Below are positions 1 to 64,000 of a stretch of 64,000 nucleotides of DNA, piece by piece. Source of the DNA: Microlunatus elymi (GTDB lineage: Bacteria; Actinomycetota; Actinomycetes; Propionibacteriales; Propionibacteriaceae); contig NZ_CP041692.1 in the NCBI RefSeq assembly GCF_007362775.1, positions 1,984,001 through 2,048,000 of the forward strand, read 5' to 3'. The position numbers and the translations under genes are program-made. Position 1 is the stretch's first letter. Each line of letters begins with the position of its first letter. The notes under the pieces were generated by a model. That model had not been told where the DNA came from and did no database searches. It saw only the letters and a list, made by a program, of their open reading frames with translations.

Positions 1-1
1 T

Positions 2-139
2 CACCGGCATCTCCACCGTCGTGACTGGGCGGCGATCACCGCGATGGCAGCAGGGATGAGTGCGTTCCTCTTTGCGGTGCGGCCCAGTGGTGGGCATCCG
101 GCAGCGGTGAGTGCGCTGGCCCGGATCCTGAGCATCTGA
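2..139 (+). CDS. Possible 3' end of an unidentified gene (5' truncated by window edge)
   Basis: One plus-strand frame stays open from the left edge for 45 codons to a TGA at 137-139. It contains a short hydrophobic stretch (around AAGMSAFLFAV) near the end. No family is recognisable from so short a tail, and the opposite strand is also open here, so this may be spurious. If real, it converges on the dioxygenase gene that ends at 191. Confidence 0.25.
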   Translation, partial: HRHLHRRDWAAITAMAAGMSAFLFAVRPSGGHPAAVSALARILSI

Positions 140-190
140 TCTCCTTCGGCGAGAAGACTCAGGTCGTACCGATGCTCTGCACTGCGGCGA

Positions 191-1075
191 CTATCGCAGG
201 CAGCCGCCCTCCTTGTCCGGTCGCGAGTGGGCGCGGTGCAGATCCTCGATTCCCTTGTACGCGTAGGGATCCTCGCCGGCGACGAGCACGATGTCTCGGC
301 TGTCATGTTCGGCGACGCCGACTCCGTCGGGCACCCGATGCCAGGGCAGCAGCGATTCTGCGCTCATGTAGTGATTGGCCAGCGCCCGCCGATACCCGTG
401 CTGTCCCGAGTTCTGCAGCGATCGGTGCAGCAGGTAGCCGTTGAAGATCAACGCCGTGCCGGCCGGGATCTCGACCGGAACCGCATCCTCGTCCCGATAG
501 GGGAATCCGTACGCCTCGGTGGTGCAGTCGAAGCGTGGATCGTCCTGTTCGCGATCGGGGTAGAGGACACCGCGGCGATGCGAGCCGGGCAGCACCCAAA
601 GGCAGCCGTTCTCGACGGTCGCGTCGTCCAGGGCGATCCACACAGCGGTCAGCGATCGGTCCCGGGTCGGGATGAAGTGTTCGTCCTGATGCCAGGCCTG
701 GCCGGGCTTGCCCTCGGACTTGATGAACAGCATCGATTGCATCGCCTTGACGTTCGGCCCGATCACCGTGGTCAGCACGTCCACGATCCGCGGAGCGGTC
801 AACGCGTCGTACGCGAGTTGGGAGATCTTGTGCGGGAAGTGGATGCACAGGAAGCTGCGCAGGACGTCGGCATCGGCGGCATCGGCGGCGAGGTCCGCAC
901 CGCCGGAGACTGCGCCGAGTTCACCGCGGCAGATCCGTACCGCCTCGGCGTTCAACCCGGCGACCTCGTCGGCGCTCAGCGCATCGGGCAGCACGACGAA
1001 GCCGTCGCGTTGGTAGTCCTGCCGGACGAGCTCCGGGTCGGTGATCGACGGTTCGACGGCGTTCAAGACGGTCAT
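191..1075 (-). CDS. Phytanoyl-CoA dioxygenase (PhyH) family protein
   Basis: A 294-residue Fe(II)/2-oxoglutarate-dependent oxygenase of the PhyH family. These enzymes hydroxylate small metabolites with O2 and 2-oxoglutarate. The iron triad is visible: H129 and D131 in WHQDEHF, and H217 in GYLLHRS, followed by the Arg-containing GYRRALANHY segment that would hold 2-oxoglutarate. The frame is open further upstream, but the ATG at 1075 begins the recognisable protein (MTVLNAVEPS). It is divergent from an AraC regulator with 66 bp between them, a common pairing for PhyH genes in actinobacteria, which suggests the regulator controls it. The substrate cannot be told from sequence. Confidence 0.85.
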   Translation of the reverse strand: MTVLNAVEPSITDPELVRQDYQRDGFVVLPDALSADEVAGLNAEAVRICRGELGAVSGGADLAADAADADVLRSFLCIHFPHKISQLAYDALTAPRIVDVLTTVIGPNVKAMQSMLFIKSEGKPGQAWHQDEHFIPTRDRSLTAVWIALDDATVENGCLWVLPGSHRRGVLYPDREQDDPRFDCTTEAYGFPYRDEDAVPVEIPAGTALIFNGYLLHRSLQNSGQHGYRRALANHYMSAESLLPWHRVPDGVGVAEHDSRDIVLVAGEDPYAYKGIEDLHRAHSRPDKEGGCLR

Positions 1076-1141
1076 GGCAGAAGTCTGTCGGCTCCGGCCG
1101 CCGTCGGGCCATGCCCCAAGAGAGCAAGCTAATATCCGATT

Positions 1142-1996
1142 GTGACATCCGGCCGAGCCGACGTCCCGTACGCATCGCGTTTTGCGACCGTCGCGACATA
1201 TCCGTCTGCTGCATCGTACGGACCTCGAACGCTGGTTGACGAGTACGAGTTCGTCTGGCTGATCGAGGGCACTGCCGACTGGCGGGTCCGCGACGCCGCC
1301 GGGCTGTCCTGGCGGACGTCGCTTCCGCCCGGAAGTATCGCGTTGGCGCGACCCGGTGATCGTGATCAGTTCGGCTGGGATCCGCGGCGGAGGACGCGAC
1401 ATGGCTACGTGCACTTCCGCCTGGCGAATCACCCGGACAGTTCGTTATGGCCACGGGTCCGGGACAGCATGGCGACGCCGCTGTTGCGGTCGTTGTGCGA
1501 CCATCTGGTCGGTCTCGGTCTGGAACAGGAACGGTTGGCCGAGCACAATCGACTGCTCGGGGTGCTGCTCGAGGTGTTCCTGGCCGATCCCATCAGCCGG
1601 GTCCCGGACTGGCCGCAGCCCCTGCTGGCCATGGTCGAGCACATCGCGACGCGCTGGCGTCGGGACGGATTGTGTCTACTCCCGGTCGCGGAACTGGCGG
1701 CCGCGGGCCACGTCTCGGTCGGTCACGCGTCCCGGCTGTTCCACAGCCAGTTCGGAATCGGCCCGGCGGCCGCCCTCGAGCGCGTCCGGCTGGCGCGGGC
1801 GGCGACCGCACTGCAACGAACCAACTCGACCCTGGCCGAGGTTGCCCTCGCGACGGGCTACCACAACCCGTTCCATCTGTCGCGGCGCTTCAGCCAACTT
1901 CACGGGCTGCCTCCGGCCCAGTTCCGGCGCTCGGCGGCCGATCCGTTGGCACCGCTCAACGGCAACCTGCGAGTCCTCGCCGAGCGGATTCTCTGA
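1142..1996 (+). CDS. AraC family transcriptional regulator
   Basis: A 284-residue regulator with an N-terminal cupin-like ligand domain (about residues 10-110) and a C-terminal double helix-turn-helix of AraC type (about 180-270). The second HTH shows the family signature in ALATGYHNPFHLSRRFSQLHGLPPAQFR. The start is a GTG. A TAATAT hexamer at 1130-1135 ends six bases before it, so the transcript may be leaderless. Divergent to the PhyH-family oxygenase, its likely target. The inducer is unknown. Confidence 0.85.
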   Translation: MTSGRADVPYASRFATVATYPSAASYGPRTLVDEYEFVWLIEGTADWRVRDAAGLSWRTSLPPGSIALARPGDRDQFGWDPRRRTRHGYVHFRLANHPDSSLWPRVRDSMATPLLRSLCDHLVGLGLEQERLAEHNRLLGVLLEVFLADPISRVPDWPQPLLAMVEHIATRWRRDGLCLLPVAELAAAGHVSVGHASRLFHSQFGIGPAAALERVRLARAATALQRTNSTLAEVALATGYHNPFHLSRRFSQLHGLPPAQFRRSAADPLAPLNGNLRVLAERIL

Positions 1997-2251
1997 CCGG
2001 CCGGCGTGCGCTTCTGCAGGCACCGTGCGGCCGACCGGCGATCCGGCCAGGCCAGCTGGTTCGAGCTGGTCGGTCCGTGCCGCCGACCACTCGTCGTTCA
2101 CGCTGCGGCGCTCTGACTGTCCGCCGTCGTGGCGGGTGCCCGGGCCGTTGCGGAATTCTCTAGGATTCGGGTCCCGGACGTGTCGAGATCGAGTTGTCCG
2201 CTCCGTCCTGGGGGTGTAGGAGACATCGGAGTTCAACCAGGAAGGCTGATC

Positions 2252-2608
2252 GTGGCCCAGTTCGGAGTTTTGATTTATGTCGGCGATTCGGCTCACGCCC
2301 CCGGGGCGTCCGGGGATGACATCGCCGAGTGCGACGAGCATGCCGACGAGGTGACCGCCGCTGACGCGATGGTCGGCGCGTGGGCGTTCACGCCGCGGAA
2401 CCTGGCGACGTCGGTCCGCAGTGGCGGGGTGACCGCGGGCCCGTTCGTCGACGCCGCGGACATCGTGGCCGGTTTCTACATCATCGAGGCACAGGACCTG
2501 GACGCCGCGGTGGCGATCGCTCGCACCAATCCCGCGCTCCGCGCCGGCGGCGGGGTGGAGATCCGGCCGATCCATTCCGGCGGCATGGTGGAACGGTCGA
2601 GCAAGTGA
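2252..2608 (+). CDS. YCII-related (DGPF) domain protein
   Basis: A 118-residue YCII-related protein, an alpha/beta ferredoxin-like fold seen in many actinobacterial small proteins. The N-terminal MAQFGVLIYVGDSAHAP and the central GPFVDAADIVAGFYIIEA strand match the family pattern. The GTG at 2252 follows an AGGAAGG ribosome site. A longer frame reaches 2129 but lacks a site and family similarity. The stop overlaps the start of the DinB gene by four bases (GTGA), so the two are translationally coupled. Enzymatic role unknown. Confidence 0.75.
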   Translation: MAQFGVLIYVGDSAHAPGASGDDIAECDEHADEVTAADAMVGAWAFTPRNLATSVRSGGVTAGPFVDAADIVAGFYIIEAQDLDAAVAIARTNPALRAGGGVEIRPIHSGGMVERSSK

Positions 2609-3099
2609 GCGAGCCAATGCGGGACCTGCTGCTGCACCGGCTTGCCGGGCAGCGTCGCCACATCCTCGATCAACTGGACGGCTTGAGCGAGGAACAGTTG
2701 CGACAGCCGGTCCTGCCGTCGGGCTGGTCCTGTCTGGGTCTGGTGAAACACCTGACGCTGTCGGACGAACGGTACTGGTTCGAGGTCGTGATGGCCGGCC
2801 ACCCGTTGGACTTCTGGCCCGAGGGCGACAACGCCGACTGGCAGGTCCCCGATGACGTCCCTGCGGAATCGGTCATCGCCGAATATCGAGCCGCGATCGA
2901 TCGCTCGGACAGTTATATCGCCGATCTCGAACTCGATGATCCGCCGGCCCGGCCGGAGGATTGGTGGCCCGAAGCGGGCCTTTCCTTTCCGGACCTACGA
3001 GCCGTCCTGGTGCACGTCATCGTCGAGACCGCAACCCATGCCGGTCACCTCGATGCAGTACGGGAGTTGCTGGATCGCAAGCAGTACATAGTGCTGTGA
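2605..3099 (+). CDS. DinB family / DUF664 protein
   Basis: A 164-residue four-helix-bundle protein of the DinB/DUF664 group, which includes metal-binding thiol-dependent enzymes and many uncharacterised members. The family pattern is visible in MRDLLLHRLAGQRRHILDQL, in GLVKHLTLSDERYWF (first metal-ligand His) and in HVIVETATHAGHLDAVRELLD (last two His). The GTG start overlaps the YCII gene's stop. With the neighbour it forms a two-gene unit; the pairing suggests a shared small-molecule modification role, but no substrate can be assigned. Confidence 0.8.
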   Translation: MSEPMRDLLLHRLAGQRRHILDQLDGLSEEQLRQPVLPSGWSCLGLVKHLTLSDERYWFEVVMAGHPLDFWPEGDNADWQVPDDVPAESVIAEYRAAIDRSDSYIADLELDDPPARPEDWWPEAGLSFPDLRAVLVHVIVETATHAGHLDAVRELLDRKQYIVL

Positions 3100-3257
3100 T
3101 CGGGACGGCGCTGCCTTGACGGACCTTGCGTCGCCCGGAGATCGATATCTCCTCGATCGACGGACGACGCCGCAGGCGTGCGCCGCCCGTCCGGCGTTGA
3201 AATTAGGTGCAGCCGGGACGGCTGTGTGACGCGCCGCCAGGTGCGACAATTCCGTCC

Positions 3258-6200
3258 ATGGCGGCAGGTCGGCCCCGGCAGATGTCGGTGCCCGAGACGA
3301 AGATCCCCCCGGCTGCCGCGCGGTCCATGCCCGCCGACGCGATGGGCGGCCCGCAGCGGCAACTGCCGGTACCGCTGACTCCGCTCGTCGGACGTGAGAC
3401 GGACATTGCCGAGGTGTCGGGGCTGCTCGAGGACGGCCGACTGGTCACCCTGACCGGGCCGGGTGGCGTCGGCAAGACGCGAGTGGCGATCGCGGTCGCC
3501 GAACACCTGCCGTCCAGCCTCACCGGCGGCGTCCGATGGGTCGGCCTGGCAGCGGTTCTGGATGCCGAGGGCATCGGCACCGCCGTTTGCGAGGCGCTCG
3601 GCGTACGTGGCCGCTCGGTGCAGGGCAGCTTCCAGGACCTGATCCAGCAGCTGAAGGACCGGCGGATTCTGCTCGTACTGGACAACTGCGAGCAACTCGT
3701 CGCCGGCTGTGCAGACCTGTGTGCGGACCTGCTGATGTGGTGCCCCGGGCTGCGGGTGCTGGCGACGAGCCGCGAGCGCCTCGGGCTGACCGGCGAGCGC
3801 GTCTGGCCGATCGCGCCGCTCCCTGTTCCGCGGTGCAGCAGGCAGCCGGCAGACGTGTTGCACGAGGCCCCGGCGGTGGACCTCTTCGTCGCGCGGTGCC
3901 GTGATGCGGTGCCGGACTTCGCGCTGACGCCGGACAACGCCGACGCGGTGCTGCGGGTCTGTCGACGGATGGACGGCATCCCGCTCGCGATCGAACTTGC
4001 CGCCGCACGGATCCCGGTGCTGGGGGCGGCCCAGCTCGCCGAGGCGCTGGACCGATCACCCGACCTTCTCGGCGATCGTGGTCGAGGACCCCAGCGGCAC
4101 CGAACGCTGCGAGACACCCTTGCGTGGAGTTACGACCTGCTGAGTTCGGCCGAGCAGGATCTCTTTCGCCGGATCTGCGTCTTCGGTGGGCAGTTCGACC
4201 TCGACGCCGCGACCTCGGTCGCGGCCGGTTCGGACGCCGAGAACGTCGTCGATCTGCTCGGCCGTCTGGTTGACAAGTCGCTGGTGCAGGTGTCGCGCAG
4301 TCGCGGCGCAGCCCGCTACCGGCTGCTCAGCACCGTACGAGATTATGGCCGCCGCCGGCTGAGCGAGTCCGGGGATCCGGATGCGGTGGCGCTGGCACAT
4401 CTGACGCACTTCACCAGACTCGCCGAGGAGGCCGAGCCGCGGCTGACCGGCGAGGGTGGGCCGGCCGAACTCGACCGGCTCGAGCTCGACGGCAGCAATC
4501 TGCGTGCCGCCCTGACCTTCGCAAAAGCGCACGGCGAGCACGTCCTCGGGGCGCGGCTTGCCGCGGCGCTGTGGCCGCTGTGCTATCTGCGCGGCCTCTA
4601 CCGGGAGGGTCGCCGGTGGCTCGACTGGGCGGTGGAGGCCGGCAGTGACGCACCGGCGCCGGTGCTGGCGAAGGCGTTGCGTGGCAGCGGCACCCTCGCC
4701 TTCCTGCAGTGTGACTACCAAGCCGCCGTGGACCGCCTGGAGGCCAGCCTGCACTGCTATCGCGAGCTGGACGATCATCGGGCAGAGGCCGAGGTGCTGC
4801 TCACGCTCGGCAGCGTCGCGCGCGAACAGGCCCGATATCGTGACGCGCAAGGACTGTACGCCGAAAGTCGCCGGCTGTCCGTACAGGCCGAGGACCGGCG
4901 CGGTGTTGCCCGGGCCGACAATTATCTCGGCTTCATCGCTTGGTTGCAAGGCGATCTGGACGCAGCGGACGATCTATGTGCCGCCACTCTGCCGACGTTC
5001 CGCGCGGTGGGTGACAGCGAAGGCATCGCATGGTCACTGCTGAGTCAGGGGGTTGCCGCGCAGTATCGCGGAGACCTCGCCACGGCGACGCGGCTGCTCG
5101 CCGAGTGCAACAGCGTTGCCCGAGCGGACGGCTACCGCGAGGGCGTCGCCTGGTCCGAGCACGAGCTCGGCATTGTTGCCCGCCGCGAGGGTCGCTACGG
5201 CGAGGCCCGGGATCGTCTGCTCGAGGCGCTGGCGTCCCACCGGTACCTCGGAGACCAGTGGCGCACCGCGGCGGTGCTCGAGGACCTGGCCGCGACGACG
5301 GCCGAGGAGGATCCTTTCCACGCTGCGACACTGCTCGGAGCGGCTGCCGCATTGCGCGACGCCATCGGCGCACCCCTGGCACCGGTCGAGTGCCCGGATC
5401 ACGATGCGACCGTGCACAAACTCCGACAGCTGACCGGCGACCGCTTCCAGCGAACCGTCGCCTGGGGTCGGCAGCGGTCGGTGGACGACCTGGTGATCGG
5501 CACGGCGCACTCCTCGTCGGGGACCGGCCGTGATGACAATGCGTGGGCTGCCGCGGCCTCTTCGGACAGCGACCCGTCGCCTGACGGGCGGTCACCGAGC
5601 GGTACGTCCGCCGGCGACCCGTGGTTGCGGATGCAGGCGTTTGGTGGCGCTCGGGTGCAGCTGGCGGGTAGGGAGCTGTCGTCGCCGTGGTGGTACGCCA
5701 AACCGAGAGAGCTGTTGTATCTGCTCGCCGACGGCGTGCCGCGCGCGAAGGAGCAACTCGCTGACGCGCTGTGGCCCGAAGCGTCCCCGTCGCAGCTGCG
5801 GAACTCGCTGCATACCGCGTTGCGCGATCTGCGCCGAGCGGTCCAGCGTCCCGACTGGTTCGTGTTCCAGGACGGCAGCTACCGGTTCGTGGCCGACGAA
5901 GAGTGCCGTTATGACGTCGCCGAGTTTCTCGCCGCGCTCGCCGCGGCCCGGGCCGCGACGGGCGAGGAGCAGCGACACCAGTTGCGCCTGGCCACCGACC
6001 TCTACGCCGGTGACTTCCTGCCCGAGCAGACTGCTGCCTGGGTGGTCGATCGCAGAGCAGAACTGGCGGCCCGCAACCGGGCCGCGCTGATGGCTCTGGG
6101 CAGGTCGCTGCTCGAAGCGCGACTTCCCAGCCAGGCCGTACCCATATACCGTCGCGCCATCGCACTGGATGCATTGGAGGAGAGCGCGTACCGCGGGCTG

Positions 6201-6338
6201 ATGACGGCCTACGGTCGCACTGGGGACCATGCCCGCGCGGCGAAGTTGTACCGCGAACTTGCAGAGCGCTTGAGAGCTGAGCTGGATGTCGACCCAGCGA
6301 CCACCACGACCGCCCTGTATCACAGGATCGTCGACTGA
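3258..6338 (+). CDS. Large NB-ARC ATPase regulator with C-terminal SARP/BTAD domain
   Basis: About 1026 residues. The N-terminal ATPase has a P-loop (GPGGVGKT, about residues 67-74) and a Walker B segment (LLVLDNCEQL, about 138). A helical TPR-like region follows (about 400-720, repeated R/AL..GS/A..A motifs). The C-terminus carries a winged-helix DNA-binding segment (about 790-870, KPRELLYLLADG) and a bacterial transcriptional activator domain (about 875-1026, YAGDFLPEQ, RGLMTAYGRTGD). In AfsR/SARP proteins the DNA-binding and BTAD part is usually at the N-terminus; here it is at the C-terminus. An in-frame ATG at 3207 would add 17 residues; the ATG at 3258 was preferred because the earlier segment looks non-conserved. 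No obvious adjacent target. Confidence 0.85.
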   Translation: MAAGRPRQMSVPETKIPPAAARSMPADAMGGPQRQLPVPLTPLVGRETDIAEVSGLLEDGRLVTLTGPGGVGKTRVAIAVAEHLPSSLTGGVRWVGLAAVLDAEGIGTAVCEALGVRGRSVQGSFQDLIQQLKDRRILLVLDNCEQLVAGCADLCADLLMWCPGLRVLATSRERLGLTGERVWPIAPLPVPRCSRQPADVLHEAPAVDLFVARCRDAVPDFALTPDNADAVLRVCRRMDGIPLAIELAAARIPVLGAAQLAEALDRSPDLLGDRGRGPQRHRTLRDTLAWSYDLLSSAEQDLFRRICVFGGQFDLDAATSVAAGSDAENVVDLLGRLVDKSLVQVSRSRGAARYRLLSTVRDYGRRRLSESGDPDAVALAHLTHFTRLAEEAEPRLTGEGGPAELDRLELDGSNLRAALTFAKAHGEHVLGARLAAALWPLCYLRGLYREGRRWLDWAVEAGSDAPAPVLAKALRGSGTLAFLQCDYQAAVDRLEASLHCYRELDDHRAEAEVLLTLGSVAREQARYRDAQGLYAESRRLSVQAEDRRGVARADNYLGFIAWLQGDLDAADDLCAATLPTFRAVGDSEGIAWSLLSQGVAAQYRGDLATATRLLAECNSVARADGYREGVAWSEHELGIVARREGRYGEARDRLLEALASHRYLGDQWRTAAVLEDLAATTAEEDPFHAATLLGAAAALRDAIGAPLAPVECPDHDATVHKLRQLTGDRFQRTVAWGRQRSVDDLVIGTAHSSSGTGRDDNAWAAAASSDSDPSPDGRSPSGTSAGDPWLRMQAFGGARVQLAGRELSSPWWYAKPRELLYLLADGVPRAKEQLADALWPEASPSQLRNSLHTALRDLRRAVQRPDWFVFQDGSYRFVADEECRYDVAEFLAALAAARAATGEEQRHQLRLATDLYAGDFLPEQTAAWVVDRRAELAARNRAALMALGRSLLEARLPSQAVPIYRRAIALDALEESAYRGLMTAYGRTGDHARAAKLYRELAERLRAELDVDPATTTTALYHRIVD

Positions 6339-6352
6339 ATTCGACGCCTGCC

Positions 6353-6388
6353 AGGATCCCCGGCGACCCGACGTGCGTCGGGGATCCT
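6353..6388. terminator. Bidirectional terminator hairpin
   Basis: Perfect 9-bp arms AGGATCCCC (6353-6361) and GGGGATCCT (6380-6388) lie between the convergent ends of the NB-ARC regulator (6338) and the repeat protein (6403). There is no T-run, as is usual in high-GC actinobacteria. Confidence 0.7.
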
Positions 6389-6402
6389 GCCGGATCTGAC
6401 CC

Positions 6403-6831
6403 TCAGTGTGCCGCTGCCTCGGACCGCTCGAAGAGGCGGTCAGTCGGGTTCCCCGGCCGACGTTCGAGGTAGCGATCAGTCCCACTGTGGGTCCGGCGCC
6501 CGCGGTAGCGACCAGTCGTGATCTCCGGTCGGCGCTCGAACAGCTTGTCGGTGGCGATGTCGGGGCGTCGCTCGAACAGCTTGTCGGTGGCGATGTCGGG
6601 GCGTCGCTCGAACAGCTTGTCGGTGGCGATGTCGGGGCGTCGCTCGAACAGCTTGTCGGTGGCGATGTCGGGGCGTCGCTCGAACAGCTTGTCGGTGGCA
6701 ATGTCGGGGCGTCGCTCGAGATAGCGATCGGCCGCAGTCTCCGTACGACGCTCGAAGAGTCGGTCGGTCGAGGTGCCGGGCCGAACCAGGTCCGGATCCA
6801 GCATCGTCGATGCCAACTGTCGATAGCACAT
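6403..6831 (-). CDS. Protein built of ten 12-residue tandem repeats, function unknown
   Basis: A 142-residue protein. A short N-terminal segment (MCYRQLASTMLDPDLVRPG) is followed by ten consecutive 12-residue units with consensus TDKLFERRPDIA. Units 3-6 are identical and unit 7 is nearly so; units 1, 2 and 8-10 are diverged (TDRLFERRTETA, ADRYLERRPDIA, TGRYRGRRTHSG, TDRYLERRPGNP, TDRLFERSEAAAH). The ATG at 6831 has a strong GGAGG site seven bases upstream, so it is very probably translated. No signal peptide or membrane segment. Each unit is highly charged with a hydrophobic LF/YL pair, so a repetitive scaffold or nucleic-acid or protein binding surface is possible, but I recognise no family. 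Confidence 0.75.
   Translation of the reverse strand: MCYRQLASTMLDPDLVRPGTSTDRLFERRTETAADRYLERRPDIATDKLFERRPDIATDKLFERRPDIATDKLFERRPDIATDKLFERRPDIATDKLFERRPEITTGRYRGRRTHSGTDRYLERRPGNPTDRLFERSEAAAH
6544..6723. repeat. 36-bp tandem repeat, five copies
   Basis: Five head-to-tail 36-bp units start at 6544, 6580, 6616, 6652 and 6688. Nearly all bases are identical; the last unit differs slightly. The period is a multiple of three and encodes the 12-residue unit of the overlapping gene. Near-identity at the DNA level implies recent expansion or gene conversion. Confidence 0.95.
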
Positions 6832-6915
6832 GGTGTTCCTCCGTTGATGTCTCTCCGGACCCCCTGCCCGGATGACACCACCGTCCGGCGCGGCGCAGGG
6901 GAGTGCGCAAGGGAG

Positions 6916-6952
6916 TGCGGGGGAACCAGTGCCCCCAGCGCCGTCCCCCGCA
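6916..6952. promoter_or_regulatory. Inverted repeat in divergent intergenic region
   Basis: Arms TGCGGGGGA (6916-6924) and TCCCCCGCA (6944-6952) sit in the 152-bp region between the divergent repeat-protein gene and the MFS gene. The left arm overlaps a direct repeat of GGGAGTGCG. It could be an operator or an mRNA leader hairpin of the MFS gene. Confidence 0.35.
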
Positions 6953-6983
6953 GGTGCGCGCACGCTGACGGCATGCGATCGAA

Positions 6984-8375
6984 GTGGATCCCCGGCCGGC
7001 CGAGCACGACCCGGCAGTCGACATGCCCGCGGTGACCGGCGCGGTCCGGGCCTCGTTGCGACAGCCGCTGTTCCGCAGGCTGTTGGCCGCACTGGCCATC
7101 TCCCAGGCAGGCAACTGGCTCTACAACGTCGCACTGCTCGCGGCGGTCTACGAACGGACCCACTCCGCCGGCTGGCTGGCCGCGACGACGGCCGCGCGGA
7201 TCATCCCGATCGTGGTGTTGGGGCCCGTGGGTGGCGCGGTTGCCGACCGCTTCGACCGACGGCGGGTGATGATTGCCTCCGACCTGGCCCAGGCGGTGAC
7301 GATGCTGGGCCTGGCCACCGTTGCGGTGGCCGATCTGCCGATCGTGCTGGCACCGGCCCTGGCGGCGCTCTCCACCGCCGCGTCTGCTCCGTACCCGTCC
7401 TGCGTCGCGGCCACGACGCCGCGGCTGGTCGAGCCGGAACAGTTGGCTGGCGCGAACTCAGCCCGGTCGGCGGTCAACTCGTTGTGCGTCGTCGCGGGAC
7501 CTGCCCTCGGCGGTGTGCTCCTGCTGCTGGGATCACCCGCGGTCGCCTTCGGCATCAACGCGGCGAGTTTTGCGTTCTCCGCGCTCCTGGTGGCCACCAT
7601 GCCTCGCGGCGCACTGTTCCGCCCGGCCGATCGGCTCGACGGCACCTCGCAATCAGGCCGTGCCCGCACGCATCAGCTGTTCGCCGATCTCGGTCGCGGC
7701 CTTGCTGCGTTGCGATCCAGCCAGGTCGCGATGCGGCTGGTCGCTGCCGACACCTCGTGCAGCATCGTCTACGGCGCGCAAACGGTGTTGCTGGTCCTGG
7801 TCGCCCGCAACCTGGGCCACGGTGGTGAGGGTTACGGCTGGCTGCTCGCCGCCTGCGGGCTCGGTGGAGTGTTGGTCGTCGGCCTGGGCCCCAGGGCAGC
7901 CGGCTCCGGCCGTCCTCGCGTCGTGCTCGCCGCCGCTCTGCTGTGTGTCGCCGTGCCGTTGCCCGTGCTGGCGATGACGTCATCGACGGTCCTCGCTCTG
8001 GTCGTATGCGTGATCGGTGGCGGCGGCGCCATCCTGGTGGAGATCCTGGCTGACACCGGGCTGCAGAAGTCCCTCGACGAGGAGGTGCTCGGTCGGGCGT
8101 ACGGGATCGCGCTCCCGGCGGCGGTGGCTGGGATCGTGGTCGGTTCCCTCGTCGCAGCGCCGATGGTGAGCCTGCTCGGCTGGCGAGGAGCCCTTTGGGT
8201 CTTCGGCGCGCTGGCTATGGGCCATGCTCTGTTCCTGCTTCGCCCCGGGGTCGGCGCCGACCCGGCACGGGCTCGGCACCGCCGGCCGGCGCGGCGTGCC
8301 GAGCGCCTCAACCTTCTGCCGCGTGGACGGCGTGTTCCGATGCGACTGCGCTCGCCACGTCGGGCGGATAGGTGA
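6984..8375 (+). CDS. MFS transporter
   Basis: A 463-residue (GTG start) or 450-residue (ATG at 7023) major facilitator of the exporter type resembling the enterobactin-exporter/MFS_3 group. About ten to twelve hydrophobic segments are visible. The loop 2-3 motif is present as GPVGGAVADRFDRRRV. A basic, proline/arginine-rich tail follows the last membrane segment. Its 3' end overlaps the 3' end of the convergent MFS gene by 68 bp. Substrate unknown; an efflux role is the default expectation for this type. Confidence 0.8.
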   Translation: MDPRPAEHDPAVDMPAVTGAVRASLRQPLFRRLLAALAISQAGNWLYNVALLAAVYERTHSAGWLAATTAARIIPIVVLGPVGGAVADRFDRRRVMIASDLAQAVTMLGLATVAVADLPIVLAPALAALSTAASAPYPSCVAATTPRLVEPEQLAGANSARSAVNSLCVVAGPALGGVLLLLGSPAVAFGINAASFAFSALLVATMPRGALFRPADRLDGTSQSGRARTHQLFADLGRGLAALRSSQVAMRLVAADTSCSIVYGAQTVLLVLVARNLGHGGEGYGWLLAACGLGGVLVVGLGPRAAGSGRPRVVLAAALLCVAVPLPVLAMTSSTVLALVVCVIGGGGAILVEILADTGLQKSLDEEVLGRAYGIALPAAVAGIVVGSLVAAPMVSLLGWRGALWVFGALAMGHALFLLRPGVGADPARARHRRPARRAERLNLLPRGRRVPMRLRSPRRADR

Positions 8376-9972
8376 CCCGGGCCCTGATCAACAGCAGCAG
8401 TCCGGCCACCAGCAGCGGCACCAACATGATCAGGAACGTCTGTTCCAGCCCGCTCTGGCCACCGCCGGAGGCGGAGGACTCGCCGAATCGGCCGCTCTGG
8501 CCGCCGAACAGGGTGGAGACGTATCCGAACAGCAGCGGGGCTATCGCCTGCAGGGCAGTGCTCAACCCGGTACGTACGGCCTCGGCCCGGCCCCACAGCC
8601 GTGAGTGCACCAGATCGAGCCGGGCGGCGTTCAACGGGGGATTGGTGCCACCGAGCCCGGCGGCTGCCACGAACAACAGCGGGGCCGCGACCAGCAGCGC
8701 GCCGGCCAGCAACGCGGGCACGAACACGCCGACGGCAACGATGAACGAGACGCCGGCGAGAATGGGCCGGGCGGTGATCCAACCGCGGTGGATCAATCGG
8801 TCGCTGGACCAGCCGGTCACCAGCACGCCGACGATCGCACCGCAGCCCAGCACCACCAGCAGCGAGCTCGCGGTGGACTGACTCAGCCCGTACCGGCTGC
8901 GCAGGTAGACCACGAAGAAGGTCTCCAGCCCTTGCAGGAAGAAGTAGCCCAGCCCGGAGGCGACGATCAGGATCAGGTTCGTCGGGATCGACAGCGTGTA
9001 GCGGACCGCCCACCACAGTGACTTATGGGTGGGGTCCTCGTGCAGTACGAGGTGATCGCGGGCGGGAACCTGCTGCTCCTGGATCTTCTGCTCGACCTCG
9101 CCCTCCTCCACATCGTCCGGGTCGACCGCGTCCCGCCCGATCTCGTCCGGCTCGGCCTCGTCTGTTCCGGGCTCGTCCGGTCCGCTCCGTGCGGCGTTCC
9201 GCGAGCTCCGTCCCGGACTTCCCGCGTGATCCTGCTCCTCGCGTTGAACCTCCTCGGCTGATCGGATTTCCGCATCTCCCGCCCGGAGTCGGCTCTGCCC
9301 GCCGCGGGCCGGTTCGGGCAGATAGCGGCGGATCGCCCAAGCCAGCAACAAACTCGGCGTCGCGAGCCAGATGAATCCGGCCCGCCAGGTGAGGACCGCG
9401 GCCAGGTCACCGGAGACCAGAAATCCGATGCCGGTGCCGACCAGTTCACCGCTGAGGATGTAGCCGTAGATCGCGCCGCGCTCGCTCGGGGAGAACAGAT
9501 CACCGGTCAGCGAGGCCGATGCCGGATATGCAGTGGCGATCACCGCACCCAGAGCCAGACGGGTGACCAGCAGCATCGGGAAGGACATCGCCAGTCCGCT
9601 GACGAGCATCGCCACCGCCCACACCAGGACACTGATCCACAGCAGCCTGGTGCGGCTGAATCGATCGGCCAGTACGCCGGCCGGCAAGGTCGCCACGGCT
9701 CCGACGCCGACTGAGACGGTCACCATCAGCCCGACCTGGGTGTTCGTCAGGTGCAGCGAAGACTCCAATTCGCCGGCGATGGCGCCGACCGTCGCCGTGT
9801 CCGCGGTGGACAACGCCAGCACACCGGCAAGCAGCACGATCACGCGGAGTCGCGCCGGACCGCCCGCGGTCGACTCCAGCCGATCTCGTACGTCGTTGCG
9901 GAACCAGTGCCGCAACTCCGCTGCGACGTCACCGACCGAACCGGCTCCACGACCCGAGAGACCCACCTGCAC
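8308..9972 (-). CDS. Spinster-like MFS transporter with long acidic central loop
   Basis: A 554-residue major facilitator. The first six membrane segments (about residues 35-215) contain the family loop motif LPAGVLADRFSRTRL. A hydrophilic, strongly acidic insert of about 100 residues follows (many D/E; for example DPDDVEEGEVEQKIQEQQ), then a second six-segment half. The frame runs far upstream, but the GTG at 9972 has a GAGGAG site at the right spacing and directly precedes the conserved part. The half-to-half layout resembles Spinster-like lipid/solute transporters. It is convergent with and overlaps the preceding MFS gene. Confidence 0.75.
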   Translation of the reverse strand: MQVGLSGRGAGSVGDVAAELRHWFRNDVRDRLESTAGGPARLRVIVLLAGVLALSTADTATVGAIAGELESSLHLTNTQVGLMVTVSVGVGAVATLPAGVLADRFSRTRLLWISVLVWAVAMLVSGLAMSFPMLLVTRLALGAVIATAYPASASLTGDLFSPSERGAIYGYILSGELVGTGIGFLVSGDLAAVLTWRAGFIWLATPSLLLAWAIRRYLPEPARGGQSRLRAGDAEIRSAEEVQREEQDHAGSPGRSSRNAARSGPDEPGTDEAEPDEIGRDAVDPDDVEEGEVEQKIQEQQVPARDHLVLHEDPTHKSLWWAVRYTLSIPTNLILIVASGLGYFFLQGLETFFVVYLRSRYGLSQSTASSLLVVLGCGAIVGVLVTGWSSDRLIHRGWITARPILAGVSFIVAVGVFVPALLAGALLVAAPLLFVAAAGLGGTNPPLNAARLDLVHSRLWGRAEAVRTGLSTALQAIAPLLFGYVSTLFGGQSGRFGESSASGGGQSGLEQTFLIMLVPLLVAGLLLLIRARVTYPPDVASAVASEHAVHAAEG

Positions 9973-10271
9973 CGCGCTCCTCGTCGTCGCACCCGTCCGT
10001 CCGGGTGCGAGCTGCGGCGGAGACCGGCTTCGCTCGGCTAGGTGGCCCCCGGGCAGGCACGCACTTGCTTCAGACGCTCCCATACCCGCGCGTCGAGCCG
10101 TCAACAGCGCAAGCTGCGATCGAGGCCCGGATCGCGGTTGTGGAGCCGGCAGCCGGGGCCCTGGACTGCACGGGCGAGCAAGCCCAGCCGGACCGATCCC
10201 GGCTGCAGTTGAAGCGCACGTTCTGAGTCCCTTTGGGAATGCTGAGGGGAGCGGGTTGCGGCCGGACGAGC

Positions 10272-10290
10272 TACTACGAAAACAGTAGTA
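10272..10290. promoter_or_regulatory. Palindromic operator-like site
   Basis: TACTAC (10272-10277) and GTAGTA (10285-10290) are perfect 6-bp arms with a seven-base AT-rich centre. They lie about 12 bp before the GTG of the PIG-V-like gene, in the 329-bp divergent region 9973-10301, where I see no other feature. It is likely a repressor site for one or both genes. Confidence 0.4.
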
Positions 10291-10301
10291 CCGTCGGATC
10301 G

Positions 10302-11480
10302 GTGTTGACCGTGCTGCGGAGCGGGTCGGTGGGCCAGGCCAACCAGAGTGCCGAGTCAGGCAAGCGATCGCCGGTCGGTCTGGATCGGGCGTTGGTCGGG
10401 CCGGTGTTGCTGTTCCACGTGCTGACTCGCGGCGTCGTGATCGTCGGTTTGTGGCTGGCTGCGAAGTGGAGTGGGCGATCCTTTGCGGCGGTCGCAACCC
10501 GGTGGGACGGCCGCTGGTACCTCAGACTGGCCGCGAACGGCTACCCGAGTCAATTGCCGATGCAGGCCGGCCAGATCCGGCCGAGCACTGCCGCGTTCTT
10601 CCCGTTCTTTCCCTGGCTGACCAGACCACTGATGTCGATTGGGGTGCCTTTCTGGCTTGCCGCGATGGTGCTCAATTTGCTCGCGTCGAGCGCGGCCGTC
10701 GTCGTGATCGTGCTGGTGTCCAACGAATACCTGGATCGGCGCAGCGCGCAGTTGCTCGGTTGCCTGTGGACCGCATTTCCCGTGTCCGCAGTGCTGTCGA
10801 CCACGTACAGCGAAGCAGTGTTCACGCTGCTGGGCGCTCTCTGTCTGCTGTTTGTGCTGCGTCGCCGGTGGATTCTCGCCGGTCTGGCCGCGGCATTGGC
10901 CGGCGCAACGCGCCCGCCCGGAATCGTCTTCGCGGGCGCAGTCGGGGTGGCGGCGATCGTGGCAGTCGTGCGTCGGCGGGAGTGGCGCAGTTTGATCGGC
11001 GCCGCGATCGCACCGGTGGGCTTCATCGCCGCGGTCGGCTACATCGGTTGGCGGGTCGGACGTCTCGACGGCTGGCAGGCTACCGAGCACGGGGGATGGC
11101 ACTCCCGTCTCACCTTCGGGCGAGGCTGGCTCTCCTGGTTGAATCCTTCCTTCTGGACGACTCGCACCGAGATCCACTTTCTGATCGCCGTGTTGGCGGT
11201 CGTCCTGATCGCCCTGTCGATCGCGGCGCTGGCGCTACGGCCGCCATTGCCGATCGCAGCGCTGATCGTCGCGGGTGCGTTCTTGGCCTTTGCCTTCGGA
11301 GGGGTCGAAATGGACTCCGCGCCGCGGGTGATGATGGCCTTCTTCCCCGTCCTCGCACCGCTGGCCGTCCTGTTGTCGCGAGGTCCCAGAGCGGTCCGCT
11401 GGCCGATCCTCGGGCTCGGATCGGTGCTGGCCGCGGTGGTCGGCGGCTACTACTTCGCGTTCGCTCCGATCTCGCCCTGA
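10302..11480 (+). CDS. PIG-V-like multi-pass membrane mannosyltransferase
   Basis: A 392-residue polytopic membrane protein with about ten hydrophobic segments. It has the pattern of the mannosyltransferase PIG-V family: an early luminal/extracytoplasmic loop with WDGRWYLRLAANGYP, then FFPFFPWLTRPLM, and later ATRPPGIVFA. Bacterial members are thought to transfer sugars from lipid-linked donors outside the membrane. The GTG at 10302 is preferred over an ATG at 10233, because the operator-like palindrome at 10272-10290 would otherwise be inside the coding region. Acceptor unknown. Confidence 0.7.
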   Translation: MLTVLRSGSVGQANQSAESGKRSPVGLDRALVGPVLLFHVLTRGVVIVGLWLAAKWSGRSFAAVATRWDGRWYLRLAANGYPSQLPMQAGQIRPSTAAFFPFFPWLTRPLMSIGVPFWLAAMVLNLLASSAAVVVIVLVSNEYLDRRSAQLLGCLWTAFPVSAVLSTTYSEAVFTLLGALCLLFVLRRRWILAGLAAALAGATRPPGIVFAGAVGVAAIVAVVRRREWRSLIGAAIAPVGFIAAVGYIGWRVGRLDGWQATEHGGWHSRLTFGRGWLSWLNPSFWTTRTEIHFLIAVLAVVLIALSIAALALRPPLPIAALIVAGAFLAFAFGGVEMDSAPRVMMAFFPVLAPLAVLLSRGPRAVRWPILGLGSVLAAVVGGYYFAFAPISP

Positions 11481-11617
11481 GTCGCTGAGGACGGCATGTT
11501 CGGCAGGAGTGCGTCCTTCAGGTGGTGTCCGAGCAAGCTTGTTCGAGCGCCTGCTACACACGAGAGCTAACGACTGTTACAGTCGGCAGCACCTGTCGGG
11601 CGAGGAGGTGAGGACCG

Positions 11618-12703
11618 ATGACTGCGGTCGCGTTGTTCGTTGCGGTCTTCCTGGCGTGCATCGTCGAGTCGGTCGAGGCGACGACGATCGTCGTCGCGGT
11701 CGGAGCGACGCGCAATTGGCGGTCGGCGCTGACCGGGACCGTGGTTGCGTTGATCGCGCTGGCCGCGATCGTGGCTGTCGCCGGACCGGCGATCATGTTG
11801 CTCCCGCTCGGCATTCTGCGACTGGTGGTCGGTGCGCTGTTGCTGGTGTTCGGCCTGCAGTGGCTGCGTAAGGCGGCCTTGAGGGCGAGCGGCTTCAAGG
11901 CACTGCATGACGAGGACCTGATCTACCGGAAGCAGGTCGCGGCAGCTGCCGCAGCGGAGCGTGAACATCGGTTCGGAGTCTCCGACTGGTACGCGTTCAC
12001 GCTGGCATTCAAGGGCGTGTTGTTGGAGGGTCTGGAGGTCGTGTTCATCGTGCTGACCTTCGCCACCAACGAAGGCAACCTGCCGGTGGCGGTCCTGGCG
12101 GCGGTGGCTGCCGCGGTGATCGTGGTGATCCTCGGCGCGGTGATCCGTGGGCCACTGTCTCGGGTCCCGGAGAACACACTCAAGTTCGTGGTCGGCATCA
12201 TGCTGACGACTTTCGGCGTTTATTGGGGCGCCGAGGGAGCAGGTGCGGTCTGGCCGGGCGCGGACGTCGCGCTGCTGCTGATCGCGCCTGCGGTCGCCGG
12301 CTACTGCCTGCTGCTGGTGGCTGTCCTCGTCCGCCTGCGCCGGCGAAGGCTCGTCGCCGACTCCGCGAAGACGCAAGCAGCGGCCACCGCTGGACGCGAC
12401 CGTCAGCTTCCTGACAACACCGGCACCGCGGAAGCGCCGGCTTCCACCGAGCCGGCCACCGCCACCCACACCGGGACAGCGCCGGACGTCGTCGTGGTCC
12501 CGACGGTGAGGCACAGGCTGAAGGCGTTCGGCCTGTTCTGGTACGACTTCGTCATCGGCGACGACTGGCAGGTAGCGGTCGGCGTTCTGGTGATGCTGGC
12601 AGCGATCGCGCTCGCGCATACGGCGTCGGCCGCCTGGCTGATCGCGCCGGCCGGACTGGCGATCCTGATCCCGTACGGGACCCTGCGCGCGGCCCGCTCC
12701 TGA
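11618..12703 (+). CDS. COG4280-like polytopic membrane protein
   Basis: A 361-residue membrane protein with about seven hydrophobic segments and a GAGGAGGTGAGG ribosome site. Two internally related halves each carry a charged motif inside a membrane helix: ESVEATTIVVAVGATR near the N-terminus and LEGLEVVFIVLTFATNEG near residue 135. Paired acidic residues in helices resemble cation/metal carriers, so ion transport is a guess only. An Ala/Thr/Pro-rich cytoplasmic linker (about 240-295) precedes the last segments. The family is uncharacterised. Confidence 0.65.
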   Translation: MTAVALFVAVFLACIVESVEATTIVVAVGATRNWRSALTGTVVALIALAAIVAVAGPAIMLLPLGILRLVVGALLLVFGLQWLRKAALRASGFKALHDEDLIYRKQVAAAAAAEREHRFGVSDWYAFTLAFKGVLLEGLEVVFIVLTFATNEGNLPVAVLAAVAAAVIVVILGAVIRGPLSRVPENTLKFVVGIMLTTFGVYWGAEGAGAVWPGADVALLLIAPAVAGYCLLLVAVLVRLRRRRLVADSAKTQAAATAGRDRQLPDNTGTAEAPASTEPATATHTGTAPDVVVVPTVRHRLKAFGLFWYDFVIGDDWQVAVGVLVMLAAIALAHTASAAWLIAPAGLAILIPYGTLRAARS

Positions 12704-12719
12704 CGGCTGACGCCGGCGG

Positions 12720-13292
12720 TCAGTGGCCTTCCGGCTCCTCCGCATAAACTCTGGTCGCGTAGTCCTCCAGGACCTTCTCGCAGTTCGCCACCGCGGCCTC
12801 GGCCTCGGTGCGACCGGGAGCCCCGAAGACGTCGCGATCGCGCACTTTGGCCAGCCAGTTCACCAACTTGGTGTGATCGACCTCGTTCTCCTCGAGCTCG
12901 GCATAGCTGAAATGTGAGCTCGTGTACTCCTTCTCGACCTCGGCCACGAATCCCTGACAGCGGTCGATGATCTCCTCGTACTCGTCGGATCGGGCCGCCT
13001 GGAACGCGGCCATCACGGTCTGTTCGCCGGCCAGCGGCGTCGACCGGAACAACGTGGCGGTGCCATCCAGGCCGAGAATCTCCCGCTGCAGCTTGCGCAT
13101 GGCGCGCTCGTTTGCGTTGTTCAGCGGCAGCGTGGCGACCGAGTTCTGCAGATAGACGGCACCCAATGCCTTCAGCCGACGCCAAACCGTCGCCCGCAGC
13201 CGGGTCGGCTCGGACGGGATCCGGTAGACGAGCACCAGCCAGCTGATCTGCTGCCCCTGCCCATCGGTGCCAACCCGATCGGTGTCTGCCAC
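12720..13292 (-). CDS. ChrB N-terminal domain-like protein
   Basis: A 190-residue protein similar to the N-terminal domain of the chromate-resistance regulator ChrB (ISWLVLVYRIPSEPTRLRATVWRRLKALGAVYLQNSV). It lacks the C-terminal chromate-resistance domain found in full-length ChrB of about 300 residues. The C-terminal half is rich in E and K and probably helical. No chromate transporter is adjacent, so its role need not be chromate-related. It lies 49 bp downstream of the ClC gene on the same strand and may be co-transcribed with it. Confidence 0.65.
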   Translation of the reverse strand: MADTDRVGTDGQGQQISWLVLVYRIPSEPTRLRATVWRRLKALGAVYLQNSVATLPLNNANERAMRKLQREILGLDGTATLFRSTPLAGEQTVMAAFQAARSDEYEEIIDRCQGFVAEVEKEYTSSHFSYAELEENEVDHTKLVNWLAKVRDRDVFGAPGRTEAEAAVANCEKVLEDYATRVYAEEPEGH

Positions 13293-13341
13293 AGCGAAAT
13301 CCTAACGGCCTGAGGCGCCGAGGATCTCGGCGCACCCCGCA

Positions 13342-14652
13342 TCACCGCGGCTGATCCGCGATCTCTGCACCGGCCGTTTCCGGTCGGTCTCGCGTCGTCC
13401 TCGCTGCGAGCAGGTATCGGGCTCCCGCTACTGCCAGAAAGGCCGTGATCACGGCGATCAGCACCGGGGCGGTCTGCAATGCGCCGAGTCTGGTGAAGAA
13501 CACGGCCATCAGAACCAGTGAGAAGGGCGCCGCGATCAAGGCCCCGGGCACGGCGACCAGCAGGCAGGAGAAGGCCAGTCCCAACGGCACGTCCGGGAAG
13601 AGCAAGTGCACGGCGACGCCGGCGGTTCCGCCGATGAAGAGGGCCGGGAAGATCGGACCTCCGACGAAGCCGCTCGCGACGCTGACCGAGAAGGTGAACA
13701 TTTTCGCGACGATCAGCACAGCGATCAGCGCAAAGCCCAGCGCGGCCTGATCGCTGATGACCACGGAGAGCTGCTCGCTGCCGTTGAACATGCTGAGCGG
13801 CAGGGCGACGCCGACCACACCGAACAGGACGCCGCCGATCGTGGACTTCACGAACGTCGGCAGCTTGAGCCGACCGAACAAGGCGGTGGCTGCGGACATG
13901 AAGATGCCGAGCACGAGCACGATGACCGCGGCCAGCAGGCCGAAACCCACGCCGGCAGCCAACTCCCAGTCGTGATATGCGAACGATCCGACGTCGTACT
14001 TGTCGAGGAACACCGAGCCGGCGATCAGGTAGTAGATCGCGAACGAGATCGCTCCGGCGATGATCGTGGCGGGGAGCACCTTGCGGTAGAGCTTCTCACC
14101 CGGACTGGCGATCTCGCAGATGAACGCCACCACGATCAGCACGCTGGAGAACAACCCGCCGTACGCCCCGGCAAAGCCGGCCAGGGTGTTGACCTTCGTG
14201 TCATCGACTGTCGCCCCGCGCCGCCGGGCGGTCCAGCCTCCGGCCCAGCCACCGGCCGTGCCCAGAGCCTGTTCCGGACCGAGGCTCGCGCCGCCGATCA
14301 GCGAGATCGCCGACACCGCAAGAATCCCAGGCACCACCGCGGGCTCGATGTGTTGGGATTGAAGATCATCAACCAGCGTGGGTGTCTTCGCGGGCAGCTT
14401 CGTCAAGTGCCTCAGCAGCCCCACCGCGACGCCGGCGGCAGTCGTGACCGCCAACCACCACCAATGCCCGCCCCACCAGCCGTGGTCCGACGACGTGTAC
14501 CACTTTCCACCCACGCCGATCACTCCCAGAAAGGCGAGGCTGAAGAACGCTCCGAAGACGCCGAGACCGACCGCATGGCCCATCAGTGGCCAGAAGCCTC
14601 TCGTTCGGGTCACCGGCATTTCGGTCGACGTTACTGCGCTGGTGTCGGTCAT
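13342..14652 (-). CDS. ClC-type chloride channel/transporter
   Basis: A 436-residue ClC family membrane protein. The selectivity-filter region has GGASLGPEQALGT where ClC proteins carry G(K/R)EGP-type motifs, and a second conserved stretch reads ASGFVGGPIFPALFIGGTAGV (the GxFxP-type motif). The ATG at 14652 is preceded by GAGGAGG; an in-frame ATG at 14736 lacks a site. The filter motif Gly-Pro-Glu-Gln departs from the canonical exchanger sequence, so channel versus exchanger behaviour cannot be predicted. Confidence 0.85.
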   Translation of the reverse strand: MTDTSAVTSTEMPVTRTRGFWPLMGHAVGLGVFGAFFSLAFLGVIGVGGKWYTSSDHGWWGGHWWWLAVTTAAGVAVGLLRHLTKLPAKTPTLVDDLQSQHIEPAVVPGILAVSAISLIGGASLGPEQALGTAGGWAGGWTARRRGATVDDTKVNTLAGFAGAYGGLFSSVLIVVAFICEIASPGEKLYRKVLPATIIAGAISFAIYYLIAGSVFLDKYDVGSFAYHDWELAAGVGFGLLAAVIVLVLGIFMSAATALFGRLKLPTFVKSTIGGVLFGVVGVALPLSMFNGSEQLSVVISDQAALGFALIAVLIVAKMFTFSVSVASGFVGGPIFPALFIGGTAGVAVHLLFPDVPLGLAFSCLLVAVPGALIAAPFSLVLMAVFFTRLGALQTAPVLIAVITAFLAVAGARYLLAARTTRDRPETAGAEIADQPR

Positions 14653-14808
14653 GCGGACCTCCTCCCCGATGACATCGGGCCCGGGCACGCGTGTGCATCC
14701 CCGGTCCACGATCGGGCCAGATCCCACGGTCCGCATCCTCCGGACCGGACGACATCGCCAGAGGCTGTCGGCGGGTGAGCGCGCGGCGATGACGGTCCGC
14801 GTGGCCGC

Positions 14809-15165
14809 CTACGTCGTCGTCGGCGCAACCAGGCAGAGGATGTGGCCGTCCACGTCGCGCAGCACCGACTGGCGTTCACCCCACGGCTGGTGCGACGGCG
14901 GGTCGACCACCGTCGCACCCGCAGCCACTGCCTGTCGGGTGGTCCGGTCGACGTCGGTGACGGCGAAGCTGACAGCGACGCCGGCATCTCCTGGCGTGGG
15001 CGGGCGCTGATGCAACAGCACCTCAACCACCGGATCCTTGGTTGCGAGCAGGGTCAGTTCGTCGGTGGCGTAGCGCCGGTGAAGGCCCAACACCTGCTCG
15101 TACAGGACTCGTGCGCGGTCCAGTGAGGCGACGGAAACGGTGACGCGAGCAACAGTCGTAGGCAC
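14809..15165 (-). CDS. VOC (glyoxalase-fold) family protein
   Basis: A 118-residue single-module vicinal oxygen chelate protein. The beta-alpha-beta-beta-beta pattern is visible: ARVTVSVASLDRARVLYEQVLGL at the start and the C-terminal VLRDVDGHILCLVAP strand, where the usual E is replaced by C/L. Divergent from the flavin monooxygenase gene with only 32 bp between starts, so the two probably share a promoter region. Substrate unknown. Confidence 0.75.
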   Translation of the reverse strand: MPTTVARVTVSVASLDRARVLYEQVLGLHRRYATDELTLLATKDPVVEVLLHQRPPTPGDAGVAVSFAVTDVDRTTRQAVAAGATVVDPPSHQPWGERQSVLRDVDGHILCLVAPTTT

Positions 15166-15197
15166 GTGCCGACAGTAGCGGTGCCTACGATGCGGCT

Positions 15198-16322
15198 ATG
15201 ACACGGCGCAGCGAAACGCTCGTCATCGGTGCTTCGGCGGCAGGCCTGGCCACCGCGGCCTGCCTGCAGCGGGCGGGGCAGCGGACCGTGCTGCTGGAGG
15301 CCGCCGACGACGTCGCCGCCAGCTGGCGAGGTCGTTACGATCGGTTGCACCTGCACACGCCCAGAGCGGCCTCGGCGTTGCCCGGTCTGGAGATGCCAGC
15401 GGGATGGCGGCGCTATCTTGCCCGCGATCAGGTGGTCAGCTATCTGGAGCAGTATCGAGACCATCACCGGTTGGCCCCGCAATACGGCCAGCGGGTGCTT
15501 CGGCTGGAGCGGGAGGGCGGCGACTGGGTCGCTACGACTGCCGACCGGCAGTGGCGAGCCGGCACTGCCGTCGTCGCGACCGGGTTCAACCGGCGTCCGG
15601 TGTTGCCGTCCTGGCCCGGCATCGAGGACTTCCGCGGTGAGATTCTGCACTCCAGCGCCTACCGCAACCCGACGCCGTGGCACGGAGAGCGAGTACTCGT
15701 CGTCGGGTTCGGCAATTCGGCCTGCGAGCAGGCGGTCGACCTGGTCGAGGGCGGAGTCGAAACACACCTGTCGGTACGCTCACCGGTCAACGTCATCCCG
15801 CGTGACCTTCTCGGCGTACCGGTGCTCCGACTCGGGGCCGCACTGCATCATCTACCGGCCAGGGCCGCCGATGCCTTGGCCTGGCCGTTGGTCCGGCTGA
15901 CGGTCGGAGACATCCGCCGGCTCGGGCTGGACAAACTTCCGTACGGACCGATGACCCAAATCGCTCGGACCCGGCGCATCCCCTTGCTCGACAGCGGTGC
16001 GCTCGACCAGCTCCGGGCCGGTCGTATAACGCTGCACGGCGCAATCTCACGGTTCACGCCGGAGGGTGTGGAGTTCATCGACGGGACCAAACTCGAGGTG
16101 ACAGCAGTCGTTCTGGGCACCGGGTACGTCCCCGCACTGGCGGAATTCCTGCCCGAGTGGGCCGCCGTATGCGACCCCTCCGGAGTCCCGTACGAATCCG
16201 GTCGGCCGACCGCCCTGCCCGGATTGTTCTTCTGCGGATATCGCGTCTCGCCGGCCGGCATGCTGCACGACATCGCCCACGAAGCCCGCCTCCTGGCCGC
16301 ACAACTCAGAGGCCGGCCGTAG
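15198..16322 (+). CDS. Flavin-containing monooxygenase-like NAD(P)/FAD oxidoreductase
   Basis: A 374-residue two-dinucleotide-binding-domain flavoprotein. The FAD-binding motif is VIGASAAGLA (residues 9-18) and the NADPH-binding motif is VVGFGNSACE (about 168-177). The C-terminal VLGTGYVPAL matches the ATG-containing motif of class B monooxygenases. These enzymes oxygenate soft nucleophiles or ketones (FMO/Baeyer-Villiger/YUCCA-like). Short length and the LHTP segment (about residue 52) resemble the YUCCA/CzcO-type group. Substrate cannot be assigned. Confidence 0.8.
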   Translation: MTRRSETLVIGASAAGLATAACLQRAGQRTVLLEAADDVAASWRGRYDRLHLHTPRAASALPGLEMPAGWRRYLARDQVVSYLEQYRDHHRLAPQYGQRVLRLEREGGDWVATTADRQWRAGTAVVATGFNRRPVLPSWPGIEDFRGEILHSSAYRNPTPWHGERVLVVGFGNSACEQAVDLVEGGVETHLSVRSPVNVIPRDLLGVPVLRLGAALHHLPARAADALAWPLVRLTVGDIRRLGLDKLPYGPMTQIARTRRIPLLDSGALDQLRAGRITLHGAISRFTPEGVEFIDGTKLEVTAVVLGTGYVPALAEFLPEWAAVCDPSGVPYESGRPTALPGLFFCGYRVSPAGMLHDIAHEARLLAAQLRGRP

Positions 16323-16495
16323 CGTCCGGCGCTGTGTGCGGACCGGCTTGGCCGGCGACGCAGGCACAGTTGCCCGCCCTCGTCAAGGCCCCTGCCGGTT
16401 CCGGCAGCACTGCCTCGCGGCGTGGCCGCTGCCGAGGTCGAACTGATACTTCTTGGTGCGTCGAAAGTCACGCAACAGGAAGGAACGGAGTGCAG

Positions 16496-16825
16496 ATGAG
16501 GACTTCACGAGTCGGCGCACTGGTCGCAGCATCAGCTGTGGCAGCGGCGTCGTTGACAACGCTTGTCTCGGCACCGGCGCAGGCCGTGACCGCGGCCGGC
16601 AGTCACCCGGTGTGCAGCTATCACTTCAGGGTCAACACCAACATTCGTGGCGGCGCCAGCACGGCCTATCCCATCAACGGCGTCGGCCTGCGCGGCCAGA
16701 CCTGGACCAGCAACCCGCTGACCGTCAAGGGCAACTGGATCGAGGGCTTCGACGCCCAGACGGGCAAGAGGGGCTGGGTGGTGCGCGGCGGCCTGACTGG
16801 CGGCAGCTGCGGACACCAGCTCTAG
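16496..16825 (+). CDS. Small secreted SH3-like protein
   Basis: A 109-residue protein with a clear Sec signal peptide: MRTSRVGALVAASAVAAASL, then cleavage after SAPAQA at about residue 32. The mature part (about 75 residues) has two Cys and a bacterial SH3-like pattern (VNTNIRGGASTAYPINGVGLRGQ, WIEGFD, GWVVRGGL). A purine-rich AGGAAGGAACGGAG site precedes the ATG. Likely extracellular or wall-associated. A strong terminator follows. Confidence 0.75.
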   Translation: MRTSRVGALVAASAVAAASLTTLVSAPAQAVTAAGSHPVCSYHFRVNTNIRGGASTAYPINGVGLRGQTWTSNPLTVKGNWIEGFDAQTGKRGWVVRGGLTGGSCGHQL

Positions 16826-16834
16826 TCATCACGA

Positions 16835-16862
16835 TGTGGGCCTCCGATTGAGGAGGCCCACA
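16835..16862 (+). terminator. Intrinsic terminator hairpin
   Basis: Perfect 11-bp stem TGTGGGCCTCC (16835-16845) / GGAGGCCCACA (16852-16862) with a six-base loop, ten bases after the stop of the small secreted protein. There is no U-tract. Confidence 0.85.
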
Positions 16863-16955
16863 GATCGCACCACCCCCGCGGGTCGTATGGGCCGGTCGCG
16901 CGGGCGGAAGGCAGGATGAGATCAGCATGAGAGCGCCGTCGGCCGAGCGACACCG

Positions 16956-17783
16956 ATGCTGGCTACAGTCGGCGCCATGCCGTCGAACAGTCGAGCAGGA
17001 CGACATGCCCCCTGTCTGCCGAGCGTCGCTGTCGCTGCGACCCTGCGGACCGTCACGGAACAACTGGAGAGGCAAGAAGCCGATCTGCTGAGCGGATTTC
17101 CCCAATGGATCTGGCATCCTGCCAGCCGGAACGCACCCGACGTACGGCTGTTCGCGACCGGCCACGAGGAGTCCGTACACGTACTGGGGCAGATTGCCGA
17201 ACTGTCGCAGCGGCAGGTCATCGGCTGCACCGACCGCGTCGTCGGATGGCCGCCGGCGCCGGTCACCTTCGACATCTCCGCCATACCCAATGCTCGGCAG
17301 GTCGAGGACCACACAATCCTGCGTGGCGTCGATCCACGCTGGTTCTCGATCACCAGCACACCACGCGACACCTTCAACATCGCGTCGTCGATACCGCTGA
17401 ACGTGCGGGTCGTGGATCGACGAATCCTGGCCATCACCGAGCGCGATGACGTGACGCATCGCGCCCACCGGATGCTGGTGACCACGGCAAAGAATGCCGT
17501 GCTGGAGGCCGAGCGTTATCTCGACAGCTTGATGGCAACGTCGGTGCCGCTGCAACCGAACTGGCGTGATCCGTCCATTCGGCTCACTCGGCGTCAGCTG
17601 CAGATCCTTCGCCTGATCGCCGGTGACCTCACCGACGAACGCATCGCGAAGGAGCTGCAGCTCTCCCAACGCCAGATCCGGGCCGAGATCAGTGCGCTGT
17701 ATCAGGTCTTCAACGTGCACAGCCGATTCGGCCTCGGGCTTGCTTACGGCTCCTGGGCCGCAGGCAGCAGCGCCGAAGTCTGA
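16956..17783 (+). CDS. LuxR-type HTH transcriptional regulator
   Basis: A 275-residue protein (or 268 from the ATG at 16977). The C-terminal helix-turn-helix of the LuxR/GerE type is at about residues 208-262: LTRRQLQILRLIAGDLTDERIAKELQLSQRQIRAEISALYQVFNV. The N-terminal part contains a phospholipase-D/TrmB-like stretch (FDISAIPNARQVEDHTILRGVDPRW, RVVDRRILAI) also seen in LuxR-like sensors without a receiver domain. Convergent with the fucosidase gene, with only 3 bp between the stops. Ligand unknown. Confidence 0.75.
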   Translation: MLATVGAMPSNSRAGRHAPCLPSVAVAATLRTVTEQLERQEADLLSGFPQWIWHPASRNAPDVRLFATGHEESVHVLGQIAELSQRQVIGCTDRVVGWPPAPVTFDISAIPNARQVEDHTILRGVDPRWFSITSTPRDTFNIASSIPLNVRVVDRRILAITERDDVTHRAHRMLVTTAKNAVLEAERYLDSLMATSVPLQPNWRDPSIRLTRRQLQILRLIAGDLTDERIAKELQLSQRQIRAEISALYQVFNVHSRFGLGLAYGSWAAGSSAEV

Positions 17784-17786
17784 CGT

Positions 17787-19289
17787 TCAGGAGGTACTGA
17801 TCCGTAGCGCATAGAGATCGGCAGCATGCTGCTCGGGCAGCTTGATCCGGAGGGCGTCGGCGTCCTGGCTGCACCCGAGCCGACCGTGACCGAGCAGGGT
17901 CACCGAGGAGATCCGCCGGGTCAGAAGTCCTCGATCGGTGCCGAGGCTGGTGATCACCGCAACGCCTGCTGACGGCCGGGCCATGCCGAACGCATAGACC
18001 TGCTCGCCGACCTGGGTGAAGCGATAGTCCTCGGCGGTGTACGTGTCGATGTCCTTCTCGTCCCGCGACGCCGACTCGAGGACGTTCGGACCTTCCCCGT
18101 GGCGCAGCCACGGCCGGCTTCCGTAGATGCCTTCGCCGTTGGTCCGCAGCCAATCGCCGATCTCGGTGACGAGCCGGCGGGCGTGCTCGTCCAGGGTGCC
18201 GTCGGCGAGTTGCGGCACGTTCAGCAGCAGGCTGCCGTTCTTGCTGACCACGTCGATCAGCATTCGCAACACCTCGGGGGCGTTCTTGCGCGGCCGGAAC
18301 AGTCCGGTGTCGTCGGCGCAGTCGAACCATTCGCCGTCGCTGGTGTCGAGTTGCCAGCCGATCGTCTCGATCTCTGCCCGTTGCCGTCGCTCCGAGTCGA
18401 GCAGGACGGCGGTGCGATCCTCGTCCGGTACGTCCTTGATCGCGGCGATTCCGGCCGGCACCCGACGGTAGTAGTCCGACAGGAACTTCAGCCCCAGCTG
18501 CGACGGGGGAGCAGTCTCGACGGTGCTGCCCCGGTCGAACGGCATCCGGGAGTCGTCCAGATAGACCAACTCCGGCTCGTACTTCGACACCGCATCCCAG
18601 AGGCGGCGATAGAAGTCCTCGGCCACTTCGACCGGCGCCGGTCCGTGGCCGCTGCGAATCGGGCCGTACAAGCGGATCGGATCGAGCCCTTCCCACCACG
18701 TCCCGACGCCGTCAGCAGCGGTCAGTCGACCGTCGAAGGGCTCGCCGGTCTCGGGATCGTTGCCGGTGGCGACGTTGAGCCACCGCCAGGTCCAGTTCTG
18801 ATGAAAACTGAGCCCGAACGGCAGATCTCGCCGACGCGCCGCCTTCGCCCATTCGGCCACGATGTTGCGGCCGGGGCCGACCCTGGTGGTGTTCCACGGA
18901 TGTTGGTCGGAGTCCCACAGATCCACGTTGTCGCAGTGGCTCGCCATGCTGACGAAGTAGCGGGCGCCGTTGTCGGCGTAGAAGTCGATCAAGGAATCGG
19001 CGTCGAAATGCTCGGCCTTCCACAGATTGACCAGATCCTTGTAACCGAACTCGGTCGGCGGACCGTAGTGCTCCCGGTGGTAGGCACTCTGCCGCTTCGG
19101 CCGTCTGACCTCCCAGTCCTCCAAGTGAGGTTGCAGACCGTACAGGTGGCGTGCATACCAGTCACCGGAGCGAGCAACCGACTGAGCACCCCAGTGCGCC
19201 CAGATACCGAACTTGGCGTCTGTGAACCAATCGGGGATCTGGTGCTGCCGCAACGACTCCCAGCTCGGCTGATAGCTGATCATGATCAT
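17787..19289 (-). CDS. Alpha-L-fucosidase (GH29)
   Basis: A 500-residue GH29 enzyme that removes terminal alpha-L-fucose with retention. Family landmarks: WFTDAKFGIWAHWGAQSV near the N-terminus, YFVSMASHCDNVDLWDS, GLSFHQNWTWRW, and the nucleophile region ELVYLDDSRM (Asp about residue 242), then SKNGSLLLNVPQLADGTL and a C-terminal beta domain. No signal peptide, so it acts in the cytoplasm on imported oligosaccharide. It is at the left end of the sugar-utilisation locus, divergent from the rhamnose mutarotase. Confidence 0.88.
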   Translation of the reverse strand: MIMISYQPSWESLRQHQIPDWFTDAKFGIWAHWGAQSVARSGDWYARHLYGLQPHLEDWEVRRPKRQSAYHREHYGPPTEFGYKDLVNLWKAEHFDADSLIDFYADNGARYFVSMASHCDNVDLWDSDQHPWNTTRVGPGRNIVAEWAKAARRRDLPFGLSFHQNWTWRWLNVATGNDPETGEPFDGRLTAADGVGTWWEGLDPIRLYGPIRSGHGPAPVEVAEDFYRRLWDAVSKYEPELVYLDDSRMPFDRGSTVETAPPSQLGLKFLSDYYRRVPAGIAAIKDVPDEDRTAVLLDSERRQRAEIETIGWQLDTSDGEWFDCADDTGLFRPRKNAPEVLRMLIDVVSKNGSLLLNVPQLADGTLDEHARRLVTEIGDWLRTNGEGIYGSRPWLRHGEGPNVLESASRDEKDIDTYTAEDYRFTQVGEQVYAFGMARPSAGVAVITSLGTDRGLLTRRISSVTLLGHGRLGCSQDADALRIKLPEQHAADLYALRISTS

Positions 19290-19361
19290 CCTGTCTGGTC
19301 GGATCCGGCATCTGTCCGCATAACGTGACGTTGTTGATCACCGTCGGGCGGAATGCTAGCT

Positions 19362-19381
19362 TTGCTCAAACGATTGCTCAA
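19362..19381. promoter_or_regulatory. Direct-repeat operator-like site
   Basis: TTGCTCAA occurs at 19362-19369 and 19374-19381, a 12-bp period, in the short divergent region between the fucosidase and mutarotase genes and just before the mutarotase ribosome site. It is a candidate site for the SorC regulator encoded nearby. Confidence 0.4.
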
Positions 19382-19410
19382 CAGTTGGCCGAGTTGAAGG
19401 AGCAGCTGGT

Positions 19411-19752
19411 ATGCGCGTGGCGTTGCACTCGATTCTCAAACCCGAGACGGAAGACCGGTACCGCACCGATCATGCTGCGATCCCCGACGACCTGGTCGCC
19501 TCGTTCGACCGGTTGGGCATCGTCGACTGGACGATCTGGCGCAGCGGCCGGGACCTGTTCCACCTGGTCGACTGCGAGGATTTCGACGCCGCCTGGACCG
19601 CCCTCGCCGACGATCCGGCGAACAGGCGCTGGCAGGCCTTCATCGGCCCGTTGGTCGAGGGCTTCCGTACGGACAACGAGGGCAGCACCGGACTGGAGCT
19701 GGAACGGATCTGGTCCTTGGCCGGCCAGTCCCACGCGCACACCCGGGCCTGA
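19411..19752 (+). CDS. rhaU: L-rhamnose mutarotase
   Basis: A 113-residue member of the rhamnose mutarotase (RhaM/RhaU) family, which interconverts alpha and beta anomers of L-rhamnose and sometimes L-fucose. Family features: N-terminal MRVALHSILKPETEDRYRTDHAAIPDDL, the WTIWRSGRDLFHLVDCEDF strand, and C-terminal LERIWSLAG. The GAAGGAGC ribosome site precedes the ATG. It converges on the SorC gene. No rhamnose isomerase or kinase is visible in the window, so its sugar may be fucose or another 6-deoxyhexose released by the GH29 enzyme. Confidence 0.85.
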   Translation: MRVALHSILKPETEDRYRTDHAAIPDDLVASFDRLGIVDWTIWRSGRDLFHLVDCEDFDAAWTALADDPANRRWQAFIGPLVEGFRTDNEGSTGLELERIWSLAGQSHAHTRA

Positions 19753-19795
19753 CGAGATGGGTGCCTTGGCGACCGGGATGCCCGCCAGGTGTTGA

Positions 19796-20767
19796 TCATG
19801 CCAGCAACCGCCGCGCGGTGTAGTTGTCGGTGACCAGGATGTTGATCCAGCCGCCGCGCGCGGCGGCCCGGATCGCGTCGACCTTCGGTGCTCCACCGGC
19901 GACACCGATCCGCCGGGGCACGGCCAACAGGTCGTCGGCGCCGATGCCGATCACGCGGTTGCGCAGATCCCCGTCGACGGGCGCGCCGTTCCCGTCGAAG
20001 AAATTCAGGCAGACGTCGCCGACCGCGTGCATCGAGGACAGCCGATCGATGTCGGCCTGGGGCAGCGCAGCACCCCAGGAGGTCCGGAGCGGAGTCGCCG
20101 CGCCGATACCGGTGAGGACCACGCTCAAGGTGCGCCACGCGGCAGCCGCATCGGCGATGTACGGGTCGGCGAGCAACCCGTCCCGGACATCGCGGTTGGC
20201 GACCACTCCGGGAGCAGCGAGATAGATCGGGTCAGCACCGGTCAACTGCGCCAATCGATCGGTGAGCCGGGTAGCCTGCGCCCGCATCGTCGGGTTCCCG
20301 ACCGCTCCCAGGGTCTGGACCACGACCTCGGCACTGCCCGCCACGATCGGGGCCAGCGACTCGACCATGGCCAGCAGGGACGCGGAACGAGACGAGATGC
20401 CGACCCGCTCGCCGGAGGCCAGAGTCGACTCGAAGTAGGAAGCTGCAGCGGCCCCGATGGCTGACAGCACCCCGGCGTCGTCGTCCGAGGCGGCTTCGGA
20501 GACGACCACGTCGCGCAGCCCGAGTTCGGCAGCGATGGCCTGCTCCAGCTCGGAGAAGAAGCCCGGCGGGGTCACCACCGTGGTGCGTACGACACCAAGA
20601 CGCTGAGCGTCCTTCAACAGCCGGGAAACCCTTGACTGGCTGAGATTCAGCCGCTCTGCGATCTCCGGCTGCCGGATGCCTTCCTCGTGATACATCCGGG
20701 CGGCCTTGATCAGCAGTGCCAGCCGACCACGTTGTGGCTGATGGGTGCCGTTGGACGGCTCGGTCAC
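19796..20767 (-). CDS. SorC/DeoR-type sugar-responsive transcriptional regulator
   Basis: A 323-residue SorC family regulator with an N-terminal helix-turn-helix (about residues 15-60, RQPEIAERLNLSQSRVSRLLKDA) and a C-terminal sugar-phosphate-binding domain (GERVGISSRSASL, VVVQTLGAVGN, GIGADDL, VDAIRAAARGGWINILVTD). It is the last gene of the ten-gene operon and overlaps the racemase-like gene by 4 bp. By family it binds a phosphorylated sugar or sugar acid, which fits a product of the DUF1537 kinase as effector. Confidence 0.88.
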   Translation of the reverse strand: MTEPSNGTHQPQRGRLALLIKAARMYHEEGIRQPEIAERLNLSQSRVSRLLKDAQRLGVVRTTVVTPPGFFSELEQAIAAELGLRDVVVSEAASDDDAGVLSAIGAAAASYFESTLASGERVGISSRSASLLAMVESLAPIVAGSAEVVVQTLGAVGNPTMRAQATRLTDRLAQLTGADPIYLAAPGVVANRDVRDGLLADPYIADAAAAWRTLSVVLTGIGAATPLRTSWGAALPQADIDRLSSMHAVGDVCLNFFDGNGAPVDGDLRNRVIGIGADDLLAVPRRIGVAGGAPKVDAIRAAARGGWINILVTDNYTARRLLA

Positions 20768-21426
20768 CTGCTCGCCTCGCTCCGGGCGAGCAACTCGGCG
20801 ACGCGCCGGATGCCGAGCTCCGGGCTGGTCAGCACCGGTACGTCGACCTGGGTCTTGGCTGCAGCGGAGGCCATCGACGCCTGGGCGAGCACGATCACGT
20901 CGCTGCGGCCGGCCTGGTCGGTGATGGCCTGGGCGACCAACGCGTCGTGCCGGTCCCGATCGCCGCCGGTAACCGCTTCGAAGGCGCCAGGGACGACGAC
21001 TTCGGTGATCTCCGGTTGTTTGCCCTGTCCGGCCGCCCGTTCTCGCAGCAACGCGGCCGTGGGCAGCAGCGTCGTTTCCAGAGTGGCGATCACGCTGATC
21101 CGCTGAGCGCCGCGGACCGCTTCGTCGGCCATCGCCTCGTCGATCCGGAAGACCGGCAGGCCAAGATCATCTTCCAGAGCGGCGGCGTAGCCGGAGATGG
21201 ACGAGCAGGTGAAGACGATCGCGTCGGCGCCGGACGTTTTCGCCGCCCGTCCGAGTGCGGCCAACCGGGTTGCGATGTCGGTTCTTTCCGCGCCTCGGCC
21301 CAGGTCGGAGACGATGCGATCATCCAGCAGGTGTTGGATCTCAACCGTCGGCAGCTGGTGCGCGGCCAGCTCGGTGAAGGTGGGGATGACGACGGCTCCG
21401 GTGTGGAGCATGGCAAGCCGGGTCAT
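20764..21426 (-). CDS. Asp/Glu racemase-fold enzyme lacking the second catalytic Cys
   Basis: A 220-residue Asp/Glu/hydantoin-racemase superfamily protein. The first cysteine is present in IVFTCSSISGYAAAL (about residue 74). Where racemases have a second Cys, this protein has VIVLAQASMASAA. One-Cys members of this fold include decarboxylases and lyase-like enzymes. In this operon it could process a keto-acid or malonate-like intermediate from the sugar-acid route, but that is inference. 16 bp downstream of the GH127 gene and overlapping the SorC gene. Confidence 0.7.
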   Translation of the reverse strand: MTRLAMLHTGAVVIPTFTELAAHQLPTVEIQHLLDDRIVSDLGRGAERTDIATRLAALGRAAKTSGADAIVFTCSSISGYAAALEDDLGLPVFRIDEAMADEAVRGAQRISVIATLETTLLPTAALLRERAAGQGKQPEITEVVVPGAFEAVTGGDRDRHDALVAQAITDQAGRSDVIVLAQASMASAAAKTQVDVPVLTSPELGIRRVAELLARSEASR

Positions 21427-21442
21427 GGGTCGGTCCTTCCGG

Positions 21443-23434
21443 TCAGCGGAGCAGTGGGAGCCAGACAGACATCTCGCCGGATCCGCGGTTTCCCCACAGA
21501 GCGTAGGGAATCAGCCGCAGGTCCAGCGGTGTCGGCGGACTGGGATCGAGTTCGGCGTACAGCCGGCCGTCCGGTACGGGGTCAGGCAATCGGGCAGCCG
21601 TGCCGCGCAGCAGGACGTGGCCGCCGAAGATGCCGTCGCCCGGCTCCTCGGTCCAGTCGATCGTCTGCGGGATCGCGACGGAGCCCACGGTGACGTCGTC
21701 GGGCAGGTCGGCCGACTCGACGCAGTAGACGACTGGACCGCGTACGACGCTGACCTGGTTGGTCGCCTCCTCCAGGAACCGATGGGCGACCGTCAGCCGG
21801 ACCGACAGGTCCAGGGAGATCTCGACGGTGTTGTGATCCCACTGTTGATCAAGGACGGCATAACCGCTTTCGAACCGATCCACCGGTCGACCGTCCACCG
21901 ACACCTGCGCGTCTTTGCTCCAGCCGGGAATCCGCACCCGCAGCTGACCGTCGACCGGCCGTTCCGCCTGCACGCCGAGGCGAATGATCCCGGTTGCGGG
22001 GTAGTCGGTTTCCTGGCGCACCGTGACGGCAACTCCGTCGAAGTCGGTGGTCGCGGTGCCGGTCACGAACTGGTGCACCCAGGCGGTCCGGTCCTTGTGG
22101 CTGTAGGCGTAGTAGGGGAGTTCGGTGATGACGCGGGCGATGTTGGGTGGGCAGCAGAAGCACGCGGTCATGTACTCCTGGCGTCCGCGCTCATGCGACG
22201 GCGGCGGCACGGAGTCCTTCGGGTTGCCCGCGCGCCGCAGCGGGAAGGGCAGGTCTCTGACCTGACGCAGCGGGTTGGTGTAGAAGTAGCTCGTGCCGTC
22301 GGCGCCGATCATCGCCGGCAGCGCGTTGTAGATGACTCGCTCGATCTCGTCGGCGTAGCGTGCGTCTCCGGTCAGGGTGAGCATCCGCCAGGCCCAGAAG
22401 ATCAAGCCGAGCGATGCGCACGATTCGTTGTAGGCGGTGACATTCGGCAGTTGGTAGGGGCGGCCGTAGGCCTGATGCACCCGGGTGATCGCCCAGTAGT
22501 TCTGCCCGGCGTCGGGTGAGGCACCGTCGTACAGCGCGCCGCAGCCGCCGGTGATGTAGAGCTTGGAGCCGACCAGATCATCCCAGATGCTCTGCAGCGC
22601 GGTGATCAACTCCTGGTCGCCGGTCTCCAGCGCGTAGTCGGCCATCCCCGCATACAGGTAGTTGGCGCGCACGGAGTGTCCGACAGCCTGCCGCTGTTCT
22701 CGAACCGGCAGTACGTCCTGGTTGTCGTCGCTGCCGTCGGATCCCTTGCCACCATGGAGATCCAGCAGCTTGCCGGCCAGTTCGAGGTATCGCGCGTCGC
22801 CGGTGGTGCGATAGAGCTCGATCGAGCCCATGTAGTGGGACGGGCAGATGTTGCAGTCGGCCAACCGCTCCGGGTGGTCGATGGTGAGGCCGATCAAGTA
22901 GCCGGCGGCCCGCTCGGCCACCTTCAGATAGGAGTTGTCTCCGGTCAGCCGATAGTGAACGCAGGCGAGGTTCATCAGGTGGCCGAGGTTGTAGGTCTCG
23001 AAATTGAGCCGCTCGTCCAACGGCAGCACGTCGCTGCCCGCCCGCTGCGCGATCGTCGTCTTGGTGTGGAGGTAGCCGTCCGGCTGCTGGGCTCGCTCGA
23101 TGGCGATGGCGGCCTTGGTCAGGTAGTCGGCCAGATCGGTGTCCGGCGACTCGGCCGCGGCAACGGTTGCCGATTCCAGCCACTTGTAGAGGTCGCCGTC
23201 CATGAACGGCGGTCCGTGATGTTCGCCGGCGAAATCACCCGCGGCGACCAGAAAATTCTCGTAGGCATGCGCGATCGACGAGTCGAACATGATCTTGCCC
23301 ATGGTCGGAACGGTGACCTCCACCGTCCGCGCCCGCAGCCGCGCGACCGGGCCGGGCCCGGTGATCGTGCAGCCCTTGGCCGGCAGACAGGACATGACCG
23401 CGTACGGGCTGTTGCTCGTGTCGGTGAGCATCAT
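21443..23434 (-). CDS. GH127 family glycoside hydrolase (DUF1680)
   Basis: A 663-residue GH127 protein. Known members are beta-L-arabinofuranosidases and, in Bacteroides, an aceric-acid hydrolase acting on rhamnogalacturonan II. The zinc/cysteine active site is recognisable: NESCA (about residues 335-339, Glu and Cys ligands) and the CFCCPPN motif (about 424-430) that holds the nucleophile Cys and a neighbouring Cys ligand. An alpha/alpha barrel precedes C-terminal beta domains. No signal peptide, so cytoplasmic. The start overlaps the kinase stop by 4 bp. Which of the GH127 activities applies is open. Confidence 0.85.
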   Translation of the reverse strand: MMLTDTSNSPYAVMSCLPAKGCTITGPGPVARLRARTVEVTVPTMGKIMFDSSIAHAYENFLVAAGDFAGEHHGPPFMDGDLYKWLESATVAAAESPDTDLADYLTKAAIAIERAQQPDGYLHTKTTIAQRAGSDVLPLDERLNFETYNLGHLMNLACVHYRLTGDNSYLKVAERAAGYLIGLTIDHPERLADCNICPSHYMGSIELYRTTGDARYLELAGKLLDLHGGKGSDGSDDNQDVLPVREQRQAVGHSVRANYLYAGMADYALETGDQELITALQSIWDDLVGSKLYITGGCGALYDGASPDAGQNYWAITRVHQAYGRPYQLPNVTAYNESCASLGLIFWAWRMLTLTGDARYADEIERVIYNALPAMIGADGTSYFYTNPLRQVRDLPFPLRRAGNPKDSVPPPSHERGRQEYMTACFCCPPNIARVITELPYYAYSHKDRTAWVHQFVTGTATTDFDGVAVTVRQETDYPATGIIRLGVQAERPVDGQLRVRIPGWSKDAQVSVDGRPVDRFESGYAVLDQQWDHNTVEISLDLSVRLTVAHRFLEEATNQVSVVRGPVVYCVESADLPDDVTVGSVAIPQTIDWTEEPGDGIFGGHVLLRGTAARLPDPVPDGRLYAELDPSPPTPLDLRLIPYALWGNRGSGEMSVWLPLLR

Positions 23435-24705
23435 TGCCTTTCAGAACAGGACGATTTACTGGTTGCTGAGGCGGCGTTGACCGATCCGCCGGTCTTGATC
23501 TTGGTGAACAGGTCGGCTTCGCCCATCTGTCCGCCCTTGAGGACGAACTCGGTCCGACTCAGGTGCTGCTCCTGCCCATCGCCGTGGCACAGGCAGACGT
23601 TTCCCCACGGTTGAGCGGCGACGCTGAGCGTGTTGACGCCGAGGCGACGCAGCACCCGCCCGGAGGTGTCTCCACCACAGATGATCACACGGCCGTGGTC
23701 GGCTCGACGAAGCCAGGCATCGCCGATCTCGGCCAGCCGATCCGGGATCTCCTCGGCGGCAACGGTTTTCGACGACTCGGTGGAGCTGACGATGACGTCG
23801 GCGCCGTCGGACTGCAGGTCCAGTGTGCGGCGCAGTGCGTCGTCGTCGAAGAGATCCAGCCGCGGCCATCCCGATGTCGCGACTTGCTGCTGAGTACGCG
23901 CCGAGGTGCTTCCGCTGAGCACCAGGATCGGACCGTCGGCCGGCTCGGCCGTTGTCGGCAGCGGCGGCATCGTAGCGGTCCGGGGCGGCGTCGCGGTCCG
24001 GCCGAGCGCGGCGCTGATGCCGCCGGACCCGATCACGAACGCCGGCGCAGCACCGCGATCCATGATCGTCCGTGCCAGCAGGTCGAGTTGCTGATCGGTG
24101 AAGGCGTCGCAGAGCATGCCGGCCTCGGGCCCGGACAGGGCTGCGGCGACCGTGTCCGGCTGGTCGTAGGCGGTCCACGGCAGCAGTCCGATGGGCAGCT
24201 TCGTCTGCCGGCCGAGGAAGAGCCGCAGGTCGGATTCGGTGGCTGGCGTGACCGGGTGGTTGATCATGGTCGGCTGCCGGTCCAGCCGGAACACCTCGGC
24301 CCCGTCCCGGGCGAAGTGGTGACCGAAGAACGTGTAGCGGCCGAAGTCGGGCTGGGCGAAGACCAACGGGATGGGTCCGGCTCCGAACAGCCTGGTGCCC
24401 AGTTCAAGCACCTGACCCAGGCTGCCGATCTCGGGCGAGGAATCGACGGTCGAACAGGCCTTGTACTGAATCAGATCCGGCTGCAGCCTGTGCAGCCGGG
24501 ACAGGGCGGGGAGAGCCTCCGCGGCCATCTTGTCGGTCGGCAGGGATCGTGCGGTGCCGGCGATGCCGACGACGTCGTGCCCGTCGGTGGGCAGCTCGAC
24601 GGCTGCAGAGGTCGCCAGCACGCCACTGAGGCCGGCCCGGCGGAACTGCAGCAGCACGTCCACCGAACCGGTGAAATCGTCACCGTAGAAGGCGAAACGA
24701 GGCAT
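23431..24705 (-). CDS. DUF1537 four-carbon acid sugar kinase family protein
   Basis: A 424-residue sugar-acid kinase of the OtnK/DtnK/OiaK superfamily, which phosphorylates threonate, erythronate, 3-oxo-isoapionate and related acids with ATP. Family landmarks: FYGDDFTG at residues 6-13 (substrate-binding), the C-terminal nucleotide part with VIICGGDTSGRVLRRLGV (about 340-357), and the glycine-rich KGGQMGEADLF near 390. It shares one base (TGATG) with the upstream RuBisCO-like gene, so both products are made together. Pairing with that protein suggests 3-oxo-isoapionate as substrate. Confidence 0.85.
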   Translation of the reverse strand: MPRFAFYGDDFTGSVDVLLQFRRAGLSGVLATSAAVELPTDGHDVVGIAGTARSLPTDKMAAEALPALSRLHRLQPDLIQYKACSTVDSSPEIGSLGQVLELGTRLFGAGPIPLVFAQPDFGRYTFFGHHFARDGAEVFRLDRQPTMINHPVTPATESDLRLFLGRQTKLPIGLLPWTAYDQPDTVAAALSGPEAGMLCDAFTDQQLDLLARTIMDRGAAPAFVIGSGGISAALGRTATPPRTATMPPLPTTAEPADGPILVLSGSTSARTQQQVATSGWPRLDLFDDDALRRTLDLQSDGADVIVSSTESSKTVAAEEIPDRLAEIGDAWLRRADHGRVIICGGDTSGRVLRRLGVNTLSVAAQPWGNVCLCHGDGQEQHLSRTEFVLKGGQMGEADLFTKIKTGGSVNAASATSKSSCSERQ

Positions 24706-25949
24706 CAGCGCCGGCCGAACTTGTCGATCGCGGCGGCAAGCTCGGGCACCCGCGCCGCCCGGGCGTCCAACGACTCGCCCTCGATCGCTGCTGCCCAGGC
24801 CTCCCGCATCGACCGCACCCCGGCTGCCGAGCCGTGCGGATGGCCGTGGATGCCGCCACCGGCGAGCACCAGCAGGTCCTCGGTGCCGGTGGCGGCGTAG
24901 GTGGCGTGGGCCAGTCCGGCCGACTGGCCCGACGACAGCACCGGCAGGATGTGGTAACCGCCCAGGAACGGACGCCGGACGGCCTCGATCGAAGCCAGCA
25001 CCTGCTCGTCGGACTCGTAGAACTTGTTCGCGATTCCGTTGGTGTGCAGATGATCGACGCCGGCCAACCGAGCGAGCTTCTGGAAGGCCGTGAACCCGAT
25101 CCCGAGCTGGGGAGAGCGGGAGAAGGCGCCGAACATCGCCCGGTGACCGTGGATCGGCAGCTCGGATCGTTCCCGCAGGTAGTGCACTCCGGCCAGGCCG
25201 ACGAGATTGACGCAGACCATCACGCAGCTGCCGCCGGCCTCCAGCACAAGATCATGATTGGCGGCCAGCCGGGAGATGTCGTCGGTGATGTTGAACGCGT
25301 ACATCGGCATCCGGCCGGTCCGGTCGGCGTACGGCTTGAGCACCGACATCACCGCCCGGACCCGTTCGGCCAACGGCAGACACGGGGCGCTGCCCTGCAG
25401 CTCGTCGTCCTTGATGAAATCGATGCCGGCCTCGACGATCTCCCGCACCAGCGCCGCCAGTTCGTCGGCGGACAACCCGATGCTGGGCTTGACGATGGTT
25501 CCGATCAACGGGCCGGACTCGCGGCCGACCAGCTTGCGGGTGCCCTGCACGCCGAAACCGGGACCCGGGTAGGCATCGGCAAAAGCCATCGGCAGGTCGA
25601 GATCGATCAGCCGTAGCGCACCGACCTCCCTTAGCTCGAACAGGTTGCCCGCGACCGCGGCCAGCAGGTTCGGCAGCGAGGCTCCGAAGTTGTGCAGCGG
25701 GAACGCAATCCGCACCCGGGCCCGCCTGGCGACGCTCCAGTCACCCGATGCGCCCGGCAGTGGTGGCCGGCCGCTCGGCGGAAGCTCGTCGATCGATTCC
25801 ACCGTCGCGGCGTGCCGAGCGGTCAACCGCTCGGTCTCGCCCCGCACCGCGACGAAGGTGCCGGTGGACTGCTCTCCCGCAATGGTGGCGACGGTCGCCT
25901 CGAGCGGGAGGGCAGTTTCGATCTCGTACGTTGCCCGTACGACATCCAT
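24705..25949 (-). CDS. RuBisCO-like protein, OiaX-type candidate
   Basis: A 414-residue RuBisCO large-subunit-like protein. Catalytic positions are retained: K154 (IVKPSIGL), the KDDE motif at 180-183 (carbamylated Lys and metal-binding Asp/Glu), H267 in HGHRAMFG, and the loop-6 lysine K309 in NGIANKFYESD. The phosphate-binding glycines appear in LAGGGIHGHPHGS. The specificity loops differ from true RuBisCO. RuBisCO-like proteins beside DUF1537 kinases act on 3-oxo-isoapionate 4-phosphate (cleavage or decarboxylation) in D-apiose catabolism. The ATG at 25949 follows AAGGAGA. No apionate oxidoisomerase is visible in the window, so the upstream step is missing or different. Confidence 0.85.
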   Translation of the reverse strand: MDVVRATYEIETALPLEATVATIAGEQSTGTFVAVRGETERLTARHAATVESIDELPPSGRPPLPGASGDWSVARRARVRIAFPLHNFGASLPNLLAAVAGNLFELREVGALRLIDLDLPMAFADAYPGPGFGVQGTRKLVGRESGPLIGTIVKPSIGLSADELAALVREIVEAGIDFIKDDELQGSAPCLPLAERVRAVMSVLKPYADRTGRMPMYAFNITDDISRLAANHDLVLEAGGSCVMVCVNLVGLAGVHYLRERSELPIHGHRAMFGAFSRSPQLGIGFTAFQKLARLAGVDHLHTNGIANKFYESDEQVLASIEAVRRPFLGGYHILPVLSSGQSAGLAHATYAATGTEDLLVLAGGGIHGHPHGSAAGVRSMREAWAAAIEGESLDARAARVPELAAAIDKFGRR

Positions 25950-25981
25950 CGCTGTCTCCTTATGTGGGACGTGGCAAGCGA

Positions 25982-27655
25982 CTAGCGCGCGGCCTTCTCC
26001 GGATTCGGCTTCAGGTGCTGGATGGTGATCGTCGCATCCACCGGCTGGGTGATGTGCGGGATGTACTCGGCGCTCTTGGGATCCGGCCAGCCGATCCAAT
26101 CGGTGGAGTTCACGTTGACGTAGTAGGTGGCCGAGTGCAGCGGGGCGTACGGCACCTGATCGACGATGATCTTGGAGATCTCCGCGGTGCGTTGCTTGAG
26201 CGCGTTCGTGTCCAGTGTCTGGGCCATCTGGTTCAGCAGCTTGTCCACCTGCGGATTCTCGAACCGACCCTGGTTGGCCACCGCGGTCTTGCCGATCGGC
26301 ACCACGTAACTGCTGTTCAGCTGGGCGTTGAGGCTGGCCCAGATGTCGTCACCGCTCAACAGGTACTGCTGGATCATCTGGAAGTCACCGTTGCCGAGAT
26401 CACGCGACCAGGACTGGCCCGGCTCCGCGTTCAGCTTCACCTTCAGCCCGAGCACCTGCTTGAACTGCTCCTGCACGGCCGGCCCGTAGGTGTTCCAGGT
26501 CGAGTCGTCGGAGTTGGTGATCAACGTGATCGGGTAGCTCTTGCCGCCCTTGGTCAGGGTCCCGTTCTCGACGGTGTAGTCGCTGGCCTTCAGTTCCGAC
26601 TTGGCCAGTTCGACGTTCTGCTGGTGCCGCACGTTTGCCAGATCCGACGGCAGGTAGCTGCCCCAGGTGTCGGGCTCCAGACCGGTCGGGTTGGCGGTCT
26701 TGGTGCCGGAGTTGAACAGCTTGGACAGGTCGTCGGCGTTGATCGCGGCGTAGAGGGCACGGCGGATGTGCACGTCGGTGGTCGGGCCCTTCTTCATGTT
26801 GAAGAGCAGGCCGGTGGAGAAACCTGCCGGATAGGTCCAGTAGTGGTTGTGCTGCGGGTCGGCTCCGACGAAGTCGGTCTGGTAGTTCTGCCAACTCATC
26901 CCGGCCCAGGTGATCTGGTTCTTCAGCAGCATCTGCTTGCCGGATTCCTCCGACGCGAACGGCTTGATCTCGACATGTTTGACGCCGTTGAACTTGCCGT
27001 TCCAGTAGTTGTCGCGCACCTTCAGCCGGATGGACTGCGGACTGAACGATTCCAGGGTGAACGCACCGGTGGACACCGGCTCCTTGTTCGTCCACTTCAC
27101 CGGATCCTGTTTCTCCCACAGGTGCTTCGGCACGATCGCTCGCGGGATCTTGCTGTAGTTGGTCAGGTCATGCAGTTCCGGCTTGGTGTAGTTGACGACC
27201 ACCGTGTGCTCGTCCGGTGTCTCGATCGAACCGAGGTCGGGGATCGGTGCAACTGCCAGGCCGTTGGTCGTGGTCGGCAACTCGAGGGTGTACTTCACGT
27301 CGGCGGAGGTGAACGGCTGACCGTCGCTCCAGGTGACGTCGTCGCGGAGGTGGAAAGTCAGTTTCTTGCCGTCGGAGGAGAACTCGTACGACTTGGCCAG
27401 CCACGGCTCGACCTTCATCGCGTCGGCGCGGTTGACCCGGATCAACGGCTCGAAGATCAGGTTCATCAACGGGCTCTTGTTCGCGGCCGGGGAGAACGGG
27501 TTGAAGTTCTGGGTGTACGAGGTCGCGCCGCCCATCGCGAGCTTGAGGGTGTCGACGACCTGCCCGGTGGGGCTCTTGGTGCGTTCCGTGGAGCAGGCAG
27601 CGCCGCTCACGATCAGTGCTAACGCCAGCACCACGGCGATGATTCGGCTTTTCAT
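25982..27655 (-). CDS. ABC transporter substrate-binding lipoprotein (Opp/Dpp type)
   Basis: A 557-residue extracytoplasmic solute-binding protein of the peptide/nickel/oligosaccharide family (SBP_bac_5). It has a lipoprotein signal peptide (MKSRIIAVVLALALIVSGAAC, Cys about residue 21) and typical features SLRVNRADAMKVEPWLAKSYEFSSDGKKLTFHLRDDVTWSDGQPFT-like segments spread over residues 60-130. Members with glycosidase neighbours usually bind oligosaccharides, not peptides. It overlaps the OppF-like gene by 4 bp and sits 32 bp before the RuBisCO-like gene. Confidence 0.85.
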   Translation of the reverse strand: MKSRIIAVVLALALIVSGAACSTERTKSPTGQVVDTLKLAMGGATSYTQNFNPFSPAANKSPLMNLIFEPLIRVNRADAMKVEPWLAKSYEFSSDGKKLTFHLRDDVTWSDGQPFTSADVKYTLELPTTTNGLAVAPIPDLGSIETPDEHTVVVNYTKPELHDLTNYSKIPRAIVPKHLWEKQDPVKWTNKEPVSTGAFTLESFSPQSIRLKVRDNYWNGKFNGVKHVEIKPFASEESGKQMLLKNQITWAGMSWQNYQTDFVGADPQHNHYWTYPAGFSTGLLFNMKKGPTTDVHIRRALYAAINADDLSKLFNSGTKTANPTGLEPDTWGSYLPSDLANVRHQQNVELAKSELKASDYTVENGTLTKGGKSYPITLITNSDDSTWNTYGPAVQEQFKQVLGLKVKLNAEPGQSWSRDLGNGDFQMIQQYLLSGDDIWASLNAQLNSSYVVPIGKTAVANQGRFENPQVDKLLNQMAQTLDTNALKQRTAEISKIIVDQVPYAPLHSATYYVNVNSTDWIGWPDPKSAEYIPHITQPVDATITIQHLKPNPEKAAR

Positions 27656-28716
27656 GATGGGTCTCCCAGCTCCTGCGTCTTCGGGGTGTCGGTGGGTTTC
27701 TCGGCATGGAGCCAGCAATGCGTCCAGTGATCGGCACTGAGCTGGCTGCGAGGAGGGAACGTGGTCTTGCAGATGTCCATGGCGAACGGACAGCGGGGGT
27801 GGAATCGGCATCCGGCGGGCGGATCGGCCAGATTGGGCGGTTCGCCGAGATCGAGCGCGGCGCCGGCGTCCAGCGAGGTCTCCGGATCGGGGGAGGACTC
27901 CAGCAGCAGTTGGGTGTAGGGATGCTGCGGGTTCTGGATCACCGATTCCGTCGGTCCGCCTTCGACGGTCTGTCCGGCGTACATCACCTGCACCGCGTTG
28001 GCCAGGTAGCGTGCGCTGGCGATGTCGTGGGTGATGTAGAGCATCGCCAGGTCCTGCTCGTCGCGCAGTTTGCGGAGCAGATTCAGGATGTCGAGGCGAA
28101 TGGACACGTCGAGCATCGAGATCGGCTCGTCGGCGAGGATCACCTCGGGATCGACCGCGAGCGCCCGGGCGATCACCAGACGCTGCCGCTGGCCGCCGGA
28201 CAGCTGGTGCGGGTAGGCGTCGACCAGGTCTGCGGCCGGGGTCAGATTGACCCGCTCCATCAGCTGGAGGATGCGCCCCTGCAGTTCGGCCCGGCCGGCG
28301 AAGTCGTGATGCAGCTTGAGCGCCCGCTCCAGGTTGTGTCGTACCGGTTTCTGCGGGTTCAGCGCGCCGAACGGATCCTGGAAGATCAACTGCACCCGGC
28401 TGTGGAACTCGCGATTTCCGAAGCCCAGCTTGGCATCGACGGGTTCACCGTCGAGTCGGATCTCCCCGGAGGTGACCGGGTAGAACTGGGCGAGCAGTCG
28501 GGCCAGGGTCGTCTTGCCGCTGCCCGACTCGCCGACCAGCGCGACGATCTGACCGCGCCGCAGTTGCAAGCTCGCGTCCTCGACGGCGTGGATGACCGAA
28601 CCGCCGCCGAACGCACTGTGCACGTCGAAGTGTTTGCTGACGTTCTTCGCCTCGAGCACCACGGGTGCATCGCGGTCCACGGTCCGAGTCTCGGCGGTCA
28701 CCGGCTGGGAAGTCAT
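27652..28716 (-). CDS. ABC transporter ATP-binding protein (OppF-like)
   Basis: A 354-residue ATPase. Walker A GESGSGKTT (about residue 60), ABC signature LSGGQRQRL, Walker B VILADEPISMLD, and the C-terminal oligopeptide-ABC extension with Cys-rich GCRFHPRCPFAMDIC, which in this family can hold an iron-sulfur cluster. The GGAAGG site and ATG at 28716 set the start. It shares one base with the OppD-like gene and is the second of two ATPases of the importer. Confidence 0.9.
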   Translation of the reverse strand: MTSQPVTAETRTVDRDAPVVLEAKNVSKHFDVHSAFGGGSVIHAVEDASLQLRRGQIVALVGESGSGKTTLARLLAQFYPVTSGEIRLDGEPVDAKLGFGNREFHSRVQLIFQDPFGALNPQKPVRHNLERALKLHHDFAGRAELQGRILQLMERVNLTPAADLVDAYPHQLSGGQRQRLVIARALAVDPEVILADEPISMLDVSIRLDILNLLRKLRDEQDLAMLYITHDIASARYLANAVQVMYAGQTVEGGPTESVIQNPQHPYTQLLLESSPDPETSLDAGAALDLGEPPNLADPPAGCRFHPRCPFAMDICKTTFPPRSQLSADHWTHCWLHAEKPTDTPKTQELGDPS

Positions 28717-29801
28717 CACACCGACCTTCCGGATGGTTCTGCCGGCACTCCGGCGGGGGAGACGTCGTGAAGATGGCAGGCGACCTGCCGATCGCCGATC
28801 GGCGACAAGATCGGCAGTTCGGAGGAACACCGGTCGAAGCGGTGGCTGCAGCGTGGATTGAAGGGGCATCCGGACGGCGGATGGCGCAGGTCCGGCGGGT
28901 TGCCACCGATGCCGGACAGCTCCGTCAGCGGTGCATGCAGGGACGGGAAGGCGTCGCGCAGGCCGCGGGCGTATGGGTGCAGCGGATCGTTGTAGATCTG
29001 CTGGGCGGACGCTTCCTCGACAATCCGACCGGCGTACATGATCGCGATGCGATCGGCCAACTGCACCAGCAGGGACAGGTCATGGGTGACGAAGACGACC
29101 GCGAACCCGAGTTGCTCCTGCAGGCTCAACAGTTGCGCCAGGATCTGCCGCTGCATGACCACGTCCACTGCTGTGGTCGGCTCGTCCATCACCACGATGC
29201 GTGGCTGGCAGGCCAGCGCCAGCGCGATCAGCGATCGCTGCCGCATCCCTCCGGACAGCTCATGGGGATAGCTGCGGGACCGGTTCGCCGGCACCCCGAC
29301 CATCTCCAGCAACTCGGCGACCCGAGCCTTGACGGCCTGCTGGCCCATGCCTCGGTTGTGCTGCCGCAGCGCGTCGGCGAACTGGTCGCCGAGCCGCATC
29401 ACCGGATTGAGGCAGTCCATCGCCGACTGCAGCACGATCGCGATCTCGTTCCACCGCAGCCGTCGCAGCGCGGCGTCGCTCAGCGTGGTCAACTCGACCG
29501 TGCCGCTGTCCGGTGAGTGGTAGGTGATGCTGCCGCCGACGGTGACGGCCGGTGGCCGCTGCAGCCGGGTGAGCGCGGTGATCAGCGTTGACTTGCCCGA
29601 GCCGGACTCGCCCGCGACCCCGACGATCTCGCCCTCGTGCAGGGTGAGGTCGACGTTGTTGCACGAGCGGACCGGGCCGCGTTCGGTCAGGTAGTCCACG
29701 GTGAGCCCGGAGACCTCCAGGATCGGACGGCCTCGCCGGCGTTCGGACTGGGGAACGGTGCCGGTCGGTGCGAAGCGTTCCCGGACGAGATTCTCAGTCA
29801 T
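28716..29801 (-). CDS. ABC transporter ATP-binding protein (OppD-like)
   Basis: A 361-residue ATPase with Walker A GESGSGKST, signature LSGGMRQRS, Walker B IVVMDEPTTAVD, the H-loop THD and the C-terminal GCPFNPRCSHRFDRC Cys motif of oligopeptide transporters. It powers the importer together with the OppF-like protein as a heterodimer. Overlaps the OppC-like permease gene by 4 bp. Confidence 0.9.
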   Translation of the reverse strand: MTENLVRERFAPTGTVPQSERRRGRPILEVSGLTVDYLTERGPVRSCNNVDLTLHEGEIVGVAGESGSGKSTLITALTRLQRPPAVTVGGSITYHSPDSGTVELTTLSDAALRRLRWNEIAIVLQSAMDCLNPVMRLGDQFADALRQHNRGMGQQAVKARVAELLEMVGVPANRSRSYPHELSGGMRQRSLIALALACQPRIVVMDEPTTAVDVVMQRQILAQLLSLQEQLGFAVVFVTHDLSLLVQLADRIAIMYAGRIVEEASAQQIYNDPLHPYARGLRDAFPSLHAPLTELSGIGGNPPDLRHPPSGCPFNPRCSHRFDRCSSELPILSPIGDRQVACHLHDVSPAGVPAEPSGRSV

Positions 29802-30748
29802 CGAGCCGCCACCTTCTGCCGGCTGCTGGGTTCGGCAACATCGCGTTGGCCCTTTCGGAAGTTCTTCTTGCGCAGCTTGTCGAATTGCCGTACGAGGGCA
29901 CGCTCCTTGCCCTGCAGCCGGGGGTTGCTGAGTTCGTCGATGCCGAAGTTGATCAAGGCGGTTGCGGTGCCGATCAGAGCCAGACACAGACCCGGCGGCA
30001 AGTACCACCACCAGTAGCCCAATCGGATTGCCGACTGATCGCGCGAGTCCTCGATCATCGTTCCCCAGCTGATCGTCTCGGCGCTGATGCCGAGGAAGGC
30101 CAGACCGGCTTCGGCCATCACGCCGGCCACCATGGCCCGCAGGAACATGGCCGAGATGATCCCGGTCAGATGCGGCAGGATCTCGGAGAAGATCAGCCGG
30201 CTGCGGGTCTCGCCCAGGGCGCGCATGGCGACCGCGAAATCCCTGTTGCGCAACGACAGGGTCTGGGCCCGCAGGTAGCGTGCGCCGGCCGGCCACTCGA
30301 AGATGCCGATCAGGAATGCGACCACCACCCAGGTGACGCCCTGCACGTAACCGGCCACGATCAGGATCAGCGCGAAGCTCGGCAGCGTGATGAACAGGTT
30401 GGTCAGCACCGTCAACACCCGGTCGGACCGGCCGCCGAGGAAGCCGCCGGTGACGCCGACCAAGATCGCCAGCACGGTGGCCAACACGGCCGACGTGACA
30501 CCGACCGCGACGCTGCTGCGTGCCCCGACCAGGACCTGAGACAGCACGTCCTGGCCGCTGTTCGTGGTGCCGAGCGGATGACCGCCGCCGGGAGGCTGGT
30601 GCAGTGCGTTGTAGTCGATGGCATCGGCCGGCATCTGCAGGACGTGGTTGACGAATGGCGGCCCGGCGATGGCCACGAGGATGAAGATGGCCAGAATCGC
30701 AAAGCCGATCCGGGCACGCCAGGAACGGAACAGGCGTCGTACGGACAT
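29798..30748 (-). CDS. ABC transporter permease (OppC-like)
   Basis: A 316-residue permease with six membrane segments. It has the N-terminal extracytoplasmic segment typical of OppC (HPLGTTNSGQDVLSQVLVGAR) and the EAA loop in DFAVAMRALGETRSRLIFSEILPHL. It pairs with the OppB-like protein. The ATG at 30748 overlaps the stop of the OppB-like gene. Confidence 0.9.
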   Translation of the reverse strand: MSVRRLFRSWRARIGFAILAIFILVAIAGPPFVNHVLQMPADAIDYNALHQPPGGGHPLGTTNSGQDVLSQVLVGARSSVAVGVTSAVLATVLAILVGVTGGFLGGRSDRVLTVLTNLFITLPSFALILIVAGYVQGVTWVVVAFLIGIFEWPAGARYLRAQTLSLRNRDFAVAMRALGETRSRLIFSEILPHLTGIISAMFLRAMVAGVMAEAGLAFLGISAETISWGTMIEDSRDQSAIRLGYWWWYLPPGLCLALIGTATALINFGIDELSNPRLQGKERALVRQFDKLRKKNFRKGQRDVAEPSSRQKVAAR

Positions 30749-31845
30749 CAGTTGCTCTCCCTGGTCCGCGGATCGAGCAGGACGTACAGCGAATCGGCGA
30801 GGAAGTTGGCCGCCAGCGTGGTCAGCGTGATCATCAAGAACACGGTCTGCATCACGGGGAAGTCGTGGGCGCCGATCGCCTTCAGCAGCAGGTAACCCAT
30901 GCCCGGGTAGGTGAAGACGATCTCGGTCAGCAGCACACCGCTGATCACGCCGCCGATGGACAACGCCAGGCCGGTCACGTTCGGCAGCAGGGCGTTGCGG
31001 GCGGAGTACTTGAACAGCACTCGCCGGCTGGACAGGCCCTTCGCGCGGGCCAGCAGCACGTAGTCCTCGGCCACGGTGGTGACCATCACGTTGCGCATCG
31101 AGAAGAACCAGCCGTTGAAGCCGACGAAGATCAACGTGAAGGCCGGCAGCGCGCCGTACTTCAGCACCGACAGCAGGAACCAGATGTTGTTGAGCTGGAA
31201 CGGGACGCTGGGGTCGTAGCCGCCGGCCAGCGGGAACCAGCCGAGCACGAATCCGAACAGCCACAGGGCGAGCAGGGCGAGCCAGAACGGCGGAACCGAG
31301 TGCAGGAAGGTGGTCACCGGGGTGAAGATCGTGTCGACGCGGCTGCCCGGCCGGGTGCCGATCCAGGCTCCCAGGAAGGTGCCGATGACCCAGGCGAAGA
31401 TCGTGGTCACGCCGACCAGCAGGACGGTCCAGGGCAGCGCCTGGCCGACCAGCTCGGAGACCGGGGTGGGGAATTCGCTCAGTGAGGTGCCGAAGCGGAA
31501 CCGGGCGATGTCGGCCCAGTACTGCAGGTACTGCCCGAACAGGTTTTCCGTGGGATCGCCGTAGAAGGTGTGGATGGCGGCGATCTGATCGGGGGTCGGG
31601 GTCTGCCCGGTCTGTTGCTGCAGGTTGTTCAGCAGATCCTGGGCCGGATCGCCGGGGACGAAACGCGGAATCAGGAAGTTCAACGTGATCGCTGCCCACG
31701 CGGTGAACACATAGAAGCCGAACCTGCGGGATAGGAAACGCAGTGGATTCTTCCGCGCCCGGCCCGCGGTCGCGGTCTTGGCGTCGGACGGTTCGCCGGC
31801 TTCGGCGGGCAGTGGCTGGGCAAGCCCGGGCTGTGACGCGGTCAC
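30748..31845 (-). CDS. ABC transporter permease (OppB-like)
   Basis: A 365-residue permease, first gene of the ten-gene operon, starting at a GTG. The OppB pattern is clear: RFVPGDPAQDLL after the first membrane segment, and the EAA loop in DYVLLARAKGLSSRRVLFKYSARNALLP. A hydrophilic 40-residue N-terminal extension (Ala/Pro-rich) precedes the first membrane segment. The GTG has no strong ribosome site; a leaderless or short-leader transcript is possible. The promoter is presumably shared with the divergent glycoside hydrolase. Confidence 0.88.
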   Translation of the reverse strand: MTASQPGLAQPLPAEAGEPSDAKTATAGRARKNPLRFLSRRFGFYVFTAWAAITLNFLIPRFVPGDPAQDLLNNLQQQTGQTPTPDQIAAIHTFYGDPTENLFGQYLQYWADIARFRFGTSLSEFPTPVSELVGQALPWTVLLVGVTTIFAWVIGTFLGAWIGTRPGSRVDTIFTPVTTFLHSVPPFWLALLALWLFGFVLGWFPLAGGYDPSVPFQLNNIWFLLSVLKYGALPAFTLIFVGFNGWFFSMRNVMVTTVAEDYVLLARAKGLSSRRVLFKYSARNALLPNVTGLALSIGGVISGVLLTEIVFTYPGMGYLLLKAIGAHDFPVMQTVFLMITLTTLAANFLADSLYVLLDPRTRESN

Positions 31846-31985
31846 TGGTTGAGTCCGAACGGCGTGACTGCACGGACGGCAGCCCGGTCCGTGGCCGTGA
31901 TCAACATTGAGAGCCCCCCGTCGCGCTCGGCAGCCGTGAGTTGGCCGCCCGGAAGAAGCGATCGTGATCCCCGGACGCCAACCGA

Positions 31986-32020
31986 TCTAGCATGTCTAGT
32001 CAGGGCTACATATATAGTCA
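31986..32020. promoter_or_regulatory. Divergent promoter/operator region of the sugar locus
   Basis: An unusually AT-rich stretch between the permease gene and the divergent glycoside hydrolase. It holds CTAG elements around a CATG core (CTAGCATGTCTAG, from 31987), TAGTCA at 31998 and again 20-odd bases later, and TACATATATAG (a good -10 candidate). The repeated TAGTCA and the CTAG palindrome look like binding sites for the SorC or another regulator. Confidence 0.5.
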
Positions 32021-32097
32021 CACCGGAGCAGGGATGTCAACGCCGACCCCCGCGATCTGGACCGGAGCCGTCAACCGTAGGAGTAGGAGCCCAGACC

Positions 32098-34284
32098 ATG
32101 AGCAACGGCGACCCTCACGTTCGGCCGGCGCCGTACGTTGTCGATCATCACCAACGTGCCCGGTCGGAGGCCGATCTGTCGCACCTGCTCGACGCGCCGG
32201 CCGGCCGGGACGGGTTCATCGGCGTCCGTGACGGCCACCTGGTCCAGCCGGACGGCCGTCGGCTGCGCATCTGGGGTGTGAACCTGACCGGGTGGACGAA
32301 GGGCTCGACCCTGCTGCCGCCGAAGGAGGAGGCGCCGATCTGGGCGGCCGCGCTGGCCCGCTTCGGCATCAACTGCGTACGGTTCCACTTCCTGGATCTG
32401 CCCACCCTCGACGAGGAAGACGTTGATCACCAGCAGCCCGGCGGGTTGATCGACCGGCGCCAGGAGCACACCCGGTCCTTCGATCCCGAACAGCTGGACC
32501 GGCTCGACTTCTTCGTCGCCGAACTGAAGCAGCGTGGGATCTACACGAACCTGAACCTCAACGTGGGTCGCACCTACACCGAGGGCGACGGCGTGCCGGA
32601 CTGGGACGCGGTGCGGATCTGGAAGGGCATGACCTTCATCGGCGAGCGGCTGATCGAGCTCCAGCGAGACTATGCGCGGGACCTGCTGACCCACCACAAC
32701 CCGTACACCGGGAACGAGTACCGGCATGAACCGGCGGTGGCGATCGTCGAGATCGTCAACGAGAACTCGCTGTACGAGTTCTGGATGCGCAACTGGCTGA
32801 GGGGAGAGCGGACGAAGGACAATCCGGACATCCAGCTCGACTTCACGCCGTTCTATGCGGAGCAGCTCGACGCCAGGTATCAGGACTGGCTGGCCGGCAA
32901 CCGAACCGAGGACCAGCTCGCCGAGTTGCGGAAGCTCGCGGGCGTCGCGGCGGATGCGCCGATTCCGCGGCTGCGGGTGGAGCAGTTCGCCGAGGCACCG
33001 GCGCCGCTGTTCCATGCCGAGGGCGAGTTCTACGGCGCGGTCGAGCGCGACTTCTTCCTGGACATGAAGCGATATCTCACCGACGACCTCGGCGTCGCGT
33101 CGCTGATCGTCGGCTGCGCCGACCACACCTACTGGATCCCCAACCAGCCGATTGTGCAGGGCACTTCGCAGCTCGACATCGTCGACGGGCACGTCTACTG
33201 GCAGCACCCGGCCATCTGGGGCGCCCGGAACACGCCGATGGTCGACGATCCGCTGAACTCGACGATCGTCAAACTCAGCCGGTCACCGGTCGCCGGCAAG
33301 CCGTTCATGGTGAGCGAGGTGAACCACCCCAATCCGAACGAGTATGCAGCCGAGATGATCCCGATCCTGGCCGCATACGCCGCCTTCCAGGACTGGGACG
33401 GGATCTTCTTCTACACCTTCGAACCCAAGGCGCTGGGCGACTACCAGCGCTATGTGGCCGACAACTTCGACATCACTCTCGATCCGGTGAAGCTGATCCA
33501 GCTGGCAGCCGGAGCCCTGATCTTCTGCCGAGCCGACGTCCGGCCGGCGCGCCGGACCGTCACCCGGTCCTATTCGGCCGAGCAGGTGCTGGAGAGCATC
33601 CGGCTGCCGGAGTCGGCGCGGCCCTACTTCACGCCCGGCTTCCCGACCTCGACCGCGTTGCGCCACGGTCTGCGGATCTCCTCCTTCGACGGCGAGCCGA
33701 CCGCCGCCTTCGCTGCGGATGAACCCGGCCCCTACCTGACCGACACCGGCGAGCTCGGCTGGCACGTCTCGCCCGAGCACGGCGGCCTGGTCACCATCGA
33801 CACCGATCGCACTCAGGCACTGGTCGGCTTCGTCACCGCCAACGGTCGCACGACACGGCATCTGGCAGCCGACGTCGCCAACCGGTTCTGCGCGATCACC
33901 CTGAGCTCGCTGGACGAGCAGCCGATCGCCCGTAGCGAGAAGCTGTTGCTGACCGCGTGTTCGAGGATCGAGAACACCGGTACGCAGTGGAACGCTCGGC
34001 ACACCTTATGGGAGACCTGGGGCCACGGGCCCACGCTGATCGAACCGGTGACCGGTTGGCTGGTGCTGACCGACCTCCAGGGGCCCATAGACATCCAGGT
34101 GACCCCGCTCGACGGCTCCGATCGGCCTATCGTCGAGCCCGTCCACGCGCGCCGGCTGGAGATCGGCTGGGAGATCCCGCTCGGCGATCCCGCCACGACG
34201 CAGTACCTGATCCACCCCGTACGCTCTGCGGAGCAGGCCAAGCGACTCGCGCGGGGTGGTCCGCGGTCCGAATTCTTCGGCTGA
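32098..34284 (+). CDS. Clan GH-A glycoside hydrolase, family not assigned
   Basis: A 728-residue cytoplasmic protein with an N-terminal TIM-barrel of clan GH-A (residues about 30-480) and C-terminal beta domains. The RIWGVNLTGW start of the barrel, the acid/base glutamate in VAIVEIVNENSLYEF (about residue 222; NEN where most families have NEP) and the nucleophile region MVSEVNHPNP (about 405) are visible. GH5-like or related families are possible, but I cannot name one. The GGAGTAGGAG site supports the ATG at 32098 although the frame is open to 31849. It is divergent from the importer operon and probably acts on the imported saccharide. Confidence 0.75.
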   Translation: MSNGDPHVRPAPYVVDHHQRARSEADLSHLLDAPAGRDGFIGVRDGHLVQPDGRRLRIWGVNLTGWTKGSTLLPPKEEAPIWAAALARFGINCVRFHFLDLPTLDEEDVDHQQPGGLIDRRQEHTRSFDPEQLDRLDFFVAELKQRGIYTNLNLNVGRTYTEGDGVPDWDAVRIWKGMTFIGERLIELQRDYARDLLTHHNPYTGNEYRHEPAVAIVEIVNENSLYEFWMRNWLRGERTKDNPDIQLDFTPFYAEQLDARYQDWLAGNRTEDQLAELRKLAGVAADAPIPRLRVEQFAEAPAPLFHAEGEFYGAVERDFFLDMKRYLTDDLGVASLIVGCADHTYWIPNQPIVQGTSQLDIVDGHVYWQHPAIWGARNTPMVDDPLNSTIVKLSRSPVAGKPFMVSEVNHPNPNEYAAEMIPILAAYAAFQDWDGIFFYTFEPKALGDYQRYVADNFDITLDPVKLIQLAAGALIFCRADVRPARRTVTRSYSAEQVLESIRLPESARPYFTPGFPTSTALRHGLRISSFDGEPTAAFAADEPGPYLTDTGELGWHVSPEHGGLVTIDTDRTQALVGFVTANGRTTRHLAADVANRFCAITLSSLDEQPIARSEKLLLTACSRIENTGTQWNARHTLWETWGHGPTLIEPVTGWLVLTDLQGPIDIQVTPLDGSDRPIVEPVHARRLEIGWEIPLGDPATTQYLIHPVRSAEQAKRLARGGPRSEFFG

Positions 34285-34345
34285 CCCGTCGGGCCGCGGC
34301 AGGTCCGAACCACCTTGTCGGCTGGGGTCCGTTGGACGCGTTGAC

Positions 34346-34625
34346 CTACCGGGTTTGGTCGTCGGACCAGCGCCGAGCGGGGTTCATGATTGCGTCGCCG
34401 ATGGGGATCTTGTTGTCCACGTACCAGTCGCGGTCGCCGGCGCACTCCTGCAGAAGTGGCCGTTTGCGGCTGCGTACGACGTCGCCGCCTCCGGATGACT
34501 CCGCAGGTAGTCACGAAACGCCGGATAATCCCGTGCCACGCGCGAGCCGGCATCGACGACGTGGAGGTGCTCTCGTCGACCAACTTGCTTGTCCCGAAAG
34601 AAAGACGACGCTCGGTGCTCTCCGC
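34346..34625 (-). pseudogene. Degenerate GrpB-family fragment
   Basis: The C-terminal part of a GrpB-like (UPF0157, nucleotidyltransferase-fold) protein. One frame gives REHLHVVDAGSRVARDYPAF and RDYLRSHPEAATSYAAA, then the reading continues one frame over as KRPLLQECAGDRDWYVDN followed by KIPIGDAIMNPARRWSDDQT and a stop at 34346. A single lost base in the A-run at the Tyr-Ala-Ala-Ala junction explains the shift. The N-terminal half with the GSTAVPGLxxKP motif is absent. It occupies most of the 574-bp region 34285-34858 that otherwise has no gene. Confidence 0.65.
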
Positions 34626-34669
34626 GGAAGATCGCACACTGGCAGAGCGGCCAGTCGAAGCGCGCTGAC

Positions 34670-34735
34670 CTGCTCGACGAAATTGCGAGGATTCGGCGCT
34701 TGACAAAGAGGGGGAAACCGCACTTTCGTCGAGCA
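34670..34735. repeat. Palindromic intergenic element, copy 1
   Basis: Arms TGCTCGACGAAATTGCG (34670-34686) and CGCACTTTCGTCGAGCA (34719-34735) are complementary at 16 of 17 positions around a 32-bp centre. A related element occurs at 37616-37678. It lies between the GrpB remnant and the phosphotransferase gene. Confidence 0.7.
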
Positions 34736-34858
34736 AGTTCAGTTGGCTCGGATCGAGGACCGGATCTCGGCTGCCCGGTGGCTGCGCTGGCGCCGCAGGC
34801 AGGGCCGCGCGTGTGCGGCGACGGACGGTGAGTCCTCATCCAGGCTAATGTCCAGCGG

Positions 34859-35782
34859 ATGGATCTTTCGTTTCTGGGAGTGCCGGTCGCGCCGATGGTG
34901 CGAGTCCACGGCGGGGCTGCCAACCGGATGTTCCGGCTCGATACGGAACAGGGTTCGTTCGCGGTGAAGGAGTTGAACGTCGTCGATCGGCGCGAGGCCT
35001 ACCGGGTCGAGGACGTGTTCAGATTGGAGCGTGCCGCCTTCGCCGCCGGGATCCCGATGCCGGAACCGATCGCGGCCGACTCTCAGATCCTTGTTCACCG
35101 GTGGGTCGAGGGTGAGAAGGTGCCCGAGGCGCCCGTTTCGGCGGCGTACGCGTTCGAGATCGGTGAGATCCTCGCACGCCTCCACGCTCTCGACGTCGAC
35201 TGGCCGCAGGAGCCGGTCGAGCCACTGACGCCGCGGGATTGGCCCGAGCTTGCCGAGCGGGCGATGGCGACCGGCCAGCCCTGGGCGGACGACCTCGCCG
35301 ACCGGGTCGAGACGTTCCTCGCCATCGCAGACTTCGTCGACGACTGTCGGCTGCCGGGCCCGATGGTGCTGACGCACAAGGACATCCAGCCGTGGAACCT
35401 GCTGGCCCGAGAGGGACGACCGGTGCTGCTGGACTGGGAGCTCTCGGGGATGTCGGACCTGTCCGGTGAGCTGGGCTCGACCGCGCTGGGGCTGGCGAAG
35501 GGGCCTGGTTTCGACGACATCGAGCCGGCCATCTTCGGTTCGGTGCTGGAGGGGTATGTCGCCGGCGGTGGAGTGCTGCCGCGGCCGGGTCCGAGCTGGT
35601 TCGTGTTCATGATCGGTGGCTGGCTGGGCCACACGCGATGGAACATTCTCCGCTGCCTGGCCGGAGTCGAGGCCGGCAGCGGCCCTGAACTCGCGCAGTC
35701 ACAGTTGTCCGCGGGTGCCGGGGTACGCGGTCTCCCGGACATGTTCGGCCGGCTTGCGGAGTTCCAGACGCTGCTGGTGTGA
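34859..35782 (+). CDS. Aminoglycoside phosphotransferase (APH)-family kinase
   Basis: A 307-residue protein-kinase-like small-molecule kinase. The Brenner-type catalytic motif is VLTHKDIQPWNLL (about residues 168-181; Asp catalytic base, Asn metal ligand) and the Mg-binding Asp is in VLLDWELSGMSD. The nucleotide-binding part includes FAVKELNVVDRREAY. Similar to aminoglycoside, choline and homoserine kinases; the substrate cannot be told. A CAGGCTAATG element just upstream may be a -10 region. Confidence 0.75.
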   Translation: MDLSFLGVPVAPMVRVHGGAANRMFRLDTEQGSFAVKELNVVDRREAYRVEDVFRLERAAFAAGIPMPEPIAADSQILVHRWVEGEKVPEAPVSAAYAFEIGEILARLHALDVDWPQEPVEPLTPRDWPELAERAMATGQPWADDLADRVETFLAIADFVDDCRLPGPMVLTHKDIQPWNLLAREGRPVLLDWELSGMSDLSGELGSTALGLAKGPGFDDIEPAIFGSVLEGYVAGGGVLPRPGPSWFVFMIGGWLGHTRWNILRCLAGVEAGSGPELAQSQLSAGAGVRGLPDMFGRLAEFQTLLV

Positions 35783-35868
35783 CGCGGGCCTGATCCTGAC
35801 GCGGGATGTCCGGGATGCGGCCGATAATCTCGGTCGACCCAGCGGTCGCCGGCCGGTACGTTGAGGCG

Positions 35869-36210
35869 GTGACAGCATTCGTCAAGTCGGTCACCTTTGA
35901 TTGCCACGCGCCGCTCGTCGTCGCGGCGTTCTGGGCCGCAGCGCTGGGTTCAAATGTTGACGAGGACAGCACCGAGAACCGTGCCTGGGTTGAGCCGCCG
36001 GGCTGGGGTGGCCCGAGTCTGTGGTTCCAACGCGTGCCTGAGCCGAAGACGGCCAAGAACCGCCAGCACTTCGATCTGAGGGCGATCGGCGATTTGGGTG
36101 CAGAGGTCGACCGGCTTTGTGCGCTGGGTGCCACGAGGGTGCGCGATGATGGCGACGATCTTGTCGTCATGGCCGACCCCGAGGGAAACGAGTTCTGCGT
36201 CGAGGCATGA
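35869..36210 (+). CDS. VOC/glyoxalase-like domain protein
   Basis: A 113-residue single VOC module of the PhnB/glyoxalase-6 type common in actinobacteria: KSVTFDCHAPLVVAAFWAAALG at the start, SLWFQRVPEPKTAKNRQHFDL in the middle and VVMADPEGNEFCVEA at the end, with the terminal Glu ligand kept. The GTG at 35869 starts the conserved region; a frame from 35806 adds 21 residues without similarity. Function unknown. Confidence 0.75.
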   Translation: MTAFVKSVTFDCHAPLVVAAFWAAALGSNVDEDSTENRAWVEPPGWGGPSLWFQRVPEPKTAKNRQHFDLRAIGDLGAEVDRLCALGATRVRDDGDDLVVMADPEGNEFCVEA

Positions 36211-36279
36211 GCGCCCGGTGACTTCGCCACTGGTGATCAGTCGGTACGGGGTCGAGGTTTTTGTTGCAGGCAGGCATGT

Positions 36280-36873
36280 TCAGTGGTTGGCTCGCGGAGC
36301 TTCCAGCCAGGTGTCCAGGGCTGACGGGAGATCTCGTCCGCGGTGGTAGCCGCGCCCGGTGATCACAGTGATCAGGTGACGGGCGTCCCGGAGGTCGTCG
36401 GCGTTTGCGCGCTCGATCAACGCGCGCAGGTCGCGGTCGCGTTTTTCGCTACGCCGCCAGCAGAGCTTGACCGCGATCAGGTGCCCGATCCGGGCAACCG
36501 GGATTTTCAAGCCCGGCCGGACCTCCAACCTCTCCGCCGCGGTCACGGTCTCGACTTCGACGCCGGAACTGGCAAAGAACAGGTCGACGGCCACGTCCTC
36601 GCCGGCGACAGTCGCGAGTAACCGTACCGTCGCGAGTCGACCCGTCTGGTCATGCACGATCGACTCCCTCGGCCGGTAGCCGATCGAAATCAGGTCATCG
36701 ACCCGTGCTTTGGCGGTCGCATCATCGGGCACGGCGACGGCGATGTCGACGTCCGCGGTCGGTCGCGATTGTGCCCGGGCGCAAACAGCGAGGCCGCCGA
36801 CCAGCGCCCAGGGCGAACGGAGTCCGTGAAGGTCATCAACGATTCGCGGGAGGGCATCCTCCGGCATGATCAT
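36280..36873 (-). CDS. Nucleotidyltransferase-fold protein (MNT/AbiEii-like)
   Basis: A 197-residue nucleotidyltransferase-fold protein. The core is WALVGGLAVCARAQSRPTADVDIAVAV, with the G-G and D-x-D motifs of the fold, followed by a family-typical C-terminal helical part with AVKLCWRRSEKRDRDLRAL. AbiEii toxins share this fold, but no AbiEi antitoxin-like gene is adjacent. ATGs at 36873 and 36867 are both possible starts. Divergent from the small kinase at 36987. Confidence 0.65.
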   Translation of the reverse strand: MIMPEDALPRIVDDLHGLRSPWALVGGLAVCARAQSRPTADVDIAVAVPDDATAKARVDDLISIGYRPRESIVHDQTGRLATVRLLATVAGEDVAVDLFFASSGVEVETVTAAERLEVRPGLKIPVARIGHLIAVKLCWRRSEKRDRDLRALIERANADDLRDARHLITVITGRGYHRGRDLPSALDTWLEAPRANH

Positions 36874-36986
36874 GAGGACACCCTTGCAGTCACCGCCGGC
36901 CGTGGCCACAGATTTTCGCGCAGCACAAGCAGGACTCGCATGCCCGCGGAAGCCGGGACGGGCGGCGAAGGTGGAAGAGTCTGCGT

Positions 36987-37529
36987 ATGCGACCAGTCCT
37001 TGTGGTGATCGGTGGCCTGCCGGGCACCGGGAAGTCGACGATTGCGGCAGCGCTCGCCCGCGAGACCGCGACCCCGTACCTGCGGGTGGACCGGATCGAG
37101 CAGGCGATCGTCGCAGCGTCGTCCTTGTCTCATCCACTGGGGTCGGTCGGCTACGCGGTGGCACACCAGTTGGCGACAGAACAGCTTCAAGCTGGCCTGG
37201 ATGTCGTCGTCGAGTGTGTGAACCCGCTCGCACTCACTCGGGACGCCTGGTCCCAGACGGCAGCGAGGTCCGGTGCGGCGATCGTAGAGGTCGAGGTCGT
37301 CTGCTCGGATCGGGCGGAGCATCGTCGACGAGTGGAGACGCGTGACTCGGATGTGGACGGTCTGGTGAAGCCGACCTGGACCGAAGTGATCGAGCGCGAG
37401 TACGAACCATGGGCGAGGCAGCCGGTCAGAGTCGACTCTGCCGAAACCCCCGTAGCACGCGCGGTTCAGCAGATCGGAGAGCAGATGCGGGCCGTACGCG
37501 AGGGTCATCACCCGGCGTCAAGGGGGTGA
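36987..37529 (+). CDS. P-loop kinase-like AAA ATPase (zeta-toxin/chloramphenicol kinase type)
   Basis: A 180-residue P-loop protein with Walker A GLPGTGKST at about residues 9-17, a conserved Asp after the second strand (LRVDRIEQAI) and a lid-like region with RRRVETRD. Such proteins phosphorylate small molecules (gluconate, antibiotics, nucleosides). Substrate unknown. Adjacent genes also encode small P-loop or kinase-like proteins. Confidence 0.7.
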   Translation: MRPVLVVIGGLPGTGKSTIAAALARETATPYLRVDRIEQAIVAASSLSHPLGSVGYAVAHQLATEQLQAGLDVVVECVNPLALTRDAWSQTAARSGAAIVEVEVVCSDRAEHRRRVETRDSDVDGLVKPTWTEVIEREYEPWARQPVRVDSAETPVARAVQQIGEQMRAVREGHHPASRG

Positions 37530-37615
37530 ATCGCCGCCGGCGATCTGGTGCTTTGCCAAGAAGGAAGAACAGAGGCAGAGCCTTCCCGCGATTCGTCGAC
37601 TCCAGGTCGCTTGGC

Positions 37616-37678
37616 GAAGTTGCGTAACGAAGGTGCAAGGGATCGACGCCAGATTTCGCATTTTCGTCACGCAAGTTC
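37616..37678. repeat. Palindromic intergenic element, copy 2
   Basis: GAAGTTGCGTAACGAAGGTGC (first 20 bases from 37616) pairs with the segment 37658-37678 ending GCAAGTTC, with a few G-U or mismatch positions. Its right arm matches copy 1 at 19 of 22 positions (CGCA-TTTTCGTC-GCAAGTTC). It lies in the 215-bp gap between two P-loop genes and could also act as a terminator for the first. Confidence 0.6.
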
Positions 37679-37744
37679 GGGGTCGGCGCATGCCGACGCA
37701 AACGGGTGGCTGCTGACTGGTGGGTCGGGTTAGCGTCGTCGATC

Positions 37745-38230
37745 GTGATCAACTACGTCCTCGGCGCGCCCGGTGCCGGCAAGAGCCTGATCGTCCCGCG
37801 GCTGCGCAGGCTGATGCCCGGTCGGGTGGTGCTGGACTGGGACGCTTTGATGGGGCCGGCCGGCGAACTCGCAGGCGCTCCGATCCCACAGACGCCGCAA
37901 ACCTGGGAGCCGTACGGACGGCTGATCCGAGCGATCGCCGACGTGATTCTCCCGGCAGACCTGGTGCTGCTCGGCGTCTGCACTCCGGGCGAGCTGGCTG
38001 ATTGGCCGGATGGGCCGTGGCTTCTGCTGGACTGTGCCGACGATGTGCGGCGGCAGCGTCTGACGGCACGCAACGAACCCGACGACATCGAGGAAGTGCT
38101 GTCCGATGCCGCCGATTACCGGAACCTGGGGCTACCGGCGGTCGACACGACCCAGCTCTCGCCGGACGAAGTCGCCAGGGCAGTCGCTGCCAAGATCATC
38201 GAGTCCTCAGCAGCCGTCCCGCCCGACTGA
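37745..38230 (+). CDS. Small P-loop NTPase/kinase-like protein
   Basis: A 161-residue protein with Walker A GAPGAGKS at residues 7-14, VVLDWDALMGP resembling the NMP-binding Asp, and a C-terminal LLLDCADDVRRQRLTARNEPDDI segment similar to the LID/NMP part of nucleotide or shikimate-type kinases. The GTG start directly precedes the P-loop strand. Substrate unknown. Confidence 0.6.
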   Translation: MINYVLGAPGAGKSLIVPRLRRLMPGRVVLDWDALMGPAGELAGAPIPQTPQTWEPYGRLIRAIADVILPADLVLLGVCTPGELADWPDGPWLLLDCADDVRRQRLTARNEPDDIEEVLSDAADYRNLGLPAVDTTQLSPDEVARAVAAKIIESSAAVPPD

Positions 38231-38291
38231 CGCGTCGCGAAACCGCACAGTTCTGGGCGGTCGAGTCTCGCCCTGCTCGGCGTTCTTGATC

Positions 38292-38453
38292 ATGGTCAGT
38301 ACGAATCTGGCGGTGCCGCTGGCCACCGCCTGCTCGGCGCCGGCGTTCGGACTGGCGTTGCTGCTGTCGTACCGCTTCTTCCGACGAGCCGTGCTGGCCG
38401 CCGGCCTCGTCCTGGACTGGGGTGGCGGCGCGCGGCCCCCGGCTGAGGATTGA
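38292..38453 (+). CDS. Possible small membrane protein (53 residues)
   Basis: An ATG-initiated frame of 53 codons with strongly GC-rich third positions and a hydrophobic stretch (LATACSAPAFGLALLLSY), ending four bases before a hairpin (38457-38473). No ribosome site is evident, and the frame is open upstream, so this is tentative. It lies in the 311-bp gap before the formate dehydrogenase operon. Confidence 0.3.
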   Translation: MVSTNLAVPLATACSAPAFGLALLLSYRFFRRAVLAAGLVLDWGGGARPPAED

Positions 38454-38456
38454 GGG

Positions 38457-38473
38457 CTGCCCCCGCCGGGCAG
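38457..38473 (+). terminator. Hairpin before the fdh operon
   Basis: CTGCCC (38457-38462) and GGGCAG (38468-38473) form a 6-bp stem with a five-base loop just after the small frame's stop. It may insulate the formate dehydrogenase operon from upstream transcription. Confidence 0.45.
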
Positions 38474-38541
38474 ATGTCGTTATGGTGAGCAGGCGAGCAA
38501 CGCAGCAGAATCACGCGGCTGGACGCCGACGGAGGTGACCG

Positions 38542-41500
38542 ATGGGTAGGGGCAGGACCTTCCTGGACTGGCCGGTGGTGCGCCAACTCACCGGGGCCGA
38601 TCCGCTCGGCCGCGGGGCTGCGGTGGAGTCGGCGCGAACGCGGGACTGGACCGCCCGGACCGAGACCGCGGACCGCGTGGTCAAGAGCGTGTGCCCCTAC
38701 TGCGCGGTCGGCTGCGGCCAGAACGTGTACGTGAAGGACGATCACGTGGTACAGATCGAAGGCGACCCGGATTCGCCCGTGTCCCGCGGCCGGCTATGCC
38801 CCAAGGGATCGGCCAGCGAACAACTGGTCAACGCCGACAATCGACTCAAGCACGTGCTCTACCGTCGACCGGGAGCGGCCGACTTCGAACGGCTCGACGC
38901 CGACACCGCCTTGGACATGATCGCCGACCGGATGGTGGAGTCCCGGCGGCGATGGTGGCAGGACACCGACGAGGACGGCCGGCCGCTGCGCCGCACCATG
39001 GGCATCGCCGCACTCGGCGGGGCGACCCTGGACAACGAAGAGAACTACTTGATCAAGAAACTCTTCACCGCCCTGGGCGCGATCCAGATCGAGAACCAGG
39101 CGCGTATTTGACACAGTGCAACGGTTCCCAGTTTGGGAGCCTCGTTCGGCCGTGGCGGCGCCACCGGCTTCCTGCAGGACCTGCAGAATTCTGACTGCAT
39201 CGTGATCCAGGGCTCGAACATGGCCGAGTGCCATCCGGTCGGGTTCCAGTGGGTGACCGAGGCCAAGGCGCGTGGTGCGACGGTGATCCACGTCGATCCG
39301 CGATTCACTCGCACCTCGGCGTTGGCCGACGCGTACGTGCCGATCCGGGCCGGCAGCGACATCGTCTTCCTGGGCGCCATCGTCAACTACATCCTGAGCA
39401 ACGAGAAGTACTTCGACGAGTACGTCCGCGCCTACACCAACGCCAGCCACATCGTCAGCGAGGACTTCGTCGACGTGGACGACCTGGACGGGGTGTTCTC
39501 CGGCTACGATCCCGAGTCCGGTACGTACCAACCGGACAGCTGGGCTTATGCGGGGCAACAGGAGGAGCACGCCGCGGCCGGCGATCGCAAGCCGCACGAG
39601 GATCCCGAGACCGAGTCGCCTGGATCGACCGGCGATCTCGAACATCCTGAATCCAAGGCGTCGCGCGGCTCCGGCCACGAGCTCGGCGGTCACGGGCCGG
39701 CCGTGGGTACGTCCGGGATCGAGACCGACCCGACCCTGCAACACCCGCGCTGCGTCTTCCAGATCCTGCGCCGGCACTTCGCCCGCTACACACCCGAGTT
39801 GGTGCAGGAAACGTGCGGGATCAGCCCCGAGCAGTTGCGGATGGTGTGCGAGGCGGTCACCGCCAACAGCGGTCGTGATCGGACCACGGCCTGGGTCTAC
39901 TCGGTCGGCTGGACACACCACACGGTGGCCATCCAGTACATCCGGACTGCGGCGATCATCCAACTGCTGTTGGGAAACATCGGCCGTCCGGGCGGCGGCA
40001 TCCTGGCGTTGCGCGGCCACGCCAGCATCCAGGGATCCACCGACATCCCGACCCTGTTCAACCTGCTGCCGGGCTATCTGCCGATGCCGATGGTCGGTTC
40101 GCACGAGACGTTGGACGACTTCGTGGCCGGCATCGTCAGCCCGGACCAGAAGGGGTTCTGGGCCGATGCGAAGGCCTACACGGTCAGTCTGTTGAAGTCC
40201 TGGTGGGGCGATGCTGCCACCGCCGACAACGACTTCTGCTTCGACTACCTGCCTCGGCTGACCGGTGATCACGGCACCTACCAGACCGTGATGGACATGC
40301 TCGAGGACAAGATCGACGGCTACTTCCTACTCGGGCAGAACCCGGCGGTCGGCTCGGCCCACGCCAAGATGCAGCGGCTCGCGCTGTCCCATCTGCAGTG
40401 GCTGGTGGTCCGCGATCTCAACCTGATCGAATCGGCGACCTTCTTCAAGGACGCGCCGGAGATCGACACCGGCGAGCTGAAGACCGCCGACATCGGCACC
40501 GAGGTGTTCGTGCTGCCGGCGGCGGCCCACACCGAGAAGTCCGGATCGTTCACCCAGACGCAGCGGATGCTGCAGTGGCATCACAAGGCGGTCGAGCCGC
40601 CCGGTGACTGCCTCAGCGATCTGCAGTTCATGTTCCTGCTGGGGAAGAAGATCAAGCAACGGCTGGCCGGCTCCGACGACGACCGAGACCGCCCCTTGCT
40701 GGACCTGACCTGGGACTATCCGACCGACGCCGCCGGGGAGGTGGACGCCGAGGCGGTGCTGGCCGAGATCAACGGCAGCCACCTGACCGGCGAGCAGGCG
40801 GGACAGCCGCTGTCGAGCTACACCGAGATGGCCGAGGACGGTACGACCTCGGGCGGCTGCTGGATCTACACCGGTGTTTATGCGGACGGGGTCAATCAGG
40901 CTGCGCGCCGCCGTCCCGGCTCCGAACAGTCCTGGGTGGCGCCGGAATGGGGCTGGGCGTGGCCGTCCAACCGGCGCATCCTCTACAACCGGGCCTCCGC
41001 CGATCCGGACGGGCGACCGTGGAGCGATCGCAAGGCGTACGTGGTCTGGGACCAAGATCAACAACGCTGGACCGGTCCGGACGTGCCGGACTTCGAGGCC
41101 GACAAGGCCCCGTCCTATCGACCGCCCGAGGGCAGTAGTGGGGTGGCGGCGCTGGCCGGCGACGACCCGTTCATCATGCAGGCCGACGGCAAGGGCTGGT
41201 TGTATGCGCCGACCGGACTGCTGGACGGTCCGCTGCCCAGCCACTACGAGCCGCAGGAGTCACCGGTACCGAATCGGCTGTATCGCCAGCAGGCGAACCC
41301 GGCACGGCAGACGTTCCCGCGTCCGGACAATTTGCAGAACCCGTCCGGTGACGCACCGGGCGCCGACGTCTACCCGTACGTGTTCACCACCTACCGGCTG
41401 ACCGAACATCACACCGCCGGCGGGATGAGTCGCTTCCAGCCCTATCTCGCCGAACTGCAACCGGAGTTCTTCTGTGAGGTGTCTCCACAGCTGGCCGCCG

Positions 41501-41901
41501 AACGTGGGCTGGAGCAGCTCGGCTGGGCCACCATCGTCAGTGCGCGGACCGCCATCGAGGCTCGGGTGTTGATCACCGAGCGGATCCGGCCGCTGCAACT
41601 GGGTGATCGGACGGTGCATCAGGTGGGTCTGCCGTATCACTGGGGCGTGGGCGACCAGGCCGTCGTGAGCGGTGACTCGGCCAACGATCTCTTCGGGGTC
41701 ACGCTCGATCCGAACGTGCACATCCAGGAGAGCAAGGTCGCCTCGTGCGACATCCGACCGGGACGACGCCCGCGGGGCCCGCAGCTGCTGGCCTTTGTGG
41801 CGGACTATCGTCGCCGGGCAGGGATCACGTTGGACACCGGCCAGGCCCACCGGACTCCGCCGCCGGACGTCGCGGACAGCCCAGCGAAGGGGGACCGATG
41901 A
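38542..41901 (+). CDS. fdhA: Selenocysteine-containing formate dehydrogenase, alpha subunit
   Basis: A 1119-residue molybdopterin oxidoreductase that oxidises formate to CO2. The reading frame is interrupted only by TGA at 39109-39111, which is read as selenocysteine (residue 190, near E. coli FdnG Sec196): the frame continues with HSATVPSLGASFGRG exactly as other FDHs continue after Sec. A 4Fe-4S motif is at C51, C54, C58 and C86. No twin-arginine signal is present, so it is likely cytoplasmic-facing. An Asp/Glu/Gly-rich insert (about 330-400) is unusual. GGAGGTGA precedes the ATG. The stop overlaps the beta-subunit start. Confidence 0.93.
39120..39146 (+). promoter_or_regulatory. bSECIS-like hairpin directing UGA to selenocysteine
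   Basis: Starting eight bases after the UGA, AAC-GGTTCCCA (39120-39130) pairs with TGGGAGCC (39134-39141) and GTT (39144-39146), with a GTT apical loop and a two-base bulge in the 3' strand. Position and size match bacterial SECIS elements bound by SelB, including G and U in the apical loop. Confidence 0.75.
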
Positions 41902-42845
41902 GTCGCTCGTTCTTTGATCACGCGTTTGCCGCCGGCCCGACCGGCCCGGCTCCCGACGCCGGCTGGTCGGAACCCCCACCACGCAAAGGATTCTTCACCG
42001 ACACGTCGATCTGTATCGGCTGCAAGGCCTGCGAGGTTGCCTGCAAGGAGTGGAACGGGGTGCCGCAGGACGGCATCTACGAACTGCTCGGCAGCTCGTA
42101 CGACAACACCGGGGCGCTCGGCGCAAGCACGTGGCGACACGTCGCCTTCATCGAACAGCCGGTTCGGCAAGCTGATCATGAAGGGGCTGATCATGATCGG
42201 GCGGTCGACCTCGGGATGCCGTCGTTCGACAAGCCCGGTGACAGCGACGGCGAACGGACCGAGTTCCGCTGGCTGATGTCCTCCGACGTCTGCAAGCACT
42301 GTACGAACGCTGCCTGCCTGGACGTCTGCCCGACCGGTGCGTTGTTCCGGACCGAGTTCGGCACCGTGGTGGTGCAGGACGACATCTGCAACGGCTGCGG
42401 CTACTGCGTGCCGGCCTGTCCGTATGGGGTGATCGAACGCCGGGAAGGTGAGCCGGAGGTGAAGAACGTCGGCGTCGCCCAGAAGTGCACGTTGTGTTAC
42501 GACCGGCTGGGTGCCGGGATGACGCCGGCGTGTGCGAAGGCCTGTCCGACCGAGTCGATCCAGTTCGGCGATCTGGACGAGTTGCGGGAGCGGGCCGATC
42601 AGCGGGTCCGGCAATTGCACGAGTCCGGCGTCGCCGATGCCCGGTTGTACGGCGCCGACCCCGACGACGGGGTCGGTGGTGCGGGTGCGTTCTTCCTGCT
42701 GCTGGACGAGCCGGAGACCTACGGACTGCCGCCGGACCCGCAGGCGTCGACCAACGATCTGCCGGCGATGTGGAAGCGGGCCGGACTGGCCACGTTGGGC
42801 ATGCTCGCCGCGGCCGGCGCCGCTTTCCTGGGGAGCCGGCGATGA
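41898..42845 (+). CDS. fdhB: Formate dehydrogenase iron-sulfur subunit (beta)
   Basis: A 315-residue ferredoxin-like electron-transfer subunit with four 4Fe-4S cluster motifs: CIGCKACEVACKEW, CKHCTNAACLDVCP, CNGCGYCVPACPYG and CTLCYDRLGAGMTPACAKACP. It passes electrons from the alpha subunit to the membrane subunit. A C-terminal hydrophobic helix (LATLGMLAAAGAAFLG) could anchor it. An insert rich in His/Asp lies between clusters 1 and 2 (about residues 90-125). ATG overlaps the alpha stop; its stop overlaps the next start. Confidence 0.92.
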   Translation: MSRSFFDHAFAAGPTGPAPDAGWSEPPPRKGFFTDTSICIGCKACEVACKEWNGVPQDGIYELLGSSYDNTGALGASTWRHVAFIEQPVRQADHEGADHDRAVDLGMPSFDKPGDSDGERTEFRWLMSSDVCKHCTNAACLDVCPTGALFRTEFGTVVVQDDICNGCGYCVPACPYGVIERREGEPEVKNVGVAQKCTLCYDRLGAGMTPACAKACPTESIQFGDLDELRERADQRVRQLHESGVADARLYGADPDDGVGGAGAFFLLLDEPETYGLPPDPQASTNDLPAMWKRAGLATLGMLAAAGAAFLGSRR

Positions 42846-43861
42846 GCCCGCGCGGCAGCGGCAACAAGGGCGAACGACCGGTGGTCCCGGACGCCGACTT
42901 CGGCTCCTACTACGGCCGGCCGATCGTCAAGGCCGCTCCCTGGAAGGCGGACATCCCGCTCTACTTCTTCTTCGGCGGGTTGGCCAGTGGGTCGTCGCTG
43001 CTGGCCGCCGGTGCCGACCTGACGGATCGGCCGGCGCTGCGCCGGATCGGTCGTTTCGGCGCGCTGTTCGGAGTCTCGGCCAGTCTCTACACACTGGTCC
43101 ACGATCTGGGCAAACCGTCGCGGACGTTGAACATGCTGCGGGTGATCAAGCCGACCTCGCCGATGTCGGTCGGCACCTGGTCGCTGGCTGCGTTCGGTCC
43201 GCCGGCAGGCCTGGCCGCGGTGGCCGAGCTGTCCCGGCTGCTGCCGGTCGACCTCGGCCGCCCCGGCCGGTTGCTGCAGGTCGCGGCCCGGCCGACCGGC
43301 CTGATGGCCGCAGCGGTGGCCCCGGCGGTCGGCACCTACACCGCGGTGCTGATCAGCGACACGGCGACGCCGGCCTGGCACAGCGCCCGACGTGAGTTGC
43401 CGTTCGTCTTCGCCGGCTCGGCTGCCAGCGCTGCCGCCGGCCTCGCGATGGTCGCGACCCCGACCGATCAAGCCGCACCGGCCCGCAGGCTCGCGGTGAT
43501 CGGCTCGGCCGTGGAGTTGGTGTTCAGTCAGCGGATGGAACGATCGATGGGGGTGACCGCGGAGACGCTGCATCGCGGCCGGGCTGGTCGATTCATGGCG
43601 GCGAGCCGGATCCTGACCGGGGTCGGCGCCGCCGGCGCACTGTTGCTCGGCCGACGCAGCCGGATCGCGTCGGCGCTCAGTGGGGCGGCTCTGCTGGCGG
43701 GATCGGTGTGCACCCGGTTCGGAATTTTCCAAGCAGGGCAGGATTCTGCGGCCGATCCGAAGTACACCGTACGACCTCAGCGGGAGCGACTTGCCCAACG
43801 TGAACGGGTGGCGGAGCGGGAGCGGCTGTATCGCCAGCGCACCAACGAGCCGAAGGCGTGA
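42842..43861 (+). CDS. NrfD/PsrC-type membrane subunit of formate dehydrogenase
   Basis: A 339-residue polytopic membrane protein with about eight hydrophobic segments, the NrfD pattern. It begins with SYYGRPIVKAAPWKADIPLYFFFGGLASG and contains the DLGKPSRTLNMLRVIKPTSPMSVGTW segment. It replaces the cytochrome-b subunit of E. coli FdnI and probably passes electrons to quinone without heme. A basic, coiled C-terminal tail rich in RERL/RERV units follows. Three bases separate its stop from the convergent selD. Confidence 0.88.
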   Translation: MSPRGSGNKGERPVVPDADFGSYYGRPIVKAAPWKADIPLYFFFGGLASGSSLLAAGADLTDRPALRRIGRFGALFGVSASLYTLVHDLGKPSRTLNMLRVIKPTSPMSVGTWSLAAFGPPAGLAAVAELSRLLPVDLGRPGRLLQVAARPTGLMAAAVAPAVGTYTAVLISDTATPAWHSARRELPFVFAGSAASAAAGLAMVATPTDQAAPARRLAVIGSAVELVFSQRMERSMGVTAETLHRGRAGRFMAASRILTGVGAAGALLLGRRSRIASALSGAALLAGSVCTRFGIFQAGQDSAADPKYTVRPQRERLAQRERVAERERLYRQRTNEPKA

Positions 43862-43864
43862 GCC

Positions 43865-44860
43865 TCAGCGGACGATCAATCGGCGTTCCGCGGCCGGGAC
43901 GATCTCGCCGATGATCGGGTAACCGGGCAATTCGCCGGCCACCAGCAGACCGCCGCTGGTCTGCGCGTCGGCCAACAGCAGCAACTCGTCCTCGTCCAGC
44001 CGGGTGTCCAGTTGACCCTGGACCCAGGCCAGATTGCGGCGGGTGCCGCCGCTGACGTAGCCGTCGGTCAGTGACTGCCGCGCGCCATCGAGGTAATCGA
44101 CGGCCGCATGGTCGATGACGAAGGACACGTCGGAGGCTCGGGCCATCTTGTAGCCGTGACCCAGCAGCCCGAACCCGGTCACATCGGTGGCCGCGAGTAC
44201 GCCCCGGGTGTGGGCGGCGTCGGCGGCGGCTGCGTTCAGCGTCGTCATCGTCTCGATCGCCTGGTCGAACACCTCGCCGGTGGCCTTGTGCCGGTTGTTC
44301 AGCACGCCGATGCCCAGCGGTTTGGTCAGCGTCAGCGGCAGACCCGGCTCGGCGGCGTCGTTGCGGAACAGCCGGTTCTCGTCGGCCAGTCCGGTCACCG
44401 CCAGGCCGTACTTCGGCTCGGGGTCGTCGATGCTCTGCCCGCCGGCCAGGTGCAGGTGTGCCTGCCTGGCCACCTCGGCGCCGCCGCGCAGCACCTCGGC
44501 CAGCAACTCCATCGGCAGCACCTCCCGCGGCCAACCGACCAGGTTGAGCCCGATCAGCGGCTCGGCCCCCATCGCGTAGATGTCGGAGAGTGCGTTGGCG
44601 GCGGCGATCTGGCCGAAGTCGTACGCGTTGTCCACCACGGCGGTGAAGAAGTCGGTGGTGGCGACCACGGCCCGTCCGCTGTGGTCGATGCGGACGACGG
44701 CGGCGTCGTCGCCGGTGTCCAGGCCGACCAGCAGATCAGGTGTCGTCCACGGCGCCAGACCGGCCAGCGTCTGCTCCAGCTCGCCCGGCGGGATCTTGCA
44801 CGCGCATCCGCCGCCGTGGGCGTACTGGGTCAGTCGGTAGTCGCTCAGCTCGATGGCCAT
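43865..44860 (-). CDS. selD: Selenide, water dikinase
   Basis: A 331-residue SelD that makes selenophosphate from selenide and ATP, the Se donor for Sec-tRNA. The catalytic loop is GGGCACKIPP, with Cys19 (in E. coli C17) and Cys21, Lys22; this is the cysteine form, not a selenoprotein form. ATP and metal-binding segments are GLDTGDDAAVVRI, AANALSDIYAMGAEP and ATDVTGFGLLGHG. The ATG at 44860 is directly divergent from the tRNA-Sec/selA side. It is convergent with the FDH operon. Confidence 0.95.
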   Translation of the reverse strand: MAIELSDYRLTQYAHGGGCACKIPPGELEQTLAGLAPWTTPDLLVGLDTGDDAAVVRIDHSGRAVVATTDFFTAVVDNAYDFGQIAAANALSDIYAMGAEPLIGLNLVGWPREVLPMELLAEVLRGGAEVARQAHLHLAGGQSIDDPEPKYGLAVTGLADENRLFRNDAAEPGLPLTLTKPLGIGVLNNRHKATGEVFDQAIETMTTLNAAAADAAHTRGVLAATDVTGFGLLGHGYKMARASDVSFVIDHAAVDYLDGARQSLTDGYVSGGTRRNLAWVQGQLDTRLDEDELLLLADAQTSGGLLVAGELPGYPIIGEIVPAAERRLIVR

Positions 44861-44880
44861 GTGACGCACTCTAGGGGCCG

Positions 44881-44909
44881 CGGTCCGGACCGGATCATGA
44901 TCGCTACGC
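44881..44909. promoter_or_regulatory. Adjacent palindromes and possible promoter upstream of tRNA-Sec
   Basis: CGGTCCGGACCG (44881-44892) and GATCATGATC (44893-44902) are perfect back-to-back palindromes in the divergent region between selD and the tRNA-Sec gene. TACGCT at 44904-44909 is at -10 distance from the tRNA 5' end. It may control both directions. Confidence 0.4.
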
Positions 44910-44917
44910 TGCTGCGC

Positions 44918-45013
44918 GGAGGCGTACAGGTGCCTGGTGGCCCTCCCGGTCTTCAAAACCGGTGAAGCCGAGTAGCTCGGCTTGGCGGGTTCGATTCCCG
45001 TCCGTCTCCGCCA
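44918..45013 (+). tRNA. selC: Selenocysteine tRNA (UCA anticodon)
   Basis: A 96-nt tRNA-Sec with encoded CCA. The acceptor stem begins GGAGGCG and ends CGTCTCC before GCCA, an 8-bp stem typical of tRNA-Sec. The anticodon loop is CTTCAAA (TCA at 44953-44955), enclosed by CCGGT/ACCGG. The long variable arm AAGCCGAGTAGCTCGGCTT and the T arm GCGGGTTCGATTCCCGT are visible. It is followed 40 bp later by selA. Confidence 0.95.
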
Positions 45014-45053
45014 AGTACGTGCGGGTTGTTGCCGGACACGGAGGGTGCCGAGG

Positions 45054-46367
45054 ATGGCGCACGACGAGCAGGATCCGCGCCGGGCGGTGCCACGCACCGA
45101 CCTGGTGCTGGCAGATCCGCGCCTGCAGCGGGCCGGTTCGGCGCTCGGCCCGCGGCTGATCAAGCAGGCGGTCCGGACCGCGCAGGATCGGGCCCGAGCC
45201 GGGATGATCGCACCGTCGGAGGTCACCGACGTGGCCGTCGGACTGCTGCCGTCGGCGGCCACCAGCATCCAGCCGGTGCTGAACGCGACCGGGATCGTGC
45301 TGCACACCAACCTCGGCCGGGCCAGGTTGTCGACGGCTGCCCTGCAGGCGATCGAACGCGCCGGTGGTGCCACCGACGTGGAGTTCGATCTGGACACCGG
45401 CCGGCGAGCCCGGCGCGGCCGCGGAGCACTCGCCGCGTTGCGGGCCGCCGTGCCCGCTGCCGGCGCCGTGGCGGTGGTCAACAACGGGGCGGCCGCGTTG
45501 CTGCTCGCCGTGACCGCGTTGGCGGCCGGTCGTGAGGTCGTGATCAGCCGAGGTGAGCTGGTCGAGATCGGTGACGGATTCCGGCTGCACGAGTTGATCA
45601 CCTCCACCGGCGCCCGGCTGCGTGAGGTCGGCAGTACGAACCGGACCAAGCTCAGCGACTACGCCGACGCGATCGGCCCGGACACCGGCTGCATCGTCAA
45701 GGTGCATCCGAGCAACTTCAGCATCTGCGGCTTCACCTCCAGCGTTGCGGTCGATGATCTTGCCGGCCTGGGCGTGCCGGTGGTGGCCGACATCGGCAGC
45801 GGGCTGCTGGCTGCCGATCCGCTGCTCGCCGACGAACCTGATGCGGATTCGATGTTGCGGTCCGGCGCTGCGGTGGTCACCGCAAGTGGCGACAAGCTGC
45901 TGGGCGGACCGCAGGCAGGTCTGCTGCTCGGCGAGGCGGAGATCATCGAACGACTCCGGCGACATCCGATGGCACGTGCCGTACGCGTGGACAAGCTGAC
46001 GCTGGCAGCGCTGGAGGCGACCGTGTCCGGCCCGGCCACCCCGACCTGGCACTCCCTGCACGTCGAGCCGGAGGCGCTGCGGGCTCGGACCGAGGCCGTC
46101 GCGGCAGCGGTCGCCGACGTTCTGGGCGCCTCCGTGGTGCCGTCCGACGGTGCGGTCGGCGGTGGCAGCGCGCCGGGTTTGTCGTTGCCTGGTTGGGCTC
46201 TCGCGCTCCCGGCCCCGTACGCGCATCGGTTGCGGACCGGACAACCGCCGGTTGTGGGCCGGGTCGAGGACGGGCGGTGCCTGCTGGATCTGCGCTGCGT
46301 GCCGGCCGAGTGTGATCCGCTGATCATCGACGCGATCAACAACGCCGCTCGGCAGGAGGCGCGCTAG
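45054..46367 (+). CDS. selA: L-seryl-tRNA(Sec) selenium transferase
   Basis: A 437-residue PLP-dependent SelA that converts Ser-tRNA-Sec to Sec-tRNA-Sec using selenophosphate. Landmarks: N-terminal VLNATGIVLHTNLGRARLS, the central VNNGAAALLLAVTALAAGREVVISRGELVEIG, and the PLP lysine K281 in ASGDKLLGGPQAG. The ATG at 45054 after GAGGGTGCCGAGG is the start; the frame upstream crosses the tRNA gene. It abuts selB directly. Confidence 0.95.
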   Translation: MAHDEQDPRRAVPRTDLVLADPRLQRAGSALGPRLIKQAVRTAQDRARAGMIAPSEVTDVAVGLLPSAATSIQPVLNATGIVLHTNLGRARLSTAALQAIERAGGATDVEFDLDTGRRARRGRGALAALRAAVPAAGAVAVVNNGAAALLLAVTALAAGREVVISRGELVEIGDGFRLHELITSTGARLREVGSTNRTKLSDYADAIGPDTGCIVKVHPSNFSICGFTSSVAVDDLAGLGVPVVADIGSGLLAADPLLADEPDADSMLRSGAAVVTASGDKLLGGPQAGLLLGEAEIIERLRRHPMARAVRVDKLTLAALEATVSGPATPTWHSLHVEPEALRARTEAVAAAVADVLGASVVPSDGAVGGGSAPGLSLPGWALALPAPYAHRLRTGQPPVVGRVEDGRCLLDLRCVPAECDPLIIDAINNAARQEAR

Positions 46368-48194
46368 GTGCACGTGATCGCGACCGCGGGTCATGTTGAT
46401 CATGGAAAATCGACCCTGGTCCGGGCGCTGACCGGGATGGATCCGGATCGGCTCGCCGAGGAGAAGCGGCGCGGGCTGACCATCGAACTCGGTTATGCGT
46501 GGACCACCTTGGATCCGGAAGGTCTCGCCGATCCGCAACTCGCCTTCGTCGACGTGCCCGGCCACGAACGCTTCATCGCCACCATGCTCGCCGGTCTCGG
46601 ACCGTCGCCGGCGGTGATGTTCGTGGTGGCCGCGGACGAGGGCTGGCGGCAACAGTCCGAAGATCATCTCGCGGCCGTGGACGCGCTGGGGATCACCGAC
46701 GGACTGCTGGTGGTCAGCCGCAGTGATCTTGCTGATCCCGAACCGGCTCTGGCACAGGCGGCCGCGCGGATCGCCGAGTCGAGCCTGGGCACGGTGCCTG
46801 CGGTCGCGGTCTCGGCAAAGACGGGCGCAGGACTTCCGCAACTGCGTACGGAGTTGGCCGGGCTGGCCGGCCGGCTCCCGAAGCCGAACCTCGACGGCCG
46901 GGTCCGGCTGTGGATCGATCGCTGCTTCTCGATCCGGGGTGCCGGGACCGTGATCACGGGGACGCTGGGCTCCGGTCAGCTGGCCGTCGGCGACCAGCTC
47001 GAGCTGGACGGTCGCCGGGTCCAGGTGCGTGCCCTGCAGTCACTCGGTCAGGATCACCAGCGGGTCGACGCGGTGGCCAGGGTGGCGGTGAATCTGCGCG
47101 GAGTCGGCACCGGCGAGGTGGGCCGCGGAACCGCCCTGCTCACCCCAGGCGCGTGGCCCCGGTCGGCGGTCGTTGACGTCCGTTGCCGGGCCGCGATGCC
47201 GCCCGAGGGCCTCCCCATAAACCTGGTCGGTCACCTGGGCACGGCCGCGGTCCCGGTCCGACTGCGACCGCTCGGCGGACCGATCGTCCGGCTCACCTTG
47301 CAGCACCCGTTGCCGGTCGCAGCCGGGGACCGGTTGGTGCTGCGCGATCCGAGTCGGCACACCGTCGCCGGTGGGGCGATCGTGCTCGACGTCGACCCAC
47401 CGGAGTTGCGCCGGCGCGGCGCAGCACGACAGCGTGCGCAGGAACTGCTGGAGCGTGAAGTCGCGCCGGACGATGCCGTGCTGGCCGGGGAGGTCCGCCG
47501 CCGTGGCGCGGTCCGACGGTCCGAGCTGGAGCTGCACGGGGTGCCGGTGTCCGATCCGGGCGAGTTGATCTTGGTCGACGACTGGCTCGTCGACCCACAA
47601 GCCTGGCTTGGCTGGCAGCAGGAGCTGCGGAGGGTCGTCGGCGACCGGGCTCGTACCGATCCGCTCGACCCGACTGTGACCATCGACGCCGTCCGGCACT
47701 TGATCGTGGTGCCTGATCGACAGTTGATCCCACAACTCGTGCGTGCCTCCGGGCTGCTGATCCGTGACGGCCGGGTCACCGACCCAGACGTGGCCGCCCG
47801 CGGTCTGGGCGCGGCCGAGCTCGGCCTTGGAGAGCTGGCCAGGCAACTCGACGCGGCACCGTTCGCCGCGCCGACCCAACCCGAGCTCGACGGCTGGGGG
47901 CTCGGCCGGCAGGAGTTGGCCGCAGCTGAACGGGCCGGCCGGATCATCCGGCTCACCGACGAGGTGGTGCTGCTGCCGGCGGCACCCGAGCTCGCCGCCC
48001 GCATCCTGGCCGAGCTGCCGCAACCGTTCACCGCCGGCGAGGCCCGGCAGGTGCTGAACACGACCCGCCGGGTGATCATCCCGCTGCTGGAGCACCTGGA
48101 CCGTCGCGGTTGGACCACCCATATCGACCCGAATCACCGGCAGGTGCGGGCCGATCGGCCCAGCACATCCGATCGCCCCAGCACACTTGGGTGA
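46368..48194 (+). CDS. selB: Selenocysteine-specific elongation factor
   Basis: A 608-residue SelB with an N-terminal EF-Tu-like GTPase: G1 GHVDHGKST (residues 8-16), G3 DVPGHE and a G4 region reading VVSRSDL in place of NKxD. C-terminal winged-helix domains (about 380-600) bind the SECIS hairpin. The GTG follows the TAG stop of selA without any gap. The last codons contain a 19-bp tandem repeat (CCGATCG-CCCAGCACA twice), giving SDRPST-type repeats. A hairpin (48171-48196) overlaps the end. Confidence 0.93.
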   Translation: MHVIATAGHVDHGKSTLVRALTGMDPDRLAEEKRRGLTIELGYAWTTLDPEGLADPQLAFVDVPGHERFIATMLAGLGPSPAVMFVVAADEGWRQQSEDHLAAVDALGITDGLLVVSRSDLADPEPALAQAAARIAESSLGTVPAVAVSAKTGAGLPQLRTELAGLAGRLPKPNLDGRVRLWIDRCFSIRGAGTVITGTLGSGQLAVGDQLELDGRRVQVRALQSLGQDHQRVDAVARVAVNLRGVGTGEVGRGTALLTPGAWPRSAVVDVRCRAAMPPEGLPINLVGHLGTAAVPVRLRPLGGPIVRLTLQHPLPVAAGDRLVLRDPSRHTVAGGAIVLDVDPPELRRRGAARQRAQELLEREVAPDDAVLAGEVRRRGAVRRSELELHGVPVSDPGELILVDDWLVDPQAWLGWQQELRRVVGDRARTDPLDPTVTIDAVRHLIVVPDRQLIPQLVRASGLLIRDGRVTDPDVAARGLGAAELGLGELARQLDAAPFAAPTQPELDGWGLGRQELAAAERAGRIIRLTDEVVLLPAAPELAARILAELPQPFTAGEARQVLNTTRRVIIPLLEHLDRRGWTTHIDPNHRQVRADRPSTSDRPSTLG

Positions 48195-48196
48195 TC
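48171..48196. terminator. Hairpin between selB and the MATE gene
   Basis: GATCGCCC (48171-48178) and GGGTGATC (48189-48196), one mismatch, overlap the selB stop and precede the convergent MATE end at 48201. It could terminate both transcripts. Confidence 0.4.
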
Positions 48197-48200
48197 GCGA

Positions 48201-49627
48201 TCAGGCGTGTTCGAGGACGGCCTCGGCGCGTTGCAGACTTCCTTCGCCCAGCCCCCGGTTGATCGCCGTACGGGAGATCATCCACATCGTGACGCCGGCG
48301 ACCAGCACCAGACCTTCACTGACGGTCAGCGCCCAGATGATCCCGTCGAGCCCGAACCAGAGGTTCGCCAGGATGACGATCGGGATGAACAGGATCCCCT
48401 GTGTCGTCGACATGATCGTGGCCGGCAGGGCATGTCCGGTGGCCTGGAACAGCGAAGTGATCAGGCCGCTGAACCCGTTGAAGATCATCGAGACGAGCTG
48501 TGCGGTGATGATGGTGGCGCCGAGCGTCAGCAGGGAGGGATCGGCAACGAACGCGGAGAAGACCTGGTCGCGGAAGCCGAAGACGATCACCGAGAAGATC
48601 AGCGCGATGCCACCGACCGTGATCGCGGCCCCGCGCAATGATGCCGACAGGCGCTGACGGTCTCCTTTCCCGAACGCGTACGCGAGCAACGGCAACACGC
48701 CGAGGGTCACGCCCATGATCAGGAACTCGGGCACTTGAGCGATCCGGACCGCGACCCCCATCGCCGCCAGCGGGCCGTCCCCATAATGTGCGGCAAGGTT
48801 GTTCAGCACCAGCGAGGTGACGATCAGGAAGCCGGCCTGCACGAGCTCACCGACGCCGACTCCGAGGACGGGCTTGAGCACGTCGGGGGAGAGGGTGAAC
48901 CATTTCGGCGCAAGGCTGACGTGCTCGCCGTGCCGGGACAGCCAGCCGACGAAGTAGATCACGCTGATCAGATTGGCCAGGCCGACCGCCAGCGCGGCCC
49001 CGGCAACACCCAGGGGCAGGACCAGGATGAACAGCACGTCGAACACCAGGTTGCCGAGGGTCGACAGGATCAGGCCGATCATCACCTGCCGGGCTGCTCC
49101 CTGCGCTCGTACGAGTTGTTCGAGACAGAACGCGGTGGCCAGCACCGGTACGAACGCGAGCAGCAGGCCGACGAAATCGCTGGTCGCCGGTAGTGCGGTC
49201 GAGTTCGCGCCCAGCGCGGAGACCAGCGGATGCAGGAAGACGAGCCCGATGCCACCGAGCACGGCTCCGACTCCGGCGGCGCCCCAGACCGAGAAGGCTG
49301 AGACGTGCTTGATCCGGGCTGCCTGGCCGGGTCGTGCTCGGATGCGCCGAGCAGCCGGGACACCAGTGCACTACCGCCGCTGCCGAAGACTCCGCCGACG
49401 GCCATCACCAGGCCGAGAATCGGCGAACCGAAGGTCACTGCGGCCAGCAGCGTGGGATCGTGAAGTGAGCCGATGAAGCCGGCGTTGATCACGTTGTAGA
49501 CGGCGCTGACGATCAACGCGGCCGCCATCGGCACACAGAGGTGGATGATCGCGCGCACGATCGGCGCCGACGACAGATACCAGCGGTTGGTGCCGACCGT
49601 GTCGGCACTCGTGTTCGAGGTGCTCAT
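48201..49627 (-). pseudogene. MATE-family efflux transporter disrupted by one frameshift
   Basis: The N-terminal part starts at 49627 (MSTSNTSADTVG, then two or three membrane segments and SRLLGASEHDPARQ) and the C-terminal part reads in another frame (KHVSAFSVWGAAGVGAVLGG through to SLQRAEAVLEHA, ending at 48201). Adding one G near 49318 would restore QARIKHVSAFSV, as in intact MATE proteins. Thus a single-base deletion (or a sequencing error) breaks a roughly 475-residue sodium or proton-coupled multidrug exporter. It is downstream of, and probably controlled by, the MarR gene. Confidence 0.8.
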
Positions 49628-49729
49628 GGTGCTCCTTCAGGGCAGGATGCAGCGATTCGGTTGCCTTATGGGCGTGGTTGGGTGCGCGTCGACAGTCTCG
49701 ACGCGATCAAGGGGCTGTCCGGCCCGCGG

Positions 49730-50176
49730 CTACGAGCGGGTGGGTCGCGGCAGCGCCGAGGTCACCTTGGTCAGCAGGGAGTGCAGGGTGTCGCGTTCGT
49801 CTTGATCGAGCGGGGCGAGGATCGTTTCCTCGGCATGCTGCATTGCGACGTCGAAACCGGAGATGAGCTCGGCCCCGGCGTCGGTCGCATAAACCCGTTT
49901 GCTGCGCTCGTTTCCCTTCTCCGTACGGCGTTCGATCAGGCCTCTGCGCTCCAATCCCTGCAGCAGGCTGGAGACGCTGGCCGCGGTGGTCCGGGTCAGT
50001 TCGACGAGGTCGCGTTGGATCGCGCCCGGGTTCTGCGTGACGTAGCCGAGCACGAAGCTTTGCTGATGGGTCAGATCGCGCTCACGGATCCACTCCATCC
50101 CGGCTTGCTGCTGCGCCCAGCCGACCCAGCGGAGCAGCTCGAGGTTGCTGGTGGGATCCATCTCGCGCTCGGTCAT
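49730..50176 (-). CDS. MarR family transcriptional regulator
   Basis: A 148-residue MarR protein with a winged-helix core (TSNLELLRWVGWAQ, QQSFVLGYVTQNPGAIQRDL, TRTTAASVSSLLQGLERRGLIERR, then the wing TEKGNERSKRVYATDAG). Upstream of its ATG (50176) is the perfect palindrome GTTAGAGCTCTAAC, so it likely represses itself and the MATE gene, which starts about 100 bp downstream. The start could also be the MDPT methionine a few codons later. Confidence 0.88.
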   Translation of the reverse strand: MTEREMDPTSNLELLRWVGWAQQQAGMEWIRERDLTHQQSFVLGYVTQNPGAIQRDLVELTRTTAASVSSLLQGLERRGLIERRTEKGNERSKRVYATDAGAELISGFDVAMQHAEETILAPLDQDERDTLHSLLTKVTSALPRPTRS

Positions 50177-50192
50177 AGTAAGAAGTATGACT

Positions 50193-50206
50193 GTTAGAGC
50201 TCTAAC
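50193..50206. promoter_or_regulatory. MarR operator palindrome
   Basis: GTTAGAGCTCTAAC is a perfect 14-bp palindrome 17 bases before the MarR start, flanked by ACT/TGT. It is the expected kind of site for MarR autoregulation and may also overlap the promoter of the divergent hydrolase. Confidence 0.7.
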
Positions 50207-50309
50207 TGTCAAGCTTCGAACTGTGCGCTGAGCTGACATCCGTTCAAGACCCACCCGGGCGACGCCGGGATGCTGACGACATGACTGGTCCAGGTAAGGA
50301 GAAACGCTG

Positions 50310-51434
50310 ATGTGGGTGAAGTCCTGCGCCGCAGTTGTTGCAGCGCTGATCATGGTCGCCGGGCCGACTCCGGCTCGCGCGTCGGCTGACGCGTCACCTC
50401 GGCCCGGGCTGCGGGCCGAGCTCGGCAAGCTGGTCGAGGTCGACCGCATTCCTGGCGCCGCTGCCGTGGTCAGCCAGGACGGGCGGCCGGTCCGGCGCGC
50501 TGCTGCCGGTCTGGCCGACATTCCGGCGGGAAGGAGGATGCGGGCCGATGATCGCTTCCGGATCGCCTCGGTGACCAAGACGTTCGTGGCGACGGTCGTC
50601 CTGGAGTTGGTGCAGGAGCACCGGCTCGCGCTCGATCAGCCGATCGCCGGGCTGCTGCGAGAACCCGTACCGAATGCCGACAAGATCACCGTTCGCGAGT
50701 TGCTCAATCACAGCAGCGGGCTCTTCGACTACTCGTACGCGACCGGTTTCGATCCAGGTGCCGACTACACGCCGGCTCAGTTGATCGCGATGGCCGTCCA
50801 GCACCCGCCGTACTTCGCGCCCGGCACGGGATTCTTCTACTCCAGCACCAACTACATCGTGCTGGGCGAGGTCGTCCGGCAGCTGACCGGGCACTCGATC
50901 GCGTACGAGGTCCACAGCCGCCTGATCGACCGGCTCGGGTTACGCGGCACCAGCTTTCCCAGCACGGCGACGCCCGTCCCCAGGCAGGCTCGTGGGTACG
51001 CGTTCGCCTCGCCGCTGCCGTCGGACCGGGGCCCGGCCGTCGACGTGACGACCCGGACCAGTGCCAGTGCGGCCGGTGCGGCAGCGGCCATGGTGGGCAC
51101 CGCCGGCGATGCCGACCGGTTCCTCGCCGCGCTGTTGGGCGGTCGGCTGCTGTCGCGCAGCCTGCTCGCCCAGATGAAGGAGCCGACGCCCGGATCGGTG
51201 GCCTTCTTCACCGCCGCCGGCCTGCCGGGGATGAGCTACGGGCTCGGGCTGATGATCGGTTCGACCTCCTGTGGCACGGTTTATGGGTCGATGGGAGACA
51301 TCGACGGCTATGCCACCAGCGTGCTGCAGTTGCACCGCCGGCAGGTCGCGTTGTTCCTCAACACGAACTCGCTGCAACCCACGCTCTACCAGCGCACGAT
51401 CGCCATCGCCGAAGCGCAGCTCTGCCCGCGCTAG
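50310..51434 (+). CDS. Secreted serine hydrolase (class C beta-lactamase/penicillin-binding fold)
   Basis: A 374-residue protein with a signal peptide (MWVKSCAAVVAALIMVAGPTPARA, about 25 residues). The SxxK motif is SVTK (about residue 88). The second motif position reads FYSSTNYIVLG, so the usual YxN becomes Y-S-S. The third motif region is GSMGDIDGY instead of HxG/KTG-like. These changes suggest an esterase or peptidase and not a true beta-lactamase. AAGGAG precedes the ATG. Divergent from MarR. Confidence 0.8.
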   Translation: MWVKSCAAVVAALIMVAGPTPARASADASPRPGLRAELGKLVEVDRIPGAAAVVSQDGRPVRRAAAGLADIPAGRRMRADDRFRIASVTKTFVATVVLELVQEHRLALDQPIAGLLREPVPNADKITVRELLNHSSGLFDYSYATGFDPGADYTPAQLIAMAVQHPPYFAPGTGFFYSSTNYIVLGEVVRQLTGHSIAYEVHSRLIDRLGLRGTSFPSTATPVPRQARGYAFASPLPSDRGPAVDVTTRTSASAAGAAAAMVGTAGDADRFLAALLGGRLLSRSLLAQMKEPTPGSVAFFTAAGLPGMSYGLGLMIGSTSCGTVYGSMGDIDGYATSVLQLHRRQVALFLNTNSLQPTLYQRTIAIAEAQLCPR

Positions 51435-51437
51435 AGG

Positions 51438-51893
51438 TCAGCCGGCGGCCCGGCGCACCAGCTCGATGATCTTCTTCTCGGTCGCCGGAGTGATCTTGGT
51501 GATCGCGTACTCGGTCGGCCAGATGTCTCCGTCATCCAGCGCGGCCTGATCACTGAATCCGATGGTGGCGTAGCGAGTCTTGAACTTGGCCGCGTTCTTG
51601 AAATGACAGACGACCTTGCCGTTCTTGGCATAGGCGGGCATCCCGTACCAGGTCCGCGGCGTCAGCTCGGGTGCGGTCTCGCTGACGATGTCGTGGAACC
51701 TCGTCGCCAAGGCCCGGTCGACGTCGTTCATCTCGGCGATCTTGGCCAGTACGTCGGCCTCGCCGTCGGTCTTGCTCGTGCTGCCGCCTCGGCTGCGTTG
51801 GGCCTTCAGCTCATCGGCGTGTGCCTTCATCGCGGCTCGTTCGTCGGCGCTGAATCCGTCGTTCTTCGCCGTGCCGGTCGTCTTGGTTGCCAT
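51438..51893 (-). CDS. DUF1801 (YdhG-like) family protein
   Basis: A 151-residue protein of the DUF1801 group, related to YdhG/frataxin-like iron chaperones. Family pattern: TWYGMPAYAKNGKVVCHFKN and ATIGFSDQAALDDGDIWPTEYAI near the C-terminus. An N-terminal basic, Lys/Ser/Thr-rich stretch is added. A GGAAGG site fits the ATG at 51893 better than the one at 51899. Convergent with the hydrolase gene. Confidence 0.75.
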   Translation of the reverse strand: MATKTTGTAKNDGFSADERAAMKAHADELKAQRSRGGSTSKTDGEADVLAKIAEMNDVDRALATRFHDIVSETAPELTPRTWYGMPAYAKNGKVVCHFKNAAKFKTRYATIGFSDQAALDDGDIWPTEYAITKITPATEKKIIELVRRAAG

Positions 51894-52004
51894 GATCATT
51901 TTCCTTCCGTGGTGATCAACAAGACCAACCTACGGGGGAGCAGTGGTGGGGTGCTTCTTGAATCCTGATCGGTTCGCCGACTCGATCACCATCGGCGACC
52001 AAGA

Positions 52005-52979
52005 TCAGGATGCGGCCTGAGTCGACTGAGCGTCGCGGATCGCCTGTTCGAGATCCTTGCGGTTCATGCCGGACCGGCCACCGATGTCCAACGACTTGGC
52101 CAGGTCGTACAAGTCAGACTTGGACAGATCGGCCAATTCCGGCTCAGACTTGGACGACTCGCCCTTCCCGCCGGACTTGCCAGATTTGGCGGATCCACCG
52201 GACTTCCGCGCTCGTTCCACCGACGCCTTCAAGGCGGCTGTCAGGTCGACCACCTTGGCCTCGGGCTCCTCCTCGCCGGTCTCGAACTTCTCGTCCTTGC
52301 TCTTCGCCGCGACGAGTTCGTTGACCCGTTCGGTGTAGCGGTCGCGATACTTCTCCGGCTCCCAGTCGCTGGTCATCGAACCGATCAGGTCGGCCGCCAT
52401 GTCCAGGTCGCGCTTGGACAGGGACTTCGCATCCGGCGGATTGTCGATCACCGACTTCACCGATCGCACCTCGTCGGCGAAGAACATCGTCTCCAACATC
52501 AAGATGCCCTGGTACGGCCGGATCACTGCCAGATGTTCCTTGTTGCGCAGCACGAACGAGGCGACGCCGGCGCGACCGGACTTGTCGATCGCCGCCGCCA
52601 GCAGAGCGTACGGTTTGCCCGCACCCTCACCGCGCGGAGCCAGGTAGTAACTCTTCTGGTAATGCACCGGGTCGACCGCGGCGAGATCGACGAAGTCGTT
52701 GATCTCGATCGCCTTCGTCCGCTTCGGCTCGACCTCCTCCAGCTCCTTGTCGGTCAGCGTGACGTATTCGCCGTCGGGCAGTTCGGCACCCTTGACGATG
52801 TCGGAGTAGTCGACCTCCTCGCCGGTCTCGGCATTCACCCGCCGGTAGCGGATCCGCGACGTGGTGCCCTTCTCGAACTGATGGAAGCGCACCTCGTGTT
52901 CCTGCGTTGCGGGGTAGAGCCCGACGGGAATGCTGACCAGGCCGAAGGACAAGGTTCCGGTCCAGATCGCGCGTGGCAT
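52005..52979 (-). CDS. ku: Ku-like protein of bacterial non-homologous end joining
   Basis: A 324-residue bacterial Ku that binds DNA double-strand breaks as a ring dimer. Landmarks: N-terminal MPRAIWTGTLSFGLVSIPVGLYPA, YYLAPRGEGAGKPYALLAAAI, and a Lys/Gly/Ser-rich linker (about residues 265-290), followed by a SAP/Rho-like C-terminal segment ADLSKSDLYDLAKSLDIGGR. The ATG at 52979 is the family start; the frame extends further upstream. No LigD gene is seen in this window. Confidence 0.93.
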   Translation of the reverse strand: MPRAIWTGTLSFGLVSIPVGLYPATQEHEVRFHQFEKGTTSRIRYRRVNAETGEEVDYSDIVKGAELPDGEYVTLTDKELEEVEPKRTKAIEINDFVDLAAVDPVHYQKSYYLAPRGEGAGKPYALLAAAIDKSGRAGVASFVLRNKEHLAVIRPYQGILMLETMFFADEVRSVKSVIDNPPDAKSLSKRDLDMAADLIGSMTSDWEPEKYRDRYTERVNELVAAKSKDEKFETGEEEPEAKVVDLTAALKASVERARKSGGSAKSGKSGGKGESSKSEPELADLSKSDLYDLAKSLDIGGRSGMNRKDLEQAIRDAQSTQAAS

Positions 52980-53100
52980 CGGGTGATCACCATCCTTGAC
53001 GATTTCGGTCGACGGCCAGACCTCAGCATCGCACGTGGCTCGTACCCCGGCTGGCATCGCTGACACGCGACCGGCCGCGAGGCCGAACCGATCTGCTTGC

Positions 53101-54321
53101 TCAGGCCGCGGCGGCCGCGGTACGACGTGCGGTCAGCCGAGCCACCACCAGATGCAGGATCAGGGTTGCGGTGAGCACGATCGCGGCTACCCCCAACAAC
53201 TCGTACGGCGCCAGCCCGGCGGTCAGCGACGCGCCGCCGAGTCCGCTGCCGAGGGCAGATCCGAGCGAGATCGCACTCGCGTTCAGCGCCATCACGATCG
53301 CCGCGGACTGCGGTGCCATCGACGCCAGCCGGGCCTGCTGCGGCACCGCCGCGCCGCCGTTGCCGATGCCGGCCACGAAGAACCACACCAGTCCCAGCAC
53401 GGCAATTGCCGACAGTGACGCGACCTGGAAGGCGACCGCGCCGACCAGACTGTTCAGCAGCAACCCGATCAAGATCACCGTCAGCACCCGCAGTGGAGTG
53501 AACCGGTCGGCCAGCCGGCCGGTGAACGCGTTGCCGAGCATGCTGGCCAAGCCGTAGCCGAACATGATCAAGATGATCATCCAGCCGGCTCGATGGGTCG
53601 GACCCAGGATCAGCACCGCATAGGTGAAGCAGGTGTAGCTGGCGCACAGGATCCCTGTGGTGACAAGGAGTCCGGCCACCAGCCGCGGCTGTCGCAACGG
53701 CGTCAGCCGCTCCGCCAGGGTGGTCACCGGCAACCGGAGATGGGGAAGTTTGATCATGATGCCGATCAACGCGATCGTGCCGACCACGGCGACCATGATC
53801 AACGGGAAGCGCCAGCTCGACTGGCCGAGCAGCAGCCCGACCGGCACTCCCAACGCGGTGGCCGTCATCCAGCCGCCGAGCACGAAGGACAGCGCCTTGC
53901 CGCGATGTTGTTCGGGGGCGAGGTGGATCACGTAGGAGGAGATGGCTGCGTTGAGCAGGCTGGCGCCGAGAGCGGCGACGACTCGACCGGACAGCGCCAC
54001 CGAATAGCCAGGGGCAAGACCGACGATCAGGTTGCCGAGGACGAAGACGGCCAGCGACAGCACGATCGTCCGCCGGCGTTCCCAGCCGCTGGTGGCCGCA
54101 CCGAGCACCGGCGCGGCGATCGCAGAGGTGAGCGCGAACACCGAGACCAGCTGGCCGGCCAGCGCCTCGGTCACGCTCAGGTCGGCGGCGATCTTGGGCA
54201 GCAGACCGGCCAGCACGTAGCCGTCGATGCCGGTGGAAAAGGTCGCCACCGCAAGCCAGATCAGCGAACGATAGGGCAGCGGCGAGGTCGTCGTCGCCGT
54301 CATCGGCTGGGTTGTGTTCAC
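53101..54321 (-). CDS. MFS transporter (DHA1, AraJ/PbuE-like)
   Basis: A 406-residue twelve-segment major facilitator. Family features: N-terminal WLAVATFSTGIDGYVLAGLLPKIAADLSVTEALAGQLVSVFAL, and motif A region AAPVLGAATSGWERRRTIVLSL. Such proteins export sugars, purines or drugs. The substrate is unknown. It is separated from the FAD monooxygenase by the long inverted repeat and a 120-bp upstream region. Confidence 0.85.
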   Translation of the reverse strand: MNTTQPMTATTTSPLPYRSLIWLAVATFSTGIDGYVLAGLLPKIAADLSVTEALAGQLVSVFALTSAIAAPVLGAATSGWERRRTIVLSLAVFVLGNLIVGLAPGYSVALSGRVVAALGASLLNAAISSYVIHLAPEQHRGKALSFVLGGWMTATALGVPVGLLLGQSSWRFPLIMVAVVGTIALIGIMIKLPHLRLPVTTLAERLTPLRQPRLVAGLLVTTGILCASYTCFTYAVLILGPTHRAGWMIILIMFGYGLASMLGNAFTGRLADRFTPLRVLTVILIGLLLNSLVGAVAFQVASLSAIAVLGLVWFFVAGIGNGGAAVPQQARLASMAPQSAAIVMALNASAISLGSALGSGLGGASLTAGLAPYELLGVAAIVLTATLILHLVVARLTARRTAAAAA

Positions 54322-54442
54322 CGGTGAATCCGATTCATCTCGTACTCGGCAAGAGTTGTCAGGTTAGCGGCAACGGCCCGTCCGCGGTCAATCGTTTAGG
54401 TTCTGTTCGCAAGCTGGACTCATCGACGGTCGGCCCCGGGGA

Positions 54443-54524
54443 GATGACAAGGATCCTGCACCAGTGACCCCGAACCCCTCGAAAACGGCGGCCAGGACCC
54501 GACTGGTGCAGGATTCTTGTCATC
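54443..54524. repeat. Long inverted repeat, 23-bp arms
   Basis: GATGACAAGGATCCTGCACC (from 54443) with the arm ending at 54465 pairs with the arm 54502-54524, with one G-U position in 23. A 36-bp centre separates them. It begins five bases after the stop of the FAD monooxygenase, so it could be that gene's terminator, but it is longer than any other terminator here and its centre is GC/C-rich. It looks like a dispersed palindromic element. Confidence 0.85.
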
Positions 54525-54528
54525 GAGG

Positions 54529-55737
54529 TCAACTCATGGCCGACTCGGCGTAGTCGGGCAGCTCGATGTCGGTGGCGAACTTGTCGGTCATCCTCATCAT
54601 CAGCCCGAACAGCGTCCGGTTGCGGAAGGTCAGGTCACGCAGCTTGATCCGCAGCCGGCTCGGTGGCGCCAGAAACGGTCCGGCGCTGCCCGACCGGGCG
54701 ACCTTCGCGTAGCGGTGCATGATCCGGTCGTACCCGGCGAGTGCTGCATTCAGATCGCCGTTCGCGGTGGCCAGTTCGCCGGCCAGTACGTAGGCGCCGA
54801 CGACGGACATGCCGGTGCCGAAGCCACCGAGGGTGTTGCCGTAGGCGGAGTCGCCGACCAGCACCACCCGGGGACGGGTGTAGCTGTCCATCCGGACCCG
54901 GTTGATCCCGTCCAGGTAGAACTCCTCCGCGTCGGCCAACCCGGCCAGCATTTCCGGCACCCGCCAGCCGACATCGGCGTACCGGTCCATGATCAACTTC
55001 TTCTGCTGCCCGATGTCGCCGCGGACGTAGGCGTTCTTCGGCGCGGAGAAGACGTACAGGTTGGGTGCCTTCGGCCCGCCGATCGCCGCCAACCGTCCCG
55101 GCACGTTGTACCAATAACCGATCGCCCGGCCGCGTCGATTGTAATCGCCGGATTTGATTCGATCATGGTCACCGGACTCGATCGCCGCCGCGGAGTTGCT
55201 GCCGACCACCGCGTAGCAGTTGCCGAGGAACTCGACGAAATCGTCCTCCGGACCGAACGCCAGCCGCCGGACGCCGGAGTGGATGCCGTCCGCGCCGACC
55301 ACCAGGTCGTAGCTGTCCCGGCGGCCGCTGCGCAGCTCGACCTCGACCCGATCGGCGTACGAGGTCAGTGCGGTGATCCGATCATCGAAGACGTACTCGG
55401 CAGTGTCGGCGGTGCGTTCGTACAGCAGCCGGCCGAGATCACCGCGCAGCACCTCCACGTCGCCGCCGGTGAACTCATGCGGGATCACCGCCCGGACGTG
55501 GCCCGCGGCATCCACGATGTGCTGGTCGACCGGAGCCGGCCGAATCGCCTGGATGTCATCCCACAGACCCATCCGCTCCAGCACCAGCCGATGCGTCGCA
55601 CCCTTGAAGTCGACTGCCTGGCCACCGGCCCGGACGGTCGGCGCCTGCTCGACGACGGTCACCTGATGGCCCTGCCGCACCAGCCAGTAGGCCACCGCGG
55701 GCCCGGCGATGCTTGCCCCCGAAATCAGCACCTTCAT
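54529..55737 (-). CDS. FAD-dependent monooxygenase (TetX/PHBH class)
   Basis: A 402-residue group A flavoprotein monooxygenase. Motifs: FAD-binding KVLISGASIAGPAVAYWL (residues 2-19), the DG motif in YDLVVGADGIHSGVRR and the GD motif in RVVLVGDSAYGNTLGGFGTG. Relatives hydroxylate aromatic compounds or inactivate tetracyclines and rifamycins; the substrate is unknown. AAGGGG spacing favours the ATG at 55737 over 55746. Divergent from the TetR gene with a nested operator between them. Confidence 0.88.
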   Translation of the reverse strand: MKVLISGASIAGPAVAYWLVRQGHQVTVVEQAPTVRAGGQAVDFKGATHRLVLERMGLWDDIQAIRPAPVDQHIVDAAGHVRAVIPHEFTGGDVEVLRGDLGRLLYERTADTAEYVFDDRITALTSYADRVEVELRSGRRDSYDLVVGADGIHSGVRRLAFGPEDDFVEFLGNCYAVVGSNSAAAIESGDHDRIKSGDYNRRGRAIGYWYNVPGRLAAIGGPKAPNLYVFSAPKNAYVRGDIGQQKKLIMDRYADVGWRVPEMLAGLADAEEFYLDGINRVRMDSYTRPRVVLVGDSAYGNTLGGFGTGMSVVGAYVLAGELATANGDLNAALAGYDRIMHRYAKVARSGSAGPFLAPPSRLRIKLRDLTFRNRTLFGLMMRMTDKFATDIELPDYAESAMS

Positions 55738-55762
55738 GATCAACATCCCCTTGTCGGATCAG

Positions 55763-55806
55763 AACTGTGTCTACCGGAAACAGATTAGTATCTGGTAGAC
55801 ACAGTT
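55763..55806. promoter_or_regulatory. Nested TetR operator in divergent promoter
   Basis: AACTGTGTCTACC (55763-55775) and GGTAGACACAGTT (55794-55806) are perfect 13-bp arms. Between them lies a second small palindrome CAGAT-TAGT-ATCTG. The arrangement suits two TetR dimers regulating both the monooxygenase and the regulator itself. Confidence 0.7.
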
Positions 55807-55827
55807 GGCAAGGGGTGAAGTGCACAA

Positions 55828-56511
55828 ATGTCAAACGAGTCGGTGGCCGCCGTGCTGTGGTCCGAGCCCACGCTCGGCAGCCGTGGCCCGAAACCGCGGG
55901 TCGATCGCGCGCTGATCGTGGCGACGGCGATCCGGATCGCCGATGCCGAAGGGATCGAGGCGGCGTCGATGCAGCGGATCGCGGGCGAGGTCGGCGTGAC
56001 CAAGATGGCGCTCTACCGGCACGTGCCGGCAAGAGCCGAACTGGTCGCGCTGATGATCGAGGCCGCGATGGGGCCGGCGCCGGATACGTCCGGTTCGTGG
56101 CAACAGGGGTTGCGAGCCTGGGCCGACGCGATCCGAGCGGGTTTCGGGACGCATCGCTGGTTGTCCGCGGCCGCGTCCGGCGGCAGGCTGATCGGGCCCA
56201 ACGAACTCGGCTGGATGGAGGCCGGCCTGGCCGCACTCGACGAGTTGGAGCTGACGGCGGCGGAGCGGCTGGACACCCTGGTGCTGGTCAGTTCGCACGT
56301 ACGCGGGATCGTTCAGCAGCAGGGTGCCGACGATCCGGAGCAGGCGATCGGGGCGCCGCTGGCGGCGGTGGTCGGGGACCGGGCCGCCGACTTTCCGCTG
56401 AGCATCGGGGCCTTCGCCGCATCGGCCGAAGCCGGACAGACCGACCAGGCCTACGAGTACGGCCTCCAGCGGATCCTCGCCGGAGTCGAGGCGCTGGTCA
56501 GCGACCGCTGA
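55828..56511 (+). CDS. TetR family regulator (TetR_C type)
   Basis: A 227-residue TetR protein with HTH at about residues 35-75 (IEAASMQRIAGEVGVTKMALYRHVPARAELVALMIEAA) and a ligand-binding C-terminal domain of TetR_C type (about 85-220). It faces the FAD monooxygenase and probably represses it until a substrate or drug binds. The wide C-terminal domain has WADAIRAGFGTHRWLSAAAS and a terminal EYGLQRILAGVEALV. Confidence 0.88.
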   Translation: MSNESVAAVLWSEPTLGSRGPKPRVDRALIVATAIRIADAEGIEAASMQRIAGEVGVTKMALYRHVPARAELVALMIEAAMGPAPDTSGSWQQGLRAWADAIRAGFGTHRWLSAAASGGRLIGPNELGWMEAGLAALDELELTAAERLDTLVLVSSHVRGIVQQQGADDPEQAIGAPLAAVVGDRAADFPLSIGAFAASAEAGQTDQAYEYGLQRILAGVEALVSDR

Positions 56512-56524
56512 TGGCGAGCGTTGA

Positions 56525-56944
56525 TCACTCCGCGTCGAACGCTGCTTGCTCCCGCGCTTCGGGGATCGTCGGCTGGAAGAGTTCGATCGGATTCCCCGAC
56601 GGGTCCTCGGCCAGCGCTTGATTGCCGCCGATCCCGAAGACGATCTCGCTGCGGAACCGGACTCCGTGCTGCCGCAGCCGCTCGACGGTCTCGGCAAGGT
56701 CGTCCACCTCGAGCGCGAACCGGTTCCAGCCGCCCGGTCGCTGGGTCGTGCCGTCGGCCATCGGCCGGGAGCCGCCGCCCGGATGATCGGCAGCCACCGG
56801 CGAGGAAAGTGTCAGCCGCAGGTCACCGGCGGTCAGCATCGCGAACTCCGGCGCGGGATGCATGATCAGCCGGAAGCCGAGTTCGTCACGGTAGAAGTCG
56901 ACCGCGGCCTGGACGTCGTCGACGATGTAGCGAACGGTGGCCAT
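56525..56944 (-). CDS. VOC/glyoxalase superfamily protein
   Basis: A 139-residue VOC protein: MATVRYIVDDVQAAVDFYRDELGF, LRLTLSSPVAA, WNRFALEVDDLAETVERL and ALAEDPSGNPIELFQP, with the terminal Glu (ligand) kept. Close in pattern to bleomycin-resistance-like or lactoylglutathione lyase-like proteins. It ends 14 bp after the convergent TetR gene and starts 3 bp before the EF-G-like stop. Confidence 0.8.
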   Translation of the reverse strand: MATVRYIVDDVQAAVDFYRDELGFRLIMHPAPEFAMLTAGDLRLTLSSPVAADHPGGGSRPMADGTTQRPGGWNRFALEVDDLAETVERLRQHGVRFRSEIVFGIGGNQALAEDPSGNPIELFQPTIPEAREQAAFDAE

Positions 56945-56946
56945 GA

Positions 56947-59136
56947 TCAGCCGGCAAGGTCATACTGGGTGCCGGTACGGGTGAAGGTCGCGGCTCCGGC
57001 GGTCATCGCGCGAAGATCGACGGCGTACCGCAACAGCTCCGTGCGGGGCACCACCGCGCGGATCAGGGTCCGGCCCGGGCTGACCAGATCGGTGCCGTGG
57101 ACCCGGCCGCGGCGTCCGGACAGGTCCGCCAACACCGCGCCCAGGTGGTCGTCGGGCAGCAGCACCGACACCTCGTCCAGCGGTTCCAGCACCACCGTGC
57201 CGGCGTCGGCGGCTGCTTCCTTCAACGCCAGCGCGCCGGCGGTCTGGAAAGCCGCGTCGGAGGAGTCGACGCTGTGGGCCTTGCCGTCGACCAGGGTCGC
57301 CTTGATGTCGATCACCGGCTGTCGATCCTCGGTGACACCGCGTTGCATTTGCTCCCGGATCCCCTTCTCGACGCTGGGGATGAACTGATGCGGAACCGCC
57401 CCACCGAACACCTTCGACTCGAAGACGAAGCCGCTGCCCCGAGGCAACGGCTCGAATTCGACCTGACAGATCGCGTACTGGCCATGGCCACCGGACTGCT
57501 TGACGTGCCGCCCGGTGGCCTTGGTCGACCCGGCCAGTGTCACCCGCAGCGGGACCCTCACCGGTTCGGTGTCGACCTCCGCTCCGCCCGCCCGCAGCCG
57601 GGACAGCAACACGTCGGCATGTGCCTCGCCCATGCACCAGACCACTGTCTGGTGGGTCTCCGAATTTCGTTCCAGCCGCAACGTCGGGTCGGCGGCCACC
57701 AACCGGGCCAGGCTTCGTACCAGCGCGTCCTCGTCGCTGCGGCTGTGCGCCACGATCGCGATCGGCAGCTGCGGCTCGGGCAGATCCCAGATCTCCAGCA
57801 GCAGCGGATGGTCCTTGGCCGAGATGGTGTCACCGGTCTCCGCCGTCTCCAGTTTGGTCAGCACGCAGATGTCGCCGGCCACGCAGGACTGGATCTCCCG
57901 CAACGTCGCGCCGAGTGGCGAGAAGAGGTGGTTGATCCGCTCGTCGTCGTCGTGTTCCTCCTCGTCCGGCCCGGCATCGTCGTCGGCGCCGGGATTGGCC
58001 GAGGTGGCCGGCAGTCCGGCCAGATGATGCCCGCTGATGTGCACCGAGACATCCGGACGCAGGGTGCCGGAGAACACGCGTACCAAGGAGACCCGGCCGA
58101 CATAGGCGTCGGCCGAGGTGTGTACGACCTCGGCCGCCAGTGGTCCGCCGGGATCGGTCGTCAGTGGCGGATGCGGCCCGCCGTGCAGCCGCGACACCGG
58201 TTGCGGACGTCGTTCCAGCGGGCAGCCGAGACCGCCGGCCAGCACCTCCAGCAGCGCATCCAGCCCGATCCCCGCCGGCGCGCAGACCGGGATCACCGGA
58301 TAGAAGTTGCCGCGGGCGACAGCCGTCTCCAGGTCGGCGATCAGAGTGTCGACCTCGATCGTTTCGCCGCCCAGGTAGCGATCCATCAGGGTCTCGTCCT
58401 CGGACTGTTCGATGATGCCCTCGATCAGCTCGGCGCGAGCGTCGTCGGCGTTGCCGGACGGGGCATGGTCGGCCGGGGTCTGGGAGAGCAGTCCGTAGAG
58501 TCCGGTGACCCCCTTGGCATCGTTGTTCGGGCCGTCCTCGCGGATCGGCAGATAGAGCGGCACCACGCCGCCGCCGAACGCCTGCCGACAGGCCGCGACG
58601 GTGGCCTCCGGATCGGCCCGCGGGTGGTCGACCTGGGTGATGACGACCGCACGGGGCATGCCGACCGCCGCGCATTCCTCCCACTCGGTGATCGTCTTCG
58701 GATCGATGGCTCCCTCGCCGCCGCGCTGACCGGACACCTCGGTCGCCGAGATCACGAACAGGGCCGCGTCCGCGGCCCGCAGCCCGGCCCGCAACTCACC
58801 GACCAGATCCGGGTATCCGGGGGTGTCGATCAGGTTGATCTTGACGCCCTCACAGAACAGCGGCGCGACCGCGATCGACACCGAACGCTGCTGCCGGATC
58901 GCGGCCGGATCATGATCACAAACCGTGTTGCCGTCGACGACGGTGCCGGCCCGATTGATCACCCCGGTGTGCGCCAGCAGCGCCTCGGCCAGGGTCGTCT
59001 TGCCGGCGCCGGACGGGCCGACCAGCGCGATGTTGCGAATCGTGGCCGGATCGTCGGGCGCCAGTTCGCCCGATCTGCCCTTCGTCCGCGCGCCGGAACT
59101 CTTCGTTCCCGCTTGAGGTTCTGTCTTGACGGCCAT
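56947..59136 (-). CDS. Elongation factor G-like GTPase (FusA2/EF-G2 type)
   Basis: A 729-residue EF-G-like protein with domains I-V. The G1 motif is GPSGAGKTT (residues 40-48), unlike AHIDAGKTT of true EF-G; G3 is DTPGYPD and G4 is TQVDHPR (unusual). The domain I insert has a Glu/Asp-rich loop (GADDDAGPDEEEHDDDE). Domain IV reads KQSGGHGQYAICQVEFEP and PHQFIPSVEKGI. These proteins are duplicated EF-G paralogues of uncertain role, not the main translocase. GGAGGGGT precedes the ATG at 59136. Confidence 0.88.
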   Translation of the reverse strand: MAVKTEPQAGTKSSGARTKGRSGELAPDDPATIRNIALVGPSGAGKTTLAEALLAHTGVINRAGTVVDGNTVCDHDPAAIRQQRSVSIAVAPLFCEGVKINLIDTPGYPDLVGELRAGLRAADAALFVISATEVSGQRGGEGAIDPKTITEWEECAAVGMPRAVVITQVDHPRADPEATVAACRQAFGGGVVPLYLPIREDGPNNDAKGVTGLYGLLSQTPADHAPSGNADDARAELIEGIIEQSEDETLMDRYLGGETIEVDTLIADLETAVARGNFYPVIPVCAPAGIGLDALLEVLAGGLGCPLERRPQPVSRLHGGPHPPLTTDPGGPLAAEVVHTSADAYVGRVSLVRVFSGTLRPDVSVHISGHHLAGLPATSANPGADDDAGPDEEEHDDDERINHLFSPLGATLREIQSCVAGDICVLTKLETAETGDTISAKDHPLLLEIWDLPEPQLPIAIVAHSRSDEDALVRSLARLVAADPTLRLERNSETHQTVVWCMGEAHADVLLSRLRAGGAEVDTEPVRVPLRVTLAGSTKATGRHVKQSGGHGQYAICQVEFEPLPRGSGFVFESKVFGGAVPHQFIPSVEKGIREQMQRGVTEDRQPVIDIKATLVDGKAHSVDSSDAAFQTAGALALKEAAADAGTVVLEPLDEVSVLLPDDHLGAVLADLSGRRGRVHGTDLVSPGRTLIRAVVPRTELLRYAVDLRAMTAGAATFTRTGTQYDLAG

Positions 59137-59288
59137 CGACGACCACCCCTCCGCACCATCGCAGCGCAACCCCGGACGTCCCCGCGTCCTGGCCCCATGA
59201 CACTCCGGTTGCCGTCCGCCCGCAAGGGTTCGCGGCAGTCGGCCCGGACAAAGCGGATGCCGATCCACGGACCGAATCGTCGGGACGG

Positions 59289-60059
59289 TCAGTGGTGCCG
59301 ATCGATCTCGGTGGCGATCTTGTCGAAGCCGCGATCGGCGGCCAGTTGCCTGGGCAACCGCCCGTTGCCGTCCGGGAGCGACGGATCAGCTCCCGCGGCC
59401 AACAGCATCCGCACGGCTTCGACGTAGCGGTCGGAGCCGGTGCCGAGCACGATCGCCTCGTGCAGCGCGGTCCAGCCGAGGTTGTTGACGTGGTTGACCG
59501 GTACGCCGGCGTCGATCAGGATCCGGATGGTCTCCAGTTGCGCGTGCTCACCGGCCGGGATCAGCGCGGTGCCGCCGTACCGGTTGATGCTCTTGACGTC
59601 GGCACCATGCTCCAGCGTCAGCTTCAGGATCTCGTCGAGTCCCTCGGCACCGGCGTAGAGGAAGGCCGAATCCCGGATCGAGTCCTCGGCGTCGGGATCG
59701 GCACCGGCCTCCAACAGTGCCCGCACGATCGCGACCCGGTTCGCCCGAGTCGCGATCAGCAGCACCGGCCGGTCGGCCTGGCTGCGGGCATCCGGGTCGG
59801 CACCCTCGGCCAGTGCCTTTCGTACGGAGTCCAGGTCGCCCGAGCGAGTGGCCCGGATCAGGTCCCGGTTCGCCGCCGCCCGACTGCGTCCCGATGGCCG
59901 AGCTGTCGGAGTCGGCTCCGTCGGCTGCGGCGTACCCGCCGAGGATTTGCTGGCAGGCGGCCGATCCGGCCCGGAGGTCGGGCCGGTGCACGCCGACAGG
60001 ATCAACGCTACGGCCGCCAGCGGTATCAAGATCCGGCGCCGGCGGGGGAATCGAGTCAT
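59289..60059 (-). CDS. Ankyrin-repeat lipoprotein
   Basis: A 256-residue lipoprotein: signal MTRFPRRRRILIPLAAVALILSAC with lipobox ILSAC, a Pro/Thr/Ser-rich linker, then five or so ankyrin repeats (for example NRDLIRATRSGDLDSVRKAL, AIVRALLEAGADPDAED, LDEILKLTLEHGADVKS, LETIRILIDAGVPVNHVN, YVEAVRMLLAAGADP). It is likely anchored outside the membrane and binds a partner protein. It lies 17 bp downstream of the HbpS-like gene in the same direction, so they are probably co-transcribed. Confidence 0.85.
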   Translation of the reverse strand: MTRFPRRRRILIPLAAVALILSACTGPTSGPDRPPASKSSAGTPQPTEPTPTARPSGRSRAAANRDLIRATRSGDLDSVRKALAEGADPDARSQADRPVLLIATRANRVAIVRALLEAGADPDAEDSIRDSAFLYAGAEGLDEILKLTLEHGADVKSINRYGGTALIPAGEHAQLETIRILIDAGVPVNHVNNLGWTALHEAIVLGTGSDRYVEAVRMLLAAGADPSLPDGNGRLPRQLAADRGFDKIATEIDRHH

Positions 60060-60076
60060 CCTGAGTCCGCTGCTGC

Positions 60077-60634
60077 TCACTTGGCGATCGCGGCCAGTCC
60101 GGCGGCGGCGCACTTCTGGTCCAGCATGCCGTCCGGCGCGCCCGCCACACCGATCCCGGCGATCGACGCCTTGCCCTGCTTGACCGAGACGCCGCCCGGC
60201 AGGAACAGGGTGTCCGGCAGATCGCGGAGCCCGCCCTTGTCGGCCCGTTCGACCAGATCGCTGGTGTCGGCGCCGAACGCCGCGGCGGTGTAGGCCTTCA
60301 GCCGGGACGACTCGATCGTGTGCTGGGCCGCGGTGTCTCCGCGTACGAAGGCCTGCAACTGTCCGGCACGGTCGACCACCGAAACACTGACGAAGCCGAG
60401 CCCGTCCGCCTTGCACTGGGTCAGCGCGGCCCGGGCCGCCGTCATCGCGGCGTCGTCGGTCACCCGCGGCAGGGTGACGGTGTTCTTCTTCGCCACCGTC
60501 ACCGGGGTGGCCGGCTTGTCCGCTCCGCGGCCCCGATCGGCGGGATCGGCGCTTGCGGCGGTGGCGCAACCGACCACGGTCAGGCCCAGTACGACGCCGG
60601 CAGCGGCGAGCGGAGCGAATCGGATCTTCTTCAC
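60077..60634 (-). CDS. HbpS/GlcG-like (DUF336) lipoprotein
   Basis: A 185-residue secreted protein of the GlcG/HbpS (DUF336) family: signal with lipobox TVVGC, then AAMTAARAALTQCKADGLGFVSVSVVDRAGQLQAFVRGD and IESSRLKAYTAAAFGADTSDL, the family core. In Streptomyces HbpS binds heme and controls the histidine kinase SenS. AAGGAG precedes the GTG at 60634. Divergent from a histidine kinase and NarL-type regulator, the HbpS/SenS/SenR layout. Heme-binding residues cannot be confirmed from sequence alone. Confidence 0.85.
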   Translation of the reverse strand: MKKIRFAPLAAAGVVLGLTVVGCATAASADPADRGRGADKPATPVTVAKKNTVTLPRVTDDAAMTAARAALTQCKADGLGFVSVSVVDRAGQLQAFVRGDTAAQHTIESSRLKAYTAAAFGADTSDLVERADKGGLRDLPDTLFLPGGVSVKQGKASIAGIGVAGAPDGMLDQKCAAAGLAAIAK

Positions 60635-60724
60635 GGCAATTCTCCTTGCAGGCTTGGGAAATCCAACGCACTCCATGCTGGTCGGCCAAGAACGAGGAGA
60701 CATCGAGCGATCGGCCAGGAACAG

Positions 60725-60742
60725 ATCAATCGAACGATTGAT
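60725..60742. promoter_or_regulatory. Palindromic site in HbpS-like/kinase divergent promoter
   Basis: ATCAATCG-AA-CGATTGAT is a perfect 18-bp palindrome in the 156-bp region between the HbpS-like gene and the kinase gene. Two near-identical direct repeats TCGGCCAAGAAC and TCGGCCAGGAAC (60682 and 60711) lie beside it. It is a candidate binding site for the NarL-type regulator. Confidence 0.5.
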
Positions 60743-60790
60743 GCGTTGCCGGGGCGGAATGCCTGCCTGCTGCGGCAATACTTGCCGGTG

Positions 60791-62008
60791 ATGTCGACCT
60801 CCCAAGCCCTCGCCAACCGGCCGGCCGAACTGCGCCGGATCGACCGGGTGGTGGACGTCGCGCTGTTCTTGATCACCGCGATCTGCGCGGCCCGCTTCGT
60901 CACCAACCACGGCCTGAGCACGCGCGGCACGGTGATCTTGGTCGCCGCCGGGGTCTGCCTGCTGGTGTACGCGCTCGGTGTCGTCGGCGAACCCTCGCCG
61001 CTGCGGCAGCGGGTCGCGATCACGGCGGCGGCGGTGATCTGGATCGGTCTGGTGATCAGCGCGTCCAGCTTCGCCTGGTGCGCGTTCCCGCTGTTCTTCG
61101 CGATCCACCGGGTGCATTCCGGGCGGACAGCGACCGTGCTGAACGCCGGCCTGGTGGCTGCGGTGGCGATCAGCCTGTATCTGTTGTCCGGCGGCCGGGA
61201 CTTCGGTCTGGTGATCGGGCCGATCGCCGGTGGAGTGGTGCTCTCGATGGCGTACGCGACTCTCGAGCGGCTGTTCGACGCCCGGCAGAAGTTGATCAAC
61301 GACCTGATCACGACCCGTGATCAACTCGCCGCCTCCGAACGCAACGCCGGCATGCTCACCGAGCGGCACCGGGTCGCGGTCGAGCTGCACGACACCGTCG
61401 TCCAGGGCACGGCCAGCGAGTTGCTGCTGCTGGAGGCCGCGGATCAGACCTGGGCAGAAGATGATCATGGTCCCGCCCGGACCTCGGTCCGGGAGGCGGA
61501 GCAGGTGCTCCGGGACAACCTCAGCGAGACCCGGCGGATGCTGCACCGGCTGGCCAGCGAGCGACTCAGTGGTCAGGATCTCGGCCCGGCCTTGCAGGAC
61601 CTCGCAGACGAAACCGGCGCCGAGCTGCAGCTGGTCGGCAATCGGCGGGCCTTGCCGGCCGAGGTCCAGCACGCGTTGCTGCGGGTCGCGCAGGAGGCGA
61701 TCACCAACGCCCGCAAGCACGCCGAGGCGTCCATGATCAAGATCACTCTGACCTTCCACCACGACGAGGTCGGTGTCGACGTCGCCGACAACGGCATCGG
61801 CTTCGACGCCGATCAACCGGGGGAATCGGATGAACCGGGCGAACCGGGGGAGCGGGGCGGTTACGGCCTGCGGGCGATGGCCTGGCGGGTGCAGAACCTG
61901 GGCGGCGAGTTCACCGTGGAGAGCCGGCCCGGCGGCACGGTCATCGCCGCCACCGTCCCGATCGACGACACTCCTGCCGACGTGCCCGATCCTGCCGGAG
62001 AGAACTGA
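60791..62008 (+). CDS. Two-component sensor histidine kinase (SenS-like)
   Basis: A 405-residue kinase with five or six membrane segments (residues about 25-165) and almost no extracellular loop, so a separate sensor protein would help. The HisKA_3 motif is VAVELHDTVVQG (H200) and the ATPase N box is VAQEAITNARKHAEA with ADNGIGFD. A Gly/Pro/Glu-rich short insert (GESDEPGEPGERGG) lies in the ATPase lid. It shares one base with the regulator gene. Best analogue: SenS, paired with the HbpS-like lipoprotein. Confidence 0.87.
   Translation: MSTSQALANRPAELRRIDRVVDVALFLITAICAARFVTNHGLSTRGTVILVAAGVCLLVYALGVVGEPSPLRQRVAITAAAVIWIGLVISASSFAWCAFPLFFAIHRVHSGRTATVLNAGLVAAVAISLYLLSGGRDFGLVIGPIAGGVVLSMAYATLERLFDARQKLINDLITTRDQLAASERNAGMLTERHRVAVELHDTVVQGTASELLLLEAADQTWAEDDHGPARTSVREAEQVLRDNLSETRRMLHRLASERLSGQDLGPALQDLADETGAELQLVGNRRALPAEVQHALLRVAQEAITNARKHAEASMIKITLTFHHDEVGVDVADNGIGFDADQPGESDEPGEPGERGGYGLRAMAWRVQNLGGEFTVESRPGGTVIAATVPIDDTPADVPDPAGEN

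Positions 62009-64000: not shown

Follow-up and report, generated by a model that had tools for sequence, protein, structure and literature searches.

Which sugar acid is degraded by an operon that combines an ABC importer, a RuBisCO-like protein (RLP), a DUF1537 kinase, a GH127 glycosidase, a racemase-fold protein (RACE) and a SorC regulator? The question is raised by a locus of Microlunatus elymi (genome G000), which lies in a window of 64,000 nucleotides, i.e., the whole stretch of DNA analyzed here. Ten minus-strand genes span positions 31845 to 19796, joined by overlaps of 1–4 bases or by gaps of 32 and 16 bases. An earlier sequence-only reading had named these genes, and they were recovered at or very near the positions assigned to them; the TGATG it ascribed to both the RLP and the kinase gene can be read at their junction. 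The operon and its flanks comprise the following features, numbered within the window:

30748..31845, minus strand: ABC importer permease 1, with which the operon begins (PF00528, E 5e-41)
29798..30748, minus strand: probable ABC importer permease 2 (open frame with ATG at 30748 and overlaps of 1 and 4 bases with the adjoining genes)
28716..29801, minus strand: first ATPase of the ABC importer, Opp/Dpp type (sub-cut-off match to the NCBIfam OppD model, E 4e-82)
27652..28716, minus strand: second ATPase of the ABC importer, Opp/Dpp type (sub-cut-off match to an NCBIfam dipeptide ATPase model, E 1.6e-85)
25982..27655, minus strand: substrate-binding protein, family 5 (PF00496, E 7e-66)
24705..25949, minus strand: RLP, which would decarboxylate the aceric acid ketose once phosphorylated (OiaX model, active-site residues, tree)
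23431..24705, minus strand: DUF1537 kinase, putatively acting on C1 of the ketose (PF07005 and PF17042, OiaK model)
21443..23434, minus strand: GH127, proposed aceric acid hydrolase (NF049879, PDB 5mqo, tree)
20764..21426, minus strand: RACE, proposed aceric acid aldose-ketose isomerase with one conserved Cys (PF01177, E 9e-17)
19796..20767, minus strand: SorC/DeoR-type regulator (PF04198, E 3e-51)
19411..19752, plus strand: L-rhamnose mutarotase, flank (PF05336, E 1.3e-17)
17787..19289, minus strand: GH29 alpha-L-fucosidase, flank (PF01120, E 4e-71)
31849..34284, plus strand: putative glycosidase of 811 aa, divergent from the operon (PDB GH5 match only, E 0.007)

Pfam matches bear out the GH29 and mutarotase genes that had been named as flanks. 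The third flanking gene, previously called a clan GH-A enzyme, is present, but this class is weakly supported, as its product matched nothing in Pfam or NCBIfam and the PDB match is the one listed above.

Among the NCBIfam models, OiaX is the best family for the RLP (427.7 bits), followed by a type III RuBisCO model (277.1), and OiaK is the best family for the kinase (227.8 bits, compared with 136.6 for 3-oxo-tetronate kinase and 49.4 for D-threonate kinase). The earlier description of both proteins as OiaX- and OiaK-like is thus upheld. By family scores, they side with neither methionine-salvage nor tetronate-type proteins: the MtnW models, despite the common RLP fold, gave 204.5 and 167.9 bits, and the kinase, although of one family with OtnK and DtnK of the tetronate pathways, scores lower there than against OiaK. 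The curated cut-offs of 700 bits are reached neither by the window RLP (NF042437) and kinase (NF042436) nor by a kinase relative from Sphingobacteriaceae (449.9 bits against OiaK). RLPs from seven apionate-type loci likewise score only 416–480 bits, so that the OiaX model has to be regarded as narrow; as two Bacteroidota RLPs from RACE-type loci reach 506–508 bits, its score has no power to separate the two kinds of locus. The residues K154, K180, D181, D182, E183, H267 and K309 are all found at the numbers given in the sequence-only reading, and K154, K180, D182, E183, H267 and K309, which we take to be the catalytic positions, are kept in 30/30, 9/9 and 19/19 sequences of three groups (window numbering). 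The operon resembles the OiaK/OiaX branch of D-apiose use, reportedly described by Carter et al. in 2018, in that a DUF1537 kinase adjoins an OiaX-like RLP with the checked catalytic residues kept, and the proposed reaction, decarboxylation of a phosphorylated branched beta-keto acid, would be the same. In contrast, neither the oxidoisomerase-like family PF16896 nor ApnL is among the operon's genes, which include RACE and GH127 instead, both proteins lie below the equivalog cut-offs, and the proposed substrate would hold one more methyl group.

D-apiose catabolism includes the OiaK/OiaX branch (PMC6302742). Loci of the D-apionate kind carry PF16896 and ApnL (816 and 825 bits in two loci, cut-off 750), mostly without RACE, and RACE marks a second, largely exclusive kind of RLP locus. 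Altogether, 41 loci were RACE-only, 19 PF16896-only and two contained both. A GH127 of at least 290 bits was present in 29 of the 41 RACE-only loci and in none of the 19 PF16896-only loci. For the other 12 RACE-only loci, the retrieved sequence contained no GH127; neither ApnL cluster has a member among the 41. In the RLP tree, the RACE loci belong to two separate clades, one of Actinomycetota and one of Bacteroidota plus Verrucomicrobiota. As the combination of RLP, kinase and RACE is found repeatedly across several phyla, with GH127 in most of these loci, the gene association exceeds chance.

In each of three separate sets of genomes, the presence of RLP also tracks that of aceric acid hydrolase. 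In Sphingobacteriaceae (n = 151), RLP and RACE of at least 300 bits were found in the same 18 genomes, and a hydrolase of at least 1106 bits in 18/18 of these compared with 20/133 genomes without RLP (Fisher 4e-13, ignoring shared descent); thus 20 of 38 hydrolase-bearing genomes have no RLP. Over-cut-off hydrolases occur in 8/9 RLP genomes of Flavobacteriaceae (n = 299), the exception being G501, and in 5/290 others. In the window's own order (n = 196), six genomes have a hydrolase match above 600 bits (next best 479), and RLP and RACE lie within 6 kb of it in all six. All 13 genomes of this order with RACE of at least 290 bits hold an OiaX-like RLP of at least 360 bits, while 6 of 19 RLP genomes showed no RACE at 290 bits among the 15 candidates scored per genome. 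GH127 directly precedes RLP, kinase and RACE in five Sphingobacteriaceae loci and adjoins RLP in two Flavobacteriaceae genomes (G397, G612). The pectin setting recognized earlier is supported by relatives of the operon which sit among pectin enzymes: upstream of RLP are encoded an alpha-galacturonidase over cut-off in L073 (1539.6 vs. 1300) and a glucuronidase/arabinofuranosidase match below cut-off in L076 (1567 of 1800), both presumably RG-II enzymes.

The window GH127 itself matches aceric acid hydrolase best in NCBIfam (687.9 bits), without reaching the curated cut-off of 950, and 5mqo best in PDB (E 1.4e-151, next best 5e-96). It falls into a 33-row clade (support 100/100) that contains each of the eight over-cut-off Bacteroidota proteins included in the tree and is separate from eight ordinary GH127 paralogues; two lower-scoring paralogues lie inside the clade and BT1003 itself is absent from the tree. 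Score and placement agree with the tie to aceric acid hydrolase that the sequence-only reading had drawn. NESC at 336 and CFCCPP at 425 align with NETC and CFCCPP of 5mqo, their Glu and Cys presumably forming the metal and nucleophile site. Compared with BT1003 of the Bacteroides RG-II system, the window protein shares the hydrolase affinity but belongs to an actinobacterial branch, is coupled to a catabolic module and is probably intracellular, no signal peptide being evident by eye.

RG-II, the most complex of the pectins, has among its rare sugars the branched sugar acid aceric acid (3-C-carboxy-5-deoxy-L-xylose). From gene content, family ties and co-occurrence we infer, with somewhat more belief than doubt, that the operon breaks down aceric acid by way of GH127, RACE, the kinase, RLP and an aldolase. 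The importer would take up RG-II-derived oligosaccharides or aceric acid, which GH127 would free inside the cell. Afterward, RACE would isomerize the aldose to its 2-ketose, which we take to be 3-oxo-isoapionate plus one methyl group; since this ketose is already a beta-keto acid, no redox step would be needed. The kinase would phosphorylate it at C1 and RLP would decarboxylate the phosphorylated ketose, just as OiaX decarboxylates 3-oxo-isoapionate 4-phosphate, a nearly identical compound, with 5-deoxy-L-xylulose 1-phosphate as product. The rhamnose operon at 1.79 Mb encodes the rhamnulose-1-phosphate aldolase that would cleave this product into DHAP and acetaldehyde. The aldolase gene is present in the genome (RhaD-ADH, 1029 over a cut-off of 568), as is rhamnose isomerase (RhaI, 624 over 531), and RhaD-ADH-type genes, a cluster of which one member was scanned, are located close to the module in L021, L026, L033 and L052. 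As a route common to Actinomycetota, Bacteroidota and Verrucomicrobiota, in which the one-Cys RACE is an aldose-ketose isomerase and RLP decarboxylates 3-C-carboxy-5-deoxy-L-xylulose 1-phosphate, the proposal is advanced more tentatively.

RG-II also contains apiose, so that an RG-II setting alone has no power to choose the substrate. A promiscuous RLP and kinase might serve both sugars in RG-II use, aceric acid via RACE and apiose via PF16896, which we regard as a possible, if tentative, alternative. The two ketose acids differ by one methyl group, and G107 and G134 contain PF16896, divergent beside RLP, GH127 and RACE, in one stretch. Both gene sets are present in the M. elymi genome, with only one RLP match, and its sole PF16896 gene (197.5 bits) lies at 2.53 Mb, about 520 kb from the operon, beside an ApnL-like gene (178.9 bits, cut-off 750); hence, in this organism 3-oxo-isoapionate derived from apiose may be a further substrate of the RLP and kinase. 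However, PF16896 is missing from 29 of 32 RACE-type genomes, and dual use by the PF16896 route can therefore not be general.

The step proposed for RACE is the weakest of the pathway. Known members of the Asp/Glu racemase superfamily (aspartate, glutamate, hydantoin and allantoin racemases and arylmalonate decarboxylase) epimerize or decarboxylate beside carboxylates, and RACE might correspondingly epimerize an intermediate of aceric acid breakdown, e.g., a 5-deoxypentulose phosphate, with another isomerase, such as rhamnose isomerase, making the ketose. Apart from the isomerase gene of M. elymi, the RhaI-type cluster gene that four RACE loci carry close to the module would fit this reading. 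The AF2 model of RACE (pLDDT 95.2) suggests that the whole superfamily fold is shared (3s81: Z 22.5, rmsd 2.6, 214 residues), but identity is 9–22% among the structural matches listed, and the two-Cys pair of Asp/Glu racemases is reduced to one conserved Cys. C74 and Q182 occur in 45/45 RACE sequences, Gln occupying the place of a Cys in 3qvj, which argues against two-base epimerization. Moreover, RACE is, beyond kinase and GH127, the only family found tied to RLP in both clades. Epimerization is thus considered rather unlikely.

Less probable still is apiose as the main substrate, the view of the sequence-only reading, with RLP and kinase acting on apiose-derived 3-oxo-isoapionate, PF16896 and ApnL-like genes located elsewhere, and GH127 and RACE in other RG-II roles. 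The OiaX and OiaK affinities, the genes at 2.53 Mb and the PF16896 neighbours in G107 and G134 are consistent with it, as is the occurrence in five Kribbella RLP loci of a gene from an apiosidase-like cluster (PF13204 at 46.6 bits in the one member scanned). These five lack both RACE and GH127 in the locus, with whole-genome RACE matches of 309–312 bits in three of their genomes, 166 in one and none in one. However, PF16896 was found in 13/13 apionate-type genomes and 3/6 actinobacterial RACE-type genomes, but in none of the 26 Bacteroidota and Verrucomicrobiota genomes with RLP and RACE. The mostly exclusive loci, the confinement of GH127 to those with RACE and the link of RLP with the hydrolase speak against apiose as well. 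The missing oxidoisomerase and the added racemase-fold step, both noted before, were the right clue, pointing to aceric acid instead. Finally, GH127 could have another activity, e.g., that of an ordinary beta-L-arabinofuranosidase, with an unrelated sugar acid as substrate of the RLP module: the sub-cut-off score is not decisive, since 17 Flavobacteriaceae genomes with a best GH127 of 680–849 bits, the window's range, have no RLP, and one report assigns distant BT1003 relatives in a carrageenan-use cluster to presumably other substrates (PMC5698469), but this reading is made quite improbable by the GH127 tree and by the association of RLP with over-cut-off hydrolases across genomes.

Enzymes releasing aceric acid are known. 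In the mostly open-access literature searched, no route was found by which any organism uses the released sugar acid. If true, the aceric acid pathway would close this gap, extend the RuBisCO superfamily to a further substrate and bring a sugar isomerase into the racemase superfamily; it would be testable with four genes and one sugar.

The 5.12 Mb genome of Microlunatus elymi (G000) is represented by one contig, contains the window at 1,984,001-2,048,000 and harbors there an operon of ten genes. The sequence-only reading had listed these genes as well as the flanking GH29 and rhamnose mutarotase, and all of them were found. The features of the window are the following:

31845 down to 19796, minus strand: operon with, in order, two permeases, two Opp/Dpp-type ATPases, a family-5 binding protein, RLP, DUF1537 kinase, GH127, RACE and a SorC-type regulator
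24705-25949, minus strand: RuBisCO-like protein (RLP)
23431-24705, minus strand: DUF1537 protein (kinase)
21443-23434, minus strand: putative aceric acid hydrolase (GH127)
20764-21426, minus strand: racemase-fold protein (RACE)
38542-41901: formate-dehydrogenase-like frame (named by eye)
44918-45013: selenocysteine tRNA

The operon genes are joined by overlaps of 1-4 bases, otherwise by gaps of 32 and 16 bases, and the TGATG described for the junction of RLP and kinase is confirmed. Likewise, the RLP residues listed earlier (K154, K180, D182, E183, H267, and K309) are present at these positions. For the divergent 811-aa gene, family searches yielded no clear family. The initial interpretation as a Gram-positive locus for apiose-, fucose- and rhamnose-bearing pectin side chains is partly supported, with the pectin setting being retained and aceric acid replacing apiose in the best reading. 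Besides, the formate-dehydrogenase-like frame probably encodes a selenoprotein, because it features one in-frame TGA (39109-39111, codon 190) and the selenocysteine tRNA is located 3 kb downstream.

The nearest NCBIfam models are OiaX for RLP (427.7 bits, cut-off 700) and OiaK for the kinase (227.8 bits, cut-off 700), together the pair of D-apiose catabolism, and the aceric acid hydrolase for GH127 (687.9 bits, cut-off 950), with none of the three proteins reaching the curated cut-off. The best alignment of GH127 was obtained with PDB 5mqo (E 1.4e-151; next 5e-96), which is taken to be BT1003. A tree was built from 41 selected rows, comprising the window protein, 24 loci in which GH127 is located close to the RLP module, and 16 stretches taken from genomes (BT1003 not being among them). 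Here, the window protein belongs to a clade of 33 rows (100/100) comprising all eight included over-cut-off Bacteroidota proteins as well as two lower-scoring paralogues. Eight ordinary paralogues, two of them from G000 itself, fall outside this clade. See also PMC10850190 for this comparison.

An alternative is a function of the kinase and RLP in apiose use, as described for OiaK/OiaX (PMC6302742). A scan of genome contigs revealed 555 loci, and among the best 80 of them 41 feature RACE only, 19 the oxidoisomerase-like PF16896 only, two both and 18 neither, where the RACE label denotes more than 120 bits in tblastn (L044, with 87 bits, was scored as without), the PF16896 label any match to the query, and five of the 18 (L003, L005, L012, L040, L042) are short or cut stretches. 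The PF16896 gene of these loci (about 290 aa) would encode the apionate oxidoisomerase, because PF16896 loci also have the D-apionate lactonase ApnL, which exceeds the cut-off of 750 in two cases (816 and 825 bits) while falling short of it in L061, L062, and L072. Among the same best 80 of 555, two ApnL-type gene clusters occur in 8 of the 19 PF16896-only loci versus none of the 41 RACE-only loci, although such counts can miss genes because ORFs were called by simple rules. GH127 of at least 290 bits was present in 29 of the 41 RACE-only loci versus none of the 19 PF16896-only loci (best 80 of 555). The RLP tree divides the RACE loci into two distinct groups with strong support, separated by PF16896-type branches. 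One group is actinobacterial (39 rows, 100/100, five of them Kribbella rows whose locus lacks RACE), and the other unites Bacteroidota with Verrucomicrobiota (9 rows, 100/100), whereas L043, L063, and L079 are scattered outside both. The kinase tree, built by a quick method from the 75 rows left after omission of frames below 380 aa, showed much the same pattern. Over-long open frames were trimmed to the last 240 (RACE counts), 440 (RLP tree) or 470 residues (kinase tree). Residues common to both RACE-type RLP clades compared with the PF16896 kind, e.g., F88, D223, I306, I321, and L360, are noted and carry no weight as proof. A locus titled Planococcus sp. APC 4015 (L021) is placed in an otherwise actinobacterial, mostly Microbacterium, branch of both trees, which is probably a label or contamination problem. 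In L054, the segment 18349-20648 downstream of the RLP-kinase-RACE operon contains a PdxA-like gene together with another DUF1537 gene. Scores against the OiaX model amounted to 416-480 bits for seven RLPs of apionate-type loci and 506-508 for two Bacteroidota RACE-type RLPs, and the cut-off is too narrow to decide the kind of RLP; the argument from the OiaX score was dropped, since RLPs of the apionate type miss the cut-off too. Methionine salvage and tetronate readings were rejected because of the NCBIfam scores.

Whole-genome searches, in which only the top first-look candidates were scored (RACE in the own order, 15 per genome; GH127 in Flavobacteriaceae, three per genome) so that weak or extra copies can escape, link RLP, RACE and the hydrolase further. 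Among 151 Sphingobacteriaceae genomes, RLP was found in 18 and RACE of at least 300 bits in exactly the same 18, all of which are included in the 38 genomes with an aceric acid hydrolase of at least 1106 bits (next best 504). In the own order (196 genomes), hydrolase matches of 626-778 bits are confined to six genomes, with at most 479 in the rest, and in all six, RLP and RACE are encoded no more than 6 kb from the hydrolase. OiaX matches occur there in 35 genomes (19 with at least 360 bits) and RACE matches in 38, the 13 with at least 290 bits all being among these 19; in the remaining 6 of the 19, no such RACE was found among the 15 candidates scored per genome. The seven other sampled genomes of the genus lack an OiaX match. 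In one genome (G113), RACE is located apart from RLP (L097), adjoining genes with ABC-importer-like sizes and order, and no aceric acid hydrolase match above 600 bits was found. Of 299 Flavobacteriaceae genomes, nine have RLP, 13 an over-cut-off aceric acid hydrolase and eight both. The sole RLP exception (G501 C22:323689-324912, 421 bits) may represent another kind of RLP. The Flavobacteriaceae hydrolase scores are not two-peaked, as the best match in 17 more genomes (e.g., G621, G387, G388) amounts to 680-849 bits, comparable to the window protein. RLP is missing from all 17, which lowers the confidence in the aceric acid reading and in the proposed pathway. Several of these GH127s are arranged in tandem. 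The co-occurrences correspond to Fisher values of 4e-7 to 1e-23, uncorrected for shared descent. A RACE with one in-frame TAA (G382 C9:286918-287574) and an RLP split in two pieces (G447 C1:2669457-2670673) are possible decaying copies or assembly errors. Within a sample of 45 chosen genomes, which covers part of the own-order RLP genomes, PF16896 was detected in 13 of 13 apionate-type genomes, in none of 26 RACE-type Bacteroidota and Verrucomicrobiota, and in three of six actinobacterial RACE-type genomes. The latter, together with the two loci featuring both genes, led to the rejection of a strict RACE-for-PF16896 swap as a universal rule.

The surroundings of related loci are in keeping with rhamnogalacturonan II (RG-II). 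Pedobacter Leaf170 (L068) and four Sphingobacteriaceae stretches (L102-L105) share the gene order GH106, GH127, RLP, kinase, RACE and SBF-type transporter. Next come a gene resembling sialate acetylesterase, as scanned in L068, and one with DUF5703, as scanned in both L068 and L103. Ahead of GH106-GH127-RLP, L103 (1-4840) contains a pair of CoA-transferase III genes together with genes for a sugar-binding protein, a GFO/IDH oxidoreductase and a MaoC-like product; a 147-aa gene of this operon was ruled out as sugar isomerase, being MaoC-like. Upstream in Flavobacterium L073 lies an over-cut-off alpha-galacturonidase, and in L076 a protein matching the glucuronidase/arabinofuranosidase model below the cut-off (1567 of 1800), both presumably RG-II enzymes. 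Among the RACE-only loci (best 80 of 555), 17 have GH2 genes (cluster c9) in the vicinity and 16 have GH78 genes (cluster c5), with three members scanned. These glycosidase surroundings of RACE loci fit RG-II use, although the setting alone cannot choose between aceric acid and apiose, because RG-II contains both.

3-Oxo-isoapionate is HOCH2-CO-C(OH)(COOH)-CH2OH, and the 2-ketose of aceric acid, HOCH2-CO-C(OH)(COOH)-CH(OH)CH3, differs by one additional methyl. Aldose-ketose isomerisation of aceric acid alone would yield a beta-keto acid for an OiaK/OiaX-like pair, which would account for an operon with neither dehydrogenase nor oxidoisomerase. Decarboxylation with retention would then lead to 5-deoxy-L-xylulose 1-phosphate in the (3R,4S) form, which rhamnulose-1-phosphate aldolase handles. 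G000 features rhamnose isomerase and a bifunctional rhamnulose-1-phosphate aldolase, both over cut-offs, with only one class II aldolase match in total, and nearby cluster genes of RhaD-ADH type and RhaI type were found at four RACE loci each. The confident structure prediction for RACE (pLDDT 95.2) matches Asp/Glu racemases in fold (3s81, Z 22.5, rmsd 2.6, 214 residues). All 45 sequences compared retain C74 and have Gln where allantoin racemase 3qvj has the Cys presumed to be its second catalytic one. With a single catalytic base, such an enzyme would be better suited to a 1,2-proton shift than to racemisation by two bases. The role of RACE is the least secure element of the proposal, and the pathway with RACE as aldose-ketose isomerase and RLP as decarboxylase of the phosphorylated ketose is put forward tentatively, at rather less than an even chance. 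The literature searched (aceric acid with catabolism, RG-II, RuBisCO and GH127/Pedobacter), with most subscription papers outside its scope, offered no route for aceric acid use.

In actinobacteria, both gene kinds can share one cluster. In G107 (L096) and G134 (L095), a divergent PF16896 gene adjoins RLP-GH127-RACE, which is also accompanied by a GntR-FCD regulator (scanned in L095). In G000, PF16896 is located about 520 kb from the operon:

2,522,000-2,540,000 of G000 (L094): PF16896, a transporter, a nucleoside-hydrolase-like gene and a distant ApnL relative

This locus may represent an apiose branch that supplies the RLP of the operon. Overall, the balance of the findings tilts slightly toward an operon by which RG-II users break down aceric acid, as a variant of the OiaK/OiaX type, perhaps shared with apiose in G000.
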